Below are positions 1 to 64,000 of a stretch of DNA of 64,000 bases, one piece after another. A program made the position numbers and the translations under genes. Every line of letters begins with the position of its first letter. The stretch's first letter is position 1. The DNA is from Streptomyces liliifuscus (lineage in GTDB: Bacteria; Actinomycetota; Actinomycetes; Streptomycetales; Streptomycetaceae). The notes beneath the pieces were generated by a model. It saw only the letters and a list, made by a program, of their open reading frames with translations, had not been told where the DNA came from and made no database searches. The stretch covers positions 620,001-684,000 of the forward strand of contig NZ_CP066831.1 of NCBI RefSeq assembly GCF_016598615.1. The letters run 5' to 3'.

Positions 1-945
1 GGCGGCCTCAGGACTCCCCAGATCGTCGCGCTGATGATCCTCTTTTACGGGGCGTTCTGGATCGTCGGCCCCTGGGCCGTGGACCGGCTCGGCGGGATCA
101 TGGGCCGCTTCGCCCGTCGTCCCGCCACGCTGCTGGCCGCCCGCAGGCTCAGCGACGACCCGCGCGGCGCCTGGCGCACCGTCAGCGGCCTGGTCCTGGC
201 GGGCTTCGTGGCCGGGTTCTTCTCGGTGGCGCACCTGGACGTCGGCGGTTTCACCTACCCTCATCAGGTCGCCGTGGCCACGCCGGGCGGAACCCACACG
301 CCCGGCACCGTACGGGAGACCGCCGACCGGGCCCGCACACTGCTGAAGCAAGCCGGGGTGCCCGCCACCGTCCGGATCCGTACGGGCGACCGGGCCGACG
401 AGTCGCTGCTGCTGGGCAACACGGGCGTCACGGCCAAGATCTCCGGCGGCCCGGCCCGGGTCGACACCGCCGTGACCGTGCTGGCACCGCTGAACCGCGC
501 GGCACCGGCCTACACCGACAAGTACTTCACCGCCGTGGACGACTTCTCCACCGGCCAGCTGCGGAACCTCAGCCTGGCGACAGTGACCCTGAGCTTCCTC
601 GTCGCCACCGCTTCCGCCGGTCTCACGGCCGCGGCCAACGTTCTGGACCGCCGCCGGGTGTACGGCAGGCTGCGGCTGGCCGGTACGCCACTGCGGGTGC
701 TGGACCGGGCCCGGGTCCGCGAGACGGTGGTCCCGCTGGTCCTCCTCGCCGGGACCATGACGGGGTGCGGTGTCTACGGCGCGATGCAGCTCAACAAGGC
801 GGTTGGCACCACCATCAACACGGCCGGTGCGCTGCAACTGGCCGCGTGTGTGGTGCTTGGCGCGGGGGCGATGTTCGCGGCGATCGGTGCGAGTCGGCCG
901 CTGTTGCGGGCCGTCACTCTCAGTCCGGCTCAGGAGCCGGACTGA
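1..945 (+). CDS. ABC transporter permease, FtsX-type (C-terminal part)
   Basis: The reading frame is open from base 1, so the N-terminus lies outside the window. About 315 residues are visible. A membrane segment near the start (around codons 12-25) is followed by an extracellular stretch. Two further hydrophobic segments then flank a basic loop (LDRRRVYGRLRLAGTP), ahead of a last helix near the C-terminus. That layout is the C-terminal FtsX/MacB permease domain of ABC exporters such as lipoprotein or antimicrobial-peptide transporters. The ATPase partner is presumably upstream. A response regulator gene follows in the same direction, separated by two hairpins, so any bacitracin-type regulatory link is only inferred. 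Confidence 0.8.
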   Translation, partial: GGLRTPQIVALMILFYGAFWIVGPWAVDRLGGIMGRFARRPATLLAARRLSDDPRGAWRTVSGLVLAGFVAGFFSVAHLDVGGFTYPHQVAVATPGGTHTPGTVRETADRARTLLKQAGVPATVRIRTGDRADESLLLGNTGVTAKISGGPARVDTAVTVLAPLNRAAPAYTDKYFTAVDDFSTGQLRNLSLATVTLSFLVATASAGLTAAANVLDRRRVYGRLRLAGTPLRVLDRARVRETVVPLVLLAGTMTGCGVYGAMQLNKAVGTTINTAGALQLAACVVLGAGAMFAAIGASRPLLRAVTLSPAQEPD

Positions 946-1013
946 TGGGCGGGCCGGGCCCCTGCGGGCGGCAGAGCGGGTGGGTCGTGGCCTGGCCGCG
1001 GGCCGTCCATGGT

Positions 1014-1079
1014 CTCCCGGCCTTCGGCCGGGAGGCGCCCCCAGGTCTCGCAGTTCTCCGTGCCCCGTGCGGGGCACGG
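1014..1079 (+). terminator. Two consecutive hairpins after the ABC permease gene
   Basis: Bases 1014-1022 (CTCCCGGCC) pair perfectly with 1026-1034 across a TTC loop. Bases 1058-1067 (CCGTGCCCCG) pair with 1070-1079. Both are GC-rich and lie between the permease stop and the response regulator start, consistent with Streptomyces-style terminators that lack a U-tract. Confidence 0.6.
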
Positions 1080-1116
1080 TCCGCCCTTCTCTCCCACGTT
1101 CAGGCAAGATGCGCCC

Positions 1117-1845
1117 ATGAACGATCGTGACCGTGAGCGTGCTCCGATCCGTGTGCTGATCGCCGACGACCAGGACATGGTCCGTACGGGATTCCGGTTC
1201 TTCCTCGACGCACAGCCGGACATCACCGTGGTGGCCGAGGCCTGCGACGGGGAAGAGGCCGTGACGCTGGCCAGGCGACTGCGGCCCGACGTATGCCTGC
1301 TGGACATCCGGATGCCGAAGCTGGACGGGCTGGAGGCCACCCGCATGCTGGCCGGACCGGATGTCGCCGCCCCGATGCGGGTCGTCGTGGTGACCACCTT
1401 CGACCTCGACGAGTACGTCTATGGCGCACTGAACAGCGGTGCCTGCGGCTTCCTCCTCAAGGACTCCGGGCCGACCCTGCTCGCCGAGGCCGTCCGCGCC
1501 GCGGCGGTCGGCGACTCGTTGGTTTCCCCGTCGGTCACCGTCCGCCTCCTCAAGCACATCACCGCCGCCCAGGGCCGGAAACACGGACAGGGACGGGCGA
1601 AGGAGGCAGTGGCTACCACGCCCGCCTCCTCCGTGCCCCAAGATCCCCTGACCGAACGCGAGTTGGACGTCGTACGCCTGGTAGCCCTCGGCCACACCAA
1701 TGCCGAGATCGCCGCCTCCCTCTTCGTCTCCCTCTCGACCGTGAAGACACACCTCACCAGCATCCAGCTCAAGCTCGCCGCCCGAAACCGCGTCGAGATC
1801 GCCGCCTGGGCCTGGCGAACCGGCCACGCCGACGGCCCGGCGTAG
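1117..1845 (+). CDS. Response regulator, NarL/LuxR family
   Basis: A two-component response regulator of 242 residues. The N-terminal receiver domain has the acidic pair (IADDQD) and the phospho-acceptor Asp63 in CLLDIRMPKLDG. The C-terminal LuxR-type helix-turn-helix begins near LTERELDVVRLVALG and includes NAEIAASLFVSLSTVKTH. The ATG at 1117 is chosen because the receiver domain begins right after it; the frame is open further upstream but that stretch crosses the hairpins. No histidine kinase gene is adjacent downstream, so it is an orphan as seen here or pairs with a kinase upstream of the window. It would act as a DNA-binding activator in the cytoplasm. Confidence 0.9.
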   Translation: MNDRDRERAPIRVLIADDQDMVRTGFRFFLDAQPDITVVAEACDGEEAVTLARRLRPDVCLLDIRMPKLDGLEATRMLAGPDVAAPMRVVVVTTFDLDEYVYGALNSGACGFLLKDSGPTLLAEAVRAAAVGDSLVSPSVTVRLLKHITAAQGRKHGQGRAKEAVATTPASSVPQDPLTERELDVVRLVALGHTNAEIAASLFVSLSTVKTHLTSIQLKLAARNRVEIAAWAWRTGHADGPA

Positions 1846-2068
1846 CCCCTCGGCCACCGCCAGATTCTCCGGTCGGCTCGCGGAACACTTGTTGTCCATC
1901 GCCCTGTGGGTCACCGTCCGCGATCTCTGCGGGAGGGCTTCGTGGTCCCACGTCAGACGGCGGCGCTGCGTCAGCCGGCCGTGACGGTACTGAACTTGAA
2001 TGCGTGATCTGCCATCTGTGGCCGGCGGCGACACGCCGCGACAATGGCCCTCGCCGCGGCAGCGTTCA

Positions 2069-2920
2069 TCAGTAGACGATGGACACGATCTGGCAGGCAG
2101 CTTCGGCAATCCGGCGCTCGCCGCTGATGCGGACTCGGGCAAGGGCAGTGGAAGGATCAATGCCACGGGTGCAGAGTCGCCAGGCGGTTTCTGGGTCCAG
2201 CCGCACTGATGCGGCTGGCCGCCCGCGGGGTGCCGCGGCCAGTGACCAGCGGTCCGCGGTGGCGGTCACGGTCCAAGTGACGGCGGCCGGCTCACCGATG
2301 ACCACCTGGAGTTGTGTCCCAGCGGGCGCGGGCGTGTGACGCAGCGTGTGGGGCAAGGCCCTCATGAAGGTGTCCAGGACCACGGACAGGGCGTTGGGCT
2401 CCGGGTCGGTGTCTCGGCCGGTGGCGTGGCGGATCTGCTGGCGGTGGGTCCAGTACTCGGTGAACTCCCGGGCGAGATCCAGCCACATGGGCGCCGGGTC
2501 GGTCCCTGCCCAGGACACTCCCAGGCCCGTTGAGTCGAGGTCGGCGCCCTCGAATTGACAGGCGGCCTGGGTCCCGGCCAGTTCCAGAGCCTCGATGAGC
2601 TCGGCGGGGCTGTGATCGGTGTGGAGGTCTATCCATTCCTGGTTGACCCGGTGGATGAACGCTTCCAGCGTCTCTCCAGCCGCCATGGTGCGCTGATGGC
2701 CCTCTGTGCTCCAGCCGAGACGGCCGTGGAGGTCACCGAGGATGTGGGCGGCAAGGTCGTGCACTGTCCAGCCCGGGACCGCGGGCTTGCTCCACTCATT
2801 GCGCCGCAGACCGCGTAGCACGTCGAGGAGCGAAGCCAGCTCTGGCTCGAACAGCAGGCGAACGTCGATCGGCTTGCCCAGCCAGGAGGGGTTGGATACG
2901 TCGTCGGGCCGAGGACTCAT
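2069..2920 (-). CDS. Maleylpyruvate isomerase family mycothiol-dependent enzyme
   Basis: A 283-residue protein with the N-terminal DinB-like four-helix fold of the mycothiol-dependent maleylpyruvate isomerase (MDMPI) family. The conserved WTVHDLAAHILGD segment carries a metal-ligand histidine, and two more histidines fall in the fold (YWTHRQQIRHATGR). The C-terminal half is the SCP2-like MDMPI_C domain (around PAAVTWTVTATADRW to RLCTRGIDPSTALARV). Members use mycothiol as cofactor, but the substrate of most actinobacterial paralogues, including this one, cannot be told from sequence. The gene converges with the response regulator. ATG start with no strong ribosome site. Confidence 0.85.
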   Translation of the reverse strand: MSPRPDDVSNPSWLGKPIDVRLLFEPELASLLDVLRGLRRNEWSKPAVPGWTVHDLAAHILGDLHGRLGWSTEGHQRTMAAGETLEAFIHRVNQEWIDLHTDHSPAELIEALELAGTQAACQFEGADLDSTGLGVSWAGTDPAPMWLDLAREFTEYWTHRQQIRHATGRDTDPEPNALSVVLDTFMRALPHTLRHTPAPAGTQLQVVIGEPAAVTWTVTATADRWSLAAAPRGRPAASVRLDPETAWRLCTRGIDPSTALARVRISGERRIAEAACQIVSIVY

Positions 2921-3023
2921 ACCCAGAGCCTGTCAGCCGGGAGGCCCGGTCTTCCATCGAATACCCCCTCACTTGACGGGAGCATGCTCCGTCAGCCGCC
3001 CATGTTCGGGCCGGCGCCGACCA

Positions 3024-3500
3024 GCAAATGCCCTCTTGCGGCTTCAAGTCGAGAGTGTGGGCGGGCAGCTGGAAGATGACGAGCCAGGTGGCGTTCGCAT
3101 CGATGAACGTGCTTGTCCCGGCAGTGAGCCGGCGACGCACGTCGCCCCGGAGAAGCACGATGGGTCCGCCGAGATGGATGCGGGCCCGCTCGACCAGGTC
3201 GCCCAGGTCCCGTGGCCGAAGCCCTTCGGCTGCCCCGGCGGCCCCGGTTCTCGCGGACTGCCTGGAGCATCCGCGAGCGCCGACCCCGCTGGTAGCAGAG
3301 CAGTCCCTGCCATCGACACCCGGCCCGCTCCTCTTCCGCGTAGCCTCACCACGGGCGTGCAGCCCCCGGCGCCCCCAGGTCCCGCGGATCGCAGCGGAGC
3401 AGGCGACTGGCTGGCCTCGTCCCGCAGGGCGGACCCAGGCACCGAGCGCCGCCGTGGTGCTCTTGCCCGCGGCAAGACGTCCCTCCTCCACAACTCGACC
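3024..3500 (-). pseudogene. IS630-family transposase remnant, frameshifted
   Basis: Translating the minus strand in pieces gives recognisable segments of the DDE transposase of Streptomyces IS630-type elements. TPVVRLRGRGAGRVSMAG is in one frame. Residues encoded at about 3221-3024 (LRPRDLGDLVERARIHLGGP through QLPAHTLDLKPQEGI) are in another. At least two frameshifts separate them, and the catalytic WDN segment reads LLRGD, so the element is dead. Neither terminal inverted repeats nor the N-terminal helix-turn-helix are recognisable here. A different fragment of the same family lies near 38.0 kb. Confidence 0.7.
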
Positions 3501-3721
3501 GCCGTGTCGTCGCGTTCACGGCGCGGCAGTGGTCCGGCGGGTAGTGCTCCGCGAGTTGCGGCTGTGTTCGACACCGCTTGCCTTCAGGGTCCTTCGTCCG
3601 CGGCACAAGGCCTCGTACGAGGGGTCTGTCGAGTGGAGCCGCAGGGCTCCGCCCGGGTCGCGGCCGCCGAGCCTGGGGTTGCAGGTTCGAGGCGAGTGCT
3701 GGGTGCGACAAGGACGACCGG

Positions 3722-3952
3722 TCAACGACGCGTCTGCCCATCACCGCTCTCGTCGGGCGTCGTCCAGGAGCCCTGCCGCGGCGCCGCCTCTGGCCCATGG
3801 CCTGCGGGACGGGCGCCTGGAGTCTTGCGGTTCGCCGCGCGACGGGTGCCGTACCAGAACGCGCCGATCAGGAGGGCGACAACCACAAACCCGGCGACGA
3901 TCAGGAAGAACGATGCCGAGCCTTGGGCCGCGAGGGTCTGGGAAGCAAACAT
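3722..3952 (-). CDS. Small membrane protein, DUF6479-like
   Basis: A 76-residue protein with a single predicted transmembrane helix (FFLIVAGFVVVALLIGAFW) followed by a basic, hydrophilic C-terminal tail (YGTRRAANRK...). The segment GSASFFLIVAGFVVVALLIG is, as I recall, the hallmark of a Streptomyces family annotated DUF6479, whose function is unknown. ATG 3952 is chosen because the family usually begins a few residues before the helix; an in-frame ATG at 4021 has a GGAG three bases upstream and is the alternative. It sits on the same strand as another one-helix protein at 4201-4323. Confidence 0.65.
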   Translation of the reverse strand: MFASQTLAAQGSASFFLIVAGFVVVALLIGAFWYGTRRAANRKTPGARPAGHGPEAAPRQGSWTTPDESGDGQTRR

Positions 3953-4200
3953 ATTGGCCGAGTACCCCACTGCCGCGTTCCTACCGGAAACGAGCAAATT
4001 GGCGTGAAACGTAAACACCATCGGCTCCGGGTCATCGCCCTGACGCGCTCCGTCTGGGACTGCACCCCTGGTGCAGCACCTGTGCCAGACGACGGGTCCA
4101 CCGTGCGCCATGCTGCGGAAGGTTCTCCGGCTCCCAGCTGAGCAGGTTCCATGTCCTCCGCTCCGACGGCTTGATCGTCGGGGTGGTCCCCTGCCCGCCC

Positions 4201-4323
4201 CTAGCGTCGGGATCGGCGGTAGGCCAACACGATTCCGACGACGGCAAGCACGCCGATCAGGACCACGAACCACGGGGGCATCAGGTGGAGCCCCTTGTAG
4301 GCCAGGGGCACAGTCTCAGACAT
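4201..4323 (-). CDS. 40-residue single-span membrane protein
   Basis: A very short gene with a strong ribosome site (GAGGAG, six bases before the ATG). The protein is a short polar N-terminus, one hydrophobic helix (PPWFVVLIGVLAVVGIVLAY) and a terminal RRSRR. It stops at TAG 4201-4203. Its layout resembles the small one-helix proteins common in Streptomyces, and it lies upstream of the DUF6479-like gene on the same strand. No function can be assigned. Confidence 0.6.
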   Translation of the reverse strand: MSETVPLAYKGLHLMPPWFVVLIGVLAVVGIVLAYRRSRR

Positions 4324-4388
4324 CGAGTCTCCTCGGACGGTCGGCAGCGGTGAAGTCAGTGACGTTGTAGAGGCGATTCCGCGGGGTT

Positions 4389-4733
4389 TCACCTCGGCGG
4401 ACAGGGGTGGCCGGTGAGCTGGTGAGCCAGGTGCACGGCGTTGGCGGCGAGCGTGTGTGTCGTCGTCTTCACGGCGTCCGGCGTCTCCTTGAGGTCCTGG
4501 AAGTCGGTGCCCCGCTGGGCTTCGCGAACCCATGGGTGACCGCCCCGGCGCGAGAGCGAGAAGCCGATGTCGTTGAGGCCCTGGAAGACGCCGGCGCTCA
4601 CCTCGTGGGTACCGTCCTCGTTGCCCACGACCGCGAAAGCGGTGAGCTCGTTGTAGGCGAGGAGACGACCCTCGTCGTCCGTCCCGGAGAGTTCGGCGTC
4701 CAGTCGCTCCAGGGCTCGCTGGCAGACGCTCAA
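4389..4733 (-). CDS. Hypothetical protein, 114 residues
   Basis: Starts at a TTG with a good ribosome site (AAGGGAGAG, eight bases upstream). The protein is soluble, mildly acidic and has natural-looking codon use; a central stretch (LLAYNELTAFAVVGNEDGTH) suggests a small alpha/beta fold. I do not recognise a family. It directly follows a truncated flavodoxin-reductase-like gene start on the same strand, so this region appears to be a patchwork. The small membrane protein gene at 4201-4323 follows 65 bp further on. Confidence 0.5.
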   Translation of the reverse strand: MSVCQRALERLDAELSGTDDEGRLLAYNELTAFAVVGNEDGTHEVSAGVFQGLNDIGFSLSRRGGHPWVREAQRGTDFQDLKETPDAVKTTTHTLAANAVHLAHQLTGHPCPPR

Positions 4734-4749
4734 GGGATGATCTCTCCCT

Positions 4750-4854
4750 TCAAACCAAGCCCCGGAACTCGGCGATCACCTGTTCCGCGAGCAACTGGCT
4801 GCTGGAGGAGGTGGGCGAGGTGTTCAACGAACAGACGAGGGACAGTGCGCGCAT
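4750..4854 (-). pseudogene. N-terminal stub of an NADPH-dependent FMN reductase-like gene
   Basis: An ATG at 4854 preceded by GGGAG encodes only 34 residues (MRALSLVCSLNTSP...QVIAEFRG) before a stop. This matches the first beta strand and helix of flavodoxin-fold NAD(P)H:FMN reductases, in which the loop after the first strand binds FMN phosphate. The rest of the roughly 200-residue domain is absent, so this is a truncated remnant. The match is from memory of the family and is moderate. Confidence 0.45.
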
Positions 4855-5311
4855 GGCAGTCAAGCTCCCGACGTGAATCGGCCACCGGCCCGGGAGCCCA
4901 TGCCGTGGTGCCTGTGTCAGAGTTCCCGGGTTGGGCCCATTCATCCCGGACTGCATCCGCGCATCCTCTGAGCAAGGACGCCCAGCGTGAACACCTCAGT
5001 CGCATCGATCAGAGCTGCCCCGGCCGCCGCTGAGACCACGCCGGGAGCCGGGCACCCTGCGTCGGTTCTCCAGGGCGGCCTCCGTCGGCGTCTCAGGTCC
5101 GCCCTTGACCTGCCAATGTCGCCAAGGTGGCCGACGCCCACCCCGGGAACCCACCGCCACATTTCACGGCGTCAGTCGCCCTGTTCCATCAAGGCAGTCT
5201 CGATCGCTCTGGGTCCTGCGCGGACAGATGACGCCGTTGAGGCTCTCGCCGTGTGCCTGATCGTCTCGCGGGTACTCGCCCGGCTCCATGCACCGACCCC
5301 TGGAGCCGTCA
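4855..5311. other. Intergenic stretch without recognisable gene
   Basis: About 460 bp between the FMN-reductase stub and the ATP-grasp gene. Short open frames on both strands have no recognisable domain, ribosome site or natural composition. It probably holds the promoter of the ATP-grasp operon. Confidence 0.5.
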
Positions 5312-6622
5312 GTGAGCCCACGCCCCCGCAACGTATTCGTCGTCGGTCTCGACCAGGCCAATCTGCGGACCCTGCGGGCCGTAACCCGCGCCGAAGAGCT
5401 GCGTTTCCACCGCCTCCTGACCATCCAGGAGCTCCAGCACGGCGAGGTGGCCGTACCGGACCTGCTCGACCGGGCCCGGAGCGTGCTGGACGGCTTCGAC
5501 GAACCGGTCGACGCGATCGTCGGCTACTGGGACTTCCCCGTGAGCACGCTGGTCGCGCTGCTCGGAAAGGAATACGGGACGCGCGCCACCAGTCTGGAAT
5601 CGGTGGTCAAGTGCGAGCACAAGTACTGGAGCCGTCTCGTACAGCAGGAGGTCGCCACGGAGCATCCGCGCTTCGGCCGGGTTGATCTCGACGCGACCGA
5701 CCCGCAGCCGCCGGAGGGTGTGCGGTTCCCGATGTGGCTCAAGCCGGCGCTGTCGTACTCATCCGAACTCGCCTACGGAGTAGGGGACATCAAAGAATTT
5801 CGCACCGCCGTCGAGCACATCGGCCAGGGCATCCACCGCGTCGGCCGCCCCTTCGACTACATCCTTGACCAGCTCGACCTGCCCCAGGAGATGGCCGGGG
5901 TCGGCGGCCGAGTCTGCCTCGCCGAGGAGACGCTCAACGGCGTCCAGGTCGCGGTCGAGGGGTACGAGCACGACGGCGAGATCACCGTGTACGGCGTTCT
6001 CGACTCGATCAACTACCCGGATTCCACCAGCTTCCTGCGCCACCAGTACCCCTCGGCCCTGCCGGATCCGGTGCAGCAGCGCCTGCGCGAGGTGTCGAGG
6101 CGGGTCATGCGGCACATCGGCTGGCGGCAGGCGACGTTCAGCATCGAGTTCTTCTACGACCCGGCCACCGACGACATCTCGATCCTGGAGATCAACCCCC
6201 GCCACTCCCAGGCGCACGCCGAACTCTTCGCCTACGTCGACGGCGTGGCCAACCACCACTGCATGCTCGCCCTCGCCCTGGGCGAGGACCCGGCCATCTC
6301 GCCCGGGCAGGGGCCGTACGCCCTGGCCGCCAAGTGGTACTACCGCTGGTTCGCCGACGGGGTCGTGCGCGAGGTGCCGGCGCCCGAAGAACTGGCCCGC
6401 ATCGAGAAGGAGATACCCGGCGTCCGGATCGACATCGTGCCCGACGAGGGGCAGCGCCTGTCGGACGTCGACCAGCAGGACAGCTACAGCTACGAGGTGG
6501 CGCACATCTTCACCGGCGGTGCCGACGAGCGCGAGCTGCGCGAGAAGTACGACCGCTGTGTCGCCGCGCTGCGACTCGCCTTCGACCACCCGACCGACCG
6601 TAAGTCCGACCGCACGACCTGA
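5312..6622 (+). CDS. ATP-grasp domain protein (carboxylate-amine/thiol ligase-like)
   Basis: A 436-residue ATP-grasp enzyme. The N-terminal part (NVFVVGLDQANLRTL) is the pre-ATP-grasp alpha/beta domain. The ATP-grasp core follows, with FPMWLKPALSYSS supplying the nucleotide-binding lysine, a downstream substrate-loop region (VEGYEHDGEITVYGVLDS), and the metal-binding signature FSIEFFYD...ISILEINPRHSQAHAEL (Glu and Asn ligands). Members form an acyl-phosphate and join a carboxylate to an amine or thiol. GTG 5312 is chosen because TGGAG lies seven bases upstream; an ATG at 5288 is in frame. A serine hydrolase gene starts 7 bp after the stop, so the two are surely co-transcribed. Substrate unknown. 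Confidence 0.85.
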   Translation: MSPRPRNVFVVGLDQANLRTLRAVTRAEELRFHRLLTIQELQHGEVAVPDLLDRARSVLDGFDEPVDAIVGYWDFPVSTLVALLGKEYGTRATSLESVVKCEHKYWSRLVQQEVATEHPRFGRVDLDATDPQPPEGVRFPMWLKPALSYSSELAYGVGDIKEFRTAVEHIGQGIHRVGRPFDYILDQLDLPQEMAGVGGRVCLAEETLNGVQVAVEGYEHDGEITVYGVLDSINYPDSTSFLRHQYPSALPDPVQQRLREVSRRVMRHIGWRQATFSIEFFYDPATDDISILEINPRHSQAHAELFAYVDGVANHHCMLALALGEDPAISPGQGPYALAAKWYYRWFADGVVREVPAPEELARIEKEIPGVRIDIVPDEGQRLSDVDQQDSYSYEVAHIFTGGADERELREKYDRCVAALRLAFDHPTDRKSDRTT

Positions 6623-6629
6623 GAGACGT

Positions 6630-8651
6630 ATGCGATATATCGAGAACCTCCCTCACACCACCAGGCAAGAGGACCACGTCAGGATCCCGATGCCGGACGG
6701 CGTCCACCTCTCGGCGCGCATCTGGCGCCCGGTGTCCTCGGACGACTCCCCCGTCCCGGCGATCCTGGAGTACATCCCGTACCGCAAGGGCGATCTGAGT
6801 TCGGTCCGCGACTCGATCCACCACCCCTACATCGCCGGGCACGGCTACGCGTGTGTCCGTGTCGACCTGCGCGGTACCGGTGACTCCGAGGGCGTACTCA
6901 CCGACGAGTACCTGGAAGTCGAGCAGAGCGACGCCGAGGCGGTGCTCGACTGGCTCGCCGCGCGGCCCTGGTGCGACGGCACAACTGGAATGATGGGCAT
7001 TTCCTGGGGCGCGTTCGCGGCGCTGCAGGTGGCCGCTCGGCGCCCCGCGAGTCTGCGGGCCATCGTCATCTCCTCGTTCACCGACGACCGTTACGCCGAC
7101 GACATGCACTACATGGGCGGCGCGATGCTGTCCGACAACCTCGCCGAAGCGGGCACCATGTTCGCCTACGCCACGTGCCCACCGGACCCGTCCGCCGTGG
7201 GCGAGCGCTGGCGCGAGATGTGGCACGAGCGTCTGGACGCCGCACAGCCGTGGGTCCTGAACTGGCTGCGCCATCAGCGCCGCGACAGTTACTGGCGGCA
7301 CGCGTCGGTGTGCGAGGACTACACCGCCATACGCTGCCCCGTCCTCGCCTCCAGCGGCTGGGCCGACGGATACTCCAACGCGGTGACCCGTCTGCTCTCC
7401 CACCTGGACGTGCCGCGCAAGGGGCTGATCGGCCCCTGGTCCCACAAGTACCCGCACCTGGGCGAACCCGGACCAGCCATCGGCTACCTCCAGGAAGTGG
7501 TGCGCTGGTGGGACCACTGGCTGAAGGGTGCGGACAACGGGGCGGTGGACGGTCCGATGCTCCGGGCGTGGATGCAGGACAGCGTGCCACCCTCCACCTC
7601 GTACGAGGAACGCCCCGGCCGCTGGGTCAGCGAACCCACCTGGCCCTCGCGGCACGTTCGCAACACCGCGTACGCGCTGCGCTCCCGCCACCTCACAGCC
7701 GAGGGCGAAGCCCCGAACGACGGGCGGAGCCAGACGCTGCGGTCCCCGCTGTCCGTGGGGCAGTTCGCCGGAAAGTGGGCCTCCTACAACGCCCCGCCGG
7801 ACCTGCCCTATGACCAGCGTGAGGAGGACGGCGGCTCCCTGGTCTACGAGACCGAGCCGTTGACGGACCGGCTGGAGATACTCGGGGCGCCACGTGTCGA
7901 ACTGGAGGTGAGCGCCGACCAGCCCGTGGCCATGGTGGCCGCCCGGCTGTCGGACGTGGCCCCGGACGGCAGCGCCACCCGGATCACGTACGGCGTACTC
8001 AACCTCACCCGCCGGGACAGCACGGACGAACCCTCGCCCTTGGAGCCGGGTCAACTCCACCGGGCCACGCTGCACTTGAACGGTGTGGCGCAGGCATTTC
8101 CACCGGGCCACCGCATAAGGCTTTCCCTGTCCACGTCGTACTGGCCGTTGGCCTGGCCACCGCCACGGCCCACGCTCCTGACGGTCCACGAGCAGCCGTG
8201 TCGCCTCGTCCTACCGGTTCGCCCGGCCGACGAACCGGGCACCTCGGCCCCCTTCGAGGCGCCCGAGGGCGCCACCCCCATCACGACGACTCAGATGACG
8301 CCGCCCGAGCAGCGCTGGGAGGTCAGCCGCGACCTGATCGACTACGGCGCGGCGTTGAACATCGTCAAGGATCGCGGCACGATCCACTTCGACGCGATGG
8401 ACCTGGACGTCGGGTGCCGCGCCCACGAGCGGTACACCTCAGTCGCCGACGACTTCACCTCACCGGCCGGTGAAGTGACGTGGACCATGAGTTTCCGGCG
8501 CAAGGACTGGGACGTACGGGTCCGCACGAGCACGACGTTGACCTGCGACGCCGAGGAATTCCACGTCAACGCCACGCTGGACGCCTACGAGGGCGGTCGG
8601 CGCGTCGCCTCGCGCACCTGGAACGAGTCGGTCTCCAGGGACATGCTGTAG
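6630..8651 (+). CDS. CocE/NonD family serine hydrolase
   Basis: A 673-residue alpha/beta hydrolase of the Xaa-Pro dipeptidyl-peptidase (S15)/cocaine esterase group. The nucleophile elbow is GISWG with Ser125. The acid is probably the Asp in SSGWADGYSN and the base the His in GPWSHKYPH. A helical cap lies between them. The jelly-roll C-terminal domain (X-Pro_dipeptidyl C) follows, and then an extra beta-rich region of about 110 residues, seen in longer members. Relatives cleave peptides, beta-lactams or amino-acid esters. There is no signal peptide, so it is cytoplasmic. It starts 7 bp after the ATP-grasp gene, which suggests ligation and hydrolysis of the same product class. Confidence 0.88.
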   Translation: MRYIENLPHTTRQEDHVRIPMPDGVHLSARIWRPVSSDDSPVPAILEYIPYRKGDLSSVRDSIHHPYIAGHGYACVRVDLRGTGDSEGVLTDEYLEVEQSDAEAVLDWLAARPWCDGTTGMMGISWGAFAALQVAARRPASLRAIVISSFTDDRYADDMHYMGGAMLSDNLAEAGTMFAYATCPPDPSAVGERWREMWHERLDAAQPWVLNWLRHQRRDSYWRHASVCEDYTAIRCPVLASSGWADGYSNAVTRLLSHLDVPRKGLIGPWSHKYPHLGEPGPAIGYLQEVVRWWDHWLKGADNGAVDGPMLRAWMQDSVPPSTSYEERPGRWVSEPTWPSRHVRNTAYALRSRHLTAEGEAPNDGRSQTLRSPLSVGQFAGKWASYNAPPDLPYDQREEDGGSLVYETEPLTDRLEILGAPRVELEVSADQPVAMVAARLSDVAPDGSATRITYGVLNLTRRDSTDEPSPLEPGQLHRATLHLNGVAQAFPPGHRIRLSLSTSYWPLAWPPPRPTLLTVHEQPCRLVLPVRPADEPGTSAPFEAPEGATPITTTQMTPPEQRWEVSRDLIDYGAALNIVKDRGTIHFDAMDLDVGCRAHERYTSVADDFTSPAGEVTWTMSFRRKDWDVRVRTSTTLTCDAEEFHVNATLDAYEGGRRVASRTWNESVSRDML

Positions 8652-8911
8652 ACCGTGCGCGAGCAGGCCGTTCAGACGCGACTCAGCGTGCTCATCCTCG
8701 GACAGCGGTCCTGACAGGTGGCTGCACAGGTCGGCCGGCACGTCGACCGAGCCGTCCTCATCACGGACCACCAGCAGGGCCACCCGCCAAATTTCCGGAC
8801 CGTATCCCGAGTCCTGGCTGCGAGGTACGACTGCGAGGATGTCGGGGTGCCGTCTCAGGCGGTGGGCTGAAAGAACGTCAGTACGGGAAAGAGCCGAGGG
8901 GAAGACACACA

Positions 8912-9940
8912 TTGCAGCCGACAGCAGACTTCCGATCAGACACCGTCACGCGCCCCGATGAAGCGATGCGGGCCGCCATGGCATCCGCCGAGGTCGGGGA
9001 CGCGGTTTTCGACGAGTGTCCGACCAGCAAGCGGCTGGAAGCGTTCGCCGCCGAAATACTCAACAAAGAGGCGGCGTTGTTCTTTCCGACCGGCACGCAG
9101 TCGAACCTTGCCGGGCTGATGGCCCATTGCGGACGCGGAGACGAGTACATCGTCGGCCAAATGGCCCACACGTATCGCAACGAGGGTGGCGGCGCTGCCG
9201 TCCTGGGCTCGATCCAGCCTCAGCCGCTGCCGAACGAGACGGACGGCACCATCGCGCTGGAGGCGATAGCCGCTGCGATCAAGCCCGATGACTTTCACAA
9301 TGCGGTCACCCGTCTGCTGGCGCTCGAGAATACTTTCAATGGTCTTGCCCTGCCCGAGGGCTATCTGGAAGACGCCACCGAGCTGGCGCGAACTCGCGGC
9401 CTGGCAACGCATCTGGACGGGGCGCGGCTCATGAACGCTGCCGTCGAAAGCGGGCGCGACCCGGCATGGATCGCCGGCCGGTTCGACACCGTTTCGCTCT
9501 GCCTCTCGAAGGGGCTCGGGGCGCCCGTCGGCTCTGTCCTGGCGGGACCGGGGCAACTGATCGAGAAGGCGCGGCGTATCCGAAAGATGCTGGGCGGCGG
9601 TATGCGGCAGAGCGGAATTCTGGCGGCGGCGGGCATTCATGCGCTGGAACACAATGTGACTCGGTTGCGCGAGGATCACGAACGGGCAGCGCGACTTGCT
9701 GAGATACTGAGCAGATTCCCAGAACTTGGGGCAGGAAAGGCACAGACCAACATGGTCTTCATGTCCCCAAGGAAGGCGGACGCAGGCGAGTTCGTGTCCT
9801 TCCTGGCCGACCGAGGGATCGCCGTCGGCGGAGGATACGGAACCCTCCGCTGGGTAACGCATCTCGATGTCGACGACGTCTCGATCGATCGAGTCGAATC
9901 AGCCTGCTCGGAATTCTTCGAGAACGAGAGAAACCAATAA
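8912..9940 (+). CDS. ltaE: Low-specificity L-threonine aldolase
   Basis: A 342-residue PLP enzyme that splits L-threonine or L-allo-threonine to glycine and acetaldehyde, or condenses glycine with aldehydes. The conserved N-terminus DFRSDTVTRP appears seven codons into the frame when the TTG at 8912 is used; this start has an excellent GAGGGGAAG eight bases upstream. The PLP lysine is Lys200 in LCLSKGLGAPVGS, with THLDGARL supplying the ring-stacking/aspartate region. It lies about 260 bp after the hydrolase gene in the same direction and may share its pathway. Codon use looks slightly less GC-biased than the neighbours. Confidence 0.92.
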   Translation: MQPTADFRSDTVTRPDEAMRAAMASAEVGDAVFDECPTSKRLEAFAAEILNKEAALFFPTGTQSNLAGLMAHCGRGDEYIVGQMAHTYRNEGGGAAVLGSIQPQPLPNETDGTIALEAIAAAIKPDDFHNAVTRLLALENTFNGLALPEGYLEDATELARTRGLATHLDGARLMNAAVESGRDPAWIAGRFDTVSLCLSKGLGAPVGSVLAGPGQLIEKARRIRKMLGGGMRQSGILAAAGIHALEHNVTRLREDHERAARLAEILSRFPELGAGKAQTNMVFMSPRKADAGEFVSFLADRGIAVGGGYGTLRWVTHLDVDDVSIDRVESACSEFFENERNQ

Positions 9941-9973
9941 CAGCGCCGAAGCCACTCTGACCTGCACCGATAC

Positions 9974-10567
9974 TCACTTCTCGGAGTCGGACCAAGTCGC
10001 CACAAGGGCTCGCCGATCTGGAAAGCGGGGACCGGAGATTGTCTCCTTGGTGGGTTCACCATTGAGCCAGCACACTTGCTCGGGGGCGCCGTCGCCGGTG
10101 TCGAACAGGCAGCACACTCCTCCGCTGTCGGCGGTGAGGTCGGTGAACACCTTCCTGATGTTGGCCGACCGGGCGAACAAGCGGCTCATCCCCGACGTCG
10201 CTGCCGAGCACTCCATCGACGTGTAGCCAGGGTGCAGAAGGGACTCGAACCGGATCGTCGCGTAGATGTACCCGATCTGGATACGCCCGCCCGCTTCGCG
10301 TTCAGGGCCGTTCGTCTGCGCGTACTCGCGCAGTGCGTCATCGACGTCGAACATCAGGGACGTGTCGAGTTCGAGCGTGCTGCTCGTGGAGCAGTCGACC
10401 GGCTCGCTCTCGAAATGCGACGTGAACGGGAGGACCAGCCGGTCACCGCCGGGCAGGGTGATCTCAAGTGGTGGTCGGGCACGGGCCGGTGGCGCCAGCG
10501 CTGCCAGATTGGCCAACGCCCTGGCGACATTCCGCGGACGCAGATAGATGTCGTAGCTGTAGATCAA
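9974..10567 (-). CDS. Hypothetical protein (LIYSYDIYLRP family)
   Basis: A 197-residue soluble protein that I cannot assign a function. It begins LIYSYDIYLRPRNVARAL and looks like an intact alpha/beta protein with natural composition throughout. TTG 10567 is chosen because AGGGGGAA lies nine bases upstream and the frame beyond it lacks a better start; GTG 10573 and GTG 10603 are alternatives. Several cysteines (DSGGVCCLF, EQVCWLNG) are notable. It converges with the threonine aldolase and lies downstream of the alpha-galactosidase gene on the same strand. Confidence 0.65.
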   Translation of the reverse strand: MIYSYDIYLRPRNVARALANLAALAPPARARPPLEITLPGGDRLVLPFTSHFESEPVDCSTSSTLELDTSLMFDVDDALREYAQTNGPEREAGGRIQIGYIYATIRFESLLHPGYTSMECSAATSGMSRLFARSANIRKVFTDLTADSGGVCCLFDTGDGAPEQVCWLNGEPTKETISGPRFPDRRALVATWSDSEK

Positions 10568-10778
10568 CCCCACACGTTCCCCCTGTCCCAGATCGCACCG
10601 CACCCTCTCACGGCCCGCCCCTCGGGCGCTTGTCGGTTTAGAACGCGCAAAACGTTCATAAGTGGTTTCTTTTGAGGCGCCGTCGGCAAATCAGGCTGCA
10701 GGCCAACGAAAGCACGGTGCCGCGTTTGCACACTTCTCAAGATCCTGCTTCGAACTCCAATGGCGGGCCTGGCCGCCT

Positions 10779-12932
10779 CTACCCTCCCGAAGTGAGACGG
10801 ATCAGCAGGACGCCGGGCGTGCGCGGCAGCGACACCCGCAGTCCGTCCCCGGTCCCGTCACCGTCCCCTTCCCAGACCGCCGAACCGGCTGTCGGAGCGG
10901 ACGGGTGCAGGATCTCCGTGCGAACCTTCCGGCCTGCCAAGTGCCGCACCGGCAGATGGAGTTCGCTCTCCCCGCCGCGGCGCCAGACCGAGACGTACGA
11001 CGTACTGTCACCAGGCAGCCGCATCCCCAGAGCCAGCCATTCGTCCGTCCAGCCAGGAAGGCCGAGCGGCCAGAACGGCACGGCCTCCGCGAGATCCCCG
11101 CGGATGGACTTGTACACGGCCACCGCGCTGCGGACGAGCCCGAGTTGGTACTCCGACATCCGGTTCAGGTGGCCCGACAGATGAATTCGCCCGAGCAGCG
11201 CCCCGCCCAGAGTGAAGGTGATCAGATCGTCGTCGAACTCGGGCTGCGGGTAGGCCCAGACAGCGCCCTGCTCGGGCGGGACCGCCGTCGGTGCGGCGGC
11301 GGCGATCGGTGGGAAGCGCAGCGGGTCCTGCTGATCGCTGGTGGACTGGAGCTGGGCGACGGCCAGCGTCGCCCCGTCCATCCGCATCCCGCCCGAGGCG
11401 CAGTTCTCGATCACCAGACCCGGGTGCCGGTCCAGCACCTCGGACAGCCAGCCCAGGTACGCCTCGGCGTGGCCGAGCAGCCCGGCTCCCGGCGCGATGT
11501 CCCTAGGGGCGCAGGTCCCCGGGTCGACCACGATGTTGTAGTCCAGTTTGAGGTAGCCCACCCCCCAGTCGCCGACGAGCCGGTCCACCGTCTTGTCCAG
11601 GTGCGCACGGGCGGCGGGGTGTCGCAGATCGAGCTGGTGGCGGCCCTGCTCGGTGATGCGCAGGCCGTCGCGCTGGAAGAAGGCGTCCGGCGGCAGTGAG
11701 TCCGCGACCGGACTGCGTACGCCCACGACCTCCGGCTCCAGCCACAGACCGGGCACCATGCCGCGCTCCCGGATCCGGTCGAGGACCTCCTGGATTCCGC
11801 CGTCGGGGAAGCGGCGAGGTGAAGGCAGCCATTCGCCGACGCTGTCCCACCAGCCCTCGGTGCCGTCGTCGTACCAGCCGGAGTCGATGCAGAAGTACTC
11901 CGACCCGGCATCGGCGGCCGCGTCGATCAGCGGCAGCAGTTTCTCCGTCGTCGGATCGCCCATCAGCGTGTTCATGTAGTCGTTGAAGACGACCGGCAGC
12001 GTGGTGTGGTCCGGGTGCGGGCGGCGTACGGCACGGCGGTACGAGGTCAGGGCGCCGAAGGCGTCGTCCAGCCCGGAACCGAGGGCCAGGACGCCGTGCA
12101 CGGTGGTGAATTCGGAGCCGGGGGTCAGCCGGACCCGCCACTGGTGCTCCGCGTCCATGGGCCCGTTCAGCGCCAGATACGTACCGTGGTCGCGCTCCCC
12201 CAGGTCCCAGCGCCAGCCCGCCGGGGACTCGATCTGCCACAACCAGGCCCGGTCGCCCCCGCATTCGGTGAGTGCGCCCATCGGAAGGTGTCCGTCGGTG
12301 GGCCAACTACCTCGTCCGCTCAGGGTCAGTGCCGCCCGGCTGTCGTGTTGGTGGACGTCGACATGGATGTCGGTGACGGTGTCCCGCAGCGGCTCGGTGT
12401 GCCAGCGGCACTCCGCAAGCCAGTCGTTGCGGGCGCGGTGGACGTCGAGGCTGTCGGGTGAGGGAAGGGCGCCCAGCAGCAGACTGCTGACCGACTGGAC
12501 GACGAGGGGCTCCCCTCCGTCGTTGCGGAGGCGGACGCGGGAGCGGAGCACAGGCAGTCCGACGGGCGAGGACAACTCCAGGAAGGCGGTCAACCCGGTC
12601 CGGGCGTCGTGGAGTTCGACGGTCAGGTGCGTCCAGCCGTCGCGTTCCCCGGTGACATGACCGCGGTACCGCAGGCGCGAACCGAGGGCCGTGCCGGTGA
12701 AGCGCGGGCCGGACCAGCCGCTTCCGTGGCCGAGGGCGGTGAGCTCCACAAGGTGGAGAGGGGCATCGGAGCCGGACTCCGACACCGGGTCGCCGGGGCG
12801 CGCCAGGCGGACCAACCTGAGGACCCCGTCGGCGCCGGTGGCGAACTCCGTCTCCAGCTCCCGGTGGCCCCAAGTGACCGTCTGGTGAGTGTTGTTGGGG
12901 GCCGTACCCGCCGCGTCCGACGTAACGGTCAA
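10779..12932 (-). CDS. Alpha-galactosidase, glycoside hydrolase family 36
   Basis: A 717-residue GH36 enzyme. An N-terminal beta-sandwich domain precedes the TIM barrel, which begins around VVFNDYMNTLMGDPTTEKL. The retaining nucleophile is Asp464 in YLKLDYN and the acid/base is Asp533 in TSDQQDP. The sugar-binding CIDSGWYDD motif is present. It releases terminal alpha-galactose from oligosaccharides such as melibiose or raffinose. No signal peptide, so it acts on imported sugar. The start is a TTG with GGAGG eight bases upstream. It is divergent from the LacI regulator at 13039, whose twin operators lie in the shared intergenic region. Confidence 0.92.
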   Translation of the reverse strand: MTVTSDAAGTAPNNTHQTVTWGHRELETEFATGADGVLRLVRLARPGDPVSESGSDAPLHLVELTALGHGSGWSGPRFTGTALGSRLRYRGHVTGERDGWTHLTVELHDARTGLTAFLELSSPVGLPVLRSRVRLRNDGGEPLVVQSVSSLLLGALPSPDSLDVHRARNDWLAECRWHTEPLRDTVTDIHVDVHQHDSRAALTLSGRGSWPTDGHLPMGALTECGGDRAWLWQIESPAGWRWDLGERDHGTYLALNGPMDAEHQWRVRLTPGSEFTTVHGVLALGSGLDDAFGALTSYRRAVRRPHPDHTTLPVVFNDYMNTLMGDPTTEKLLPLIDAAADAGSEYFCIDSGWYDDGTEGWWDSVGEWLPSPRRFPDGGIQEVLDRIRERGMVPGLWLEPEVVGVRSPVADSLPPDAFFQRDGLRITEQGRHQLDLRHPAARAHLDKTVDRLVGDWGVGYLKLDYNIVVDPGTCAPRDIAPGAGLLGHAEAYLGWLSEVLDRHPGLVIENCASGGMRMDGATLAVAQLQSTSDQQDPLRFPPIAAAAPTAVPPEQGAVWAYPQPEFDDDLITFTLGGALLGRIHLSGHLNRMSEYQLGLVRSAVAVYKSIRGDLAEAVPFWPLGLPGWTDEWLALGMRLPGDSTSYVSVWRRGGESELHLPVRHLAGRKVRTEILHPSAPTAGSAVWEGDGDGTGDGLRVSLPRTPGVLLIRLTSGG

Positions 12933-13003
12933 CGTCTTCCCCTCCCGCTGACCGCCGCTGACGGCGGTCTGAGTCTGCCGCGTGAATTCATGATTACGGT
13001 CTC

Positions 13004-13030
13004 TTGACGAGCCTCATGTGACCGGTCACA
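13004..13030 (+). promoter_or_regulatory. Candidate promoter of the LacI regulator gene (leaderless)
   Basis: A TTGACG hexamer at 13004-13009 and a CACAAT hexamer at 13025-13030 with a 15-bp spacer place the transcription start on or near the ATG at 13039. No ribosome site precedes that ATG, so a leaderless transcript is likely. The -10 element overlaps the first operator palindrome. Confidence 0.45.
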
Positions 13031-13057
13031 ATCCTGGCATGAATGTGACCGGTCACA
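13017..13057. promoter_or_regulatory. Twin LacI-type operators TGTGACCGGTCACA
   Basis: The perfect 14-bp palindrome TGTGACCGGTCACA occurs twice, at 13017-13030 and 13044-13057, 27 bp centre to centre. The first overlaps the -10 region of the regulator gene and the second lies inside its first codons. A central CG step and exact repetition are typical of LacI-family operators. They probably mediate autoregulation and repression of the divergent alpha-galactosidase gene. Confidence 0.75.
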
Positions 13058-14085
13058 CAAGGCGCTCGGTGAGTATCAGGGATGTCGCGACCGCGGCCGG
13101 GGTCTCGTACCAGACCGTCTCCCGGGTGATCAACGACCATCCCAGCGTCAAGCCGTCCACCCGGGAGCGGGTGCTCGCCGCCATCGACGAACTGGGGTTC
13201 AGGCGCAACTCCACCGCGCTCGCCCTCGCCAGCGGACGCAGCCGCGCCGTGACCGTGCTCACCTCCAACACCACGCACTACGGCTATGCCTCGGTCCTCC
13301 AGGGCATCGAGGAGGCGGCGCGGGCTGCCTCCTACACCGTGGGGATCGGCGTTCTCGAGTCGGCCGATGAGGCCGACGAGGCAGCCGTTGCCGCGCAAGT
13401 TCAGCGGTCGGCGGACGCAGGCGGCGGGCTGATCGTGATCGCATACGATCCGGCCGGTGTACGGGCCCTGGGCGCGGTGCCCGCCGATCTGCCGGTCGTC
13501 GGTGTGGTGGAGACCCCCGCGAGCCCGCCCAGCGACGACCGCCCCTGGGTGTGGGCCGACGACCGCGAGGCCGCCTACCAAGCGACCCGCCATCTGCTCT
13601 CCCTCGGCCACCAGACCGTGCACTACGTCGCCATCCCGTCCAGCACCCGGCGCACCAGCGCCCGTACCACCGGCTGGCAGCAGGCGCTCAAGGAGGCCGG
13701 AGCGCGACGACCCCGCCCGCTGCAGGGCAGTTGGGGCCCGGCGGGCGGCCACGCGGCGGGCCTGAAGCTCGCGGGGAACCCCGATGTCACCGCGATTCTG
13801 TGCGGCAACGACGACCTCGCGCTCGGGGTCATCCGCGCCCTCCACGAGACGGGCCGGGCAGTGCCGGGCGACGTCAGCGTGGCCGGGTTCGACGACGCCC
13901 CGCACTCCGCCTATCTCACCCCGTCGCTGACGACCGTCCGTCTGGACTTCACCGGGCTCGGGCGGTCCGCGTTCGCCCTGCTGCACGGCGTGCTGGAGGA
14001 GTCCGCGCAGATCGCCCCGCACCCCGTCTCCGTACCGGAACTGATCGTGCGGGAGAGCTCGGGGCCGCCGCCCGAACGCGGGTGA
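13039..14085 (+). CDS. LacI-family transcriptional regulator of the galactoside locus
   Basis: A 348-residue repressor. The N-terminal LacI helix-turn-helix (VSIRDVATAAGVSYQTVSRV) and hinge helix are followed by a periplasmic-binding-protein-like sugar domain ending VPELIVRESS. ATG 13039 is preferred; a GTG at 13018 in the same frame would sit within the first operator. No ribosome site is seen, which fits leaderless translation. It lies between the divergent alpha-galactosidase gene and the sugar importer genes and presumably senses a galactoside. Confidence 0.9.
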   Translation: MNVTGHTRRSVSIRDVATAAGVSYQTVSRVINDHPSVKPSTRERVLAAIDELGFRRNSTALALASGRSRAVTVLTSNTTHYGYASVLQGIEEAARAASYTVGIGVLESADEADEAAVAAQVQRSADAGGGLIVIAYDPAGVRALGAVPADLPVVGVVETPASPPSDDRPWVWADDREAAYQATRHLLSLGHQTVHYVAIPSSTRRTSARTTGWQQALKEAGARRPRPLQGSWGPAGGHAAGLKLAGNPDVTAILCGNDDLALGVIRALHETGRAVPGDVSVAGFDDAPHSAYLTPSLTTVRLDFTGLGRSAFALLHGVLEESAQIAPHPVSVPELIVRESSGPPPERG

Positions 14086-14100
14086 CCCGTGCCCGCTCCC

Positions 14101-14120
14101 TTTCTTTCGCTTTGTTTCGC
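14101..14120. repeat. Direct repeat TTTCTTTCGC/TTTGTTTCGC upstream of the sugar importer
   Basis: Two ten-base near-identical units (14101-14110 and 14111-14120) lie about 85 bp before the solute-binding protein gene, with TTCGCGAAAG at about 14188-14197. They could be regulator contact sites for the importer operon, but the regulator's palindrome is not repeated here. Confidence 0.3.
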
Positions 14121-14203
14121 TCCACCCGAACTGCCCGCTCGCACCTCCTCAGTTGGACCGCTTTCCGATCCGCTGACCTGAGCCCGTTCGCGAAAGGCAC
14201 ACC

Positions 14204-15538
14204 ATGAAGAGAAGAGCCCTGCCCGCGCTGGCGTTCATATGCGCTGCCGCTCTGTCCGCCACCGCGTGCAGCGACCCCACCGCCGGCGACTCCGGTTCCT
14301 CCTCCGACTCGGGCGGCAAGCAGACGAAGGTCGACCCGAACGCGCGCCTGGACGGCGTGAAGCTGACCATGTGGACCGCGCAGAACACCATCAACGCGCC
14401 GAAGCAGGTCATCGACGCCTTCGAGAAGGCCACCGGCGCCAAGGTCGAGGCCCAGGCCATCCCCGACCCGTACGAGCAGAACGTGCCGACCAAGCTCGCC
14501 TCCGGCGACAAGCCGGACCTGATGTTCTGGCAGCCGTCCATCTCCACGCTGCCCTTCATCCAGCCGAAGCAGAACCTCCTGACCCTCGACGGGGAGGAGT
14601 GGGAGTCCAAACTCGGCGACACCGAGAAGTCACTCGGCATGATCGACGGCAAACGGTACGCGGCGATCGTCACCAGCCCCTCCATGCTCGGCGTCTACTA
14701 CAACAAGGACGTCTTCAAGAAGGCCGGGCTCACCGAGAAGGACTTCCCGAAGTCGTACGACGAACTGCTGGCACTGGGCAGCACCATCACGGACAAGACC
14801 GACGCGGCCGGCTTCTACGAGGCAGGCGGCGACAAGTGGCCGCTGCAGTGGCAGACGCAGGTCCAGCTCACCGACCTCGACAAGCAGTGGTGGGCCGACC
14901 TCAACCGGAACAAGGAGAAGTGGACCGACCCGGTCGTCGTCGACGCCATCAAGAAGTACAAGGAGAAGCTGCTCGACGCGGGCCTCGCGCAGAAGAACTA
15001 CAAGACCGGCACCTTCACGGGGCAGGCCGACTCCCTCTGGAAGGGCGAGTCCGGCATGGTCCTCAACGTCACCTCCTTCCAGAGCCAGTTGCAGGCCAAG
15101 TACTCCACGGCCGAGATCGACAAGAGGATCGGCTGGTTCCCGATCGCCAACTCCTCCGCGACCGGGATGTACTCCCCCGACCAGACCAACGGCGTGGTCG
15201 CGTTCAAGACCGGTGACGAGAAGCGGCAGAACGCCGCCCGCCAGTTCATGGCCTTCTGGCTCGGGCCGGACTACCCCGACTACATCAAGGCGATGAAGAT
15301 CCCCTCCGTGCAGCCGTCCGTGCCGACCCCCGACGGCCTCCCCCAGGCGTCGAAGGACCAGGTCGCCGCGCTGCCCACGGCCATCGGCGTCTTCCAGGCC
15401 AAGGCGATCGTCGCGCCGGACACCCACCTGTATCTCGCCGACATGCTCTACGGGAAGAAGAGCCCGCAGCAGGTCGCCCAGGCGATCCAGGACCAGTTCG
15501 CGCAGGTGGCCAAGGCCCAGGGCGCGACCGGCTTCTAG
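14204..15538 (+). CDS. Sugar ABC transporter solute-binding lipoprotein
   Basis: A 444-residue extracellular sugar-binding protein of the MalE class. The signal peptide ends in the lipobox SATAC with Cys22 as lipidation site, followed by a Ser/Gly-rich linker. The mature part (LTMWTAQNT, SGDKPDLMFWQ, NGVVAFKTGD) is characteristic of carbohydrate uptake family 1 binding proteins. It is anchored to the membrane outer face and hands an oligosaccharide to the permeases at 15593 and 16519. The short intervening spacer contains CCCGACCGA repeats that may lower downstream expression. A galactoside ligand is inferred from context. Confidence 0.92.
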   Translation: MKRRALPALAFICAAALSATACSDPTAGDSGSSSDSGGKQTKVDPNARLDGVKLTMWTAQNTINAPKQVIDAFEKATGAKVEAQAIPDPYEQNVPTKLASGDKPDLMFWQPSISTLPFIQPKQNLLTLDGEEWESKLGDTEKSLGMIDGKRYAAIVTSPSMLGVYYNKDVFKKAGLTEKDFPKSYDELLALGSTITDKTDAAGFYEAGGDKWPLQWQTQVQLTDLDKQWWADLNRNKEKWTDPVVVDAIKKYKEKLLDAGLAQKNYKTGTFTGQADSLWKGESGMVLNVTSFQSQLQAKYSTAEIDKRIGWFPIANSSATGMYSPDQTNGVVAFKTGDEKRQNAARQFMAFWLGPDYPDYIKAMKIPSVQPSVPTPDGLPQASKDQVAALPTAIGVFQAKAIVAPDTHLYLADMLYGKKSPQQVAQAIQDQFAQVAKAQGATGF

Positions 15539-15592
15539 CCCGACAGCCCGACCGACCCGAACCCGACCGACCCGACGGGCAGGGATTTCCCG

Positions 15593-16522
15593 ATGGCGGA
15601 CACGGCCATACGCACGCGCACGCAGAAACCGGCGCCCGCCAAGGGCCGGGCAAGAAAAGTGGGACGGCTGCCCCGCGCCGCCGTCCACCACCCCTGGTGG
15701 TTCGCGCTCCCCGCGATCGCCGTCTTCGCGGCCTTCTTCCTGGTGCCGAACCTGCTCAACTTCTACTACCCGTTCACCAATTGGTCCTCGTACCACCCGG
15801 ACATCGCCTTCACCGGCCTCGACAACTTCAAGACCATCGCCGACGACGGCTCACTGCTACGGGCGATCCGTACGACGCTGGTGTACGCCCTGCTGGCCGC
15901 GGTCTTCCAGAACGGCTTCGGGCTGGTCCTGGCGCTGCTCCTGGAGGCGGACTCCCGGTTCAACCGCTTCTTCCGCGCCGTCTTCTTCCTGCCCGTGCTC
16001 ATCTCGGCGCTCGCCACCGGCTACGTCTTCCAGGCGCTGCTGAACCAGGACGGCGCCGTCAACGGACTCCTCGGCACCAATATCCCCTGGCTCGGCTCGA
16101 CGACGTGGACGCTGGTCCTGGTCACCGTCATCCACGGCTGGAAGTGGATGGGCCTGTCCATGCTGATCTACCTGGCCGGCCTCAAGGGCATCCCCGGCGA
16201 GATGCTGGAGGCCGCGAAGTGCGACGGCGCCGGGCCGTGGCGGACCTTCTGGTCGGTGCGCTGGCCGATGCTCGCGCCCGCTCTCACCTTCAACGTCACC
16301 ACGGCGCTGATCGGCTCGATGAACACCTTCGACATCGTGCAGGCCACGACGGGCGGCGGGCCCGCGGCCTCCACGGAGGTCTTCAACATCTACATGTTCC
16401 GCATCTTCGGACAGGGCCTGTACGCCCAGGCCTCCGCGATGAGCCTGGTCCTCTTCCTGGTCGTGGTCGCCGTCGCGATCCCCCTCGTCATCGGACTGCG
16501 CCGACGGGAGCAACTGCTGTGA
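15593..16522 (+). CDS. Sugar ABC transporter permease, MalF-type
   Basis: A 309-residue inner-membrane permease with six predicted helices, the first after a basic cytoplasmic leader (KGRARKVGRLPRAAVHHPWW). The cytoplasmic EAA loop that contacts the ATPase is EAAKCDGAGPWRTFWSVRWP. It forms the translocation channel with the protein encoded next, whose GTG start overlaps this stop by three bases (GTGA). The gene starts 54 bp after the binding-protein gene. Confidence 0.92.
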   Translation: MADTAIRTRTQKPAPAKGRARKVGRLPRAAVHHPWWFALPAIAVFAAFFLVPNLLNFYYPFTNWSSYHPDIAFTGLDNFKTIADDGSLLRAIRTTLVYALLAAVFQNGFGLVLALLLEADSRFNRFFRAVFFLPVLISALATGYVFQALLNQDGAVNGLLGTNIPWLGSTTWTLVLVTVIHGWKWMGLSMLIYLAGLKGIPGEMLEAAKCDGAGPWRTFWSVRWPMLAPALTFNVTTALIGSMNTFDIVQATTGGGPAASTEVFNIYMFRIFGQGLYAQASAMSLVLFLVVVAVAIPLVIGLRRREQLL

Positions 16523-17409
16523 GCACCACCGCGAATACCCCGTCCGCCGCGCTTCCCGTATCCACTGTGCGTCGCGCGTCCGGCGTGCACCCCGCCTGGC
16601 GTTACGGCCGTCCGGCGCTCGTCCTCCTGATCGCCGGGCTCGCCGTGGGCGTACCGCTGTGGCTGGTCGCCGTCACCTCCGCCAAGCCGCAGGCCGAAGC
16701 GATCACACCCAACCTGGACCTGCCGCGGCAGTGGCAGCCGTCCAGCAACTACGAGGACGCCGTCAGCCAGGGCGAGATGCTGCGCGGCTTCCTCAACTCC
16801 CTGCTCGTCGTGGTGCCTTCGGTCGCCCTCGTACTGATCCTCGGGGCGGGCGCCGCCTGGGTCTTCGCGCGCCGCAAGTCGAAGCTGGTCTCGACGGCGT
16901 ACGCGCTCTGCATCAGCGGGCTACTGCTGCCGCCCGCCGTCATCACCATCGTCATGGAGCTGCGGCAGCTGGGCCTCGCGGGCACCCGGCCCGGGATGAT
17001 CGCCGTCTACACCGGGATGTACCTCTCCACGTCGATCTTCTTCATGACCGGCTTCATCCGGGCCATCCCGGTGGAACTGGAGGAGGCCGCGCGGATGGAC
17101 GGCGCGGCGCCGCTGCGGATCTTCCGGCAGATCATCCTGCCGCTGCTCAGGCCGGTCATCGCCACCGCGACGATCATGGTGATGCTCTACGCCTGGAGCG
17201 ACATCTTCTACGCCTTCTTCGTCCTCGGCGGCGGAGACAAGGCGACCCTGCCGCTCAACCTCTACAAGGTCGCCAGCGCCCAGCTCTACCTCAACAACTG
17301 GCATCTCGTCTTCGCGTACGTCGTGGTGATGAGCCTGCCCATGGTCGCCATCTTCCTGGTGGCCCAGCGAAAGATCGTGTCCGGAATCACCAGTGGAGCC
17401 GTCAAATGA
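16519..17409 (+). CDS. Sugar ABC transporter permease, MalG-type
   Basis: A 296-residue permease starting at a GTG that overlaps the previous stop. Six helices are predicted, with a large periplasmic loop after the first (SAKPQAEAITPNLDLPRQW) and the EAA motif EAARMDGAAPLRIFRQIILP. No ATP-binding subunit is encoded in this locus. Streptomyces carbohydrate importers commonly share the ATPase MsiK, and that is the likely partner. The secreted hydrolase gene begins 16 bp later, so importer and enzyme are one operon. Confidence 0.92.
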   Translation: MSTTANTPSAALPVSTVRRASGVHPAWRYGRPALVLLIAGLAVGVPLWLVAVTSAKPQAEAITPNLDLPRQWQPSSNYEDAVSQGEMLRGFLNSLLVVVPSVALVLILGAGAAWVFARRKSKLVSTAYALCISGLLLPPAVITIVMELRQLGLAGTRPGMIAVYTGMYLSTSIFFMTGFIRAIPVELEEAARMDGAAPLRIFRQIILPLLRPVIATATIMVMLYAWSDIFYAFFVLGGGDKATLPLNLYKVASAQLYLNNWHLVFAYVVVMSLPMVAIFLVAQRKIVSGITSGAVK

Positions 17410-17425
17410 CTGGAGGTCCAACAGC

Positions 17426-19981
17426 GTGAGCACCCCCACCCGTTCGGGATCCCGCACCAGGTCCCGTACCAGAACCGCCCTTGTCACAGCCGTACTTGGA
17501 GTCACCGCCATGGCAGGCACCCTCCCCGCGGCGGGGACCGCGACCGCCGCCGCCGACCCGCAGCGGGTCACCGTCGACCTCGACGCGTCCGAAGGCCCGG
17601 TGATGCACGGCGCCAACGGCACGCTGTACGGGCTCAGCGACGACGGCGTGCCCAGCGACGCCGTGCTGGCACCCTTGAAGATCACCAGCGTCTCGCAGAA
17701 GCCGGAGGGCGGCGCCCAGCACCCCAACGGCGACGCCCTCACCGTCTCCAAGTCGTTCTTCCGCAACGGCGGCGGCGAGATCCTGGTGATGATGCAGGAC
17801 ATCTACTCCAAGTGGCCGTACGAGGACCTCGGCATCGCCGACTATCTCCCGAAGGTCGACAAGATCGTGACGGAGGTGTCGGCCGACCCGAACAGCGACC
17901 GGTTCGTCTACATCCCGTTCAACGAGCCCGACCAGATCTGGTACAACCTCGGCACTTCCAACCAGGCACAGTACGAGGTCAACCGAGACCGGTTCTTCAA
18001 GGACTGGAAGACGGTGTACCAGCGGATCCGCGCGATCGACCCCGACGCCAGGATCGCCGGTCCGAACGAATCCGGCTATCACACACGCCTGTTGAAGGAC
18101 TTCCTCACCTTCGCGAAGCGCGAGAACGTCCTGCCCCAGATCATGACCTGGCACGAGTTGGACTCCAGCTCACTGAAGAACTTCCAGGGGAACCACGACA
18201 GTTACCGCGCGATCGAGCGCGAACTCGGCATCGCACCACTGAAGATCAACATTGACGAGTACGCCAACCGCCGCGACCTGTCCGTTCCGGGCCAACTCGC
18301 CCAGTGGGTCTCGATGTTCGAGCGGAACAAGGTGTACGCCAACCAGGCCTACTGGGACGCCGCAGGAAACCTCGACGGCAATGTGGTGCGGTCGAACATC
18401 CCCAACGGCGGCTGGTGGTTCTTCCGTTGGTACGCCGGGCTGACCGGCAACACCGTCAAGGTGACCCCGCCGCAGGCCAATACCATCGACACCCTGCAGG
18501 GTCTGGCTTCGTACGACAAGAAGCGGCGCCAGGCGCAGGTCCTGCTCGGCGGCTCGGCCGGTGACTCCGATGTCGTCGTCCAGAACGTCTCCCGGTCCGT
18601 CTTCGGCCGCACGGTGACCGCGACCGTCGCCGAGTCCGCCTGGTCGGGCTACGAGGGCCAGCACGCGGCGCCGCGTGTCCTCGCACGGACGAAGGTCAAG
18701 GTCGCGGCCGACGGTTCGGTGACCGTCCCGCTGCGCGGCATGCACAAGATGTCCGCCTACCGCATCGCCCTCACCCCCGGCGGCTCGGGCACCCCGTCCA
18801 CCGCTTCCGTCCCGTGGGCCGCCTCGTACGAGGCCGAGGACGCGGCCATCACCGGAGGCCAGGTCTACACCCAGGGCACGGTCAGCAACGCCAACGGCTA
18901 CGCGGCCTCCGGGACGAAGGACGTCGGCTCGCTCAACACCGCTTCCAGCAAGGTCGACTTCACGGTGACCGTACCCAAGGCCGGCACGTACGACCTGGCG
19001 ATCCTGTACGGCAACCAGTCCGGGGCACCCGCCACACAGAAGCTCTCGATCGACGGCCAGGACCCGGTCACGGTCTCCTATCCCTCCACCGAGAACTGGA
19101 CCTACCGCGCCAAGAAGGACGTCACCGTCGAACTCCCGGCGGGCCAACATGTGCTGACGCTGGCCAAGGGCGACGCCGAGGTCACCCTGGACCGCATCGA
19201 CCTGACCGCCCGTACCGCCGCCGCGCCTTCCGCGTCGTACGAGGCCACGCTGGCGGACATCAGCGGCAAGCCGTCCTACGACTACTCATCGTCGGCCGGG
19301 GTAGGCACGGGCGCCCTTGTCCTGCGCTCGGGTGACAAGGCGGTCTTCGACGCCTACGCACCGCGCGACGGCTACTACACGGTGGTGTCACGCGCCTCGG
19401 CGGCGGTCAATCTGGAGCTGCACGGTGAGCAGGTGACGGCGGCACCCGGCCGGGCCCTGCGGCTGTACCTCGTGGCGGGCAACAACCGCATCGCGATGAC
19501 GGCCAAGGCCGCCGCCGTCCGCTCCCTCGACGTCTCGGGCGCCGGCTCGACGTCAGGCACCCTCTCCTACGAGGGCGCAGCGGCCTCCCTGGCGGGCGGC
19601 GCGAAGCTCGTCGACTCCACCCACGCCTCCGCCGGTTCCTACATCGGCTGGCTCGGCAACAGCGCTTCCAGCACCGCCGAGTTCACGGTGGACGCGGCCA
19701 AGTCCGGCCGCTACATGCTCGTCGTCCACTACGCGCACAACGACCGGCGCGACAACGGCCACTCCTACAACACCGACATCATGTCCCGTACGGCGGACAT
19801 CACGGTGGGAACCTCCGCTCCCCAGAAGGTCACCTTCAAGAACACCTGGAGCTGGGACGACTACTGGACCGTGGGCGTCCCCGTCGACCTGAAGAAGGGC
19901 TCCAACAAGGTCACGTTCGGAAACGCCAGCGCCTGGGCTCCCAACATCGACCGCATCGAACTGGGCCGAGTCATCGACTAG
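17426..19981 (+). CDS. Secreted clan GH-A glycoside hydrolase with carbohydrate-binding region
   Basis: An 851-residue secreted enzyme. GTG 17426 has GGAGG nine bases upstream. A signal peptide of about 45 residues (basic leader, hydrophobic ALVTAVLGVTAMAG, cleavage near ATAAADPQ) is followed by a TIM barrel of clan GH-A type. The acid/base is Glu167 in FNEPDQIW and the nucleophile Glu278 in NIDEYAN. From about residue 465 two beta-sandwich regions follow: a CBM35/CBM6-like module (SYEAEDAAITGGQVYTQG) and a second similar one ending NIDRIELGRVID. It resembles GH39/GH30-type enzymes, but I cannot fix the family. It probably frees a galactose-containing oligosaccharide for the importer. Confidence 0.8.
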   Translation: MSTPTRSGSRTRSRTRTALVTAVLGVTAMAGTLPAAGTATAAADPQRVTVDLDASEGPVMHGANGTLYGLSDDGVPSDAVLAPLKITSVSQKPEGGAQHPNGDALTVSKSFFRNGGGEILVMMQDIYSKWPYEDLGIADYLPKVDKIVTEVSADPNSDRFVYIPFNEPDQIWYNLGTSNQAQYEVNRDRFFKDWKTVYQRIRAIDPDARIAGPNESGYHTRLLKDFLTFAKRENVLPQIMTWHELDSSSLKNFQGNHDSYRAIERELGIAPLKINIDEYANRRDLSVPGQLAQWVSMFERNKVYANQAYWDAAGNLDGNVVRSNIPNGGWWFFRWYAGLTGNTVKVTPPQANTIDTLQGLASYDKKRRQAQVLLGGSAGDSDVVVQNVSRSVFGRTVTATVAESAWSGYEGQHAAPRVLARTKVKVAADGSVTVPLRGMHKMSAYRIALTPGGSGTPSTASVPWAASYEAEDAAITGGQVYTQGTVSNANGYAASGTKDVGSLNTASSKVDFTVTVPKAGTYDLAILYGNQSGAPATQKLSIDGQDPVTVSYPSTENWTYRAKKDVTVELPAGQHVLTLAKGDAEVTLDRIDLTARTAAAPSASYEATLADISGKPSYDYSSSAGVGTGALVLRSGDKAVFDAYAPRDGYYTVVSRASAAVNLELHGEQVTAAPGRALRLYLVAGNNRIAMTAKAAAVRSLDVSGAGSTSGTLSYEGAAASLAGGAKLVDSTHASAGSYIGWLGNSASSTAEFTVDAAKSGRYMLVVHYAHNDRRDNGHSYNTDIMSRTADITVGTSAPQKVTFKNTWSWDDYWTVGVPVDLKKGSNKVTFGNASAWAPNIDRIELGRVID

Positions 19982-20051
19982 TCGACCAACTCCACGCTGA
20001 CGGCACACGCCTTGGCCGTAGCGGTGGAAGGGCAGGGAGCAAGCAGGGCGC

Positions 20052-20085
20052 GCTGGGCCGGATCTCTGCGGAGATCCGGCCCAGC
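20052..20085 (+). terminator. Terminator after the galactoside operon
   Basis: A perfect 15-bp stem, GCTGGGCCGGATCTC (20052-20066) pairing with 20071-20085, with a TGCG loop, 70 bp after the hydrolase stop. It is very stable, GC-rich and lacks a U-tract, as is common in Streptomyces. Confidence 0.85.
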
Positions 20086-20116
20086 GACATGACCGAGCCG
20101 TGCGCAGGGGCGGTTG

Positions 20117-20308
20117 TCACTGTGGCGGGAGTCGGCGGGGGCAGGCCCAGGCGAAGTGGGCGGGGATGAGCGTGGGCCAGAACCACATGGCTGCTTCCGT
20201 GTTGACGACGGCCAGGGGAAGGGAGAGGCCGAAGACCAGAACGCTGGACACGAGTTGGGCGGTGAAGCGTCGGCGGGCCGCGGACGAGGTTCCGACGCCA
20301 CTGCCCCA
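20117..20308 (-). pseudogene. C-terminal remnant of a TMEM175/DUF1211-like membrane protein
   Basis: On the minus strand an open stretch bounded upstream by an in-frame TGA encodes RRFTAQLVSSVLVFGLSLPL followed by AVVNTEAAMWFWPTLIPAHF and a stop at 20117-20119. The hydrophobic pattern and a position just before the C-terminus resemble the last helix of TMEM175-type potassium channels found in Streptomyces. No start codon or ribosome site is available, so this is a fragment. The family call is tentative. Confidence 0.35.
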
Positions 20309-20427
20309 TCACCGTGGTTCGTCCCGGGAGAGGGTTTCGAACGCACTCCGGGCGAGTTCCCCTTCCAACGGCCGTGGATCCGCTGTGCGGCAGGCCGCGG
20401 GGGCGCCCGGTGGGGACGATGGGACAG

Positions 20428-21183
20428 TCAGCCGGTCCGCTCGCGCGACTGGTGTGTTCCCGGGGTGTGCCCGAAGGTGCGGCGGAAGACATCGATGAAC
20501 GCGCTGGCGGACGACCAGCCGCACAGATGGGCCACGGCAGTCACGGGGGTGTTCTCGGCCAGCAGGACCAAGGCGTGGTAGAGGCGCAGTTGGGTGCGCC
20601 ACTGCGGGAACGTCATGCCGAGATCGGCCTTGAAGAGGCGGGAGAGAGTGCGGTCGCCGGCGCCGACTTCCCTTCCCAGTGCGGCCAGGGTGCGGCCGTC
20701 GGCTGGATTCGTGCGCAGGATTTCGCACAGCGCGATCAGCGGAGGGGCGGTGGGCGTGGGCAGGTGCAGTGGCTCCTGGGGTGATGCCCTCAGCTGGTCG
20801 AGCAGCACAGCCCGCAGCCGCCCGCGTTCGGCGCTGTCGTCGTGCGGGGTGCGGGTGTAGGCGAGGATCAGTTCCCGCAGGAGGGCACCGACGGTCAGCA
20901 CGGTCGGCTCGTCCAGACCGAGCGGGTTGTCACTCGCAGGCAGACCGACCAGGTGCAGTTCGAGTTCACCGTGGGCCTGGTGGGCGTGCACGGTGCCGGA
21001 CGGTACCCAGATGGCGCGATTGCCCGGCGCGATCCATGAGCCGGTGCTGGTGGTCACGGCCAGCACTCCCCGGCCCGCGTAGACGATCTGGTGGTCGTCG
21101 TGGCGGTGGGCATCGATGGCGGCTCCGGGGGCCAGCCACTGAGTGCGGGTCGGCGCCACGGGCTCGTGGCGGATTTCTGTCAT
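20428..21183 (-). CDS. AraC-family transcriptional regulator with cupin sensor
   Basis: A 251-residue regulator. The N-terminal cupin domain has the metal/ligand histidines in DAHRHDDHQIVYAGRG. The C-terminal AraC/XylS double helix-turn-helix runs from about TLAALGREVGAGDRTLSRLF to the signature AVAHLCGWSSASAFIDVFRR. ATG 21183 is preferred to the frame's ATG at 21231, because a TAAACT hexamer eight bases upstream fits a leaderless start. It is divergent from the adjacent MFS exporter gene, with 27 bp between start codons, and most likely controls it, the usual arrangement for such pairs. Confidence 0.88.
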   Translation of the reverse strand: MTEIRHEPVAPTRTQWLAPGAAIDAHRHDDHQIVYAGRGVLAVTTSTGSWIAPGNRAIWVPSGTVHAHQAHGELELHLVGLPASDNPLGLDEPTVLTVGALLRELILAYTRTPHDDSAERGRLRAVLLDQLRASPQEPLHLPTPTAPPLIALCEILRTNPADGRTLAALGREVGAGDRTLSRLFKADLGMTFPQWRTQLRLYHALVLLAENTPVTAVAHLCGWSSASAFIDVFRRTFGHTPGTHQSRERTG

Positions 21184-21210
21184 TGGTTGGCAGTTTATCG
21201 GAAGCGCGAC

Positions 21211-22461
21211 ATGCCGCCCGGCGATGACCATGGCGATGTGTCAAGGAAGAAATCAATCACTCTGCTGTCGGTCGGCCATGCCTGTGTGGACATCTACCAG
21301 GGCGCGGTCGCCTCTCTCGTGCCCTTCTTCGTCGCCGAGCGCGCCTACAGCTACGCCGCAGTCTCGGGCATCGTGCTCGCCGCGTCCGTGCTGTCCTCGG
21401 TGGCCCAACCGGTGTTCGGTCTGCTCACCGACCGCTGGGCGATGCCCTGGATCCTGCCGGTGAGCACGATCCTCGGCGGACTGGGGATCGCCCTGAGCGG
21501 CCTGAGCGGTTCCTACCCACTGACCCTGCTCTTCGTGGCCGTGTCAGGCGTCGGAGTCGCCGCCTACCACCCCGAATCAGCCCGCGTCGCCCGGCTCGTC
21601 AGCGAAGGCAGCCACACCGCGATGGGCTGGTTCTCCGTCGGCGGCAACCTCGGCTTCGCCGCCGCACCGCTCATGGTCACCGTCGTCGCCACCGGCGGCC
21701 TGCGCCTATCGCCACTGCTCGTACTCCCGGCCCTCGCCGGCAGCGTGCTGTGCTTGCCCGTTCTGCGCGCACTGCACGCACTGCAGAAGAAGACTGCATC
21801 CGACGGCTCCGGCAGCCGAGCCGCAGCGGGCGTCGACGACAAGGCGTCATTCGTGAAACTGTCGCTGGCCGTGGTCTTCCGGTCCATCGTCTTCGTCGGC
21901 CTGAGCACGTTCATCTCGCTCTACGCCCAGCAGCGTGTGGGAGGCGGCACCACAGCGGGCACCGTGGCGTTGTTCGTGCTCTACAGCGGCGGTGCGGTGG
22001 GCTCGGTGCTGGGTGGCAGCCTGGCCAACCGCTGGGACCGGGTCACCGTCGCCCGCTGGTCCTACCTCCTCACGATCGTCGCCGTCGCCGGAACGGTGTT
22101 CATCCCCGGCCCGGCGTTCTACGCGTTCGTGGCGCTGACCTCCATCGGCCTGTACGTCCCCTTCTCCCTGCACGTCACCCTCGGCCAGGACTACCTGCCC
22201 ACGCGCGTCGGCACCGCGAGCGGCGTCACTCTGGGACTGACCGTCAGCATCGGCGGCCTGGCCAGCCCCCTCATCGGCGGCATCGCCGACGCGACTTCCC
22301 TGCGTACCGCTCTGACACCTCTGATCCTGATGCCCTTTCTGAGCTGGCTGCTGTTCCGCACCCTGCCCGAACCCACCACACCCAAGCCCGCGACGACGGC
22401 GCGGCAGAGCCGTGAAAGCACGGAGGCCGAGCTCGCTCCCGTACGCAACCATCACCGGTGA
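21211..22461 (+). CDS. MFS exporter, fosmidomycin-resistance (Fsr)-like
   Basis: A 416-residue major facilitator protein with twelve predicted helices. The opening LLSVGHACVDIYQGAVASLV and the intracellular segment GVGVAAYHPESARVARLVSE are typical of the Fsr family, which exports fosmidomycin and other small drugs by proton antiport. ATG 21211 has GGAAG six bases upstream; GTG 21238 is an alternative. The AraC-type regulator gene is divergent and very close. A perfect hairpin follows the stop. Confidence 0.88.
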   Translation: MPPGDDHGDVSRKKSITLLSVGHACVDIYQGAVASLVPFFVAERAYSYAAVSGIVLAASVLSSVAQPVFGLLTDRWAMPWILPVSTILGGLGIALSGLSGSYPLTLLFVAVSGVGVAAYHPESARVARLVSEGSHTAMGWFSVGGNLGFAAAPLMVTVVATGGLRLSPLLVLPALAGSVLCLPVLRALHALQKKTASDGSGSRAAAGVDDKASFVKLSLAVVFRSIVFVGLSTFISLYAQQRVGGGTTAGTVALFVLYSGGAVGSVLGGSLANRWDRVTVARWSYLLTIVAVAGTVFIPGPAFYAFVALTSIGLYVPFSLHVTLGQDYLPTRVGTASGVTLGLTVSIGGLASPLIGGIADATSLRTALTPLILMPFLSWLLFRTLPEPTTPKPATTARQSRESTEAELAPVRNHHR

Positions 22462-22466
22462 CCAGC

Positions 22467-22493
22467 CTGCACGTCCGGCGACCGGACGTGCAG
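22467..22493 (+). terminator. Terminator after the MFS gene
   Basis: CTGCACGTCCGG (22467-22478) pairs perfectly with 22482-22493 across a CGA loop, just after the MFS stop codon. Confidence 0.75.
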
Positions 22494-22538
22494 TCACCTG
22501 GCGGCGTGAACGACCGGTCGATGACGTCGTCGCAACGG

Positions 22539-22805
22539 CTACCAACTCCGCGCCGCGTCGAGCACCACCAGGCCCGGGTCCGCCTTCCGACGCGCCATCT
22601 CCCCCATCTGCCGGCCCAACAGACCGTGAATGGTCTGACCGATGCCGTCGTCACACCAGGTGCAGAAGTAGTACTTCACCGCGCCGGGCGGCGGAAAGTC
22701 GTGCGGGAGCAGCTCCCACTGACAACCGGTCCGGCCCTGGTAGAGCAGCGCGTTGACGATCTCCCGCATCTCGTACCGGCCCCGACGGCCGCTGACCGGC
22801 CGGGA
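22539..22805 (-). pseudogene. IS5-family transposase N-terminal remnant
   Basis: The minus strand reads GRRGRYEMREIVNALLYQGR, then TGCQWELLPHDFPPPGAVKY, then a helix and VVLDAARSW before a stop. This is the N-terminal DUF4096-type region of IS5-group transposases; the usual next segment (ILDSQSVK) and the whole DDE catalytic domain are missing. It is a truncated relic lying between the MFS gene and a broken membrane-protein gene. Confidence 0.75.
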
Positions 22806-22834
22806 TGCCGCGCCGCCACACGTTCAGGCGAGGA

Positions 22835-23418
22835 CAAAACTCCTATGCACTCTCACTCCGCCCTCCCAGACCTCCGGGTGTCCGCCGGCGCGCCGGCGGA
22901 GGAAGGATTCGCGGGCCCGGATCACCCGGCGGCGCACCGGTGGGATCCGCAGCAGCAGGGACGGGACGAACACCATCAACTGCCCGGATTCCTCGGGGCA
23001 ACCCGGCAGCGAGGAACGCCTGGCCGGCCACCCCGACGCGCCAGCCGTCGGGGGACATCCTGGCGACGAGGACCAAGTCCAGGGCGGCGAGGGCGAGTCC
23101 ACAATCCGAGGTCCCGCGCCCGGATCTGGTGCCAACGCCAGCCGGTGACCGTGGTGACCGGCGTGATCGCGAACGTCACGGCGAGACTCAGCGACGCGGC
23201 ATTCCGAGTACGCCGGCGGCGTTCTGCTTCAGCGTGGCCACGGCGCCGTCGTCGCCGGTGAGCGCAGCGGCCGGCAGCACGGTCACCAGGAGCACCGGGC
23301 TCAATGGCAGCAGCCGCAGGATGATGAGGGTTGGGCGCGGGAGCCACCTGAGGACGCCGAGCGCCCATGACCGCCGCGGAGGATCTGCTGTCCGGTTGCA
23401 GGGTGCGATGCCGGTCAT
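22835..23418 (-). pseudogene. Ferric-reductase-like membrane protein gene, frameshifted
   Basis: ATG 23418 has GGGGAGGA just upstream and opens a membrane protein: LRWLPRPTLIILRLLPLSPV, then TGDDGAVATLKQNAAGVLG. The frame then breaks and the homologous continuation appears in another frame (VTFAITPVTTVTGWRWHQIR, ARDLGLW). A further shift leads to RMSPDGWRVGVAGQAFLAAG and a C-terminal RIPPVRRRVIRARESFLRRR. The order matches actinobacterial ferric-reductase/YedZ-type heme membrane proteins, with transmembrane helices partly lost. It is divergent from the response regulator at 23565 and was probably its former target or partner. Confidence 0.55.
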
Positions 23419-23564
23419 CTGGTCCTCCCCTGCATGAGCCGAGGTAGGTTCCATTTCTTAGGCACCCGTAAGAGCGCGGTCCCCAGCGACGCTCTAATGC
23501 TGGCCTCAGGTTGATCGGGGACAATGAGCGGCAAAAACATCGACTGGATAGGGGGCGGGCCGGC

Positions 23565-24257
23565 GTGCGGATCATGATCGCGGATGATGACGTGGCCATC
23601 CGTGAGGGGCTGGAGCGAGTGCTCCAGGTAGAGGGTTACGACACCAGCACCGTCGCCAACGGGTTCGCCGTGCTCGACGGGGTCGGTGGGGCCGGCGGTG
23701 ACACGCTGGATCTGCTGCTCCTCGACGTGATGATGCCCCGCCTCGGCGGGCTGGAGACCTGCCGGCGGTTGCGGGCCGCGGGTCGGGATCTGCCGGTGCT
23801 GATGCTGACCGCCCGTGACCAGGTCTCCGACCGGGTCGCGGGGCTGGATGCGGGCGCCGACGACTACCTGCCCAAGCCGTTCGCCACCGAGGAGTTGCTG
23901 GCCCGGGTGCGGGCCCTGCTGCGCCGGCGCACGCCGACCGACGAGGAGTCGCAGATCCTGTCGTTCGCCGACGTCCGGCTCGATCCCGACAGGTTCGAGG
24001 CGTGGCGGGGCGAGCGGTCGCTGCGCCTGACCCGGACCGAGTTCTCCCTCCTGCAGGTCCTCATGTGCAACGCGACCCGGGTCGTGACCCGCGACGCGCT
24101 GTTCGAGGCGATCTGGGGCTTCGGCATGAGCTCCACAGCCAACAACCTCCAGGTATACGTGAGCTACCTGCGCCGCAAGATGGAGGCCGAGGGTGAGCCG
24201 CGACTGATCTACACGCTGCGCGGCCTGGGATACACGTTGCGGGAGACTCCTCCGTGA
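23565..24257 (+). CDS. Response regulator, OmpR family
   Basis: A 230-residue response regulator. The receiver domain has IADDDVA and phospho-acceptor Asp54 in LLLLDVMMPRLGG, with the conserved lysine in DDYLPKPF. The winged-helix OmpR/PhoB DNA-binding domain ends YTLRGLGYTLRE. GTG 23565 is chosen because the receiver begins immediately; a purine-rich GGGGGCGGG precedes it. The kinase gene overlaps its stop codon (GTGA), so the pair is translationally coupled. Confidence 0.93.
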   Translation: MRIMIADDDVAIREGLERVLQVEGYDTSTVANGFAVLDGVGGAGGDTLDLLLLDVMMPRLGGLETCRRLRAAGRDLPVLMLTARDQVSDRVAGLDAGADDYLPKPFATEELLARVRALLRRRTPTDEESQILSFADVRLDPDRFEAWRGERSLRLTRTEFSLLQVLMCNATRVVTRDALFEAIWGFGMSSTANNLQVYVSYLRRKMEAEGEPRLIYTLRGLGYTLRETPP

Positions 24258-25705
24258 GCAGGCCCGCCGGCCGGGAACCGCGCCGGCTGACCCGATGGTG
24301 GCGCCGGCGGTCCCTGCGGACCAGGCTGACGGTGATCGCGGCGACGGCCATCGCGGTCAGCGTGTTCGCGTCCTTCCAGGTGGCCAGCGAGCTACTGGCC
24401 TGGGAGCTGCGGGACACCACCGAGAATCAGCTACGCGCCGACTCCCGCGTCCTGGCGACGAACGCGGAGCGCGCCGGTCCGGCGCAGGTCCAGCTACCGC
24501 CGTATCCCGGATCCGGTCGGCTGGTGCGGGTCATCCTGCCCGACGGCTCGACCCGGACGCCGGCCGGCCAACCCGCGCTGCCCCCGGTCAGCGAGCACGC
24601 CGGGCGCGTGGCGCAGGGCGCGTCGGCCGACCTGATGGAGTCGAACGACAGCGACGAAGACGGCTACCTCATCTACACGCTGCGGGCGGGCGACGGCGCG
24701 GTCCAGGTGGCCGTCGTCGCCGACGACAGCCCGATCAACCAGTTCGGGTTCGGCATGCTGCTGATCGGGCTGCTCTGCGTGGTCGGCGGCGCCCTTGTCG
24801 GGCGGACCGTGGCGCGGACCGGGCTGGCACCGATCGACCGGCTGACCGCCGCCGCGGTACGTGTCGCGCACACCCGGGATCTCGACGCCGACATCCCGGA
24901 TGAGGGCGGTGGGGAGATCCGGCGGCTGATCCAGTCGATCAACGACATGCTCGCCGCGCTCCGGGACTCCCGGCTGGCCCAGCGGCTGCTCGCCGAGGAC
25001 GCCGCCCACGAGCTCAAGACCCCGCTCACCAGCCTGCGCCTCAACGTCGAGCTGCTGATCCGGCTCGATCGGCGCGGCACCCTGCACAGCGCACTGCCGG
25101 CGGAGAGCCGGACCCGGCTGCTCAACGATCTCGGCGCCCAGGTGACCGAGTTGAGCACCCTTGCCGCCGAGCTGACCGACCTGGCGCGCGGTGACGTCAG
25201 CGACGAGAGCACCGAGGTGCTCGACTTCGCCGACGTGGTGGTGGCCGCCGCGACCCGGGCGGGTTCCCGCGCGCCCGACATCGAGGTCGCGCTCGACGTG
25301 ACCTCCATGTGGGTGAGCGGGCGTCCCGCTGCGCTCGAGCGGGCGGTGCTCAACCTCATCGACAACGCCGGCAAGTGGTCCCCCGCGGACCAGCCGGTCC
25401 AGGTCCGGCTCCGCGCCGAGGGCGCGTCGGCGGTGCTTGAGGTCGACGACGCCGGGCCGGGCATCGACGCCGCCGACGTACCGCGGGTGTTCGACCGGTT
25501 CTACCGTGCCGACAGCGCCCGCGCGTTGCCGGGATCCGGTCTGGGGCTGTCGATCGTGCAGCGGGTCGTCGACGCCCACGGCGGCCGGGCCACCGTCGCC
25601 CGCTCCGCACGCGGTGGCGCGCTGCTTCGGGTCGACCTTCCGGCCGCGGCCCCGCCCGCCCCGATCGCGCGGCTCACCGCCGGGGAGGACACCTCGGTGC
25701 GCTGA
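24254..25705 (+). CDS. Sensor histidine kinase
   Basis: A 483-residue membrane kinase partnered with the preceding regulator. Helix 1 (LTVIAATAIAVSVFASFQV), an extracellular sensor of about 120 residues, helix 2 (FGMLLIGLLCVVGGALVG), HAMP, then the HisKA dimerisation helix with phospho-acceptor His252 in EDAAHELKTPL. The ATPase domain has NLIDNAGKWS (N box), DDAGPGI (G1) and GSGLGLSIVQ (G2). The last codons lie inside the first unit of a tandem repeat array that continues downstream. The signal is unknown; the array and a terminator separate it from the convergent MMPL gene. Confidence 0.93.
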   Translation: MSRPAGREPRRLTRWWRRRSLRTRLTVIAATAIAVSVFASFQVASELLAWELRDTTENQLRADSRVLATNAERAGPAQVQLPPYPGSGRLVRVILPDGSTRTPAGQPALPPVSEHAGRVAQGASADLMESNDSDEDGYLIYTLRAGDGAVQVAVVADDSPINQFGFGMLLIGLLCVVGGALVGRTVARTGLAPIDRLTAAAVRVAHTRDLDADIPDEGGGEIRRLIQSINDMLAALRDSRLAQRLLAEDAAHELKTPLTSLRLNVELLIRLDRRGTLHSALPAESRTRLLNDLGAQVTELSTLAAELTDLARGDVSDESTEVLDFADVVVAAATRAGSRAPDIEVALDVTSMWVSGRPAALERAVLNLIDNAGKWSPADQPVQVRLRAEGASAVLEVDDAGPGIDAADVPRVFDRFYRADSARALPGSGLGLSIVQRVVDAHGGRATVARSARGGALLRVDLPAAAPPAPIARLTAGEDTSVR

Positions 25706-26010
25706 CCCGCCCCAGCGGCGTGGCGCAGGACAAGGGACGGCGGCCCTCGGGCATGGCCCCGCGCGGCTCACCGCCGGGGCAGGACACCGCGATGCGCAGA
25801 CCCCAGCCCCGGCCGCACGGCGCAGGACCAAGGGCGGCGACCGTCGGGCAATGGCCCGCGCGGCCCACCACCGGGCAGGACACGGTGCCCCAGCCCCAGC
25901 CCCGGCCGCGCGGCGCAGGACAAGCGGCCCACCACCGGGCAGGACACCGCCATGCGCCGACCCCAGCCCCGGCGCGTGGCGCAGGATCAAAGGGCGGCGG
26001 CCGTCGGGCC
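25667..26010. repeat. Four imperfect tandem repeats of about 95 bp
   Basis: Units start near 25667, 25761, 25858 and 25923, each opening with GCGGCYCACCRCCGGGG-like sequence and containing ACCCCAGCCCCGGC and GGCGCAGGAC motifs. The third unit is shorter (about 65 bp). The first copy covers the end and stop codon of the histidine kinase gene, so the array looks like serial duplication of that gene's 3' end. It codes for nothing recognisable. Confidence 0.75.
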
Positions 26011-26019
26011 CATGAAAAA

Positions 26020-26052
26020 GATCCGGGACGGGCCTGGGGCCCGTCCCGGATC
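26020..26052. terminator. Bidirectional terminator between kinase and MMPL genes
   Basis: GATCCGGGACGGGCC (26020-26034) pairs perfectly with 26038-26052 across a TGG loop. A run of five A residues precedes it on the plus strand, giving a U-tract for minus-strand transcripts. It separates two convergent genes. Confidence 0.85.
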
Positions 26053-26070
26053 TCGTCCGTGCCGCCGCGC

Positions 26071-28221
26071 TCACCGTTGCAGCGCGGGCTCCTCGTCGTT
26101 GGCGAGCGTCTGTTGACGGTCCGGCAGCTCCGCCGCTGGACCGGACAGCCGGCTCGGCCACCACATCCGCTTGCCGATCAGCAAGGTGAGGGCGGGCACC
26201 AGGACCGACCGCACCAGCAGGGCGTCGAGCAGCACGCCGAAGGCGACCAGGAACCCGACCTCGACCAGCATCACCAGCGGAAGTGTGGCGAGGACCGCGA
26301 ACGTGGCCGCCAGGACCAGGCCTGCCGAGGTGATGACGCCACCGGTGGCCGAGAGGGCTTTGAGCATGCCCTCTCTGGTGCCGAGACGCACGGTCTCCTC
26401 CCGGGCCCGGCTGGCCAGGAAGATGTTGTAGTCGACGCCGAGCGCCACCAGGAACAGGAATGCCAGCAGCGGCACCGAAGAGTCGATGCCCTTGAACCCG
26501 AGAACCGTGTCGAAGAAGAACACGCTGCCACCGAAGGCCGCGGCGAATGAGATGACCACAGTGGTCATCAGGACCAGCGGGGCCAGGATCGCGCGCAGCA
26601 GCAGCCCGAGGATGATCAGGACGACGACGAGCACCAGCGGGATCACCAGCTTCTCGTCGCGCACGGTGGTCACCTCGGTGTCGAGGTTCTCCGCACTCGG
26701 CCCGCCGACGATCGCCTCAGCCCCGCTCACCGCGTGCACGGCGGTGCGCACCCGCTTGATCGTGTCGTACTCCGCGGCGGTGTCCGGCGCGTCCTTCGGG
26801 GTCACGGAGATGTTGGCCCAGCCACCGCTGGTCTGCTCCGGGACGGCCTCGGCCACACCGCGAGTGTCCTTGACGACGTCGAGCACCCGCTCCTGGTGCT
26901 CCGGCCGCGTGAAGATCGTCATCGGCTGGCCGCCGAGCTCCGGGAAGTGCTGGCGGAGAACGGTGAAGCCGTTGACCGACTCCGGCGTGGACAGGAACTG
27001 GTCCTGCTCCCGCAGGGCGCCGGTGTTGCCCGCCAGCCCGAGGGCGAGCACGCCGAGGACTCCGAGCGAGCCGAGCGTCGCCACCCACCGGCGGCGGCTG
27101 ATGGCGGTGCCGAGCCGTCCCCACAGCCCCGGCTTCTCCTCCACGGCCGTGCTGAACCGCGGGACGGCCGGCCAGAAGACCCGCCTGCCGAGCACCACGA
27201 GCACCGCCGGGAACAGCGTCAGCATGGCCACAAGGGCGCACAGGATGCCGGCCGCACCGATCGGGCCCAGCCCGCTGGTGCTGTTCAGGTCCGCGACGAG
27301 CAGGCAGAGCAGGCCGGCGACCACGGTGGCCGCGGACGCGACGATGGCCGGCGCCGCGCCGCGCAGCGCGTGGACCATCGCGACCCGGACGTCCTCATGG
27401 TGGTGCAGTGCCTCCCGATATCGAGCGATGAGCAACAGCGCGTAGTCCGTGCCGACGCCGAACACCAGGATCGTCAGCAGCGCCGAGTTCTGGTCGTTGA
27501 CCACGATGCCGAAGCCCTTGACGAGCAGGTAGACGGTGCCCATCGAGGTCAGTGCGGCCGCGCCGACGGCCACCAGCGGGATGATCCACAACACCGGGCT
27601 GCGGTAGGTGAGGATGAGCAGGAGCGTGACGACGATCATGGTGGTGAGGAGGACCTGCGTGTCGATGCCGTCGAAGACGGCATCCATGTCGCCGTCGATC
27701 GCGGCCGGGCCGGTCACGTCGAGTTCCAGGCCGGAGGGGCGGTCCTTCGCGGCGTCGCGTACCGGGCCGACGAGGTCCTCCGGTGGGCCGTAGGACGTGT
27801 TCACATCGAGGGTGAACACCATCGCCTCGCGGTCGGTGGAGCGGCTCATCGGTGAGCCCTCGTCGTCCTCGCCGGCCGCCGCCGTCCCCTTCGGCGGATA
27901 CCGCTTGGTAAGGGTGTCGTAGTGGCGCTCGACCGTCGCGCGGTCGGCGTCGGTCATGCCGCCGTCGCGGTGGTACACGAAGACGAACGTGTTGTCCTCA
28001 CCACCGGGGAGCTTGTCGTCCAGCGCCGCCACCTTGGTGGACTCGGCACTGGCCGGCAGGGTGTCCACGGCACTGTCGGTGGTGACCGAGCTCAACTTTC
28101 CACTCAGCGGCACCATGCCCACCGCCAGCACCAGCCACAAGCCAATCACCAACCATGGCACCCACCGGCCTGCCAACCGACCGGCCGGCGCTGCCCCGGA
28201 CGGCGCTGCGTTGACTGCCAT
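26071..28221 (-). CDS. MMPL-family RND transporter
   Basis: A 716-residue inner-membrane transporter of the mycobacterial MmpL type, exporting lipids or drugs with the proton gradient. Two MMPL halves each have one helix, a periplasmic porter domain and five helices. The first-half core includes NDQNSALLTILVFGVGTDYA followed by LLLIARYREAL, and the second ALGVDYNIFLASRAREE; GTDY/GVDY are the proton-relay positions. ATG 28221 is chosen with AGGAGG six bases upstream; a GTG one codon earlier is less well spaced. It is convergent with the two-component genes. Confidence 0.92.
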   Translation of the reverse strand: MAVNAAPSGAAPAGRLAGRWVPWLVIGLWLVLAVGMVPLSGKLSSVTTDSAVDTLPASAESTKVAALDDKLPGGEDNTFVFVYHRDGGMTDADRATVERHYDTLTKRYPPKGTAAAGEDDEGSPMSRSTDREAMVFTLDVNTSYGPPEDLVGPVRDAAKDRPSGLELDVTGPAAIDGDMDAVFDGIDTQVLLTTMIVVTLLLILTYRSPVLWIIPLVAVGAAALTSMGTVYLLVKGFGIVVNDQNSALLTILVFGVGTDYALLLIARYREALHHHEDVRVAMVHALRGAAPAIVASAATVVAGLLCLLVADLNSTSGLGPIGAAGILCALVAMLTLFPAVLVVLGRRVFWPAVPRFSTAVEEKPGLWGRLGTAISRRRWVATLGSLGVLGVLALGLAGNTGALREQDQFLSTPESVNGFTVLRQHFPELGGQPMTIFTRPEHQERVLDVVKDTRGVAEAVPEQTSGGWANISVTPKDAPDTAAEYDTIKRVRTAVHAVSGAEAIVGGPSAENLDTEVTTVRDEKLVIPLVLVVVLIILGLLLRAILAPLVLMTTVVISFAAAFGGSVFFFDTVLGFKGIDSSVPLLAFLFLVALGVDYNIFLASRAREETVRLGTREGMLKALSATGGVITSAGLVLAATFAVLATLPLVMLVEVGFLVAFGVLLDALLVRSVLVPALTLLIGKRMWWPSRLSGPAAELPDRQQTLANDEEPALQR

Positions 28222-28309
28222 CACTAGCCTCCTACATACGGGTTTTGCATCGCTTAACTGGACGCCTACTTCCTACCGAGCGAACCTGAGACGACTGTTA
28301 GGACGGAGC

Positions 28310-28868
28310 TCAGGCCGGTTGGCCGAACCATGTGCCCAGCGCACGCGCCAGCGTGGTGGCGTCGAGGTCCTGCCCGGTGGGCAAGGCCCGGGCGACACAG
28401 CCGTCGGGCCGGATGAGCAACGCGTCGACGTCCACCCGGTCCGTGCGGGCGGTGACGGTGTCGACCCGTCCGATCCACACGGCCGCGGCGTCGCGGACCT
28501 CCGCGCGGTCGACGAGGTCCAGCAGGAGCCCACACCCCTCACGCAGCAGGTCCGCCGACCGGGTCACCGCGGTGACGACATCCGGGTCGGGCCGCTCCGG
28601 CGTCGACTTCATGTCCGGGCACAGGGTGCCGACGAGCCGGTGGTCATCGCCCAGGTCGTACCGGACGTCCATGCCGGCGAGCATGTCGGCGACCTACCGG
28701 TGGGCGTCGTCGAGGTCCATCAGGTCGGAGAACATCTCCCACAGCGCCCTCGTCTGCGGGTCAGGTCGCATCACGGCGAGCTGGGCCCGGGTGTTCTGCA
28801 GCAGGCGTGCCGCGACCGGATGCCGTTCGGTGGTGTACGTGTCGAGGATGTCCTCGCCGACCCAGCCT
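28310..28868 (-). pseudogene. C-terminal remnant of an aromatic FAD monooxygenase
   Basis: The minus strand from about 28868 reads GWVGEDILDTYTTERHPVAA, a helix (RAQLAVMRPDPQTRALWEMF), then an in-frame TAG, then MLAGMDVRYDLGDDHRLVGT and a thioredoxin-like C-terminal domain ending DALLIRPDGCVARA and LGTWFGQPA. This is the last third of a PheA/TfdB-type flavin hydroxylase, similar to rifampicin or polyketide monooxygenases. The FAD Rossmann region is absent and a stop interrupts the frame, so it is inactive. Its former 5' end abuts the effector-like gene next to it. Confidence 0.7.
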
Positions 28869-28913
28869 CAGGGACCTCGCCGAACTCAGGATCGCCGCCG
28901 CCGGGGACTCTGC

Positions 28914-29404
28914 TCAACGGACCGTCCCCGCGAACACCAGCCACAGGGCCGCCGCGACAACCATCCCGCCCAACCAGCCGACGGCGCGGCTGGTGTAGAC
29001 GTTCTTCAGGGCGGTGATCCTCGCGATGGCGTGCGCGGTCGCCCATGCTTGGGCCGCCAGCCGCTCGCTGTCGGCACCGTCGTGGTCCGCCGCGTCCAGG
29101 GAGAACCTATTCGGCTCCGAGTGCCGCCCCGTACGCGGCCGGATACCTGCACCAGCAGGTATCCGGACACAATGAAGGTGAGCGTATAGGCGAGGGACGC
29201 CAGCCAGAACAGTGCGGCCGGTAGGTCGGTCGGCGCCGGAGCGCCGACCGACGCGATCTGCGCGGACACCACTGCCGCGAGCCCCACGTGCACCGTGACC
29301 AGGGTCCCCGCCTTGGTATCCGCCTGCTGCGTGACCTGCTGGAACAACGCCATCGCGGCAACCGCCGCCGCCAACTCCCGCGCAGCCGGGTCATGTTCGG
29401 CCAT
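28914..29404 (-). pseudogene. Pycsar-type membrane effector-like gene, one frameshift
   Basis: ATG 29404 follows the stop of the cyclase-like gene by 3 nt. The first part has LAAAVAAMALFQQVTQQADT followed by KAGTLVTVHVGLAAVVSAQ and a second helix (LFWLASLAYTLTFIVSGYLL). Near 29130 the frame changes, and the natural continuation is in another frame: NRFSLDAADHDGADSERLAA, then ITALKNVYTSRAVGWLGGMV and VAAALWLVFAG, with TGA at 28914. Two N-terminal and one C-terminal helix around a soluble loop, with ADTKAG near the start, resemble the PycTM-like effector family of Pycsar systems. Active effectors would perforate the inner membrane. One frameshift makes this copy doubtful, or it is a sequencing error. 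Confidence 0.55.
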
Positions 29405-29407
29405 TAC

Positions 29408-30318
29408 TCAGTGCCCGCCCTGGTGGAAGTGGTGGCCGAGGTCGTGGTAGTAGGCAGGGTCGTGGTATCCCGGATCGTCGTGATGGGGGTCGGGGTGGTA
29501 CGAGTCGGGATTGTAGGGATCCTGGTGGTACGGGTCGCCGTGATATGGAGCAGGAGGATGCACCTCGGCATGCTGCGCGTCGGCGTACTGCACGTCCTGA
29601 TGGTGCGGACCCGTGTCAAGGGAATCGGGATGGTGCAGGTCCCCAGGATGCGGGGCGGTGTGATGCACGTCAGCGTGATGCGGGCCCGGGAGCCAGGGAG
29701 TTCCGCAGTGCCCGTTCCCGTGATGGCCGCTCCCCAGGTGGGCACTCCCGTGGTGGGAGCTTGGCTGCTGGCGTCCCGTGTGGTGGCCGTCTGTGCTATC
29801 GCCGTCGCGCGCGTCCATCTCGTCCGGGCCGCCGAAGTCCCCGTCCCCGCCCCCGTACGAGACGCCGGTGTCAGGGCCTGTCAGTGCCCACTCCCGCAGC
29901 GTCTGACCGTGCGAAACCACCGCTGCCGCCACGTGAGCGACACCCAGCGCCGGTACGACGAACTCGCGCATCGCCGTATGGGCCGGCGAATGTCCCCAGA
30001 TCACCGGCTCCGGCCGGGAATCCCGGACGGGAGCCGAGGGCGGCACATGCAGCCAGGCACCGCAGGCGAAGTTTTTCTTCACGACGGCCACGTCGATCCG
30101 GTGGAACCCGGCGGCCAGACCGCGCCCGTCGGGCAGGATCACGTCCCGGTACATCTCGTCCGGCACGGCCAGCGCCAAGTCGCTGCCCTCTTCGATTTCG
30201 AGGGCGTCGCGCAGTCCGTCCGAGTCGACGAGCCGGTTGACCAGCACCACGGAATCGCCCAGGTAACCGCGGTCGGCCCGGGAGACCGACCCCAGCGCGA
30301 GAGCGTCCCGAATCCGGC
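29408..30318 (-). pseudogene. C-terminal half of a nucleotide-cyclase-like protein with His-rich tail
   Basis: The frame is open from just after an in-frame TGA near 30318 to 29408. From about 30290 it reads GYLGDSVVLVNRLVDSDGLR, then EGSDLALAVPDEMYRDVI and VVKKNFACGAWLHVP. This is the C-terminal part of the class III cyclase-like fold of a widespread Streptomyces family, in which GFVG, RLLDA and VKE segments follow the catalytic half. The N-terminal half with the two metal-binding aspartates is missing. A tail of about 140 residues is extraordinarily rich in His, Pro, Asp and Tyr (YHPDPHHDDPGYHDP). If translated, GTG 30250 is the likeliest start. The effector-like gene follows after 3 nt. 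Confidence 0.55.
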
Positions 30319-30378
30319 CTCAGCCCCTCCCACACACCTCCTGCGGACCCCTGCCTCAACGCCAGACCATCACATCCG

Positions 30379-30560
30379 CGCAGGTCAGAGCGATTCGAAC
30401 TGACGCCGACGGTTGCGGGGTTGAACTCACGAGCAGCGGATTCAGTCCGTTCAGGCAAAGTTGACGATCCGACACCCAAAAAAGAACGTTTGCGCAGGTC
30501 AAAAGCCTAAGCAGGTGGGGCGGGTGGGACTCGAACCCACGGCCGACGGACTATGAGTCC
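30379..30560. repeat. Long imperfect repeat, left copy (ends in tRNA-Met 3' half)
   Basis: About 180 bp that recur with interruptions at 38968-39147. Shared blocks are CGCAGGTCAGA, TTGAACTCACG, GCAGCGGATTCA, AAAGTT, ACGTTT, a second CGCAGGTCA, and finally the identical 46 bp at 30515-30560. CGCAGGTCA occurs at 30379-30387 and 30493-30501, as expected of integrase arm sites. The right part overlaps the tRNA-derived core. Confidence 0.65.
30515..30560 (-). repeat. 46-bp tRNA-Met(CAU) 3'-half copy, left island boundary
   Basis: On the minus strand this is the anticodon stem-loop (anticodon CAT), variable loop, T arm (GTGGGTTCGAGTCCCAC) and acceptor 3' strand of a tRNA-Met gene. It is identical to 39102-39147. 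The similarity stops abruptly at the anticodon stem, where tyrosine integrases commonly cut, so it is a probable attachment-site duplication. The 5' half of the tRNA is absent. Confidence 0.8.
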
Positions 30561-30791
30561 TTTGAGGATCTCGGCGGCCCTTGCCGATCGGTGTCCATTC
30601 ATGACGCTTCTGCTGCTCAGACATGGTGGGCCATGTCTCCGCCCGTCAGTCTTCGTCGGTCTGTTCCTATCCTTGCGTCCCACATGTGTCCCGACACCGC
30701 CCCGAACGGCCAGGGACGCCGGGCTGTCAGGCGATTACGCGAGCTCGGAGGTGGGGCTCGAACCGGCCCGCAGCGGATTTACCTTCCAACG

Positions 30792-30831
30792 CGCAGAGGA
30801 TTTCCCGGGGTACCGGGCCAAATCCTCTGCG
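30792..30831. promoter_or_regulatory. Strong inverted repeat upstream of the giant STAND gene
   Basis: CGCAGAGGATTT (30792-30803) pairs perfectly with AAATCCTCTGCG (30820-30831), with an inner CCCGG/CCGGG pairing. It lies about 130 bp before the start of the large gene. It could end transcription entering the island, bind a regulator, or mark an element end; sequence alone does not decide. Confidence 0.5.
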
Positions 30832-30961
30832 TGCGGTTCGGGCGCGATCGTCCGCTACTTACGAATCCGTCTCCTGGTCACCCATGCAGGGTGGTACAAC
30901 AACTAACTTGGGTGGTCGGAGCATGGCAGGATGTGGCCGACCGGCGGAGGTTGGGGGACCG

Positions 30962-33900
30962 TTGGACAAGAAGCTGCGTCTCGCCGATGCCGCATATCAG
31001 GAAATGGCGACTGAGGCCCTGAACCTCTGGTTACCCTCCGCGAGGTTCCTCTTCGAGCCGATGCCCCGGGGCCGCTCGGGTGCCGAGCTGGTGAGCGTGG
31101 ACATTAGCGGCAACACCGGAGACTTCCGGCCAGGCACCTACGTCCTACGTGTTGGCCCAGCAGAGGAGGATCTCGCCCAGGCGAACGAACTGGCAGCCCA
31201 TCAACTGATCCGCGAGGCCGACCCGGAGTTCGCCGAGCGGCACATCCCGCGTCTGCTCCGCATCGACCAACGCCGCCACGGCGACGCCCGGCTGGTTGTG
31301 TCGCTGCACCAACTCGCCGGCGACAGCCTCAGCTGGTACAGCCCGCCCCGAAGCGGGTCGACGGGGCTGTTGCGTTGCGCGCAAGCCATCTCCCGCGACA
31401 TCCTGAATGCCTGGGCGGATCCGAGCGACTTGACGCAGATGCGGCCGCACGACGTGCTGTCGAAGGTGACAGGAACGGCCAAGCTCGACGAGTGCCTGGC
31501 CGTTGTCTCATCCCTCTTCGGAGGTGACGTCCACCAAGAGGACGGGCACGCGTTTCTCAACCCCCTCTCCGTCCTGGGCGAGGCTGAAAACAGCGAGCTG
31601 CCGATTATGGAAGGCATCTGCCACGGGGACCTCAACACCAGCAACGTGCTCGTGCCTCGGAACGAAGTGGCGGTCGCTGACGGCTCCTTCTGGATCGTCG
31701 ATCTGGACCAGGCGCGCCGGTCCGTCGTCGGGTTCGACCTGGCTTACCTTGAGGTCAGCGTCCTGGTGAACATGCTGCCGACCATCCGCCGCCCCGTGCT
31801 CGCCCGGTGCCTGGAGGCAGCCGAGGACGCTTCGGTCAAGTCCGTGCCGGACGATTGCCAGTGGCTCGTGGAGTTCCTGCAGCAGTCACGCGCCGGCATT
31901 CTGGAATGGATTTACAGACAGACCGGGCGGGTGGACCGCCTTCACCAGCAGTTAACGCTGGTGCGCATGACAGCCGCACTGCTGTGGGCCCGGCGCTTCC
32001 CCCGTGATGACGAACGTACCCGGCTCTGCCTCGCCTATGCCGGCTGGTACGCCCTGCGGTACCGCAGGACCTTCGCCAGCGCCGCGCCGCAGCAGCCGAG
32101 CGTTCCGGCGGTTTGCACCCCGCCCAGGGAGGTGGAGCGGGTCCGCGAGGATCTCTGGGAGTCCCTCTGGGGCACCGTCTCCGGGTTCTCCCCGCACGCG
32201 GCCCGGTACATCCTCGTCGCGGAGCAACTCCCCCGCGCATCGTCCATCTCGGCGCTCGGCCGCATCCCCTGGTCGCTAATCGTCGACCTCGACCCGGCCT
32301 CGGACGGCGACGGACTTCACCACTGGGCCAGCCCGGTCCTCAACACTCAGCGCGCGGTGCATCTCTTCACCGAGGAGCGCCCTGTGATCGACTATGCGCG
32401 TGGCACGGCCTGGCTGCTGGCCGCCGGTTCCGTGCTGCGCCGGGAGCCCGCCCTGGAAGGCCGCGAGTGGGTGCTCCGTCGCCTGGACACTGTGCGTCGG
32501 CTGACATCCTCGTTCCACCAGTTCGCCGGCGACACGCCGGTGTGCGTCCTGGTGCTCGAGGGCGGCACCGAGTCCGCGCCAGAAAGGGGCCGGAACAGAC
32601 TGCTGCGGGTCATCGAGACCATGGACGAAATGCTCCAGGGGCAGGCGACCTTCCTGCATGTGGGACTGGCCGACCTACAGCCCTACGTGCCCGTGGTCCA
32701 GGTGCCGCTACCCGTACACGACCTGCTGGACCGCCTCGCCGCGACGCTGGGCAGCAGCGCCGAGTACCTCGACTACACGGTCCCCGCCCTCGACAACGGC
32801 ACGGTGGCGATCTCGCCGGAAACCATGCAGAAGCTGCGCGAGCATCTGGTGATCCTGCATGACGGGATCGATGCGTCAACTCTGCCCGGCGACAAGACCA
32901 ACAACGACGCCTTCTGGCGCGGCGGCCTCATCGGCTGGGACGATCTGGACGCTGGCCGGGACGTGGTGCGCGCCGTCAACGACGGCATCGTGGCCGCCCT
33001 CCGTGACAGTCTGAAGCAGCATCGCACCCGTACCGTCGTGGTTGAACACCGGCCGGGTGCAGGCGGTACGACTGCAGCCCTGCGCGCCGCCTGGGACCTG
33101 CATCACGAGTCTCCGGTGGCGGTACTCCCGCACGGCGTGCCGATCGGGCCGTCTCGCGTCCCGCTCGTCGCCGACCGGTTGCATCTGCTGTACACCATCA
33201 CGCAACTGCCAGTGCTGCTCGTCGCGGAAGCGGGCGACCTGAGCGAGTCCTACCGGGAGACGCTGTACCGCGAGTCAGCCAGACGCAACACCCCGCTGAC
33301 GATTCTGTATGTCAGACGGGGGGTCACTCAGTCCAGCCGGAGCGCCCTTCAGGTGTCAGAGCCGCTCGAACCGGCGGAGACCGCCGAGTTTTTGGCCCGC
33401 TATTCCGCGCTGACGGACGACCAGCATCGGATCGACGAGTTGCGGATGCTCGGTACCAAACACTACGAGCCCTACCGCACGCCATTCTTCTACGGCCTCG
33501 TCACCTTCGAGCGGGAGTTCACCAAGCTCTCTACCTACGTACGCACCCATCTCGACCATGTACGTGGCCGAGCGCGCGAGGTCATGCAGTACCTCGCCCT
33601 GGCTACCATCTACTCCAATACCGGGCTGCAGCGGGAGCTAGTGCAGAAGCTGATGCACGTCTCCACGCCGTCGGCAGAACTCGACCTCTCCGATGTGCTG
33701 GGCCCGGAAGCATCCCGTCTGGTGGCGGTGCGCAACGGCCGGGTACGCCTCCAGCATCAGCTCTTGGCCGAGCAGGTACTGGCCGAACTCCTGAACGACG
33801 ACCGGTGGAAGCAGCATCTCAAAGAGCTGTCGATCGACTTCATCCAGGCTCTGGCGATCACCACCGACGTATCCGCGGACCCAGTGCGGGTGCTGCTCCG

Positions 33901-36900
33901 CCAAATGTTCGTGGACCGGCAGGGCGGCACGGCAGACGGGATCGAGGACCGGCGGAAATTCGCCCCGCTCATCGAGCAGCTGGACCTCAACTCCGCCCAC
34001 CAAGTACTCAAGTCCCTCACCGAGCACGTGCCTGACGAGCCGCACTTCTGGAACCACCTGGGCCGGCACCAGATGTACCGCCTCAACCGGGAGCTCGACA
34101 AAGCGGAGGAGTACGTCACGCGCGCCGTGGACCTGGCGGAGTGGGATTTCCTGCATCATCACACCCTCGGTCTCGCGCGCCGCAGCCGGATGCGCCAAGC
34201 GCTGCGCGACGCCAAGCGGCGCGGAGTGCAGTCGGTGATGGCCGCCGCCGACCGCTGGTTCGCGCAGACCGTCGAGTGCTTCGCCACCACCCGGAAGCTC
34301 AACCCGGAAAACATCTACGGATACGTCACCCATGTGCAGGCCATCGTCGATGTCGCCAAGGCAATTAAGGACGCGGCACGGGTCTCATCCATCGCGGAAC
34401 TCAGCTCCGACGCGAGCGAGTGGGTCACGGAGAACGTGGCCGAGGCCAACTTCCTGCTGAATGAGGCCGCCCAGCTCTACGGAACTCTAGACCAGCACGA
34501 CGACTACTTGGTGCGGTGCCAGGCCGACATCAAGCGGCTGTACGGCGACCTCGACTCGGTGGTCGAGCTGTGGGAGCTCGCCGTCGCCGGTAACCGCAGC
34601 ACACCCATGATGCAGCGGGCACTCGCCCAGGCGTACTACGTGCGCGGCGGCCGCACCTGGCGGGAGTTGGACGACTCCGAGCTGACCCGCATCGTGGAGC
34701 TGGCACGGCAGAACCTCTCCAGAACCGGCTGCAAGGAGGAGGACTACCGGCTCTGGTTCGAGGCGTACAAACTCCTGCCGGAGTTTGACATCGACGAGGC
34801 GCTCTCCCAGCTCCAGCTCTGGGCGGATCGCTTCCCCTCGTGGCGCGCCCACTACTACCGGTACTGCCTCTTCTTCCACCTCTGGTTCACTGGCCGCAGC
34901 AACGACGTGGAGGCTTTCCGCGTGGAACAGCAGCAGGCCGAGAAGTATGTGGTGGGCCGCTCCAACCGCTCCTATCTGTGGCTGTCCACGGGCCCCGATT
35001 GGTATCCGCTGATCGCCGACAGCGACCTGGGCGAGTGGAACCGCCGGGACATGTTCTGGACGAACACCACACATCTGCAGCGGGTGAATGGCGTCATCGA
35101 CCTCATCCGCGGGCCCCAGGCGGGCACCATCCAACTCGAAGGCGCGGTGACCGCCTTCTTCGTCCCGTCCCGGGGCAAGTTCCTCCCGGACAGTGACGAG
35201 AACACCCCGGTCAACTTCTTCCTCGGCCTCAGCCCCGAGGGACCCCGCGCGTGGGACGTCAGACGGGGGCATCTCGACCACGCCCTGCGGGCACGGCAGA
35301 CGGTGTCAGCGGGCCCGGCGCGCACGCTCACCGCCCGGCACCCCGTGCACCTGGCACCGGCCCAGGTTGCGGCGCAGGCTGCTATGCTCACGCGGCAGCG
35401 CAGGCTCGATTTCTGCATCTCCCTGCTGGAGGCATGGCAGACGGTCGGCGACACGCCTCGCCTGTCTAGGCTCACCGAGCGGGTCAGTGCTCGTTTCCGG
35501 TACAACGGCGCGGACGTAGCCGAACTCCTTGCCGAATCGGACCGCGTCCACTTCGACGCCGACGAGAACGACCCACTCGTCCAACTGCTCGGCTGCCAGG
35601 GTCAACCGGTCCGGTCGACAATGGCCGACCATGGGCAGTCCTCCGACGGCCAGCCGGAACTGGGCCGCATCACGTTCGTCAATGAGACCCACGGGCACGG
35701 CATCGTTGAACTGGTGAACCACGGGTGGGCGCGCTTCACGACCGACGATGTGCGGACGCAGCTTGCGAACGGCCCGGTCCGCGGCCAGATCGTGCGGGCG
35801 GTCATGGTGGAGATGGACCGCAATGGTGGGCGCAACGCACGGGGCCTGGAGCTGTTCCCCCTTACGGCCACGCTGGTGGGCACCGAGGTGGTGGACGTGG
35901 AGCAGCTCCTCGATCGCGTTGAAACCGACCTGCGGTACGAGATCGAGGAACGGCTTGCGCAAGGAGTGCGCATGGTGCCGATCCGAGAACTCGAGGAGTG
36001 GCTGGAGGAAAGGTTCAAGGGCTGCCAACCGCTCGCGAGCCGCCTCGGTCTGCCGTCCCTGCGGCAGCTGTGGACCGGGCTGGACTGGCTGAAACAGAGC
36101 GGCAACCCCGGCAACAGGATGCTGAGCCTGGCCAGCGGGACAGTGTTCGGGCGCGTCTCAGAGGCCCGTGGAAAAGCTGCGGGCCGGGAGCGTCACGCTG
36201 ATGAGCGCGACGACTTCGGCACGGCGCTGGATTCCGTGGTCACCACACTCCAAAAGGATAATGAGGGCAAGGCACCCACGTTCTACAAGGTGAAGAACGG
36301 GCTTGTGAAGCTCTTGAGGAGCAGGTACGACGCCGTGGTCGGCAGGTCCCTGCAAAGGCGGATCGAACAGCAACCGGGGTGGGAACTGCGGGAACTAAAT
36401 TCCGGTGTGCAGTTAGTCCACCGAGCCGGTACTCCCGCGCCGCCCGCCGACGCGCCGGAGCCGTTCGCCACCGTACTCGCCCACACCGTGGACGAACTCG
36501 CCCGGCAGGGAAGGCCCCCAAACCTCCAGATGATCGGGTCTAGCCTGCGGTCCCGACTCGGCGAGGCGTATGCGAGCGTCGTCGGCTCTTCATTGAAGAA
36601 GCGGATCGAACGCGAACCCGAGTGGCGGCTAGAGGAGATCAGGCCCGGGGTGCACCTGGCCCATCGAGCCGAAGCCCCCGCCCCGGCGGGGCGCTCTGCG
36701 GCAGAGGTGGACGTCGCGGCGGACCTGAACGCCGTGATCGGAGAGCTACTGACGCGTGACGGCGAGGCTCGTCTCACCGTTCTCGGGAACGCGTTGCGGA
36801 AGCGGTGGGGCCCTGAGACCTATCAGGCGTTGACCGTCGACCGCACGCTCCGTCAGGTGGCCGAGGCGCACGGCTGGGAGGCCCACTGCCCAAGGCCGGA

Positions 36901-36952
36901 CACCTGGGTGCTGCGCCGGCGCAGTGCCCAGCCCCCCAGCGTGGAAGGATGA
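30962..36952 (+). CDS. Giant multidomain STAND NTPase, SAMD9-like, candidate defence protein
   Basis: About 1,996 residues from TTG 30962 (GGAGG eleven bases upstream; ATG 30923 is an in-frame alternative). Order of regions: (1) 1-330, phosphotransferase-like, with catalytic loop HGDLNTSN at 221-228 and metal Asp247 in IVDLDQA; (2) about 370-660, an alpha/beta region with GRIPWSLIVDLDPASDGDGL, then WRGGLIGW; (3) a P-loop with GAGGTT at 699-704, lysine replaced by glycine, and Walker B-like VLLVAEAGD at 751-759; (4) from about 1026, TPR-like helices; (5) an OB-fold at about 1566-1632 (GRITFVNETHGHGIVELVNH); (6) three LOTUS/OST-HTH-like repeats starting near 1752, 1835 and 1922. The GGTT P-loop, TPR and OB order recalls animal SAMD9. 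No membrane helix. The Nudix-like gene follows after 3 nt. Confidence 0.75.
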   Translation: MDKKLRLADAAYQEMATEALNLWLPSARFLFEPMPRGRSGAELVSVDISGNTGDFRPGTYVLRVGPAEEDLAQANELAAHQLIREADPEFAERHIPRLLRIDQRRHGDARLVVSLHQLAGDSLSWYSPPRSGSTGLLRCAQAISRDILNAWADPSDLTQMRPHDVLSKVTGTAKLDECLAVVSSLFGGDVHQEDGHAFLNPLSVLGEAENSELPIMEGICHGDLNTSNVLVPRNEVAVADGSFWIVDLDQARRSVVGFDLAYLEVSVLVNMLPTIRRPVLARCLEAAEDASVKSVPDDCQWLVEFLQQSRAGILEWIYRQTGRVDRLHQQLTLVRMTAALLWARRFPRDDERTRLCLAYAGWYALRYRRTFASAAPQQPSVPAVCTPPREVERVREDLWESLWGTVSGFSPHAARYILVAEQLPRASSISALGRIPWSLIVDLDPASDGDGLHHWASPVLNTQRAVHLFTEERPVIDYARGTAWLLAAGSVLRREPALEGREWVLRRLDTVRRLTSSFHQFAGDTPVCVLVLEGGTESAPERGRNRLLRVIETMDEMLQGQATFLHVGLADLQPYVPVVQVPLPVHDLLDRLAATLGSSAEYLDYTVPALDNGTVAISPETMQKLREHLVILHDGIDASTLPGDKTNNDAFWRGGLIGWDDLDAGRDVVRAVNDGIVAALRDSLKQHRTRTVVVEHRPGAGGTTAALRAAWDLHHESPVAVLPHGVPIGPSRVPLVADRLHLLYTITQLPVLLVAEAGDLSESYRETLYRESARRNTPLTILYVRRGVTQSSRSALQVSEPLEPAETAEFLARYSALTDDQHRIDELRMLGTKHYEPYRTPFFYGLVTFEREFTKLSTYVRTHLDHVRGRAREVMQYLALATIYSNTGLQRELVQKLMHVSTPSAELDLSDVLGPEASRLVAVRNGRVRLQHQLLAEQVLAELLNDDRWKQHLKELSIDFIQALAITTDVSADPVRVLLRQMFVDRQGGTADGIEDRRKFAPLIEQLDLNSAHQVLKSLTEHVPDEPHFWNHLGRHQMYRLNRELDKAEEYVTRAVDLAEWDFLHHHTLGLARRSRMRQALRDAKRRGVQSVMAAADRWFAQTVECFATTRKLNPENIYGYVTHVQAIVDVAKAIKDAARVSSIAELSSDASEWVTENVAEANFLLNEAAQLYGTLDQHDDYLVRCQADIKRLYGDLDSVVELWELAVAGNRSTPMMQRALAQAYYVRGGRTWRELDDSELTRIVELARQNLSRTGCKEEDYRLWFEAYKLLPEFDIDEALSQLQLWADRFPSWRAHYYRYCLFFHLWFTGRSNDVEAFRVEQQQAEKYVVGRSNRSYLWLSTGPDWYPLIADSDLGEWNRRDMFWTNTTHLQRVNGVIDLIRGPQAGTIQLEGAVTAFFVPSRGKFLPDSDENTPVNFFLGLSPEGPRAWDVRRGHLDHALRARQTVSAGPARTLTARHPVHLAPAQVAAQAAMLTRQRRLDFCISLLEAWQTVGDTPRLSRLTERVSARFRYNGADVAELLAESDRVHFDADENDPLVQLLGCQGQPVRSTMADHGQSSDGQPELGRITFVNETHGHGIVELVNHGWARFTTDDVRTQLANGPVRGQIVRAVMVEMDRNGGRNARGLELFPLTATLVGTEVVDVEQLLDRVETDLRYEIEERLAQGVRMVPIRELEEWLEERFKGCQPLASRLGLPSLRQLWTGLDWLKQSGNPGNRMLSLASGTVFGRVSEARGKAAGRERHADERDDFGTALDSVVTTLQKDNEGKAPTFYKVKNGLVKLLRSRYDAVVGRSLQRRIEQQPGWELRELNSGVQLVHRAGTPAPPADAPEPFATVLAHTVDELARQGRPPNLQMIGSSLRSRLGEAYASVVGSSLKKRIEREPEWRLEEIRPGVHLAHRAEAPAPAGRSAAEVDVAADLNAVIGELLTRDGEARLTVLGNALRKRWGPETYQALTVDRTLRQVAEAHGWEAHCPRPDTWVLRRRSAQPPSVEG

Positions 36953-36955
36953 GCT

Positions 36956-37951
36956 GTGGCGGACGATGAGGCGGCTGCGGTCGCCGCGCTCCTGGAGGCC
37001 TTGGCCGAACATACCGGGCCTCCGGTCTCGGTGTCCGAGCTTTGCCGACGGACAGGCCTGAGCAGACCAACTGTCGAGACCGCAGCGCCGATGGTGCTGG
37101 TGCTGCTGAGCGCGTTCGGCGTCCTGCGGTCCGAACACGAACCGACGAACGGTCAGGCTGGCGTGGTTCCGGTCAGCCCGCAAGCGCGCTACTTCCTGCA
37201 CAGTCTTGCCTCCTATGTGCGGACGGGCCGCTCGATCCTGGCCAACTGGGAAAGGCCGGGAACGGCCGAGCCGCCATACACCAGCCGCCAGGCACTGTCC
37301 GGACCGCAGTTTCTCTACCTGATGGAGGAGCGGCGGCTGGCCCTTGATTCCGACGCCGCACCGCTACGGCGCACCGACGTCGTCCAGGTGGTGGTCAAGT
37401 GCCGCCTCCGGGGCCGCGGCGGCCGGGCTCAGTACCTGCTGGTGTACGACGATCGAGCCCGGCAGTACCAACTACCGGGCGGCCACATCCGTGCCTCGGA
37501 CGCTGACGTCCGCGCCGCAGCCGCCCGGGAATTGGAGGAGGAGCTGCCGGGCTATGACCACACTCCGGGCAGGGACGAGCTGAAGGAACTCGGTACGGTC
37601 TCCGCTGTCCAGCTGTCCCGGACGTTCGGCGCAGTGACGGAGTACCGGGTCGTCTTCTTCCAACTCGAGTCAAAGGCCCGGTCAATCCCGGTGGGCCCCG
37701 GCGGACGCTGGGTGCCCGAGGACGCCCTGCTCGACCAGGTGACCCTGCTCGACGGCACTACCCTGAACGTCACCGCCCTGAACCGGCTCGACCAGTCACT
37801 CCCCGGGGGCCTCCGCAGCCTGCCGTGGAGTCTGCCGGACGCCCAGCGCAGATCGCTGCGCGCGGTGGTCCGAGACAGACCATGGGAGACCGTCGGCCTG
37901 GTCATCGGAATCCTCGGACTCTTGCTGTCCGTCATCCCACTTCTGGGCTAG
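36956..37951 (+). CDS. Winged-helix/Nudix-like membrane-anchored protein
   Basis: A 331-residue protein starting at GTG 36956, with AAGGA eight bases upstream inside the end of the STAND gene. The N-terminus is a helix-turn-helix (VSVSELCRRTGLSRPTVETA). A Nudix-like fold follows: LVYDDRARQYQLPGGHIRAS, then RELEEEL at 191-197. The Nudix box is imperfect: REUxEE is present, but spacing to the glycine and the first Glu position differ, so hydrolysis of nucleoside diphosphates is possible but not assured. The C-terminus is one transmembrane helix (VGLVIGILGLLLSVIPLLG). The tight coupling suggests it works with the STAND protein, perhaps as effector or modulator. Confidence 0.7.
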   Translation: MADDEAAAVAALLEALAEHTGPPVSVSELCRRTGLSRPTVETAAPMVLVLLSAFGVLRSEHEPTNGQAGVVPVSPQARYFLHSLASYVRTGRSILANWERPGTAEPPYTSRQALSGPQFLYLMEERRLALDSDAAPLRRTDVVQVVVKCRLRGRGGRAQYLLVYDDRARQYQLPGGHIRASDADVRAAAARELEEELPGYDHTPGRDELKELGTVSAVQLSRTFGAVTEYRVVFFQLESKARSIPVGPGGRWVPEDALLDQVTLLDGTTLNVTALNRLDQSLPGGLRSLPWSLPDAQRRSLRAVVRDRPWETVGLVIGILGLLLSVIPLLG

Positions 37952-38009
37952 AGATCTTTAACTGTGCGGTTACGTCGTGTCCTGCTGGCTGCCTTGGGCT
38001 ACATGATGC

Positions 38010-38232
38010 CAGGAGGACGAGGTATCCCGATGGCGGTGGATTGACGGCCGAGGAACGGGCTCGGCGTGAGCAATTCCGGCTCTCAGTCGCTGGCCTGATC
38101 GACGCGGGGCAAGTGCCGAGGAGAGGCCGGAGGATTCAGGGTGTAGCGGATCATGCGGGAGCGCAGGATCGCCAGAACACCCGATGCACCGGGCGCCGCA
38201 GCCTGATGAAGGCTGACGCCAATGCGGCGTAA
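38010..38232 (+). pseudogene. IS630-family transposase N-terminal remnant
   Basis: The plus strand reads RYPDGGGLTAEERARREQFR followed by LSVAGLIDAGQVPRRGRR, the familiar start of the helix-turn-helix region of Streptomyces IS630-type transposases. It then degrades to unrelated sequence with a stop near 38232. No catalytic domain remains. It lies downstream of the Nudix-like gene inside the tRNA-flanked segment. Confidence 0.65.
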
Positions 38233-38467
38233 TCACCGGATCCGATCAGCCGGGACGTCACCGCCACGCGCCCCGGGACGAAGGTTGTCGGAGACATCCC
38301 CTGCATCCCCACCGCCGGGGCGGCGCGCCCTCGTCTGGTCGCTGGACCTGGCCGTCCGGCGAACCACGGACTCCCGCTACGGCCGCGCCCACATCGGCGT
38401 GAGTGCGCTGCTCGGCGGCGCCTACATCTACCAGGGTGAGGGACTCGCACTGCTGCGCCTGGACTGA
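38222..38467 (+). CDS. Possible small hypothetical protein
   Basis: An 81-residue frame whose second half (LVWSLDLAVRRTTDSRYGRA, then a short hydrophobic stretch ALLGGAYIYQGEGLALL) looks protein-like, while the first half is Arg/Pro-rich and doubtful. No convincing ribosome site is seen and it overlaps the end of the transposase remnant. It may be another fragment. Confidence 0.25.
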   Translation: MRRNHRIRSAGTSPPRAPGRRLSETSPASPPPGRRALVWSLDLAVRRTTDSRYGRAHIGVSALLGGAYIYQGEGLALLRLD

Positions 38468-38521
38468 CTGACGGACGTCGAGGGGATCACCCCAGCGCCC
38501 AGTCGCGCCCGAATGCGCCAA

Positions 38522-38558
38522 GGCCCGTCCGGTGTCATCCCCGCTAACCGGACGGGCC
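38522..38558. terminator. Hairpin, probable terminator
   Basis: GGCCCGTCCGGT (38522-38533) pairs perfectly with ACCGGACGGGCC (38547-38558) across a 13-base loop, shortly after the small frame ending at 38467. It also lies just downstream of a possible minus-strand small membrane-protein fragment. Confidence 0.6.
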
Positions 38559-38967
38559 CTGGTCCATCTACAGGAGCCCGTTGGAGGCGCCGAAGACGAG
38601 GACGTAGAGGGCCCCGCCACGAGAACGATCGCCCCATAGCGAACTGTCGCCTTGCGGTACCTGACGGCCACGACTCGGAGCCTCGAGATGCGACGCATCA
38701 AGAAGCTCTTGGGCCGTTTTCAGCACGGGCCGTTAGCCGTCGCTCCATCAGACCTCTACAGCGGCTCGGTGATCAGGGGAGCCCAAGCCTAACCTCGCGC
38801 CACCCCACCACTCCGATGCCCCTACCCAGCCTTGGTGGGCCTCGACGACACGGCATGGGAACAGCCGCTTCCGTTTCCCTGTGTGCTGCGAGCGTCCCGA
38901 ATGCGGCGCCCAACCACTCACAGAGGCCATCCACGGCGCCCTCCGCCGCCTACAAGCCTGGCATCCC
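38559..38967. other. Degenerate stretch inside the island, no intact gene
   Basis: The minus strand has a short piece (RRISRLRVVAVRYRKATVRY, GAIVLVAG) that continues plausibly in another frame as ALYVLVFGASNGLL, like a frameshifted one-helix protein. The plus strand around 38880-38960 has CCERPECGAQPLTEAIHGAL, a possible C-terminal fragment. Neither has a ribosome site or recognised family. Confidence 0.35.
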
Positions 38968-39147
38968 CGCAGGTCAGAAGAGTTCGAACTACCGTCGTCG
39001 GCAACGCTGTTGAACTCACGCGCAGCGGATTCACTCCGATGGGCCAAAGTTCTGAATCCACACTCCTGACGAGACGTTTCCGCAGGTCAGGACCCTGCAC
39101 AGTGGGGCGGGTGGGACTCGAACCCACGGCCGACGGACTATGAGTCC
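38968..39147. repeat. Long imperfect repeat, right copy (ends in tRNA-Met 3' half)
   Basis: The counterpart of 30379-30560, in the same orientation. CGCAGGTCA occurs at 38968-38976 and 39081-39089, with the blocks TTGAACTCACG and GCAGCGGATTCA between. It ends in the identical 46-bp tRNA-derived core. The two copies delimit the 8.6-kb segment carrying the STAND and Nudix-like genes. Confidence 0.65.
39102..39147 (-). repeat. 46-bp tRNA-Met(CAU) 3'-half copy, right island boundary
   Basis: Identical to 30515-30560. The anticodon CAT is the complement of 39140-39142. Beyond it, 39149-39155 (CCGCCCC; GGGGCGG on the minus strand) could pair with the acceptor 3' strand, so this copy looks like a tRNA-Met gene that kept its acceptor and anticodon but lost the whole D arm. 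A functional tRNA is unlikely. Confidence 0.75.
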
Positions 39148-39340
39148 GCCGCCCCCCTTCCAGGACGAACGCACTCCCTGACTTCCAGAGATTCCTCCGC
39201 CAGGCGGAAGCCGCATCGCGCCCGGAAAGGACTCGTCCCGACGATGTCGCCACCCCTTCAAGACGGGAGCCGCAACAATGTCCTGACCGAGTTGTCCGCC
39301 CCGCTCGGCCTCTGCCGCGTCGGCTGTGGTGGAGGCCGGG

Positions 39341-40096
39341 ATGATTCAGAGTGGAGGGATGTCTGAATCGTCATTGCCGGGTGGCTTCGTCAATCACGTT
39401 GTGCGGGTCGGTGCCACGGTGCGCCGCCCCGCGTCGGCCAGTACAGAGTTCGTCGCCGAACTGCTGAGGTTCCTTGAGGTCCATGGCTGGGGCGGTGCAC
39501 CGCGGTACCTGGGCCTCGACGAGGACGGGCGTGAGGTCCTCACCTATCTTGACGGGCACGTGGCCTGGGAGCGGGAGCAGCCGTCAGCCGTGCACTCCGA
39601 GGAGGGTCTGTTGCTGGTCACGCGGCTCGTGCGGGAGTTCCACGATTTGACAGCCGGCACCGAACTGGCCGGATCACAGGAGGTCGTCTGTCACAACGAT
39701 CTCGCGCCCAAGAACACGGTCTACCGATCGGTCGACGGCGCCTTGCGTCCGGTGGCCTTCATCGACTGGGACTTGGCGGCTCCGGGCGCGCGCATTCACG
39801 ATGTCGCCCATGTGTGCTGGCAGTACATCGGTCTCGGGCCCAGGGTGAGAGACATCGACGACAGCGCGCGGCGCTTGCTGTTGGTCGCCGACGCCTATGA
39901 GCTGGCCGATCAGGACGACCTCATCCCTGCGATCTTGTGGTGGCAGGACAGGTGCTGGCGCGGCATCGAGGCTGCTGCGCGGGCCGGAGACCAAGCGATG
40001 ATCGGTCTTCGAGCCGCAGGCGCAGTCACTGAGGTCCAGGCTGCCTGGCAGTGGGTCCTGAACCACCGGGATGTCCTGGCTCGCGCACTGCGATGA
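39341..40096 (+). CDS. Aminoglycoside phosphotransferase-fold protein
   Basis: A 251-residue member of the APH/choline-kinase superfamily. The catalytic loop is VVCHNDLAPKNTVY (Asp base, Asn metal ligand) and the metal-binding aspartate is in FIDWDLAAPG. Such proteins transfer phosphate from ATP to small molecules or antibiotics; the substrate here is unknown. The N-terminal lobe is short (VVRVGATVRRPAS) and lacks a clear ATP-binding lysine. ATG 39341 has GGAGG five bases upstream; ATG 39359 is preceded too closely by GGAGGG. It lies just outside the right tRNA-derived boundary. Not resistance by evidence, only by fold. Confidence 0.8.
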   Translation: MIQSGGMSESSLPGGFVNHVVRVGATVRRPASASTEFVAELLRFLEVHGWGGAPRYLGLDEDGREVLTYLDGHVAWEREQPSAVHSEEGLLLVTRLVREFHDLTAGTELAGSQEVVCHNDLAPKNTVYRSVDGALRPVAFIDWDLAAPGARIHDVAHVCWQYIGLGPRVRDIDDSARRLLLVADAYELADQDDLIPAILWWQDRCWRGIEAAARAGDQAMIGLRAAGAVTEVQAAWQWVLNHRDVLARALR

Positions 40097-40276
40097 CGCG
40101 ATTACGTGCTTGGTGACGGGCATCGTCCCTGCCGACGAGCAGCATGATGCTGCCCGGAGAGGATCTGTCATTTGCCGGGCGCCCGGGCTTGCCCTGTAAC
40201 GCTTTTCGCGCCTCGGTCCAAGAACAGGTGAAGTGCCTTTGAAGAACCCCGGTGAACCTCCGACGAGGAGGATCGC

Positions 40277-40968
40277 TTGGGAGTCTCCGACGAGAGGGAG
40301 TCGCCTGTGGACGGCGCGGAACGGCTACAGGGTGGGCCCGCCGCGGCAGCACGTGACCCGCAGGTCTTCGAAGAGTTCTACCGGCGTCACGTGGACGCGG
40401 TGATGCGTTTCGTGGCCCGCGTGTCGATGACCCTCACACCCCTGCCGACCTGACGGCCGAGATCTTCCTCGCCTTTCTTGACTCCGCCCACACCTACCGG
40501 CCACGCCTCGGCAGCGAGACGGCCTGGCTGTACGGCATCGCGCGCAACATCGTGTCGTCGGAGCGGCGCTGGGTCGCGTGGGAGGCGGAACTCGATCTCC
40601 GCTTCTCCGGTCGGAGGTTGCTGGAGGCCGACGACATCGTCCGCCTTGAGGACAAGCTCGACGCGGAGAGCCCGGGGCGGCGGGTCCTGGCCGCGCTCGC
40701 GCGTCTTCCCGAGGGCGAGCGGGCCGTCATGGAGCTGGTCGCAGTGGGCCAACTCACGGTCACGGAGGCCGCGGCCGCGCTGGGCATTCGGCAGGTGACG
40801 GCCCGGGTCCGGCTGCATCGGGCGCGCAAGGCCCTGCGGGAAGAGGCGGGCGTTGCGGCCGCCGAGACGAATGCCGCGAAGACGAACCCGCCGTCCGTAC
40901 GGGCAAGTTCCACCGGATCGGGAACGCCGGACGCATCGCTGCTGCACGTTGCCAGGGGAGAAGCATGA
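40277..40968 (+). pseudogene. ECF sigma factor gene with one frameshift
   Basis: TTG 40277 with GGAGG upstream opens a protein whose region 2 begins DPQVFEEFYRRHVDAVMRFV. Near 40420 the frame ends, and the natural continuation is in another frame: ADLTAEIFLAFLDSAHTYRP, then TAWLYGIARNIVSSERR and the region 4 helix-turn-helix LTVTEAAAALGIRQVTARVR. One or two bases appear lost around GTGTCGATGACC. The downstream membrane protein gene overlaps the stop (ATGA), an anti-sigma-like arrangement. It may be decayed or may carry a sequencing error. Confidence 0.75.
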
Positions 40969-41575
40969 GCGCGAGGACGACGTTCGAGGACCGGCTCCTG
41001 GATAATCTGAAGAAGGAGATCGAACTGCGCGAGGCCGAGGCGAGCCGGGCCAGGGTGGTCACGGTCGCAACCGGCGAGGGAAAGCCGAAGGCTTCCGCAC
41101 GCCGACTGTTCACCCCGCGTCGGATCGCCGTCGTTGCGTTCGCCTGCGCGGTGGCCTGGCTCGGCGCAGTGGTCGTGCCCGGCTCACTGGCCGACTCGAC
41201 GGCGTACGCGGTGAAGCGCCACGGTGACGGCAGGGTCACACTCACCGTCAAGGACCAGAACATCGGTGTCGAGGCTCAGCATGAACTCGCGAGAGAAGTG
41301 CGCCCCTTGTGCATTGAGGTGACCATTGACTTGCTCCCTGCCGGATACGTCTGCGAGCGCAGCAAGGTCACGCCGCTTCCGGCAGTTGATCGGCAGGCCA
41401 ACCGTGTCCTCATCATCCCCCTGAAGGCCGGCTGGGATGTCACCCTGCGCCGGGGCAACGTGCTGGCGTTCGAGAACACAGGGGTGACTCCCGACCTCGC
41501 GCGGCCGAGTTCTACAAGAGCAAGAGCGAGGCCGAGCCCTGCGTGCCGATGAAGGTCGCACTGCCGGACGACTAG
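40965..41575 (+). pseudogene. Sigma-associated membrane protein gene, 3' frameshift
   Basis: ATG 40965 overlaps the sigma-factor stop. The protein has a cytoplasmic N-terminus (DRLLDNLKKEIELREAEASR), one transmembrane helix (IAVVAFACAVAWLGAVVVPG) and an extracytoplasmic domain (VTLTVKDQNIGVEAQHELAR onwards). The frame runs on to 41552 with an Arg-rich tail, but the natural C-terminus AEFYKSKSEAEPCVPMKVAL is in another frame, ending at 41575, so a base seems lost near 41500. It could be the sigma factor's membrane partner. No zinc-finger motif is seen. Confidence 0.65.
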
Positions 41576-41695
41576 CCGACGAATTCACCGTACTGGGGCC
41601 AGGCGCAGCCGCCACTGCACGTCACACGGGTGATCGTGACGTAAGGCCCCTCATCAAGCATGCCCTGCCTTCCGCCGCCCTGCGTCCCCGTCTTC

Positions 41696-41737
41696 GGCAC
41701 CCGGCACCCGGCACCCGGCACCCGGCACCCGGCACCC
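41696..41737. repeat. Six tandem copies of GGCACCC
   Basis: The heptamer GGCACCC is repeated six times without mismatch between the sigma-partner gene and the acyltransferase remnant. It is a simple slippage-prone tract with no visible coding role. Confidence 0.9.
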
Positions 41738-41789
41738 GGATCAGAAACCCGCACCCCTCCTCCCTCACTCCCCTAGGCGGCCACCTTCC

Positions 41790-42820
41790 GTGACGTGGCG
41801 ATTACCGACTTCCGAATCCGCTGCCATGCCGCCCCCTCCGTACCCGCTGTGGGCGACTGTCGTCATGGCAATCCTCGCCGTCAGCTGCCTGGGTCTCGCG
41901 GAGGTTCGTGATTTCGGCGGGCAGAGCGCTGCCACGGTGACCGTCGCTCACATCACCCTGCTCCAGGAGTTGTTGGGGACACCCAACCTCCTGCTCGTCC
42001 TGTGGACGCTCTCGTACGAGATGGCCTTCTATCTGCTGGTCGTCGCGCTCTTCACGGTCCGTCTGCACCAGCGGTCGGCGGCGGTCGCCATCTCCCTGGC
42101 CGTGCTCGCCGCCGTGAGCGTTGCGGTAGACGACACGCTGCCGGATGCCGCTCTGTCCGGCCTCGTCGGCACGGGCCTGCTCATCGGACTCGCCTCGGGC
42201 GCCCTGATACTCGCGATCTGCTGTGCCAGCACCAGGTCGCCCGCGCTCCGCGTTTCCGGAGGTGTGCTGGGAGGGGTGCTGGCACTCGTCCTGGTCCGCT
42301 CAACGGCACGGTCCCGCTGTGGGAGGGCCTGATCATCCTCGCCGTGATGTTCCTCGGCACCGCCGTCCACCGGGCCGAGAACGGTCAGAACACCTGGCAG
42401 CTAGCGGCCTGCACAGCCGTAGTCATGGTCACCTGCGCGGTGGGCAGTGCGTCCCAGTACGGCAACAGCGACCAGTTCACCCGGCGCGGCTGGATCGTGG
42501 CGTTCCTGCTGGCCGTGCTCACCTTCGATGTCGGGCTGGCATCGCGCCGTCGGCATGTACCGCGACTCCTGACCGGACTTGGCACGATCAGCTACTCGGT
42601 CTCCCTGGTGCATCCGGTGCTGCTGGCGGTGATCGACAGCACGATGGGCCGGTTGCGGCACAACAATCTCGTACTGGAAGTGGCGTTCTATGCCGTGCTG
42701 TTGCCGCTGTGCATGCCGACTCATCGTTGCATCGAGGCACCGGCCCAGTCATGGGGCCGCGAGCTGGCACGCCAGGTCCCGACCGATCTCAGGTCGGGAC
42801 CCGCTCCCTTCAGTCAGTGA
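41790..42820 (+). pseudogene. Acyltransferase-3 (OafA-type) membrane protein, truncated and frameshifted
   Basis: The first frame begins with transmembrane segments (YPLWATVVMAILAVSCLGLA, LLLVLWTLSYEMAFYLLVVA) and ends at 42332. The continuation in another frame from about 42300 reads LNGTVPLWEGLIILAVMFLG, further helices, and GTISYSVSLVHPVLLAVID near the C-terminus. LWTLSYEMAFY and SLVHPVLL are hallmarks of the acyltransferase-3 family, which O-acylates sugars or peptidoglycan. The N-terminal helices with the catalytic His/Arg are missing, and one frameshift splits the rest. Confidence 0.75.
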
Positions 42821-44666
42821 CCACTGACGTGTTCAGGCCCTTGTCGTAGCGGTTGTGTGCGATCCGGATGTCTGAACTGCCGTGGAAGACGAACAGCGGG
42901 GAGGTGTACGGCGGGTGAGCCGGTCCGTCCAGCCGCCGGACGGTGTTGCCGGTGAACGCGAACCCGCCGACGCTCTTCGCGTTGACGATGGTGACATCGC
43001 CGATGTCGAACGAGTTGTGCTCGACCGAAATGTTGCGATGCACCGGGGTCGACGGGTCGATGACCTGGTTGGTCGGCTCCACGAAGATGACCGGGCCGCT
43101 GGGCCGCGTGAACGAGTTCCCGCGGATCGTCAGGTCGGCGACCGGCCCGGACTCGTACCACTGGTAGGCGTCGGCGGAGACGTAGATGCTGGCCATGGAC
43201 ATCCCGTCGAACCGGTTGCCGGTGATCAGGACGGGTTTGCGGGTGGTGACCAGGATGCCGCGGGTCGGCACGTTGCGGAACACGTTGCCGGAGATGACGA
43301 CCGACGGGGTGGCCGTGATGTTCTCGACGACCGTGCCGCCGATCTCGACCCCGGCGGGAATAGGCCGGTCGAAGGTGACGGTCATCGTGGTCAGCGGCTT
43401 GTCGTGGTCCATCCCGCTCGGTCCGTCGACGGCGGTGACCTTCGCGTGCGGGCTCGCCAACGCTGTCATCGTTCGCTTGGTGGCGAACTCGACCTTGTCG
43501 CCCGGGGCGAACTGCGGGAATCCGGCGGTCTGCGGGTGTTTGTAGGCGAGGGTGAGGGTGGACGGTCCGGGTTTCCCCACGACCTCGAGATAGGTGCCGT
43601 GGATGTTGATCGGGTCGTCGTGCGGGCCGTCGAAAACGCTCCGGGTGATCGAGACCTTCCCCTTGACGCCGGACATCTGCACGAAGTCCGCGAAGGACGA
43701 TGTCGACCGGCCGGACCTCGGAGCGGGTGCGAAGTTCACCTTGTCGATGGAGATGTTCTCGCTGAACTGCCCCACCACACCGAAGGACTGGAGGTAGTAG
43801 GCGTTCATCGAGCGCATCGTGACGTTCTTGGACTGCCAGATGAACGCCCCCGGCTCCGTTCGCTCGATGAGGCGCATCTGGTAGACGAGCCCGGCGTCCG
43901 CCGGCCGTGCCGCGGTGGTGTAGTCGATCCGGATCCGGCGTCCGCCCAGGTCGGTGACCGAGGCGACGTCGTTGAACAGCGGGTTGTCCGCTCGCCAGGT
44001 CCGTTGCGCCTTGGGGTCGTGGATCTGTGTGTACTGAAGTCCGTCGACACCCGACCAGTACGGCTGTCCGGTGGCCGGGCTCTTCTCGCCGAGCCAGGTG
44101 ATGTGCGTCCCGTTCACCTCGTACGGGCTGCCGGCCGGGATCGACAGCACGCGGTAGGCGTGCCCGTCGGTGACGCCCGTGGTGGCGACGGTCGCGTCGA
44201 TGACCTGAGGGGCCGCGTAGTCGAAGGAGAAGTTCGTGAACGTCACGTCGGTCGACCGGATCGACGCGAACGCCGTCTGAAGGCCGTGGTAGACGAGCTT
44301 CGCTCCGCCACCGTCGATGGTGACGTCGTGCATGTCCTCGACGAGCAGCCCGATCTTCTTGTCCCGGTAACGCTGGTCGGCGCCCACGGTGTTGGAGACG
44401 TACAACTCACGCGTCTCGGCCCGCTCGGGGTAGAGCTGGTAGGTGCCCTTCGAGAAGACGATCCTGACCGGCCGATCGCGATCGACCCACTTGGCGTGCC
44501 GGAGCGCCGCGACGACGGCGGGCGTCGAGTCGGTCCGCCCGGTGGGGTCGGCGCCGTAGGCGTCCACGACGACCACCACCGGCCTCGACTTCGGCGCCGC
44601 GGCGACAGGACCCCCGCCACCCACGAGCAGCGCGAGCGCCACCCCGAGAAACACGAACCGAGACAT
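42810..44666 (-). CDS. Secreted alpha-1,3-galactosidase, GH110-like
   Basis: A 618-residue secreted right-handed beta-helix enzyme. ATG 44666 has GGAGG just upstream and opens a signal peptide (FVFLGVALALLVGGGGPVAA). The pectate-lyase-like N-terminus (DAYGADPTGRTDSTPAVVAA) and the segment FDGPHDDPINIHGTYLEV (His349-Asp350-Asp351) are characteristic of GH110, an inverting family that removes alpha-1,3-linked terminal galactose, as in blood-group B and linear alpha-Gal structures. The C-terminal helix coils read NISVEHNSFDIGDVTIVNAK. The LacI gene lies upstream on the same strand and probably controls it. Family call from memory. Confidence 0.75.
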   Translation of the reverse strand: MSRFVFLGVALALLVGGGGPVAAAPKSRPVVVVVDAYGADPTGRTDSTPAVVAALRHAKWVDRDRPVRIVFSKGTYQLYPERAETRELYVSNTVGADQRYRDKKIGLLVEDMHDVTIDGGGAKLVYHGLQTAFASIRSTDVTFTNFSFDYAAPQVIDATVATTGVTDGHAYRVLSIPAGSPYEVNGTHITWLGEKSPATGQPYWSGVDGLQYTQIHDPKAQRTWRADNPLFNDVASVTDLGGRRIRIDYTTAARPADAGLVYQMRLIERTEPGAFIWQSKNVTMRSMNAYYLQSFGVVGQFSENISIDKVNFAPAPRSGRSTSSFADFVQMSGVKGKVSITRSVFDGPHDDPINIHGTYLEVVGKPGPSTLTLAYKHPQTAGFPQFAPGDKVEFATKRTMTALASPHAKVTAVDGPSGMDHDKPLTTMTVTFDRPIPAGVEIGGTVVENITATPSVVISGNVFRNVPTRGILVTTRKPVLITGNRFDGMSMASIYVSADAYQWYESGPVADLTIRGNSFTRPSGPVIFVEPTNQVIDPSTPVHRNISVEHNSFDIGDVTIVNAKSVGGFAFTGNTVRRLDGPAHPPYTSPLFVFHGSSDIRIAHNRYDKGLNTSVVTD

Positions 44667-44803
44667 AGCCCCTCCGGAGCATCCATGAGCCACGAAACAC
44701 CCGATGAATAGGGAGAGTTGCCGCCAATGATCTGACTAGATCCCCGAGTGGAGTGTCCATAGACCCGACCTCTAGGTCAATGGTCTGGACGAACAAGTGG
44801 AAC

Positions 44804-45799
44804 TCACGCCTTCGGAACCGCCGTGCTCGCACGGATCACCAGTTCGGGGTCGAAGAGGAGTTCACCGACAGGGACGTCGCGGTTGCCGACCAGGGCGAGG
44901 ATGCTGCGTCCCACCTCCGAGGACAACCGGTCGGCCGGCTGCCGGACCGTGGTGAGCGGCGGGTCGACGAAGTCCATGATCATGGAGCCGTCGTAGCCGA
45001 CGACAGACACATCGCCCGGTACGTCGTATCCCTGGCGGCGCGCACCACGGATCGCACCCAGAGCCATGTAGTCACTGGCGGCGACGATCGCCGTGGCACC
45101 GCGACCGAGGAGCGAGATCGCGGCGGACTGGCCGCCCTCGACGGTGTAGGACTGGCGGACCACCCACTCCTCCGGGTCCTGGACACCCCGCTTGGCGAGG
45201 GAGGCGACGAAGCCGCTGACACGACGGTCGGCCGGGCGGTTGCCGACCGGGCCCGATGCCATGCCGATGCGCCGGTGGCCGAGCCGGTGGAGGTGGTCTA
45301 CGGCGAGTTCGGCGGCCAGCAGGTCGTCGGTGGAGAAGACCGGAGCCTCGCTCACGCCCTCGAACTGGCCGTTGATCCCTACGAACGGGATTCTGCGGGA
45401 ACGCAGGAGTTCGTACGCCTGCGGGTCCGCGCCCTCCAGTGTGTTGCTGGCCGAGAGGAACACGACCGCCGCGACACCCCGGTCGGCGAGGGAGGTCACG
45501 AAGTCCAACTCCTGTACTCCACCGGGAAAACACGGGCATAGGACCGTCTTGAGGCCGTGCGGGGCGAGGATGGACTCGATCCGTTCCGCGACGTCGGCGA
45601 AGAACGGGTTGGAGACCAACTCGGTGACGACCGCCACGAGTTGACCCCGCATCTGCCGCTCGTAACCCAGGTCGGCCATCGCCTGCTCGACCGCCTCGCG
45701 GGTCTTGCGCGACACCCCCTGGCGCCGGTTGATGACCCGGCTGACCGTGGCCTCGCTCACCTGCGCCCGGTCCGCGACCTCGGTGATGCCGACCTTCAT
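44804..45799 (-). CDS. LacI-family transcriptional regulator
   Basis: A 331-residue repressor. The helix-turn-helix is GITEVADRAQVSEATVSRVI at the very N-terminus, followed by the sugar-binding domain (AVVTELVSNPFFADVAERIE ... LVIRAST). ATG 45799 has GAGGGAA four bases upstream; an ATG-like start 10 codons earlier is less likely. It lies between the GH110-type gene downstream and the divergent secreted glycosidase gene, and presumably controls both in response to a galactose-containing sugar. Confidence 0.9.
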   Translation of the reverse strand: MKVGITEVADRAQVSEATVSRVINRRQGVSRKTREAVEQAMADLGYERQMRGQLVAVVTELVSNPFFADVAERIESILAPHGLKTVLCPCFPGGVQELDFVTSLADRGVAAVVFLSASNTLEGADPQAYELLRSRRIPFVGINGQFEGVSEAPVFSTDDLLAAELAVDHLHRLGHRRIGMASGPVGNRPADRRVSGFVASLAKRGVQDPEEWVVRQSYTVEGGQSAAISLLGRGATAIVAASDYMALGAIRGARRQGYDVPGDVSVVGYDGSMIMDFVDPPLTTVRQPADRLSSEVGRSILALVGNRDVPVGELLFDPELVIRASTAVPKA

Positions 45800-45859
45800 A
45801 CGGTTCCCTCCGTCACTCCTGGTGCCCACCGGCCGAAGTGACGCCCACGAAGCCGGTCT

Positions 45860-45960
45860 ACCAGACTTGCAAGATATCGACGAAAACTTTCAGCACGAAT
45901 CTCTGCTCAAATTAGCAGCCAACTTGCTTGTCTTCCATGTTTCTTGCGCATGACCATTGA
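45860..45960. promoter_or_regulatory. AT-rich divergent promoter region with candidate LacI operator
   Basis: The region between the LacI gene and the glycosidase gene is unusually AT-rich for this genome. It contains CGAAAACTTTC at 45881-45891, an imperfect palindrome of the CGAAA-N-TTTC kind used by Streptomyces LacI-type regulators, and CTTGCAAG nearby. Confidence 0.4.
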
Positions 45961-46052
45961 ATCGCCTCTTCGGCCCCTGCTAGCTTTCCCGCCACCGTTC
46001 GCCCCGCCTGCCCGCTCGCTCGCTCGCCGTGACTGAAGACCCGGGAGACCCG

Positions 46053-48044
46053 ATGAAGCCCTCAAGGCTCATGCTGCTCACCGCTGTTGCTCTGCTCACG
46101 CCGATGGCCCCCGCGCTGTCCGCCGCGGCGGCGCCCGGAGACGGTGGGGTTCCCGGTTCACGCACAGCCGCCGCCCGTCCTCAACTCGCCGTCCCTGACC
46201 CGGGGTTCGAGAACGGCGGCACTGGCTGGACCTTCGGCGCGGGCACCGGAGTCGGCACCGGCAACTCCCACGGCGGCGCCCGCTTCCTCTACCTCGACGC
46301 CGGAGCCGGCAAGAGCGCCGAGCTGACCATCGTCGCGCCACGGAACGGCAGTTACGACTTCTCCGCGTGGATCGGAAGCGCCGGCACCGGCGGTACGTAC
46401 ACGGTCCGGCGCAACGGCGAGACCGTCGAGACGATCACCCTGCCGGAGCGCCGCGCGTACGCCCGCTACACCATCAGCCGCGTCGAGCTGAGAGCCGGCG
46501 ACCGGCTGCAGATCGCCTTCGGCTCAGGCAGCGCATGGGTCAACGCGGACGACCTGATGATCTCCCCCGCCGCGCCCGCCGATCCCAAGGTCACCTCGTC
46601 CGACCCCGAGGTCGTCCAGATGTTCGGCTGGGCCAAGAGGAAGGCCAACAGCTGGGCTCAACTGCCCGGCACGACGGGCCCGATCAACGTCGACGAGCAC
46701 CAGACCGGCGGCACCGGAACCGCGCAGTACGCGGCCACGTACTGGGCCGGATACGCCAACCGCAGCGCCTACTACTCGCGCGACATGACCCACCAACTCG
46801 CCGGCGCCCACATCCTCGGCCTCGACGAGGCGAACAGGACGATGCTCCGTTCGTTCGCGGCCTCCTCCACCGCCGCGCACAAGTACTTCCCGGTCTGGGC
46901 CCTGAACTTCGATGCCAAGACCTATCTGAGCATCGACTACAAGAGCCCGGACAACTACGTGCGCGAGGTGCCCGCCGTCTTCGAACTCGTGGAGAAGGCG
47001 GGCCAGGCGTATCTCTGGACCGGCGACCGGAGTTACGTGGACGACCCGACCATGTGGAACTTCTACCGGCACTCCACCGAGGAGTTCATCGACCTGCACA
47101 ACAGCGCCAAGCCCAACGGCAAGGTCAAGGTCGCCGAGGGCACGGGCAACGGCATCTTCGCCGGCGCCGCCAGCTACAACGAGCAGGACGGCGACGGTCT
47201 CGCCGAGGCCGGGGACGGCATCGCCTCGCAGTACCAGGCGTATCTCGCGCTGGCCACGCTCGCCCGCGGCAAGGGCGAGACCGCGCTGGCAAGGACGTAT
47301 GACCGGCGTGCCGCCGAACTGAAGGCGTACTTCAACGACGAATGGAGCGGCAGCGGAAGCGGCGCCGACATGGTTCGCGCGTACACCACGTCCAACACCC
47401 CGGTCACCGGCTGGGGCAAGGAGAACAGCGTGTTCGTGCCGATGAAGCAGATCCTCGATCCCGGCCCGCGCAACGACGCCTATCTCGACTACATCCAGGA
47501 ACAGGAGTTGGGGCCGGAGGGCTCGCCCAACATCGAGTCGACGACGTACCTGCCCGACATGTTCTTCAAGAACAACCGCAACGACACCGCCTGGACGTGG
47601 ATGAGGAAGATCTACGGCCAGCGGGAGCTCCAGCACGTCAACTCAAGCCAGGGCCCCAACGGTGACTACCCCGAGGTGTCGTTCACCCTGGTCAGTCAGA
47701 CCGTCGAGGGCCTGATGGGCATCGCGCCGGACGCGGCGAACCGCACGGTGACCACGCAGTCGCGGCTGCCGTCGGGCATGAAGTGGCTCCAGGCCGCGGA
47801 CGTGCCCATCGGCACGAGCACGATCACCGTGCGGCACGACGGCGCGACGAAGACCAGGCTGACGAACAACGCCCGCCATGGCGCCTACCGCTGGGAGGCC
47901 CGCTTCCCCGGGGTCCACAAGAACATCGAGGTCAACGGTGTCCCGCAGCGCGTGCGCACCAAGACGGTCGGCGGCGTGACGTACACATACGCGACGCCGA
48001 CGGTGCGGGCGGGGGCGACGGTGGTGGTACGGGTGACGGACTGA
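46053..48044 (+). CDS. Secreted six-hairpin (alpha/alpha-barrel) glycosidase with beta-sandwich module
   Basis: A 663-residue secreted protein. ATG 46053 has GGGAG five bases upstream. The signal peptide (MLLTAVALLTPMAPALSAAA) is followed by a CBM-like beta-sandwich (DPGFENGGTGWTFGAGTG to NADDLMISP, about 50-185). The rest is an alpha/alpha toroid: FPVWALNFDAKTYLSIDYKS, EGTGNGIFAGAASYNEQDGD, GDYPEVSFTLVSQTVEGLMG, ending in a beta domain. It looks like a six-hairpin glycosidase, but I cannot assign a numbered family or name the catalytic acids with confidence. It is divergent from the LacI gene and probably acts with the GH110-type enzyme on the same glycan. Confidence 0.7.
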   Translation: MKPSRLMLLTAVALLTPMAPALSAAAAPGDGGVPGSRTAAARPQLAVPDPGFENGGTGWTFGAGTGVGTGNSHGGARFLYLDAGAGKSAELTIVAPRNGSYDFSAWIGSAGTGGTYTVRRNGETVETITLPERRAYARYTISRVELRAGDRLQIAFGSGSAWVNADDLMISPAAPADPKVTSSDPEVVQMFGWAKRKANSWAQLPGTTGPINVDEHQTGGTGTAQYAATYWAGYANRSAYYSRDMTHQLAGAHILGLDEANRTMLRSFAASSTAAHKYFPVWALNFDAKTYLSIDYKSPDNYVREVPAVFELVEKAGQAYLWTGDRSYVDDPTMWNFYRHSTEEFIDLHNSAKPNGKVKVAEGTGNGIFAGAASYNEQDGDGLAEAGDGIASQYQAYLALATLARGKGETALARTYDRRAAELKAYFNDEWSGSGSGADMVRAYTTSNTPVTGWGKENSVFVPMKQILDPGPRNDAYLDYIQEQELGPEGSPNIESTTYLPDMFFKNNRNDTAWTWMRKIYGQRELQHVNSSQGPNGDYPEVSFTLVSQTVEGLMGIAPDAANRTVTTQSRLPSGMKWLQAADVPIGTSTITVRHDGATKTRLTNNARHGAYRWEARFPGVHKNIEVNGVPQRVRTKTVGGVTYTYATPTVRAGATVVVRVTD

Positions 48045-48056
48045 CGCGACCGCAGT

Positions 48057-49157
48057 TCACAGTCCGAGCACGCGCCGAGCGCGTCCGGGGAGTTCTGCGA
48101 GGTGAGCACCAAATTCCTCCTGGTGCGCAGTGCACACAGGGACGCCTGCGAATTGAGCGGGTGAGGGTGTGTATCGGGAAGGATATTGACAGTCAGGGCA
48201 GGTTTGTCCGGCTTCCTCAAGCATCGCCGCGAATCCGGGGAACAGTACTCGATCTTGGCTGGCGAGGATTTCCCGGTAGTGGTTGTTGTTCTGTGGGGTC
48301 GAGCTGATGCGGTACCAGAGTTTGACGTTCTCGCGTGCCTGGTCGACAGTCTGGGCTGTTTCCGGATTCCCGATCGTGAGGCTGTCCTCGACGAATCGGT
48401 AGCGGCGCATTGTCATGTGGATGGGGCCGGCAATGTTGCGGAGAAAATTGACGACTGGAGTGCGTTCGGGGGTGTCGGCCCAGTGGGCGTCGATATTCCA
48501 GAGTGTCTCGCGATAGGTGCGATAGGTGGTTTGGCGGAGGCTGGGGTGGGCGTAGGCGAAGGTGTTGCAGATTTCGCCTTCGGCCCGGTGTTTGTGATAG
48601 GCCACCGCGTCGTACATGGCGTCGCAGATTTCGGTGAGGATCTGGTTCTGCTCCTCGGTCAGCCAAGCGTCTTCGATGTTGTTGCAGGCCAGTGAGGCGG
48701 CGATGAAGAGACGGGCCTGGGCGTCGCAGTCTCGGATTCGAAACCACTGAGCGGGGCTGTGGGCGATCGCTGCCGTGTAGCGGCTCAGGAGTTCGGCGTT
48801 CCCGTGTGGGGAGGACTTCTCGGCGGTGATCAGGATTGAGGAGTAGTACTCGCGGGCCATGGTCTCGTCGACGGCGGTCCCGGCGAAGAGTGTGGCCAGC
48901 AGTTCACCCGTGTCGTATCCCGCAATGATTGGAGAAGCCAAAGGGGAAATGTGTTCGCCCCTGAACTCCGTCACGGTGGAAATGGCCGTGAGGCGTGCGA
49001 GCGCGATGTATCGCGCACGGTTCGTGTAGGCGGGGACTATCGTTCGCACATATTCCCAGGCGCAGGCGAGCGCTTCATCGGCCTGCCCGGGGGTGAGCCC
49101 TTCGGGTTCGAAGGTGCCCCTGAGATCGGGGGGAAAATGCCAGGTCTCATCGGTCAC
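48057..49157 (-). CDS. Hypothetical protein, helical, with C-terminal Cys/His cluster
   Basis: A 366-residue protein that I do not recognise. GTG 49157 has GGAAGG five bases upstream. It is largely alpha-helical, with conserved-looking charged segments (ACNNIEDAWLTEEQNQILTE, DAMYDAVAYHKHRAEGEICN) and a C-terminal CPDC...C..H group (TCPDCQYPSRYTPSP, VPVCTAHQEEF) that could bind zinc. The size and helicity recall class I terpene synthases, but no DDxxD or NSE motif is evident. Its base composition is less GC-rich than its neighbours, suggesting transfer. It is convergent with the glycosidase gene and divergent from RNase J. Confidence 0.65.
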   Translation of the reverse strand: MTDETWHFPPDLRGTFEPEGLTPGQADEALACAWEYVRTIVPAYTNRARYIALARLTAISTVTEFRGEHISPLASPIIAGYDTGELLATLFAGTAVDETMAREYYSSILITAEKSSPHGNAELLSRYTAAIAHSPAQWFRIRDCDAQARLFIAASLACNNIEDAWLTEEQNQILTEICDAMYDAVAYHKHRAEGEICNTFAYAHPSLRQTTYRTYRETLWNIDAHWADTPERTPVVNFLRNIAGPIHMTMRRYRFVEDSLTIGNPETAQTVDQARENVKLWYRISSTPQNNNHYREILASQDRVLFPGFAAMLEEAGQTCPDCQYPSRYTPSPAQFAGVPVCTAHQEEFGAHLAELPGRARRVLGL

Positions 49158-49488
49158 GGGGGCCTTCCCGGAGGCGGGTCAGAATGTGTGGGCGGGAACG
49201 GACACCGCTGAGGCTCGGTTCGCCACGGCCGCCGACGACGACGGCAGGGCAGTCGGTTTCCTTACGGCTGCCCTGAATTGATCACCAACCCGAGGCGATT
49301 CAACCAGGGGTCCACCGGGTGGCACATACTCCGGTGATACGGGTCCATACGCGTGCGTACACGACCGTCCCGTCCGCTGCCGAAGCAGCCCCGCTCCGCT
49401 CGCCGACTCCCTCAGCGGCGCCGTACCGAACCCGCTGGTCGGGGCAGCCAGTGGATCACCTCGGCGGACTCTCCGGTAACGTCGGAAT
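49158..49488. other. Intergenic region between orphan gene and RNase J gene
   Basis: About 330 bp without a credible gene. It must hold both divergent promoters. A TAACGT hexamer at about 49477-49482, six bases before the RNase J ATG, would suit a leaderless start, but no clear -35 partner was found. Confidence 0.4.
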
Positions 49489-51174
49489 ATGAGCCATCCA
49501 CATCCCGAACTCAAAGCCGCCCCTCCCCTGCCTGAAGGAGGGCTGAGGGTCGTCGCCCTGGGCGGTCTGGGTGAGATCGGCCGCAATATGACCGTCTTCG
49601 AGCATGCCGGCAAGCTGCTCATCGTCGACTGCGGCGTGCTGTTCCCCGAAGAGACACAGCCCGGCGTGGACGTGATCCTGCCGGATTTCACCTCGATCCG
49701 TGATCGCCTGGACGACATCGTCGCCGTGGTACTCACCCACGGCCACGAGGACCACATCGGCGCCGTGCCGTATCTGCTGCGCGAGCGCTCCGACATCCCT
49801 GTCGTGGGCTCGAAGCTGACGCTGGCGTTCCTGGAGGCCAAGCTCAAGGAGCATGGAATCCGGCCGCGCACGGTGCGGGTACGTGAGGGCGACCGGCGCG
49901 GCTTCGGCCCCTTCGACTGCGAATTCGTGGCGGTCAACCACTCCATCCCGGACAGCCTCGCGGTCGCGATCCGTACCGGAGCAGGGATGGTGCTGCACAC
50001 GGGCGACTTCAAGATGGACCAGTTCCCGCTGGACGACCGGATCACCGACCTGCGCGCCTTCGCCCGCCTCGGCGAGGAAGGCGTCGATCTCTTCCTCACC
50101 GACTCCACCAACGCCGAGGTCCCCGGCTTCACCACCTCCGAGCGCGAGCTGAACCCGGCGATCGAGCAGGTGATGCGTACCGCCCCGCGCCGGGTCATCG
50201 TCTCCAGTTTCGCCAGCCATGTGCACCGTATCCAGCAGGTCCTGGACGCCGCGCACCAGCACGGCCGCAAGGTCGCCTTCGTGGGCCGCTCCATGGTCCG
50301 CAACATGGGCATCGCCCGTGACCTCGGGTATCTGAAGGTTCCCAGCGGCCTGGTCGTGAGCACCAAGGAGATGGAGAAGCTCGCGGACCACAAGATCACC
50401 CTGGTGTGCACCGGATCCCAGGGTGAGCCGATGGCGGCGCTGTCCCGGATGGCCAACCGCGACCACGTGATCCGCATCGGCAAGGGCGACACCGTCCTGC
50501 TCGCCAGCTCCCTGATCCCCGGCAACGAGAACGCCATCTACCGGGTGATCAACGGGCTGACCCGGTGGGGCGCCCATGTCGTCCACAAGGGCAACGCCAA
50601 GGTGCACGTCTCCGGGCACGCCAGCGCAGGTGAGCTCGTCTACTGCTACAACATCGTCAAGCCCCGCAATGTCATGCCCGTGCACGGCGAATGGCGCCAT
50701 CTGCGGGCCAACGCCGACCTGGCCATCCGTACGGGGGTCGATCCGGAGCGGGTGGTCATCGCCGAGGACGGCGTCGTCGTCGACCTCGTGGACGGGCGTG
50801 CGTCGATCACCGGCAAGGTGCCCGCGGGCAATGTCTACGTGGACGGTATGGAGGTCGGCGGCGCCACCGAGGCGTCCCTGAAGGACCGCCTCACCCTCGC
50901 GGAGGAAGGCGTGGTCACCGTGGTGGCGATCGTCGACGCCGACACGGGCGCCCTCGCCGAGACCCCCGACTTCCTGGCCCGCGGGTTCGTCCACGACGAC
51001 ACCACCTTCGAACCGGTCATCCCTGTCATCGAGAAGACTCTGGCGACCGCGGCGCAGGAAGGCGTCGGCGACGCACACCAGCTGGAGCAGCTCATCGCCC
51101 GCGCCGTGGCGAACTGGGCCTTCCGTACCCACCGCCGCAGGCCTCTCATCATCCCGGTCATCATCGACGCCTGA
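49489..51174 (+). CDS. rnj: Ribonuclease J
   Basis: A 561-residue metallo-beta-lactamase/beta-CASP nuclease that matures and degrades RNA with both 5'-3' exonuclease and endonuclease activity. The zinc motif is HGHEDH at 84-89, with further ligands in VNHS and HTGDFK. The beta-CASP region includes SFASHVHRIQQVLDAAHQ and VFTGSQGEP-like LVCTGSQGEPM, then VHVSGHASAGELVY. The C-terminal domain ends RRRPLIIPVIIDA. The length equals that of the Streptomyces enzyme. It is not next to dapA, where the main Streptomyces copy lies as I recall, so it may be a paralogue. Confidence 0.93.
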   Translation: MSHPHPELKAAPPLPEGGLRVVALGGLGEIGRNMTVFEHAGKLLIVDCGVLFPEETQPGVDVILPDFTSIRDRLDDIVAVVLTHGHEDHIGAVPYLLRERSDIPVVGSKLTLAFLEAKLKEHGIRPRTVRVREGDRRGFGPFDCEFVAVNHSIPDSLAVAIRTGAGMVLHTGDFKMDQFPLDDRITDLRAFARLGEEGVDLFLTDSTNAEVPGFTTSERELNPAIEQVMRTAPRRVIVSSFASHVHRIQQVLDAAHQHGRKVAFVGRSMVRNMGIARDLGYLKVPSGLVVSTKEMEKLADHKITLVCTGSQGEPMAALSRMANRDHVIRIGKGDTVLLASSLIPGNENAIYRVINGLTRWGAHVVHKGNAKVHVSGHASAGELVYCYNIVKPRNVMPVHGEWRHLRANADLAIRTGVDPERVVIAEDGVVVDLVDGRASITGKVPAGNVYVDGMEVGGATEASLKDRLTLAEEGVVTVVAIVDADTGALAETPDFLARGFVHDDTTFEPVIPVIEKTLATAAQEGVGDAHQLEQLIARAVANWAFRTHRRRPLIIPVIIDA

Positions 51175-51202
51175 CCTGCCTCCTTCCCCGCTCCTGCCCT
51201 GC

Positions 51203-51224
51203 CCGCCGGCTGCTTTGCCGGCGG
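51203..51224 (+). terminator. Hairpin after the RNase J gene
   Basis: CCGCCGGC (51203-51210) pairs with GCCGGCGG (51217-51224) across TGCTTT, about 30 bp after the stop. A short stem, so a modest terminator candidate. Confidence 0.5.
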
Positions 51225-51257
51225 CGGGAAGGGACGGTTTCGCGCCTGTATCCACAC

Positions 51258-51303
51258 CCGCGCGGAGCGGCGTTCCAGGCCCGCGCGAAGCGGCGTTCCA
51301 GGC
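51258..51303. repeat. Two tandem 23-bp units
   Basis: CCGCGCGGAGCGGCGTTCCA-type units at 51258-51280 and 51281-51303 differ at one base (GGAG/GAAG). They lie in the leader of the methyltransferase-like gene and may affect its expression. Confidence 0.8.
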
Positions 51304-51345
51304 ACCGACTTCCGGCACCGACGGTGCCTCAGAAAGGCAAAACGG

Positions 51346-52074
51346 ATGAGCGCGCGTTTCGAGGAGATCGACTGGCGCCCGACAGCGATGGGCGACATCA
51401 GTCTGCGGCGCCGACGCGACCCGGCATCGGGCACCGATGTGTACGAGGTGAAGCTCGGCGACGAGTTCTTGATGTCCAGCCTCTTCACCGCCGGCGAGAT
51501 CGCGCTTACGGAACTCGGACTGGCGATGCTGCCGGACACCGAACTGGACGTCGTGGTCGGCGGACTCGGACTCGGGTACACCGCCGAGGCTGCGCTGGAC
51601 GACCCGCGGGTGCGCTCGCTGACCGTGATCGAAACGCTCGCCGAAGTCATCGACTGGCATCAGCGGGGCCTGGTCCCGCTCGGCGCCCGGCTGGCTTCGG
51701 ACGCCCGCTGCCGCCTGGTTCAGGGCGACTTCTTCGCGATGGCGGCCGACTCGTCCGGTCTGGACCCGAAGGAGCCGGGCCGCCGCTTCCACGCCATCCT
51801 GCTGGATGTCGACCACTCGCCACGCCATGTGCTCCACCCGCGCCACGCGGCGCTCTACCAGCCTGCCGGGCTCCGCGCTCTCGCCGAACACCTCCGACCC
51901 GACGGGGTGTTCGCCCTGTGGTCGAACGACCCGCCGGACAAGGAGTTCACCTCCGTACTCGGGGAGGTCTTCCCGCAATCAGCGGCCCATGTCGTCGACT
52001 TCGACAATCCCCTGCAAGGCGGCACCTCGACCAACACCGTGTACGTGGCCAGGACAGAACCCGGCCCCCAGTAG
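51346..52074 (+). CDS. Spermidine synthase-like (methyltransferase-fold) protein
   Basis: A 242-residue Rossmann-fold protein. The S-adenosyl-type binding loop is VVVGGLGLGYTAEAAL, followed by the acidic strand end LTVIETLAEVIDWH and the segment LLDVDHSPRHVLH in the active-site region. It belongs to the spermidine-synthase-like group whose members are either aminopropyltransferases or uncharacterised methyltransferases. The length is slightly below that of true spermidine synthases. ATG 51346 has AAAGG about eight bases upstream. No linked polyamine gene is present. Confidence 0.8.
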   Translation: MSARFEEIDWRPTAMGDISLRRRRDPASGTDVYEVKLGDEFLMSSLFTAGEIALTELGLAMLPDTELDVVVGGLGLGYTAEAALDDPRVRSLTVIETLAEVIDWHQRGLVPLGARLASDARCRLVQGDFFAMAADSSGLDPKEPGRRFHAILLDVDHSPRHVLHPRHAALYQPAGLRALAEHLRPDGVFALWSNDPPDKEFTSVLGEVFPQSAAHVVDFDNPLQGGTSTNTVYVARTEPGPQ

Positions 52075-52177
52075 GCAGACCGTGCGACCAGGACGGCTGC
52101 CACGATCGCGGCGTCGCCGCGATCAACCTGCCGACGTAGCCCGATGGTGACTCCCGGTCCGAGGTATCGGGGTCCGG

Positions 52178-52753
52178 CTACCGTCTCGGTCCCGCGACGG
52201 CGTAGGCCGCGGTGCCGACGACCGTGAGGACCAGGGCCGTCCAGGTGCCCGATGCCGTGCCGGGAGGCAGCAGCATCCACATCGCCACCTCCATCGGCGC
52301 GCTCGTCGGGGGCGGGGCGAAGAACGAGAACAAGAGCCAGGCGAACGGCAGCGTCCAGGCGTACTGGCCGCCCGAGATCGCCGCGCCCAGGGCGGCCAGC
52401 CCCATCAGGCCCGCGCTGTCCCGGACTACGAACGCGGTGGTGGCCATGGACGCGCCCATGCTCTGCACCGTCAGCAGCACCGCGGCGACGACCGCGCCGC
52501 AGAGCAGCACATGCGCCGCTCTGCGAGGCACCCAGCGGATCGCGGCCGTCCGGTCCAGCGCGAGGTCCTGCCCGCCGAGCCCGACCGAGAAGGCCATCAC
52601 CCCCGTGGCGAGGACGAGCACGGGCAGCCTGGGATCACCGGGCCCCGCGCCCTCGTCCCGGGCGAGTGCCCACACCGCCAGCGCGCCGATCACCACCGCG
52701 GCGAGCGAAGCGGGTATCCGACGCGAGCGCGCGTACAGCGTCAGCCATCTCAC
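52178..52753 (-). CDS. Membrane protein, partner of the ABC-2 exporter
   Basis: A 191-residue integral membrane protein with about six predicted helices (SLAAVVIGALAVWALARDEG, HVLLCGAVVAAVLLTVQSMG, TALVLTVVGTAAYAVAG). It starts at GTG 52753, overlapping the stop of the preceding gene (GTGA). It is the last gene of the sigma/anti-sigma/ABC operon and is probably a second permease-like subunit. No enzymatic motif is seen. Confidence 0.75.
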   Translation of the reverse strand: MRWLTLYARSRRIPASLAAVVIGALAVWALARDEGAGPGDPRLPVLVLATGVMAFSVGLGGQDLALDRTAAIRWVPRRAAHVLLCGAVVAAVLLTVQSMGASMATTAFVVRDSAGLMGLAALGAAISGGQYAWTLPFAWLLFSFFAPPPTSAPMEVAMWMLLPPGTASGTWTALVLTVVGTAAYAVAGPRR

Positions 52754-54144
52754 CGGGACGAACCGCCGGACAGCACCTCGAACGGGTCGCCCTCGCAGGA
52801 GAGCGCGACGGCGCGCATCGCCTTGATCCGCGAGAGTTGCTCTGCCCGTGGAAGCGCCTTGAGTTCCTTCCACACCGGTCGGGTCTCGGCTTCGACCTCG
52901 CGACGCATATTTGCCGGCGTACCGCCGAGCGGCTTGAGGTCCCCCAGGACCCAGCCGACCGCGACGGTCTGCGCGAATTCATCTCCCCCGAAGCCGCTCC
53001 AGCCGACGGGAGTGCACCCTGGCACCATGCCTTTGGCGATCAGGGCCCGGGTCAGCTCCTCGCCCTTCGCAGCGGCGACGATGGAGTCGTCGAAGTCGAG
53101 GAGCACGGTCTCGCGGGACCACTGCGGCGTGGAGCCCTCCGGCAGTACGGCGGTGTTCTCGCGGATCGAGACCGGCGCCTGATCACCCAGGGCACCGTGC
53201 AGCCAGCGCAACGCCTCCTTGCCGGGACCCGCGAGGTCCGCGAGTCGTGCCTGCTGCGTCTTCGTCACGCACACCGGGCCGTCGCACACCAGCTCCGCGG
53301 CGGCCTCGTCGACGACGTACATCCGGCGCGCGTCGGCGGGGAGGATAAGCAGGGCGATCGCCGCGCCGGCCAGGACGGGCGTCAGGGCGGTCAGCCGGGC
53401 GCGCGGGGTCACGGCGACCAGCAGCGCGAAGCCGGTCCCGGCCATGCCGAGCAGCCAGAGCGTCTGTCCGACGTGCACGGAGGCGGAGAGCGTGACGAAC
53501 GCCTCGCGCGCGTCTTCCACCGTCGGTGACAGCAGCGAGACCCGGTTCGGTTCCGAGTTCGTGAACCCGTCCGCCGTGTCCGTCTCCGTCCGGCCCAGCG
53601 ACATGTGCATCAGGGCCGTGAACACGAAGGCGCCCATGGCCAGCGCGGGCGGGGTGAGCGGGGACGGCAGGGCTCTCCCGGCCCCCATGCCCAGCACGGC
53701 CCCCGCGACGAGGAAGAGTGTCCCCACCAGCGAGATCGGCAGCCACCCGAGGTGCGTGTACTCGGTGTGCGCGAGCACCTGGACCCCACCCACGAGGACC
53801 AGGAACGCGAAGGCCGAGGCCAGCGTGATCGCCGTCGCGCCCGCCAGGGTGGCAGCGCGGTGCCGGGCGGGCCGCGGGGTGCTCGTCAGCAGCTCGGACA
53901 TCTTCGAGCGGTGGTCGCGCAGTCCCTGCAGTGCCCCGAGCCCGACGGCGAGCGGCCACAGGTAGAACAGCAGGGAGCGGGTCCACAGGGCCAGTGGTGT
54001 CCACTGGGCCGTCCACGCCGTGGTGCCACTCCACCAGGCGCCGTTCAGCAGGAACAGGAACGCCAGCGCCGGTGCCAGGACCACGACGCCGGCCCACGGG
54101 GCGACCGAACGCCTCAACTCGATACGCAGGACGCGGCTGTTCAC
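52750..54144 (-). CDS. ABC-2-type permease with extracytoplasmic C-terminal domain
   Basis: A 464-residue protein. Six helices lie in the first 270 residues (WAGVVVLAPALAFLFLLNGA ... ALTPVLAGAAIALLILP), including an ABC-2 permease-like loop (LRDHRSKMSELLTSTPRPAR). A soluble C-terminal region of about 190 residues follows (QQARLADLAGPGKEALRWLH, SIRENTAVLPEGSTPQWSRE) and is probably outside. GTG 54144 overlaps the ATPase gene stop. It is the transmembrane partner of the ATPase; the substrate is unknown. Confidence 0.8.
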   Translation of the reverse strand: MNSRVLRIELRRSVAPWAGVVVLAPALAFLFLLNGAWWSGTTAWTAQWTPLALWTRSLLFYLWPLAVGLGALQGLRDHRSKMSELLTSTPRPARHRAATLAGATAITLASAFAFLVLVGGVQVLAHTEYTHLGWLPISLVGTLFLVAGAVLGMGAGRALPSPLTPPALAMGAFVFTALMHMSLGRTETDTADGFTNSEPNRVSLLSPTVEDAREAFVTLSASVHVGQTLWLLGMAGTGFALLVAVTPRARLTALTPVLAGAAIALLILPADARRMYVVDEAAAELVCDGPVCVTKTQQARLADLAGPGKEALRWLHGALGDQAPVSIRENTAVLPEGSTPQWSRETVLLDFDDSIVAAAKGEELTRALIAKGMVPGCTPVGWSGFGGDEFAQTVAVGWVLGDLKPLGGTPANMRREVEAETRPVWKELKALPRAEQLSRIKAMRAVALSCEGDPFEVLSGGSSR

Positions 54145-54950
54145 CAGGTGCCCCTTCCCTGCTCGGGGTTGGCCAGCAGGGCCGAGTAGCCGCGCTCCAG
54201 CGGGCTGTCACCCACGTGTTCGGGGCCGCCCGCCGAGGCCAGTTCGTCCGGAGGGCCCTGGAAGACCAGCCGGCCCTCGGCGAAGAGCACCACGTCGGTG
54301 CAGGCGGCGGCGACGTCCTCCACCAGATGGGTCGAGACGAGCACGCAGGTGTCCGTACCCAACTCCTGCAGCAGCTCGCGGAAACGCAGCCGCTGTGCCG
54401 GGTCCAGGCCGACCGTCGGCTCGTCGAGGAGCAGGATCGTCGGGTCGTTGACGATGGCCTGGGCGATGCCGACCCTGCGCACCATGCCGCCCGACAGGGC
54501 CTTCATCCTCTCGTCGGCGCGGTCCGCCAGGCCCACCCGCTCCACGGCGCGCTGCACCGCCGCGGGGATGTCCGCCTTGGGCACCTCCTTCAGCCACGCC
54601 ATGTACTCGATGAACTCACGCACCGTGAAGCGCTTGTAGTAGCCGAACTCCTGCGGCAGATAGCCGATTCGGCGGCGTACCGCACGGTGCTCGCGCATGC
54701 CGCCCACGGACTCGCCGAGCAGCTCCAGGCTGCCCTCGGTGGGACGCAGCACGGTGGCCAGCGTCCGGATGAGGGTGGTCTTGCCCGCCCCGTTGGGGCC
54801 GAGGAGCCCGTGTACGCCGGTGCCCAGCGACAGGTCGAGGCCGTCGACGGCCATCCTTTTCCTGCCGACCCTGACCTTCAGCCCGGTTGCCTGGATCTGC
54901 CAGGCGTAGGCCGTCGGTGCGATGTCGGCCGCGCTCACGGCGGACGTCAT
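54141..54950 (-). CDS. ABC transporter ATP-binding protein
   Basis: A 269-residue ATPase. Walker A is GPNGAGKT at 51-58, the Q-loop is in GYLPQEFGYYKRFTVREFIE, the signature LSGGMVRRVGIAQA, Walker B TILLLDEPTVGLD, and the H-loop STHLVEDV. It powers export through the two membrane proteins encoded next. ATG 54950 has AAAGGA seven bases upstream. GTGA overlaps link it to the downstream gene; the zinc-finger membrane gene is 32 bp upstream. Confidence 0.93.
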   Translation of the reverse strand: MTSAVSAADIAPTAYAWQIQATGLKVRVGRKRMAVDGLDLSLGTGVHGLLGPNGAGKTTLIRTLATVLRPTEGSLELLGESVGGMREHRAVRRRIGYLPQEFGYYKRFTVREFIEYMAWLKEVPKADIPAAVQRAVERVGLADRADERMKALSGGMVRRVGIAQAIVNDPTILLLDEPTVGLDPAQRLRFRELLQELGTDTCVLVSTHLVEDVAAACTDVVLFAEGRLVFQGPPDELASAGGPEHVGDSPLERGYSALLANPEQGRGTW

Positions 54951-54982
54951 GTGGTGTTCCTTTCCCATGTTCTTTCCGATGG

Positions 54983-55801
54983 TCATTGATGAGCTCCCAG
55001 CACGGTGTACGCCCCTCTGCGGGCGACCACGACACCGATACCGAGCGCGAGGATCAGCCCCCACACGGGCAGGCCGTCCGTCTGCAGGGCGAAGGTCGTA
55101 CGGCTGGTGGCCAGGGTCGGCGCCACGACCACGGCGGCCCACACGGCGGCCAGCACGACGGCGGCGCGGGTCACACCGACGACACCGCCGAGCGCCAGCG
55201 TCGTGGCTGTGAAGGCCAGACAGGGCAGCAGCCACTGGGCCACCATCACCCCCGTCACCCATCCGCCCACCAGCAGCGCGGGGACCAGCACGGCAAGAAC
55301 GGACGCGGTGCGCCGCAGCACCAGATAGAGCCCGGCCCTGGGCACGGAGGTCGTCAGTTCGTACGCCGGGTCCAGACCGCGCGACCAGGACGCCGCGACG
55401 CCGAGCACGGGCAGGACCGGAGCGACCAGCAGCACCAGCGACACCTCGCCGGAGCCGGTGTCGGACAGGTCGAACAGCAGGGCCAGCAGCGTCACGCCCA
55501 CGACCATGGCCAGCCACGGCACCATCGTGGGCGTCATCCACCTCGCCAGCGGCGCCGACCAGCGCCGTCGGCGCGGCATCGTGGCAGTGACCGCGAGTTG
55601 GGGTTCGAGGCCGGACCACACGGTGTCGACGAGCGACGCCACGGCGGGCGCCCCCGCGCCGACAGCGGCGGACAACCGGTCACGGCACTCCCGGCACATC
55701 TCCAGATGCGCCTCCACAGCCCACACCTCGTCGGCGGAGAGGTCCGCGCCGCCGCGCACGTACCCCTCGATGATCCGCTTCGACGCGTGTTCGACACTCA
55801 T
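54983..55801 (-). CDS. Zinc-finger anti-sigma-type multi-pass membrane protein
   Basis: A 272-residue protein starting at ATG 55801, overlapping the sigma-factor stop (ATGA). The N-terminal cytoplasmic part has the zinc-binding anti-sigma motif HLEMCRECRDRL (His-x3-Cys-x2-Cys). About six helices follow (MVPWLAMVVGVTLLALLFDL ... VWGLILALGIGVVVARRG). It probably holds the co-encoded ECF sigma factor at the membrane until a signal arrives, and may contribute to the exporter, since the ABC genes follow immediately. Most zinc-finger anti-sigmas have only one helix, so the multi-pass form is notable. Confidence 0.82.
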   Translation of the reverse strand: MSVEHASKRIIEGYVRGGADLSADEVWAVEAHLEMCRECRDRLSAAVGAGAPAVASLVDTVWSGLEPQLAVTATMPRRRRWSAPLARWMTPTMVPWLAMVVGVTLLALLFDLSDTGSGEVSLVLLVAPVLPVLGVAASWSRGLDPAYELTTSVPRAGLYLVLRRTASVLAVLVPALLVGGWVTGVMVAQWLLPCLAFTATTLALGGVVGVTRAAVVLAAVWAAVVVAPTLATSRTTFALQTDGLPVWGLILALGIGVVVARRGAYTVLGAHQ

Positions 55802-56415
55802 GCCAGCGCCCTCCGCATCTCGATACGGGCCCGGCGGGCACGGGTCTTGACCGTGCCCTCGGGCAGCCCGAGCAGGACCGCGGTCTCCCGGACGGACAGC
55901 CCGTCGAGCACCATGGCCTGCAGTACCTGTCTCAGTTCCGGCGCGAGGCACCGCAGCGCGTCCCCGACATCACCGCCGACGGTGTCCGCGAGCGCCAACT
56001 CCTCGGCGGCGGGCGCCACGTCGGGCGGAGCGGCGGCCTGCGGCGGCTCCGCGTGGTGAGCCCTGCGCCGGAACGCGTCGACGAGGCGGCGCGCCGCGAT
56101 CGTCCACAGCCAACCGGTGGCCGTCCCCCCGACCGCGGTTCCGGCGAACGCACCCGCGGCGCGCCACACGGCCAGGTAGGTCTCCTGCATGACCTCCGCG
56201 ACGATCTGCTCGTCGATACACCGGCGGCGCAGCCGCACCGCCATCCACGGCGACGTACGCCGGTACAGCTCCTCGAACGCGGCACGGTCGCCTTTTGCCA
56301 CCAGCCGGACGAGACGCTCCTCGTCCACCTCGTGCAGCGCTGCTCTGACTGATCTCACACCTGCTAGACGCCCGGCCCGGGCGACAGGTTTTCCCACAGC
56401 AGTGATCCACGTCAC
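55798..56415 (-). CDS. ECF-type RNA polymerase sigma factor
   Basis: A sigma factor of about 205 residues. Region 2 reads DRAAFEELYRRTSPWMAVRL and EVMQETYLAVWRAAGAF; region 4 is LVLDGLSVRETA-like (MVLDGLSVRETAVLLGLPEG, TVKTRARRARIEMRRAL). GTG 56415 is chosen because GAGGG lies about five bases upstream; GTG 56358 and ATG 56478 are in frame too. It heads an operon of five overlapping genes with its zinc-finger membrane regulator and an ABC exporter, so it most likely drives that operon. Confidence 0.88.
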   Translation of the reverse strand: MTWITAVGKPVARAGRLAGVRSVRAALHEVDEERLVRLVAKGDRAAFEELYRRTSPWMAVRLRRRCIDEQIVAEVMQETYLAVWRAAGAFAGTAVGGTATGWLWTIAARRLVDAFRRRAHHAEPPQAAAPPDVAPAAEELALADTVGGDVGDALRCLAPELRQVLQAMVLDGLSVRETAVLLGLPEGTVKTRARRARIEMRRALA

Positions 56416-56515
56416 ACCGGAACCCTCGCCGCCACGGGCCTTCGGGTGCCGCTCTCCATCACGGCACTTCTGTCCCATGCCTTGACCCGCCGGGCCGGGA
56501 GGTGCAACCTCTCGT

Positions 56516-56541
56516 TAATGCGCATTAGGTAATACGCATTA
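56516..56541. promoter_or_regulatory. Twin AT-rich LacI operators TAATGCGCATTA/TAATACGCATTA
   Basis: A perfect 12-bp palindrome TAATGCGCATTA at 56516-56527 and a one-mismatch copy TAATACGCATTA at 56530-56541, 14 bp apart, lie about 50 bp before the LacI gene. Their AT-richness stands out sharply in this genome. Confidence 0.75.
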
Positions 56542-56590
56542 ACGCGCTGTCGGCAACAGCACCAAGCGCTGCCCGGAGGAGAGAAGCACT

Positions 56591-57688
56591 GTGGAACCCA
56601 GGAAGCGGCCCGGACGTACGCCCGCTCCGGCCGGTCGTACGTCGCGGCCCCGGCAGGCCGAGGTGGCCCGGCTCGCGGGGGTGTCGCAGGCGACCGTGTC
56701 CCTGGTGCTGTCCCCGAAGCCCGACGGCAAGGGACGCATCATCTCCGAGGAGACCCGGCAGCGGGTCCTGGAGGCGGCCCGCAGCCTCGGTTACGTGCCC
56801 GATCCGGCCGCCCGGCGACTGGCCGCCGCCCGCAACAACCTGCTCGGTGTCTTCAGCTTCACCGCCACGTTCCCGACCGATGTGCAGCACTCGTACTACC
56901 CCTTCCTGGTCGGCGTGGAGCGCGAGGCGGCGGCGCTCGGCTACGACCTGGTGCTGTTCACCGGGTCGAGCACCGGCGGCGCGGGGGCCACGGGTCCCGA
57001 CGCCCTGAGCCGGGTCCGGCTCGCCGACGGCTGTCTCTTCATCGGTCGGCACACGCCCCGGGCGGAGCTCAAACGGCTGGTCGAGGACGGCTTCCCGGTC
57101 GTGCACCTGGGCCGCCGCGAGGAGTTGGAGGGCGTGGCCTGGGTGGGCGCGGACTATGTCGAGGCCACGCGTGAAGTCGTGGGCCATCTGGCCGAGTTGG
57201 GGCATCGGCGCATCGTCCTCGTCCGTGAGGACGACGACGCGCCCGCCTCGACGGACCGTCAGCGCGGCTTCCTGGAAGGACTGGTAGCAACGGGTCTGCC
57301 CTCCGGGCCCACAGCCGTCTTCCGGTCCGCGGATCCGCAGCGGGAGCTCAGCCCCGAACGGCTGCGCGCCTGGGTCGATGAAGGAGTGACGGCCTTCGTC
57401 GCCGAGGAGACCGACACCGGGGCGGCCTGGCGAAGCCTGCTCTCCGCCGTGCGCGAGGCGGGCCTCGACTGCCCCGGAGAGGTGTCCCTCGCCCTGCTCG
57501 GCAGCCCGCCCGCCGACCTGGCAAGTGAACCCGAACCCACCGGATTCGACATCCCCCGCCCGCAGTTGGGTGCTGCCGCCGTGCGGTTGCTGGCCGCGCT
57601 CGTCGCGGGCGAGGAGGCACGAGAACCACTCGTCAGCTGCGTCTTCCGCCCGGGCCCGACGACCGCACCGCCGCGTGCCCGTCCCTGA
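56591..57688 (+). CDS. LacI-family transcriptional regulator of the oxidoreductase/HyuA cluster
   Basis: A 365-residue repressor starting at GTG 56591 with GGAGGAG upstream. After a basic Pro/Arg-rich leader the helix-turn-helix is AEVARLAGVSQATVSLVLSP, followed by the ligand-binding domain (LLGVFSFTATFPTDVQHSYY ... FRPGPTTAPP). It is the first gene of a unidirectional cluster reaching the window end, and twin palindromes upstream are its probable autoregulatory operators. Confidence 0.9.
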   Translation: MEPRKRPGRTPAPAGRTSRPRQAEVARLAGVSQATVSLVLSPKPDGKGRIISEETRQRVLEAARSLGYVPDPAARRLAAARNNLLGVFSFTATFPTDVQHSYYPFLVGVEREAAALGYDLVLFTGSSTGGAGATGPDALSRVRLADGCLFIGRHTPRAELKRLVEDGFPVVHLGRREELEGVAWVGADYVEATREVVGHLAELGHRRIVLVREDDDAPASTDRQRGFLEGLVATGLPSGPTAVFRSADPQRELSPERLRAWVDEGVTAFVAEETDTGAAWRSLLSAVREAGLDCPGEVSLALLGSPPADLASEPEPTGFDIPRPQLGAAAVRLLAALVAGEEAREPLVSCVFRPGPTTAPPRARP

Positions 57689-57744
57689 GCACGGTCCGTA
57701 CCGGCCTCACCCCCTGTGCCCCTGATCCAGCAGCAAGGAGAAGC

Positions 57745-59343
57745 GTGATACCCGAAGCAGACATCCTCGTCGTGGGAGGCGGCCTCGGTGGTGTGGCCGC
57801 CGCACTCGCCGCCTGCCGGGCAGGACGCAGCGTCGTGCTCACCGAGGAGACGGACTGGATCGGCGGCCAGCTCACCAGCCAGGCCGTACCGCCCGACGAG
57901 CACCCGTGGGTGGAAAGGTTCGGCACGACCGCCTCGTACCGGCGGATGCGCGAGGAGATCCGGAGGTACTACCGCCACTGGTACCCGCTGCGGGCCGAGG
58001 CCCTGGCGCTCACCGACCTCAACCCGGGAGCCGGCCGCGTCAGCAAGCTCTGCCACGAGCCGAAGGCCGCCCTCGCCGTCCTGGAGGGCATGCTCGCACC
58101 CCACCGAGCGGCGGGACGGCTGACCGTACTCACCGAGCACCGGCCGATCTCCGCCGAGTCCGACAACGATGTCGTACGGTCGGTGACCCTCAAGGACCTG
58201 CGCGACGGGACACATCGCACCCTCACCGCGCGTTACGTCCTGGACGCCACCGAGACGGGTGAACTCCTCGACCTCGCGGGTGTCGAGCACGCGAACGGGG
58301 CCGAAGCGCAGGCCGAGTTCGACGAGCCGCACGCCCCCGACGAGGCTCAGCCTCTCAACCAGCAGGGCATCACGGTCTGCTTCGCGCTCTCCCATCACGA
58401 GGGCGAGGACCACACGATCGACCGCCCGGAAGACTTCGACTTCTGGCGCGACCACCGGCCCTCGTTCTGGCCGGGCCCGCTGCTGGGCTTCGAGGCCCCC
58501 GACCCGCGCACGCTGGAGGCGGTGCCGCGGACCTTCGTACCGAATCCGGCCCTCGACCCGCTCAGCGTCTCCGCCGACCAGAGTGCCGACGCCGGTGACA
58601 AGGAGCTGTGGGGCTTCCGTCGTATCCTCGCCCGCAAGCTGCACGCGCCGGGCGCCTTCGATTCCGACATCACGCTCGTCAACTGGCCGCTCAACGACTA
58701 CTGGCTCAAGCCGTACATCGGTCAGGAGGCCGAAGCGCTGCGTGAGGCACGGCAGTTGTCGCTGTCGCTGCTGCACTGGCTGCAGACCGAGGCGCCGCGC
58801 GCGGACGGCGGGACCGGCTTCCCGGGACTGCGGATCCGCCCGGACGTGACCGGCACGGCGGACGGCCTGGCCAAGGCGGCGTACGTCCGTGAGTCCCGGC
58901 GTATCAAGGCCGTCACCACGGTCACCGAGCACGACGTGGCGATCGACATCGTCGGCCCACGCGGCGGCACGCGGCATCGCGACTCGGTGGGCGTCGGCAG
59001 CTACCGCATCGACCTGCATCCCTCGACCGGCGGCGACAACTACATCGACATCGGGTCCGTGCCGTTCGAGATCCCGCTCGGCGCACTCGTGCCGCGCCGG
59101 GTGCGCAACCTGCTGCCCGCCGGCAAGAACATCGGCACCACGCACATCACCAACGGCTGCTACCGCCTCCACCCGGTGGAGTGGAACGTGGGCGAGGTCG
59201 CCGGTGCCCTGGCCGCGCACTGCGTGGCCGAGGACGTCGAGCCGCACCAGGTGCAGGCCGAGGACAAGCGGTTCGAGGAGTTCGCGCGGCTGCTCGACCG
59301 CGACGGAGTGCAACGCCACTGGCCGGACGTACGCGGCTACTGA
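57745..59343 (+). CDS. FAD-dependent oxidoreductase
   Basis: A 532-residue flavoprotein of the FAD_oxidored (PF12831-like) group. The Rossmann loop is ILVVGGGLGGVAAALAA, followed by the acidic strand end SVVLTEETDWIGGQLT with the IGGQLT segment typical of this family. YVLDATETGELLDLAGV is the second FAD-contacting region and NLLPAGKNIGTTHITNGCYR the C-terminal one. Cytoplasmic; substrate unknown. GTG 57745 has AAGGAG four bases upstream. The HyuA-like gene follows about 100 bp later, suggesting joint use of one substrate. Confidence 0.85.
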   Translation: MIPEADILVVGGGLGGVAAALAACRAGRSVVLTEETDWIGGQLTSQAVPPDEHPWVERFGTTASYRRMREEIRRYYRHWYPLRAEALALTDLNPGAGRVSKLCHEPKAALAVLEGMLAPHRAAGRLTVLTEHRPISAESDNDVVRSVTLKDLRDGTHRTLTARYVLDATETGELLDLAGVEHANGAEAQAEFDEPHAPDEAQPLNQQGITVCFALSHHEGEDHTIDRPEDFDFWRDHRPSFWPGPLLGFEAPDPRTLEAVPRTFVPNPALDPLSVSADQSADAGDKELWGFRRILARKLHAPGAFDSDITLVNWPLNDYWLKPYIGQEAEALREARQLSLSLLHWLQTEAPRADGGTGFPGLRIRPDVTGTADGLAKAAYVRESRRIKAVTTVTEHDVAIDIVGPRGGTRHRDSVGVGSYRIDLHPSTGGDNYIDIGSVPFEIPLGALVPRRVRNLLPAGKNIGTTHITNGCYRLHPVEWNVGEVAGALAAHCVAEDVEPHQVQAEDKRFEEFARLLDRDGVQRHWPDVRGY

Positions 59344-59440
59344 ACGACCCCCGCCTGGGAGGGAGTTCGGGCGGGCGGATCCATCCGCCCGCCCGGCCAT
59401 CGCCCGCGCGAACCGATCCAGCACAAGGAGGTGCACGGAT

Positions 59441-61570
59441 ATGAACACACCCCGCATCCGCGTCGGCATCGACGTGGGCGGAACCTTCACCGACGCCGTA
59501 GCCGTGGACGCCACGACCCTCGAACTCCTCGGGCAGGTCAAGGTCCCCACCAGCCACCATCACGAGGACGGCGTCGCACACGGCATCGTCGAGGCACTCG
59601 ACCGGCTCCTGGAGCAGACCGGCTGCGCCCCGGCCGACGTCGCCTTCCTGGCGCACGGCACGACCCAGGCCACCAACGCCCTCCTGGAGGGCGACGTGGC
59701 GACCGTCGGACTGATCGGCATCGGGACCGGCCCCGCGGCGGTGCTCACCCGCCGCCTCGCGTCGTTCGGCAAGCTCGAACTCACCCCCGGCAAAAGGCTT
59801 CCGCTGGCCTACGCGCATGTCACGGACCCTCAGGACACGGCCGCTGTCCGCCACGCCGTCGAGGAGCTGAAGGGCGACGGCGCTCAAGTCCTCGTCGCCA
59901 GCCAGCCGTTCAGCGTCGACCGTCCCGAGGGCGAGCAGGCCGTCCTGGACACGGCACGGCCGTACGGGCTGCCGATGACCGCCGCACATGAGATCACCTC
60001 GCTGTACGGGCTGCACAAACGAACCCGCACCGCCGTCGTCAACGCGGCGATCCTGCCCCGGATGCTGGCCACCGCCGACCTCGTCGACGCCTCCATCACC
60101 AAGGCGGGCGTGACAGCGCCGCTGATGGTGATGCGCTGCGACGGAGGCGTGATGGTGCTCGACGAGATGCGCCGCCGACCGCTCCTGACGGTCCTGTCCG
60201 GACCGGCTGCCGGAGTCGCGGGCGCTCTGATGCAGGAGCGGGTGAGCGAGGGCGTGTTCCTTGAGACCGGGGGCACCTCGACCGACATCAGCGTCGTACG
60301 CCGCGGCAAGGTCGCCGTCCGGCACGCCACCATCCTCGGCAAGACCTCGTATCTGAGCGCCCTCGACGTGCGCACGGTCGGTGTCGGCGGTGGCTCCATG
60401 GTGCGGATCGGCGGCGGCCGCGTGACGGGGGTGGGACCGCGCAGCGCTCACATCGCGGGGCTGCCGTACGCCTGCTTCGCCTCCCCCGACCAACTGCGCG
60501 ACGCCAAGGTGGACACCGTCCGGCCCATGGACGGCGACCCCGCCGACTACGCCGTGATCGACGCGGCGGGCGGGCGGTTCGCCGTCACCCTGACCTGTGC
60601 CGCCAATGCCCTCGGCCGTGTCCCCGAGGGCGACTTCGCCCGCTGCGACCCCCAGAGCGCGCGTGCCGCGATCGCGCCGCTGGCCGCCCATCTCGGCACC
60701 GACGTCGCGACCGCGGCGACACGGATCCTCGACGCGGGAATCGCGCAGGTGAAGACGGTGGTGGACGCCATGATCCGCGACTACCGCCTCGACAAGGACA
60801 CGGCGATCCTCGTCGGCGGAGGCGGCGGTGCCGCGTCCGTCACCCCGCACCTCGCCCTCAGCAGTGACATGGAGGGGCGGATCGCCCGTCACAACGAGGT
60901 CATCAGCCCCATCGGCGTCGCCCTCGCCCTCGTCCGGGAACAGGTCGAGCGGATCGTGCCCGGTGCCACGCAGGAACAGATCCTCGCCGTACGGGCCGAG
61001 GCGGAGCGGGCGGTCGTCGCCCAGGGCGCCGCCGCCGAGGGTGTCGAGGTCGAGGTCACCGTCGACCCGCAGACCAACACCGTGCGCGCGGTCGCGACCG
61101 GCGCCACCGAACTGCGCACCCAGGACCGGTCCCACCGCGCCGACGACACCGAGCGGCTCCGGGCCGCTGCGGCCAGCCTCAAGACCGACCCCGCGGCGGT
61201 CCACGTCCTCGCGGGCACCGCCGCCCACACCGTCTACGGCACCGAGACGCGCCGCCGCCTGCGCGCGACCCGCCGCCCTATACGGATCGTCGACGTGGAC
61301 GGCGTCGTACGCCACCACGCCGCCGACGCCCACGTGGAGACCACCACCGTGGCCGGTGCCCCGGAGGTCCTCGCGCGGCTGGTCGGCGAATCCACCTCGT
61401 ACGGCGACGGCGGGGTGCGCGCTCCTGCCCTGCGGCTGCTGCTCGGCGCCCGTATCGCCGACCTGTCCGGCGTCCTCGACCCCCAGCCTCTACTGGCGCT
61501 GGCCCGCAGCGAGTTGCGCGCCCGAGCGGCCGACGAGCCGGTGGTCGCGGTGCTGGAGGTACGGTCATGA
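59441..61570 (+). CDS. Hydantoinase/oxoprolinase family protein, HyuA-like
   Basis: A 709-residue ATPase of the N-methylhydantoinase A/5-oxoprolinase A family, which couples ATP hydrolysis to ring opening or carboxylation. The N-terminal actin-like phosphate loop is RVGIDVGGTFTDAVAV; later motifs are FLAHGTTQATNALLEG, LSGPAAGVAGA, ETGGTSTDISVVR and VGVGGGSMVRIGGG. AAGGAGG lies nine bases before ATG 59441. No HyuB partner subunit is encoded; instead an HExxH protein gene overlaps its stop by ATGA. The substrate is not evident. Confidence 0.88.
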   Translation: MNTPRIRVGIDVGGTFTDAVAVDATTLELLGQVKVPTSHHHEDGVAHGIVEALDRLLEQTGCAPADVAFLAHGTTQATNALLEGDVATVGLIGIGTGPAAVLTRRLASFGKLELTPGKRLPLAYAHVTDPQDTAAVRHAVEELKGDGAQVLVASQPFSVDRPEGEQAVLDTARPYGLPMTAAHEITSLYGLHKRTRTAVVNAAILPRMLATADLVDASITKAGVTAPLMVMRCDGGVMVLDEMRRRPLLTVLSGPAAGVAGALMQERVSEGVFLETGGTSTDISVVRRGKVAVRHATILGKTSYLSALDVRTVGVGGGSMVRIGGGRVTGVGPRSAHIAGLPYACFASPDQLRDAKVDTVRPMDGDPADYAVIDAAGGRFAVTLTCAANALGRVPEGDFARCDPQSARAAIAPLAAHLGTDVATAATRILDAGIAQVKTVVDAMIRDYRLDKDTAILVGGGGGAASVTPHLALSSDMEGRIARHNEVISPIGVALALVREQVERIVPGATQEQILAVRAEAERAVVAQGAAAEGVEVEVTVDPQTNTVRAVATGATELRTQDRSHRADDTERLRAAAASLKTDPAAVHVLAGTAAHTVYGTETRRRLRATRRPIRIVDVDGVVRHHAADAHVETTTVAGAPEVLARLVGESTSYGDGGVRAPALRLLLGARIADLSGVLDPQPLLALARSELRARAADEPVVAVLEVRS

Positions 61571-62166
61571 CGGCCGCCGAACTCGCCCTGGGGGGCGAGG
61601 CGTCGACGGATCTCGCGGCCGTCGACGACATCGAGTGGGCCGTACGACTGCTGGCCGCCACCCCCACCCACGAGGGCCGCGACCGCGAACTGCTGCGCCA
61701 ATGGGCCCGCAGGGCCGACGAGTTCGGCTCCCGGCTCGCGCCCGTTGCGTCCACGGCACGCGTGGTCGAGCGGGACGACGGGCTGGAGCGGATGCTGCTC
61801 GCGCGCTACACGTCACGGCCCCCGACGGTCGAGCTGTACACCGACACGCTCGCCCTCGCCGAGGAGTTGGTCGACGCCCGCGGCTGGCGTGCCTGGTACC
61901 CGACGGGCTCGGTGCGCGCGGCCGCGCTGGCCCACGAGGCGGTGCACGCCCACCTCCACCACGGCCCCGCGAAGGCCGCACTCAAGCAGGCGCTAGACCA
62001 CACCGTGCTGCGCCTGGGACGCCGCCGCATGGCCGGTCATGTCGCCGGCGCCGAGGAGGTCGCGGCGCACGCCTACGCCCGAACCGTCTGCGGACTCGGT
62101 CGGGGCCCCCTGCTCCTCACCGCCGCGCTTCGCGCGGAACTCACCCGGCCCGGAAGAGAGAAGTGA
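61567..62166 (+). CDS. Hypothetical protein with HExxH motif
   Basis: A 199-residue soluble protein whose ATG overlaps the HyuA-like stop. It has the metallopeptidase-like signature HEAVH in AAALAHEAVHAHLHHG, followed by more histidines, in an otherwise helical protein. A third ligand cannot be pinned down; EEVAAHAYARTVCG about 40 residues on is possible. I recognise no family. The tight coupling on both sides (3 bp to the permease gene) points to a role in the same pathway. Confidence 0.7.
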   Translation: MTAAELALGGEASTDLAAVDDIEWAVRLLAATPTHEGRDRELLRQWARRADEFGSRLAPVASTARVVERDDGLERMLLARYTSRPPTVELYTDTLALAEELVDARGWRAWYPTGSVRAAALAHEAVHAHLHHGPAKAALKQALDHTVLRLGRRRMAGHVAGAEEVAAHAYARTVCGLGRGPLLLTAALRAELTRPGREK

Positions 62167-62169
62167 CCC

Positions 62170-63477
62170 ATGGGTGTCGTCATCCTTCTCGTCATGGCGG
62201 CCGGCGTCGCCCTGATGCTCACCCGCAGACTGCCCACCGCCTTCGCGCTGGCCCTGCTCGCCGTCGCCATCGCCTTTCTCGCCGGGGCGCCGTTCACCGG
62301 CAAGAACAGCGTGCTGGACACCGTTCTCCAGGAAGGCGCGCCGGCCCTGGCCGCCACCATGATCGCCATCATTCTGGGGTCCTGGCTGGGCAAACTCCTC
62401 GACGAGACCGGCATCGCGGGCACGCTCGTCCGCAAGATCGTCGAGTTCGGCGGTGACCGCCCGACCGTGGTGGCCCTCGGCGTCCTCGCCGTGTCCGCAC
62501 TCGTCGGTACGGTGACCGGCTCGGCACCCGCCGCCATGCTCGCCGGGATCATCGGCATCCCCGCCATGATCGCCGTCGGCGTGCCCAAGGTGACCGCCGC
62601 GGGCACGGTGCTGATGGGCATCGCCGTGGGCATCCCCTTCGAGCTGCCGCTGTGGCAGTTCTTCTCCACCGCGCTGGAACTGCCGATCCCGACCGTGCGC
62701 GGCTTCATGGTGAAGCTCTTCCCGTTCGCCCTGGCCGCCGCTCTCGCGTTCGTCCTGGTCGAGACGCGACGGCGTGGCACGGAGCACGCCTGGTCGCTCA
62801 AGTCCGTCGACTCCCCCGGCTCTCCCGGCTCCTCCGGCGCGAAGCCTCGTTCACGTCGCGCGGAGCTGGGCGACGCGCCCTGGTACGCGCTGCTCGCCCC
62901 CGCCGTCCCGCTCGTTCTCGCCCTGGGTTTCGAACTCGCCATCATTCCTTCGCTGTTGGCGGGAGTCCTGTACGCGCTGGTCACCACGACCAGGCCCGGC
63001 AAGATGAACAAGCGACTGCTACGCACCCTGTACGGCGGCTTCGAGGTGGCGGCCCCGCCGCTCGTGCTGTTCATCGCCATCGGCATCCTGCTCGCGGCCG
63101 TGAAACTGCCCGGCGCCGTGGACGCACTCGAACCGCTCGTCAAGGCCGTCAGCCCGCAGAACCCCGTGGTGTTCGTCCTCGTCTTCACGCTCCTCGTCCC
63201 GCTGTGCCTCTACCGCGGCCCCCTCAACGTGTTCGGGCTCGGCGCGGGCATCGCCGGCGTCCTCATCGCCGCCGGGATCTACCCCGCGGTCGCCGTCCTG
63301 GGCATGGCCACCTCGTACAACCAGGTCTTCGGCGTCGCCGACCCCACCAGCACACAGACCGTGTGGAGCGCCCAGTACGCGGGCGTCTCTCCCCAACAGG
63401 TCATGGTGCGCACGCTGCCGTACGTCTGGGCGGTCGCCCTCGGCGGGCTGTGCGTGACCGCGGCCACCTACCTCTGA
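62170..63477 (+). CDS. Membrane permease, ion-transporter (GntP/TRAP-like) superfamily
   Basis: A 435-residue membrane protein with about eleven predicted helices. The core segments PALAATMIAIILGSWLGKLL, VGTVTGSAPAAMLAGIIGIP and LFIAIGILLAAVKLPGAVDA, and a central hydrophilic loop (SPGSPGSSGAKPRSRRAELG), fit the gluconate/citrate/TRAP-large-subunit type carriers that import organic acids with cations. It starts 3 bp after the HExxH gene, so it is probably the uptake system for the pathway's acidic substrate. The exact family is uncertain. Confidence 0.8.
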   Translation: MGVVILLVMAAGVALMLTRRLPTAFALALLAVAIAFLAGAPFTGKNSVLDTVLQEGAPALAATMIAIILGSWLGKLLDETGIAGTLVRKIVEFGGDRPTVVALGVLAVSALVGTVTGSAPAAMLAGIIGIPAMIAVGVPKVTAAGTVLMGIAVGIPFELPLWQFFSTALELPIPTVRGFMVKLFPFALAAALAFVLVETRRRGTEHAWSLKSVDSPGSPGSSGAKPRSRRAELGDAPWYALLAPAVPLVLALGFELAIIPSLLAGVLYALVTTTRPGKMNKRLLRTLYGGFEVAAPPLVLFIAIGILLAAVKLPGAVDALEPLVKAVSPQNPVVFVLVFTLLVPLCLYRGPLNVFGLGAGIAGVLIAAGIYPAVAVLGMATSYNQVFGVADPTSTQTVWSAQYAGVSPQQVMVRTLPYVWAVALGGLCVTAATYL

Positions 63478-63531
63478 GCGCGGGCCCGTTCGGGCCCTCC
63501 GAGCCACACACCTTCTGTCATTGGAGCCACC

Positions 63532-64000
63532 ATGCAGGAGCAACACCCCGACCGACGTCTCTTCCTGCGCGCCACCGCCGCCACCGGAGCCGCCCTCACC
63601 GTCGGGACGGCCCTGGGGTCCCAGCCCGCGGCCGCGGCGCCCGGCGGATTCCCCAACTACACCTACGTCCGCACCCTTCTGACACCGTCCAAGCTGAAGT
63701 ACAACCCGACCGGCGAGATCATCTTCCCCTGCATCAGAGGCGTCTACGACAAGCTGAGCTCCCCGCTCGGCCGCTACTACCTGTACTACGCGCCGCACGA
63801 CGCGCCCGGCGGCATCTGCCTGGCATACGGCAACTCGCTGGAAGGGCCGTTCACGGAGTACCCGTCGAACCCGATCGTCTCCAACAAGTGGTCACCGCAC
63901 TACTCCGTCAGCCATGTCTCGTCCCCCCATGTGCTCTGGAACCAGGACGCCAAGGAGTTCTGGCTGTACTTCCACGGAGAGAACACCACGACCCGCCTCG
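63532..64000 (+). CDS. Tat-exported glycoside hydrolase-like protein (5' part)
   Basis: The gene runs off the window end after 156 codons. ATG 63532 has GGAG six bases upstream. The signal peptide has a twin-arginine motif (DRRLFLRATAATGAALTVGT) and an AAAAP cleavage region. The mature part (GRYYLYYAPHDAPGGICLAY, HVSSPHVLWNQDAKEFWLYF) has the blade pattern of five-bladed beta-propeller hydrolases (GH43/GH117/GH130 type). It would be exported folded. The reaction cannot be told from this part. Confidence 0.75.
   Translation, partial: MQEQHPDRRLFLRATAATGAALTVGTALGSQPAAAAPGGFPNYTYVRTLLTPSKLKYNPTGEIIFPCIRGVYDKLSSPLGRYYLYYAPHDAPGGICLAYGNSLEGPFTEYPSNPIVSNKWSPHYSVSHVSSPHVLWNQDAKEFWLYFHGENTTTRL

Follow-up and report, generated by a model that had tools for sequence, protein, structure and literature searches.

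The question raised by this locus is what a protein built like the animal antiviral factor SAMD9 is doing in a Streptomyces genome, and through which partners it would act. The window analysed here is the whole stretch of 64,000 nucleotides from Streptomyces liliifuscus (contig NZ_CP066831.1), in which positions 30962-36952 of the forward strand form a single uninterrupted frame of 1,996 amino acids. An upstream ATG at 30623 is found in the same open frame as the TTG at 30962; the TTG is a reasonable start because the alignment of the relatives begins at approximately this point and a GGAGG-like site precedes it, which makes the start given in an earlier sequence-only reading of this DNA reasonable. 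The features of the locus are as follows.

30515-30560, reverse strand: 46-base 3′ half of tRNA-Met, left att-like repeat, identical to the right copy
30962-36952, forward strand: SAMD9-family STAND protein, 1,996 residues, TTG start (SAMD9 matches, start of the relatives' alignment, GGAGG-like site)
31019-32071, forward strand: TCAD9/APH-type kinase-like domain, residues ~20-370 (Pfam TCAD9, alignment)
32174-32881, forward strand: SIR2-like domain of the SAMD9 core, residues ~405-640 (profile match to SAMD9)
32909-33601, forward strand: P-loop NTPase with HRPGAGGTT and the Walker-B-like LPVLLVAEAGDL (nSTAND_NTPase5 and SAMD9 profile matches)
33974-35026, forward strand: TPR/helical region, residues ~1005-1355 (profile A2 matches)
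35027-35281, forward strand: conserved segment where SAMD9 has its OB-fold, residues ~1356-1440, a putative OB-fold (conservation in relatives)
35357-35596, forward strand: winged-helix unit a, residues ~1466-1545 (AF2 pLDDT 59-82; structural matches, Z up to 9.0)
36209-36925, forward strand: three winged-helix repeats, residues ~1750-1822, 1835-1904 and 1918-1988 (AF2)
36956-37951, forward strand: companion gene, 331 residues, with HTH (10-40), NUDIX (150-259) and a hydrophobic helix (313-331) (Pfam, hydropathy)
39102-39147, reverse strand: 46-base 3′ half of tRNA-Met, right att-like repeat (an ARAGORN tRNA-Met call lies here)

Profiles were built from the 1,996-residue protein and its bacterial relatives. 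Human SAMD9 was matched beyond chance, at E 1.7e-4 from the single sequence and at E 1.4e-21 from a profile of the NTPase and TPR regions (A2), the alignment running through profile position 469. A SIR2-like profile (A8) finds human SAMD9 (37ht, chain positions 256-599) at E 3.8e-16, in one alignment that extends from the SIR2-like domain into the P-loop. The family's order of a SIR2-like domain directly ahead of the NTPase, with a TPR array behind it, is therefore present, and residues 660-1020, searched by sequence, do match a P-loop NTPase, that of SAMD9. Designed TPR proteins are matched by A2 as well (best E 3.5e-10, across 39 positions), in agreement with the TPR-like region proposed earlier. 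By homology, the protein is a member of the SAMD9 family, and its description as a bacterial SAMD9-like STAND protein is supported.

The P-loop, HRPGAGGTT, occupies residues 696-704 and was correctly described as carrying Gly instead of Lys. A GGT/S P-loop instead of GKT/S, together with an upstream His, is a feature of the SAMD9 family; in the 11 core-bearing proteins read, including that of the window, the Lys is always replaced (by Gly in ten and by Ala in L049, a GAT variant) and the upstream His is always kept. Pfam nSTAND_NTPase5 matches the window protein at E 1.1e-7, with 32.2 bits against a cut-off of 34. This model exceeds its cut-off in 36 of 150 genomes of the genus and gives matches below the cut-off in 6 of 14 control genomes, while TCAD9, the model that describes the head of the protein, exceeds its own in 4 of 61 genomes, three with this gene and the fourth with a 578-codon frame (G024). 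Neither Pfam model is specific when taken alone.

Behind the TPR region, the sequence-only reading had placed an OB-fold at residues 1566-1632. This assignment was not upheld: there is no Pfam match in 1547-1640, pLDDT is 33-51, and identity to the relatives over 1555-1635 is just 32-35%. A likelier candidate for the family's conserved OB place is residues 1356-1440, which share 67-68% identity with two close relatives and are recognisable in relatives including the AlbA_2 type; this segment has no Pfam match, low AF2 confidence and no OB-fold among its PDB profile matches. The three C-terminal winged-helix-like repeats noticed earlier were recovered in the AF2 model of residues 1353-1996 (four alignment rows; mean pLDDT 58.1, confident mainly in the winged-helix parts), where their ten-residue blocks mostly reach pLDDT 74-89, and a fourth unit was added at ~1466-1545. 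Foldseek with this model returned no matches at E ≤ 0.001, and the VIA-align Z scores (up to 9.0) lie in or near the range reached by common arrangements. The middle C-terminal unit resembles the LOTUS domain of Oskar (Z 8.1, 2.7 Å over 68), tied with winged helices that are not LOTUS; no LOTUS row ranked above other winged helices in VIA-align, and Pfam OST-HTH gave no match. The C-terminal arms diverge fastest, with 32-48% identity to relatives versus 63-69% for the core.

The head of the protein had been read as an unusual kinase-like domain with an intact phosphotransferase-type loop. As anatomy this stands: TCAD9 matches 10 of 10 heads and APH 7 of 10 at E ≤ 0.01 (Pfam), and the window head taken alone scores 42.7 bits against the 40-bit TCAD9 cut-off (38.6 bits for the whole protein). 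The loop HGDLNTSN is indeed intact at residues 221-228, and the Mg-type Asp is Asp247, but the alignment places Arg63 at the position of the beta-3 Lys. Replacement of this Lys by Arg often lowers or ends kinase activity. Against PDB profiles the head gave only E 0.17-0.71, to the kinase loops of choline kinase, Rio2 and a Ser/Thr kinase, and its profile aligned with an APH protein profile over 43 columns at a probability of 22%. The AF2 model of residues 1-660 (four alignment rows) has a mean pLDDT of 38.6, and the evidence for the kinase and SIR2-like assignments comes from sequence. The alternative of a metabolic APH enzyme standing on its own is not supported.

Three bases separate the stop codon of the large gene from the GTG of its companion, the product of which matches NUDIX (E 1e-8) and HTH_IclR (E 5.8e-6) in Pfam. 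It has no PDB relatives at E ≤ 0.01, and its best values against the PADLOC 2.0.0 models are E 0.0087-0.025. The companion adjoins the large gene in all four members of one subgroup, and a homologue of it was found at E ≤ 1e-20 in at least 4 of 246 genomes of the genus, all of those detected being the ones of the subgroup. All four keep the RELEEEL stretch in the Nudix box, and the companion's frame is open. The Nudix box consensus expects an earlier Glu, which is absent here and leaves catalysis by the companion uncertain. Its hydrophobic tail would presumably serve as a membrane anchor.

These observations bear on an alternative in which the head of the subgroup is a pseudokinase scaffold: it would not phosphorylate, would bind a nucleotide or partner, and would recruit and activate the Nudix protein as the actual effector. 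The beta-3 residue is Arg in the four Nudix-partnered members and Lys in the seven other heads read, so that the substitution coincides with the Nudix gene, although the four descend from one ancestor in a tree of the cores (10 cores, midpoint-drawn, L076 left out); the conserved RELEEEL also speaks for an active partner of this kind. HGDLNTxN and the Mg-type Asp are, however, invariant in the same four, which suggests that selection still acts on phosphoryl transfer or at least on metal-nucleotide binding, and the Nudix box without its earlier Glu makes catalysis by the partner uncertain as well. We regard the scaffold as a tentative possibility.

Relatives of the large protein were found in at least 8 of 246 genomes of the genus, in the source genome only among 396 of a phylum sample, and in 2 of 384 of a class sample; these counts are lower bounds because only one to eight candidates were scored per genome. 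In the core tree, the placements of the Janthinobacterium and AlbA_2 members are unsure because of long branches. Four kinase-headed members of the genus do not belong to the Nudix subgroup (L052, L062, L063 and L076), and each has a small protein adjacent, homologous in L052, L063 and L076 and different in L062, and one hydrophobic helix was computed in those of L052, L062 and L063. The loci of Mycolicibacterium and Janthinobacterium showed no recognisable membrane partner. L050 contains a hydrophobic frame of 63 codons at 7589-7777, which overlaps a tRNA-Thr and was discounted as a partner. A further member of the genus, P0007 (locus L064), combines an AlbA_2 head, matched by Pfam at E 2.7e-10, with the same core; by these matches, AlbA_2 or kinase-type heads occur on one core within a genus. 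The gene after P0007 matches AIPR (E 2.1e-33) and AbiU (PADLOC E 2.9e-30), and the next encodes a kinase matching PD-T4-6 models, matches that may be unspecific, these being kinase models. Plasmids contributed one Ruegeria protein that shares the head and two proteins that share the AlbA_2 head. No relative was found in phage records, and of 18 and 55 pattern matches in two scans of viral contigs none was confirmed.

The two-gene pair looks to be carried on a small acquired island between tRNA-derived repeats. A tRNA-Met copy elsewhere in the genome has one mismatch to the 46-base repeat; the tRNA-Met called at 39102-39177 was rejected as a working tRNA, only ~51 bases matching the copy at 7.35 Mb. 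None of the seven tyrosine integrases found in the genome lies in or near the window, and a self-moving element of this integrase type is unsupported. In Rfam searches of 26000-44000 (E ≤ 0.1), tmRNA models hit the tRNA-like repeats weakly and a miRNA model gave one hit; none of these reached its gathering score. The ~1.1 kb past 37951 contains only frames of ~100-166 residues, passed over by a composition-based gene caller. A Pfam scan covered 30 of the 42 other called window genes: 22 are metabolic, transport or regulatory, eight have no match, and no defence-type family was found among the 30. PADLOC 2.0.0 returned no model for the large protein at E ≤ 1 and no match in ten frames near the pair, and a recognised defence island around this copy is unsupported by either search.

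The character of these neighbours is consistent with signal transduction in normal Streptomyces life (stress, development or translation control) rather than defence. So is the position of three of the four subgroup copies at one site, between aspS and metG in housekeeping surroundings, and for the bacterial members Mekhedov et al. 2017 (PMC5445408) predicted nothing more than signal transduction. Against this are a presence in 8/246 genus genomes, the differing chromosomal surroundings, the directly repeated 3′ half of a tRNA and the AIPR/AbiU-like gene next to the AlbA_2-headed cousin, and we consider such a role unlikely. The reading of the gene as dead cargo on an island in decay would agree with the lack of a tyrosine integrase in or near the window, the gene-poor 1.1 kb and the large gene of one relative (G560), whose 3′ part is split into two frames, but is very improbable given that all 1,996 codons are open in the window, comparison with relatives at 56% identity shows motifs and core to be conserved, and the partner gene is open too.

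Comparison with known systems places the protein more precisely. Animal SAMD9/SAMD9L share the order of SIR2-like domain, GGT/S P-loop NTPase with upstream His, TPR and conserved OB-place region; the window protein differs in that it has neither SAM nor an AlbA_2/tRNase head but a head of kinase type, carries additional modelled winged helices at its C-terminus and is accompanied by a separate Nudix partner gene. AlbA_2 was not found in it by Pfam at E ≤ 10. This does not exclude membership, because AlbA_2 is lost in some SAMD9-family members and kinase-headed members without it are counted in the family (PMC5445408). Since N-terminal kinases replacing AlbA_2 were reported there in 2017, for a family noted especially in actinomycetes, the head is not unusual for the family, and the window protein is of a kind already known. 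That paper names the head a Ser/Thr protein kinase, whereas the window head matches TCAD9/APH and has the beta-3 Arg; its main text does not contain the words Nudix, winged, operon, neighborhood or Streptomyces. New here are a head of TCAD9/APH type with intact catalytic loop and the beta-3 substitution in 4/4 subgroup members, the Nudix gene with its hydrophobic C-terminal helix directly downstream in the same four, the small proteins adjoining the four remaining kinase-headed members of the genus, the genus member that joins the core to an AlbA_2 head of the animal type and has an AIPR/AbiU-like gene next to it, the placing of the pair between identical tRNA-Met 3′ halves and, as modelled, a C-terminus with four winged helices.

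AVAST type 5 likewise combines Sir2, STAND NTPase and a helical C-terminus, and PaAvs5 is structurally similar to human SAMD9 according to its authors (PMC12931631); Avs5, however, has an N-terminal Sir2 and an nSTAND3 NTPase, whereas in the window protein the SIR2-like domain is internal, behind a kinase-type head, and the NTPase is nSTAND5-like. A figure legend ties TCAD9 to the vWA-MoxR-VMAP ternary conflict systems (PMC10910872), in which a few APH-type kinases are reported to be effectors (Kaur et al. 2020, PMC7159879). TCAD9 on all ten heads recalls these systems, unlike which the 30 window genes scanned include no vWA, MoxR or VMAP Pfam match.

A defence role, which the sequence-only reading had also proposed, is suggested indirectly by the antiviral function of the animal homologue, by the AIPR/AbiU-like neighbour of the AlbA_2-headed cousin, by the sparse distribution and flanking tRNA-derived repeats, and by C-terminal arms that diverge faster than the core. 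We surmise that the protein is a SAMD9-family STAND infection switch, carried with its partner between the repeats, whose head and partner act together. The TPR, OB-place and winged-helix arms would sense an infection product, probably nucleic acid or nucleoprotein. Binding of an NTP to the P-loop that lacks Lys would then change the oligomeric state and bring together the N-terminal APH/TCAD9-type heads, which occupy the position of the AlbA_2 tRNase of SAMD9. The HTH-Nudix protein would complete the effector arm as its other half, its tail putting a nucleotide-binding or -hydrolysing module at the membrane, where it may read, make or remove the product of the head, and the infected cell would stop growing. 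Besides the SAMD9 homology and the points just named, the Nudix partner in 4/4 and the small partners of other genus members count for this infection switch. The beta-3 Arg in 4/4, the PADLOC and Pfam defence negatives, the aspS-metG surroundings, the lack of a nearby tyrosine integrase and of phage or viral relatives, the loci of Mycolicibacterium and Janthinobacterium and the unspecific nSTAND5 match count against it, and we judge the balance to be about even.

A bolder and quite speculative extension is that SAMD9 proteins are immune switches with interchangeable heads: an AlbA_2 head, the type of animals, would cleave tRNA and act alone, and a kinase-type head would need a membrane partner, which in this subgroup would be the Nudix protein with its hydrophobic tail, reading or destroying what the head has phosphorylated, perhaps a modified nucleotide or tRNA. 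If true, this would be a previously undescribed two-part phospho-signalling immune system.

SAMD9 and SAMD9L are reported to restrict poxviruses in animals, and their mutations cause human disease. A bacterial relative with the SIR2-like/NTPase/TPR core would allow work on the switch and sensor separately from the effector, in a genus that is amenable to genetics and has both AlbA_2 and kinase-type heads on that core. The Nudix partner offers a concrete handle on the action of the kinase-type head.

The frame at 30962-36952 of the window encodes a large protein of 1,996 residues, which has one match place in its own genome of 11.35 Mb, where the window covers C1:620001-684000. With the whole protein as the Pfam query, TCAD9 covers the HGDLNTSN loop at 38.6 bits against a cut-off of 40 and nSTAND_NTPase5 covers the P-loop at 32.2 bits against a cut-off of 34; the head alone raises TCAD9 above its cut-off (42.7 bits), neither model being specific on its own. 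A search of solved structures with the single sequence (E <= 10) returned seven distinct sequences, SAMD9 accounting for six of them (best match E 1.7e-4, residues 674-1079). SAMD9 was recovered by a profile of six bacterial NTPase/TPR cores (A2) at E 1.4e-21; the alignment spans profile positions 2-469 and lines up both the RGG..SW stretch and H.PG.GGTT. A seven-row profile of the preceding SIR2-like region (A8) matched it at E 3.8e-16, in a single alignment that covers positions 16-310 and reaches into the P-loop. Together, these two matches show homology to SAMD9 for the SIR2-like domain, the NTPase and the TPR, in the same order, in line with the kinship proposed in the sequence-only reading. 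The region at the place of the SAMD9 OB-fold is kept among the bacterial relatives, and no solved OB-fold was found to match it.

Profile A2 found a match in at least 8 of 246 genus genomes, its own counted, and the whole-protein query in at least 3 of 101; among the candidates scored, the phylum sample yielded the own genome only (of 396), and profile A9 matched at least 2 of 384 in the class sample. Three loci came from named genomes, those of Streptomyces sp. ms191, Mycolicibacterium chubuense and Janthinobacterium sp. PC23-8. The M. chubuense relative (L049:9857-14635) has a GC3 of 0.59 and is flanked by two arabinosyltransferase genes, and the GC3 of the Janthinobacterium gene is 0.37; no small membrane-type partner was recognised at either locus. 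In a tree of ten cores, the window protein and three others form one clade (support 100/100), called the subgroup below.

Ten kinase-like heads were aligned; that of L076, a further genus locus, stood outside the alignment and its beta-3 residue was read directly. The catalytic loop reads HGDL in nine heads and HNDL in that of Janthinobacterium, and the loop Asn and a later Asp are invariant across all ten. At E <= 0.01, Pfam assigns TCAD9 to 10/10 heads and APH to 7/10. Matches of the heads to PDB profiles were weak (nine sequences, E 0.17-0.71), all at kinase catalytic-loop regions. Just beyond the right repeat described below, 39326-40096 encodes a phosphotransferase of the APH family (256 aa, Pfam E 3.3e-10), with which the head profile aligned over 43 columns around the loop at a probability of 22%. 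The beta-3 position is Lys in six aligned rows and in L076; the window protein and the three relatives closest to it have Arg there. In the window head this residue, Arg63, is the strongest argument against kinase activity. An 833-aa protein of Ruegeria plasmid NZ_CP065360.1 (L051:7965-10466) bears the same TCAD9/APH head on a different C-terminus, which has a weak TPR match and is without the SAMD9 P-loop. The head occurs apart from the SAMD9 core, as in this protein.

Directly downstream of the large gene, all four members of the subgroup carry a partner gene of approximately 330 residues, the products of the three relatives being 54-60% identical to that of the window over its length. All four possess a Nudix domain and a C-terminal hydrophobic helix, and the HTH of the window copy has a Pfam match. 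At E <= 1e-20 the partner profile matched at least 4 of 246 genus genomes, those listed being the four subgroup genomes. Three of the cassettes sit between aspS and metG, with extra genes intervening in L047; these neighbours were identified by Pfam in L046 and by matching protein ends in L047 and L061. In L061 (4848-12036) the 3′ part of the large gene is broken into two overlapping frames, a frameshift or sequencing error. The window cassette has other neighbours, and lies between the following repeats:

Window 30515-30560: 46-base repeat, left copy, matching the 3′ half of tRNA-Met
Window 39102-39147: 46-base repeat, right copy, identical to the left

A copy called as tRNA-Met at C1:7354210, on the same contig, differs by one mismatch. 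The repeats form the end of a 262-base direct repeat pair, 75% identical (30301-30560 and 38890-39147), and enclose the two cassette genes and about 1.1 kb, in which there are only frames of about 100-166 aa, none called as a gene by a composition-based caller. Left of the left repeat, a 371-aa frame (29288-30403) has no Pfam or PADLOC match. From this arrangement, the window pair resembles a cassette flanked by att-like sites, and is perhaps one of two related tandem insertions; none of the genome's seven tyrosine integrase matches lies in the window.

Four kinase-headed genus members outside the subgroup (L052, L062, L063 and L076) are shorter than the window protein. By eye their tail resembles one of the window protein's winged-helix repeats, and no winged-helix Pfam match was found in the three scanned. 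Beside each is a small neighbour protein, encoded in an orientation relative to the large gene that differs between loci; those of L052, L063 and L076 are homologous (42-59% identity over 192-202 residues), no similarity of the L062 one to them was detectable, and those of L052, L062 and L063 each have one computed hydrophobic helix at the N-terminus. A cousin in the same genus (L064:351-8107) places SLFN_AlbA_2 (E 2.7e-10) on the same SIR2-like-NTPase-TPR core. From the co-travelling genes we infer that the kinase-type head requires a membrane partner, whereas the AlbA_2 head does not; against this, two kinase-headed proteins have no recognised partner and the AlbA_2 side is a single example.

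Kinase domains at the N-terminus of bacterial SAMD9 proteins have already been published (PMC5445408). Among the matches listed from open-licence literature, no title or start of an abstract dealt with a Nudix partner, a change at beta-3 or the testing of a bacterial SAMD9 against phage, a weak negative. Homology, architecture, linkage and repeats are directly supported. For the defence role proposed in the sequence-only reading, the lack of PADLOC matches for the large protein or ten nearby frames counts against it, and the ordinary gene neighbours of the window copy weigh the same way. Downstream of the L064 large gene are an AIPR/AbiU-like gene and then a kinase gene matching PD-T4-6 models; the adjacent gene is, by its family assignment, of defence type. 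L064 has the layout of animal SAMD9 without SAM, the nearest to it within the set, and is a candidate for a bacterial SAMD9 with defence-type surroundings.

Two papers describe SAMD9 as working via a tRNase at its N-terminus, and model it as a STAND-like switch kept off by intramolecular contacts (PMC13245274, PMC12331169). Identity by part is 63-69% for the core, 50-54% for the head and 32-48% for the C-terminal arms. By analogy, the bacterial core may serve as the switch, with an effector role for the head and, presumably, a sensor role for the fast-evolving arms.
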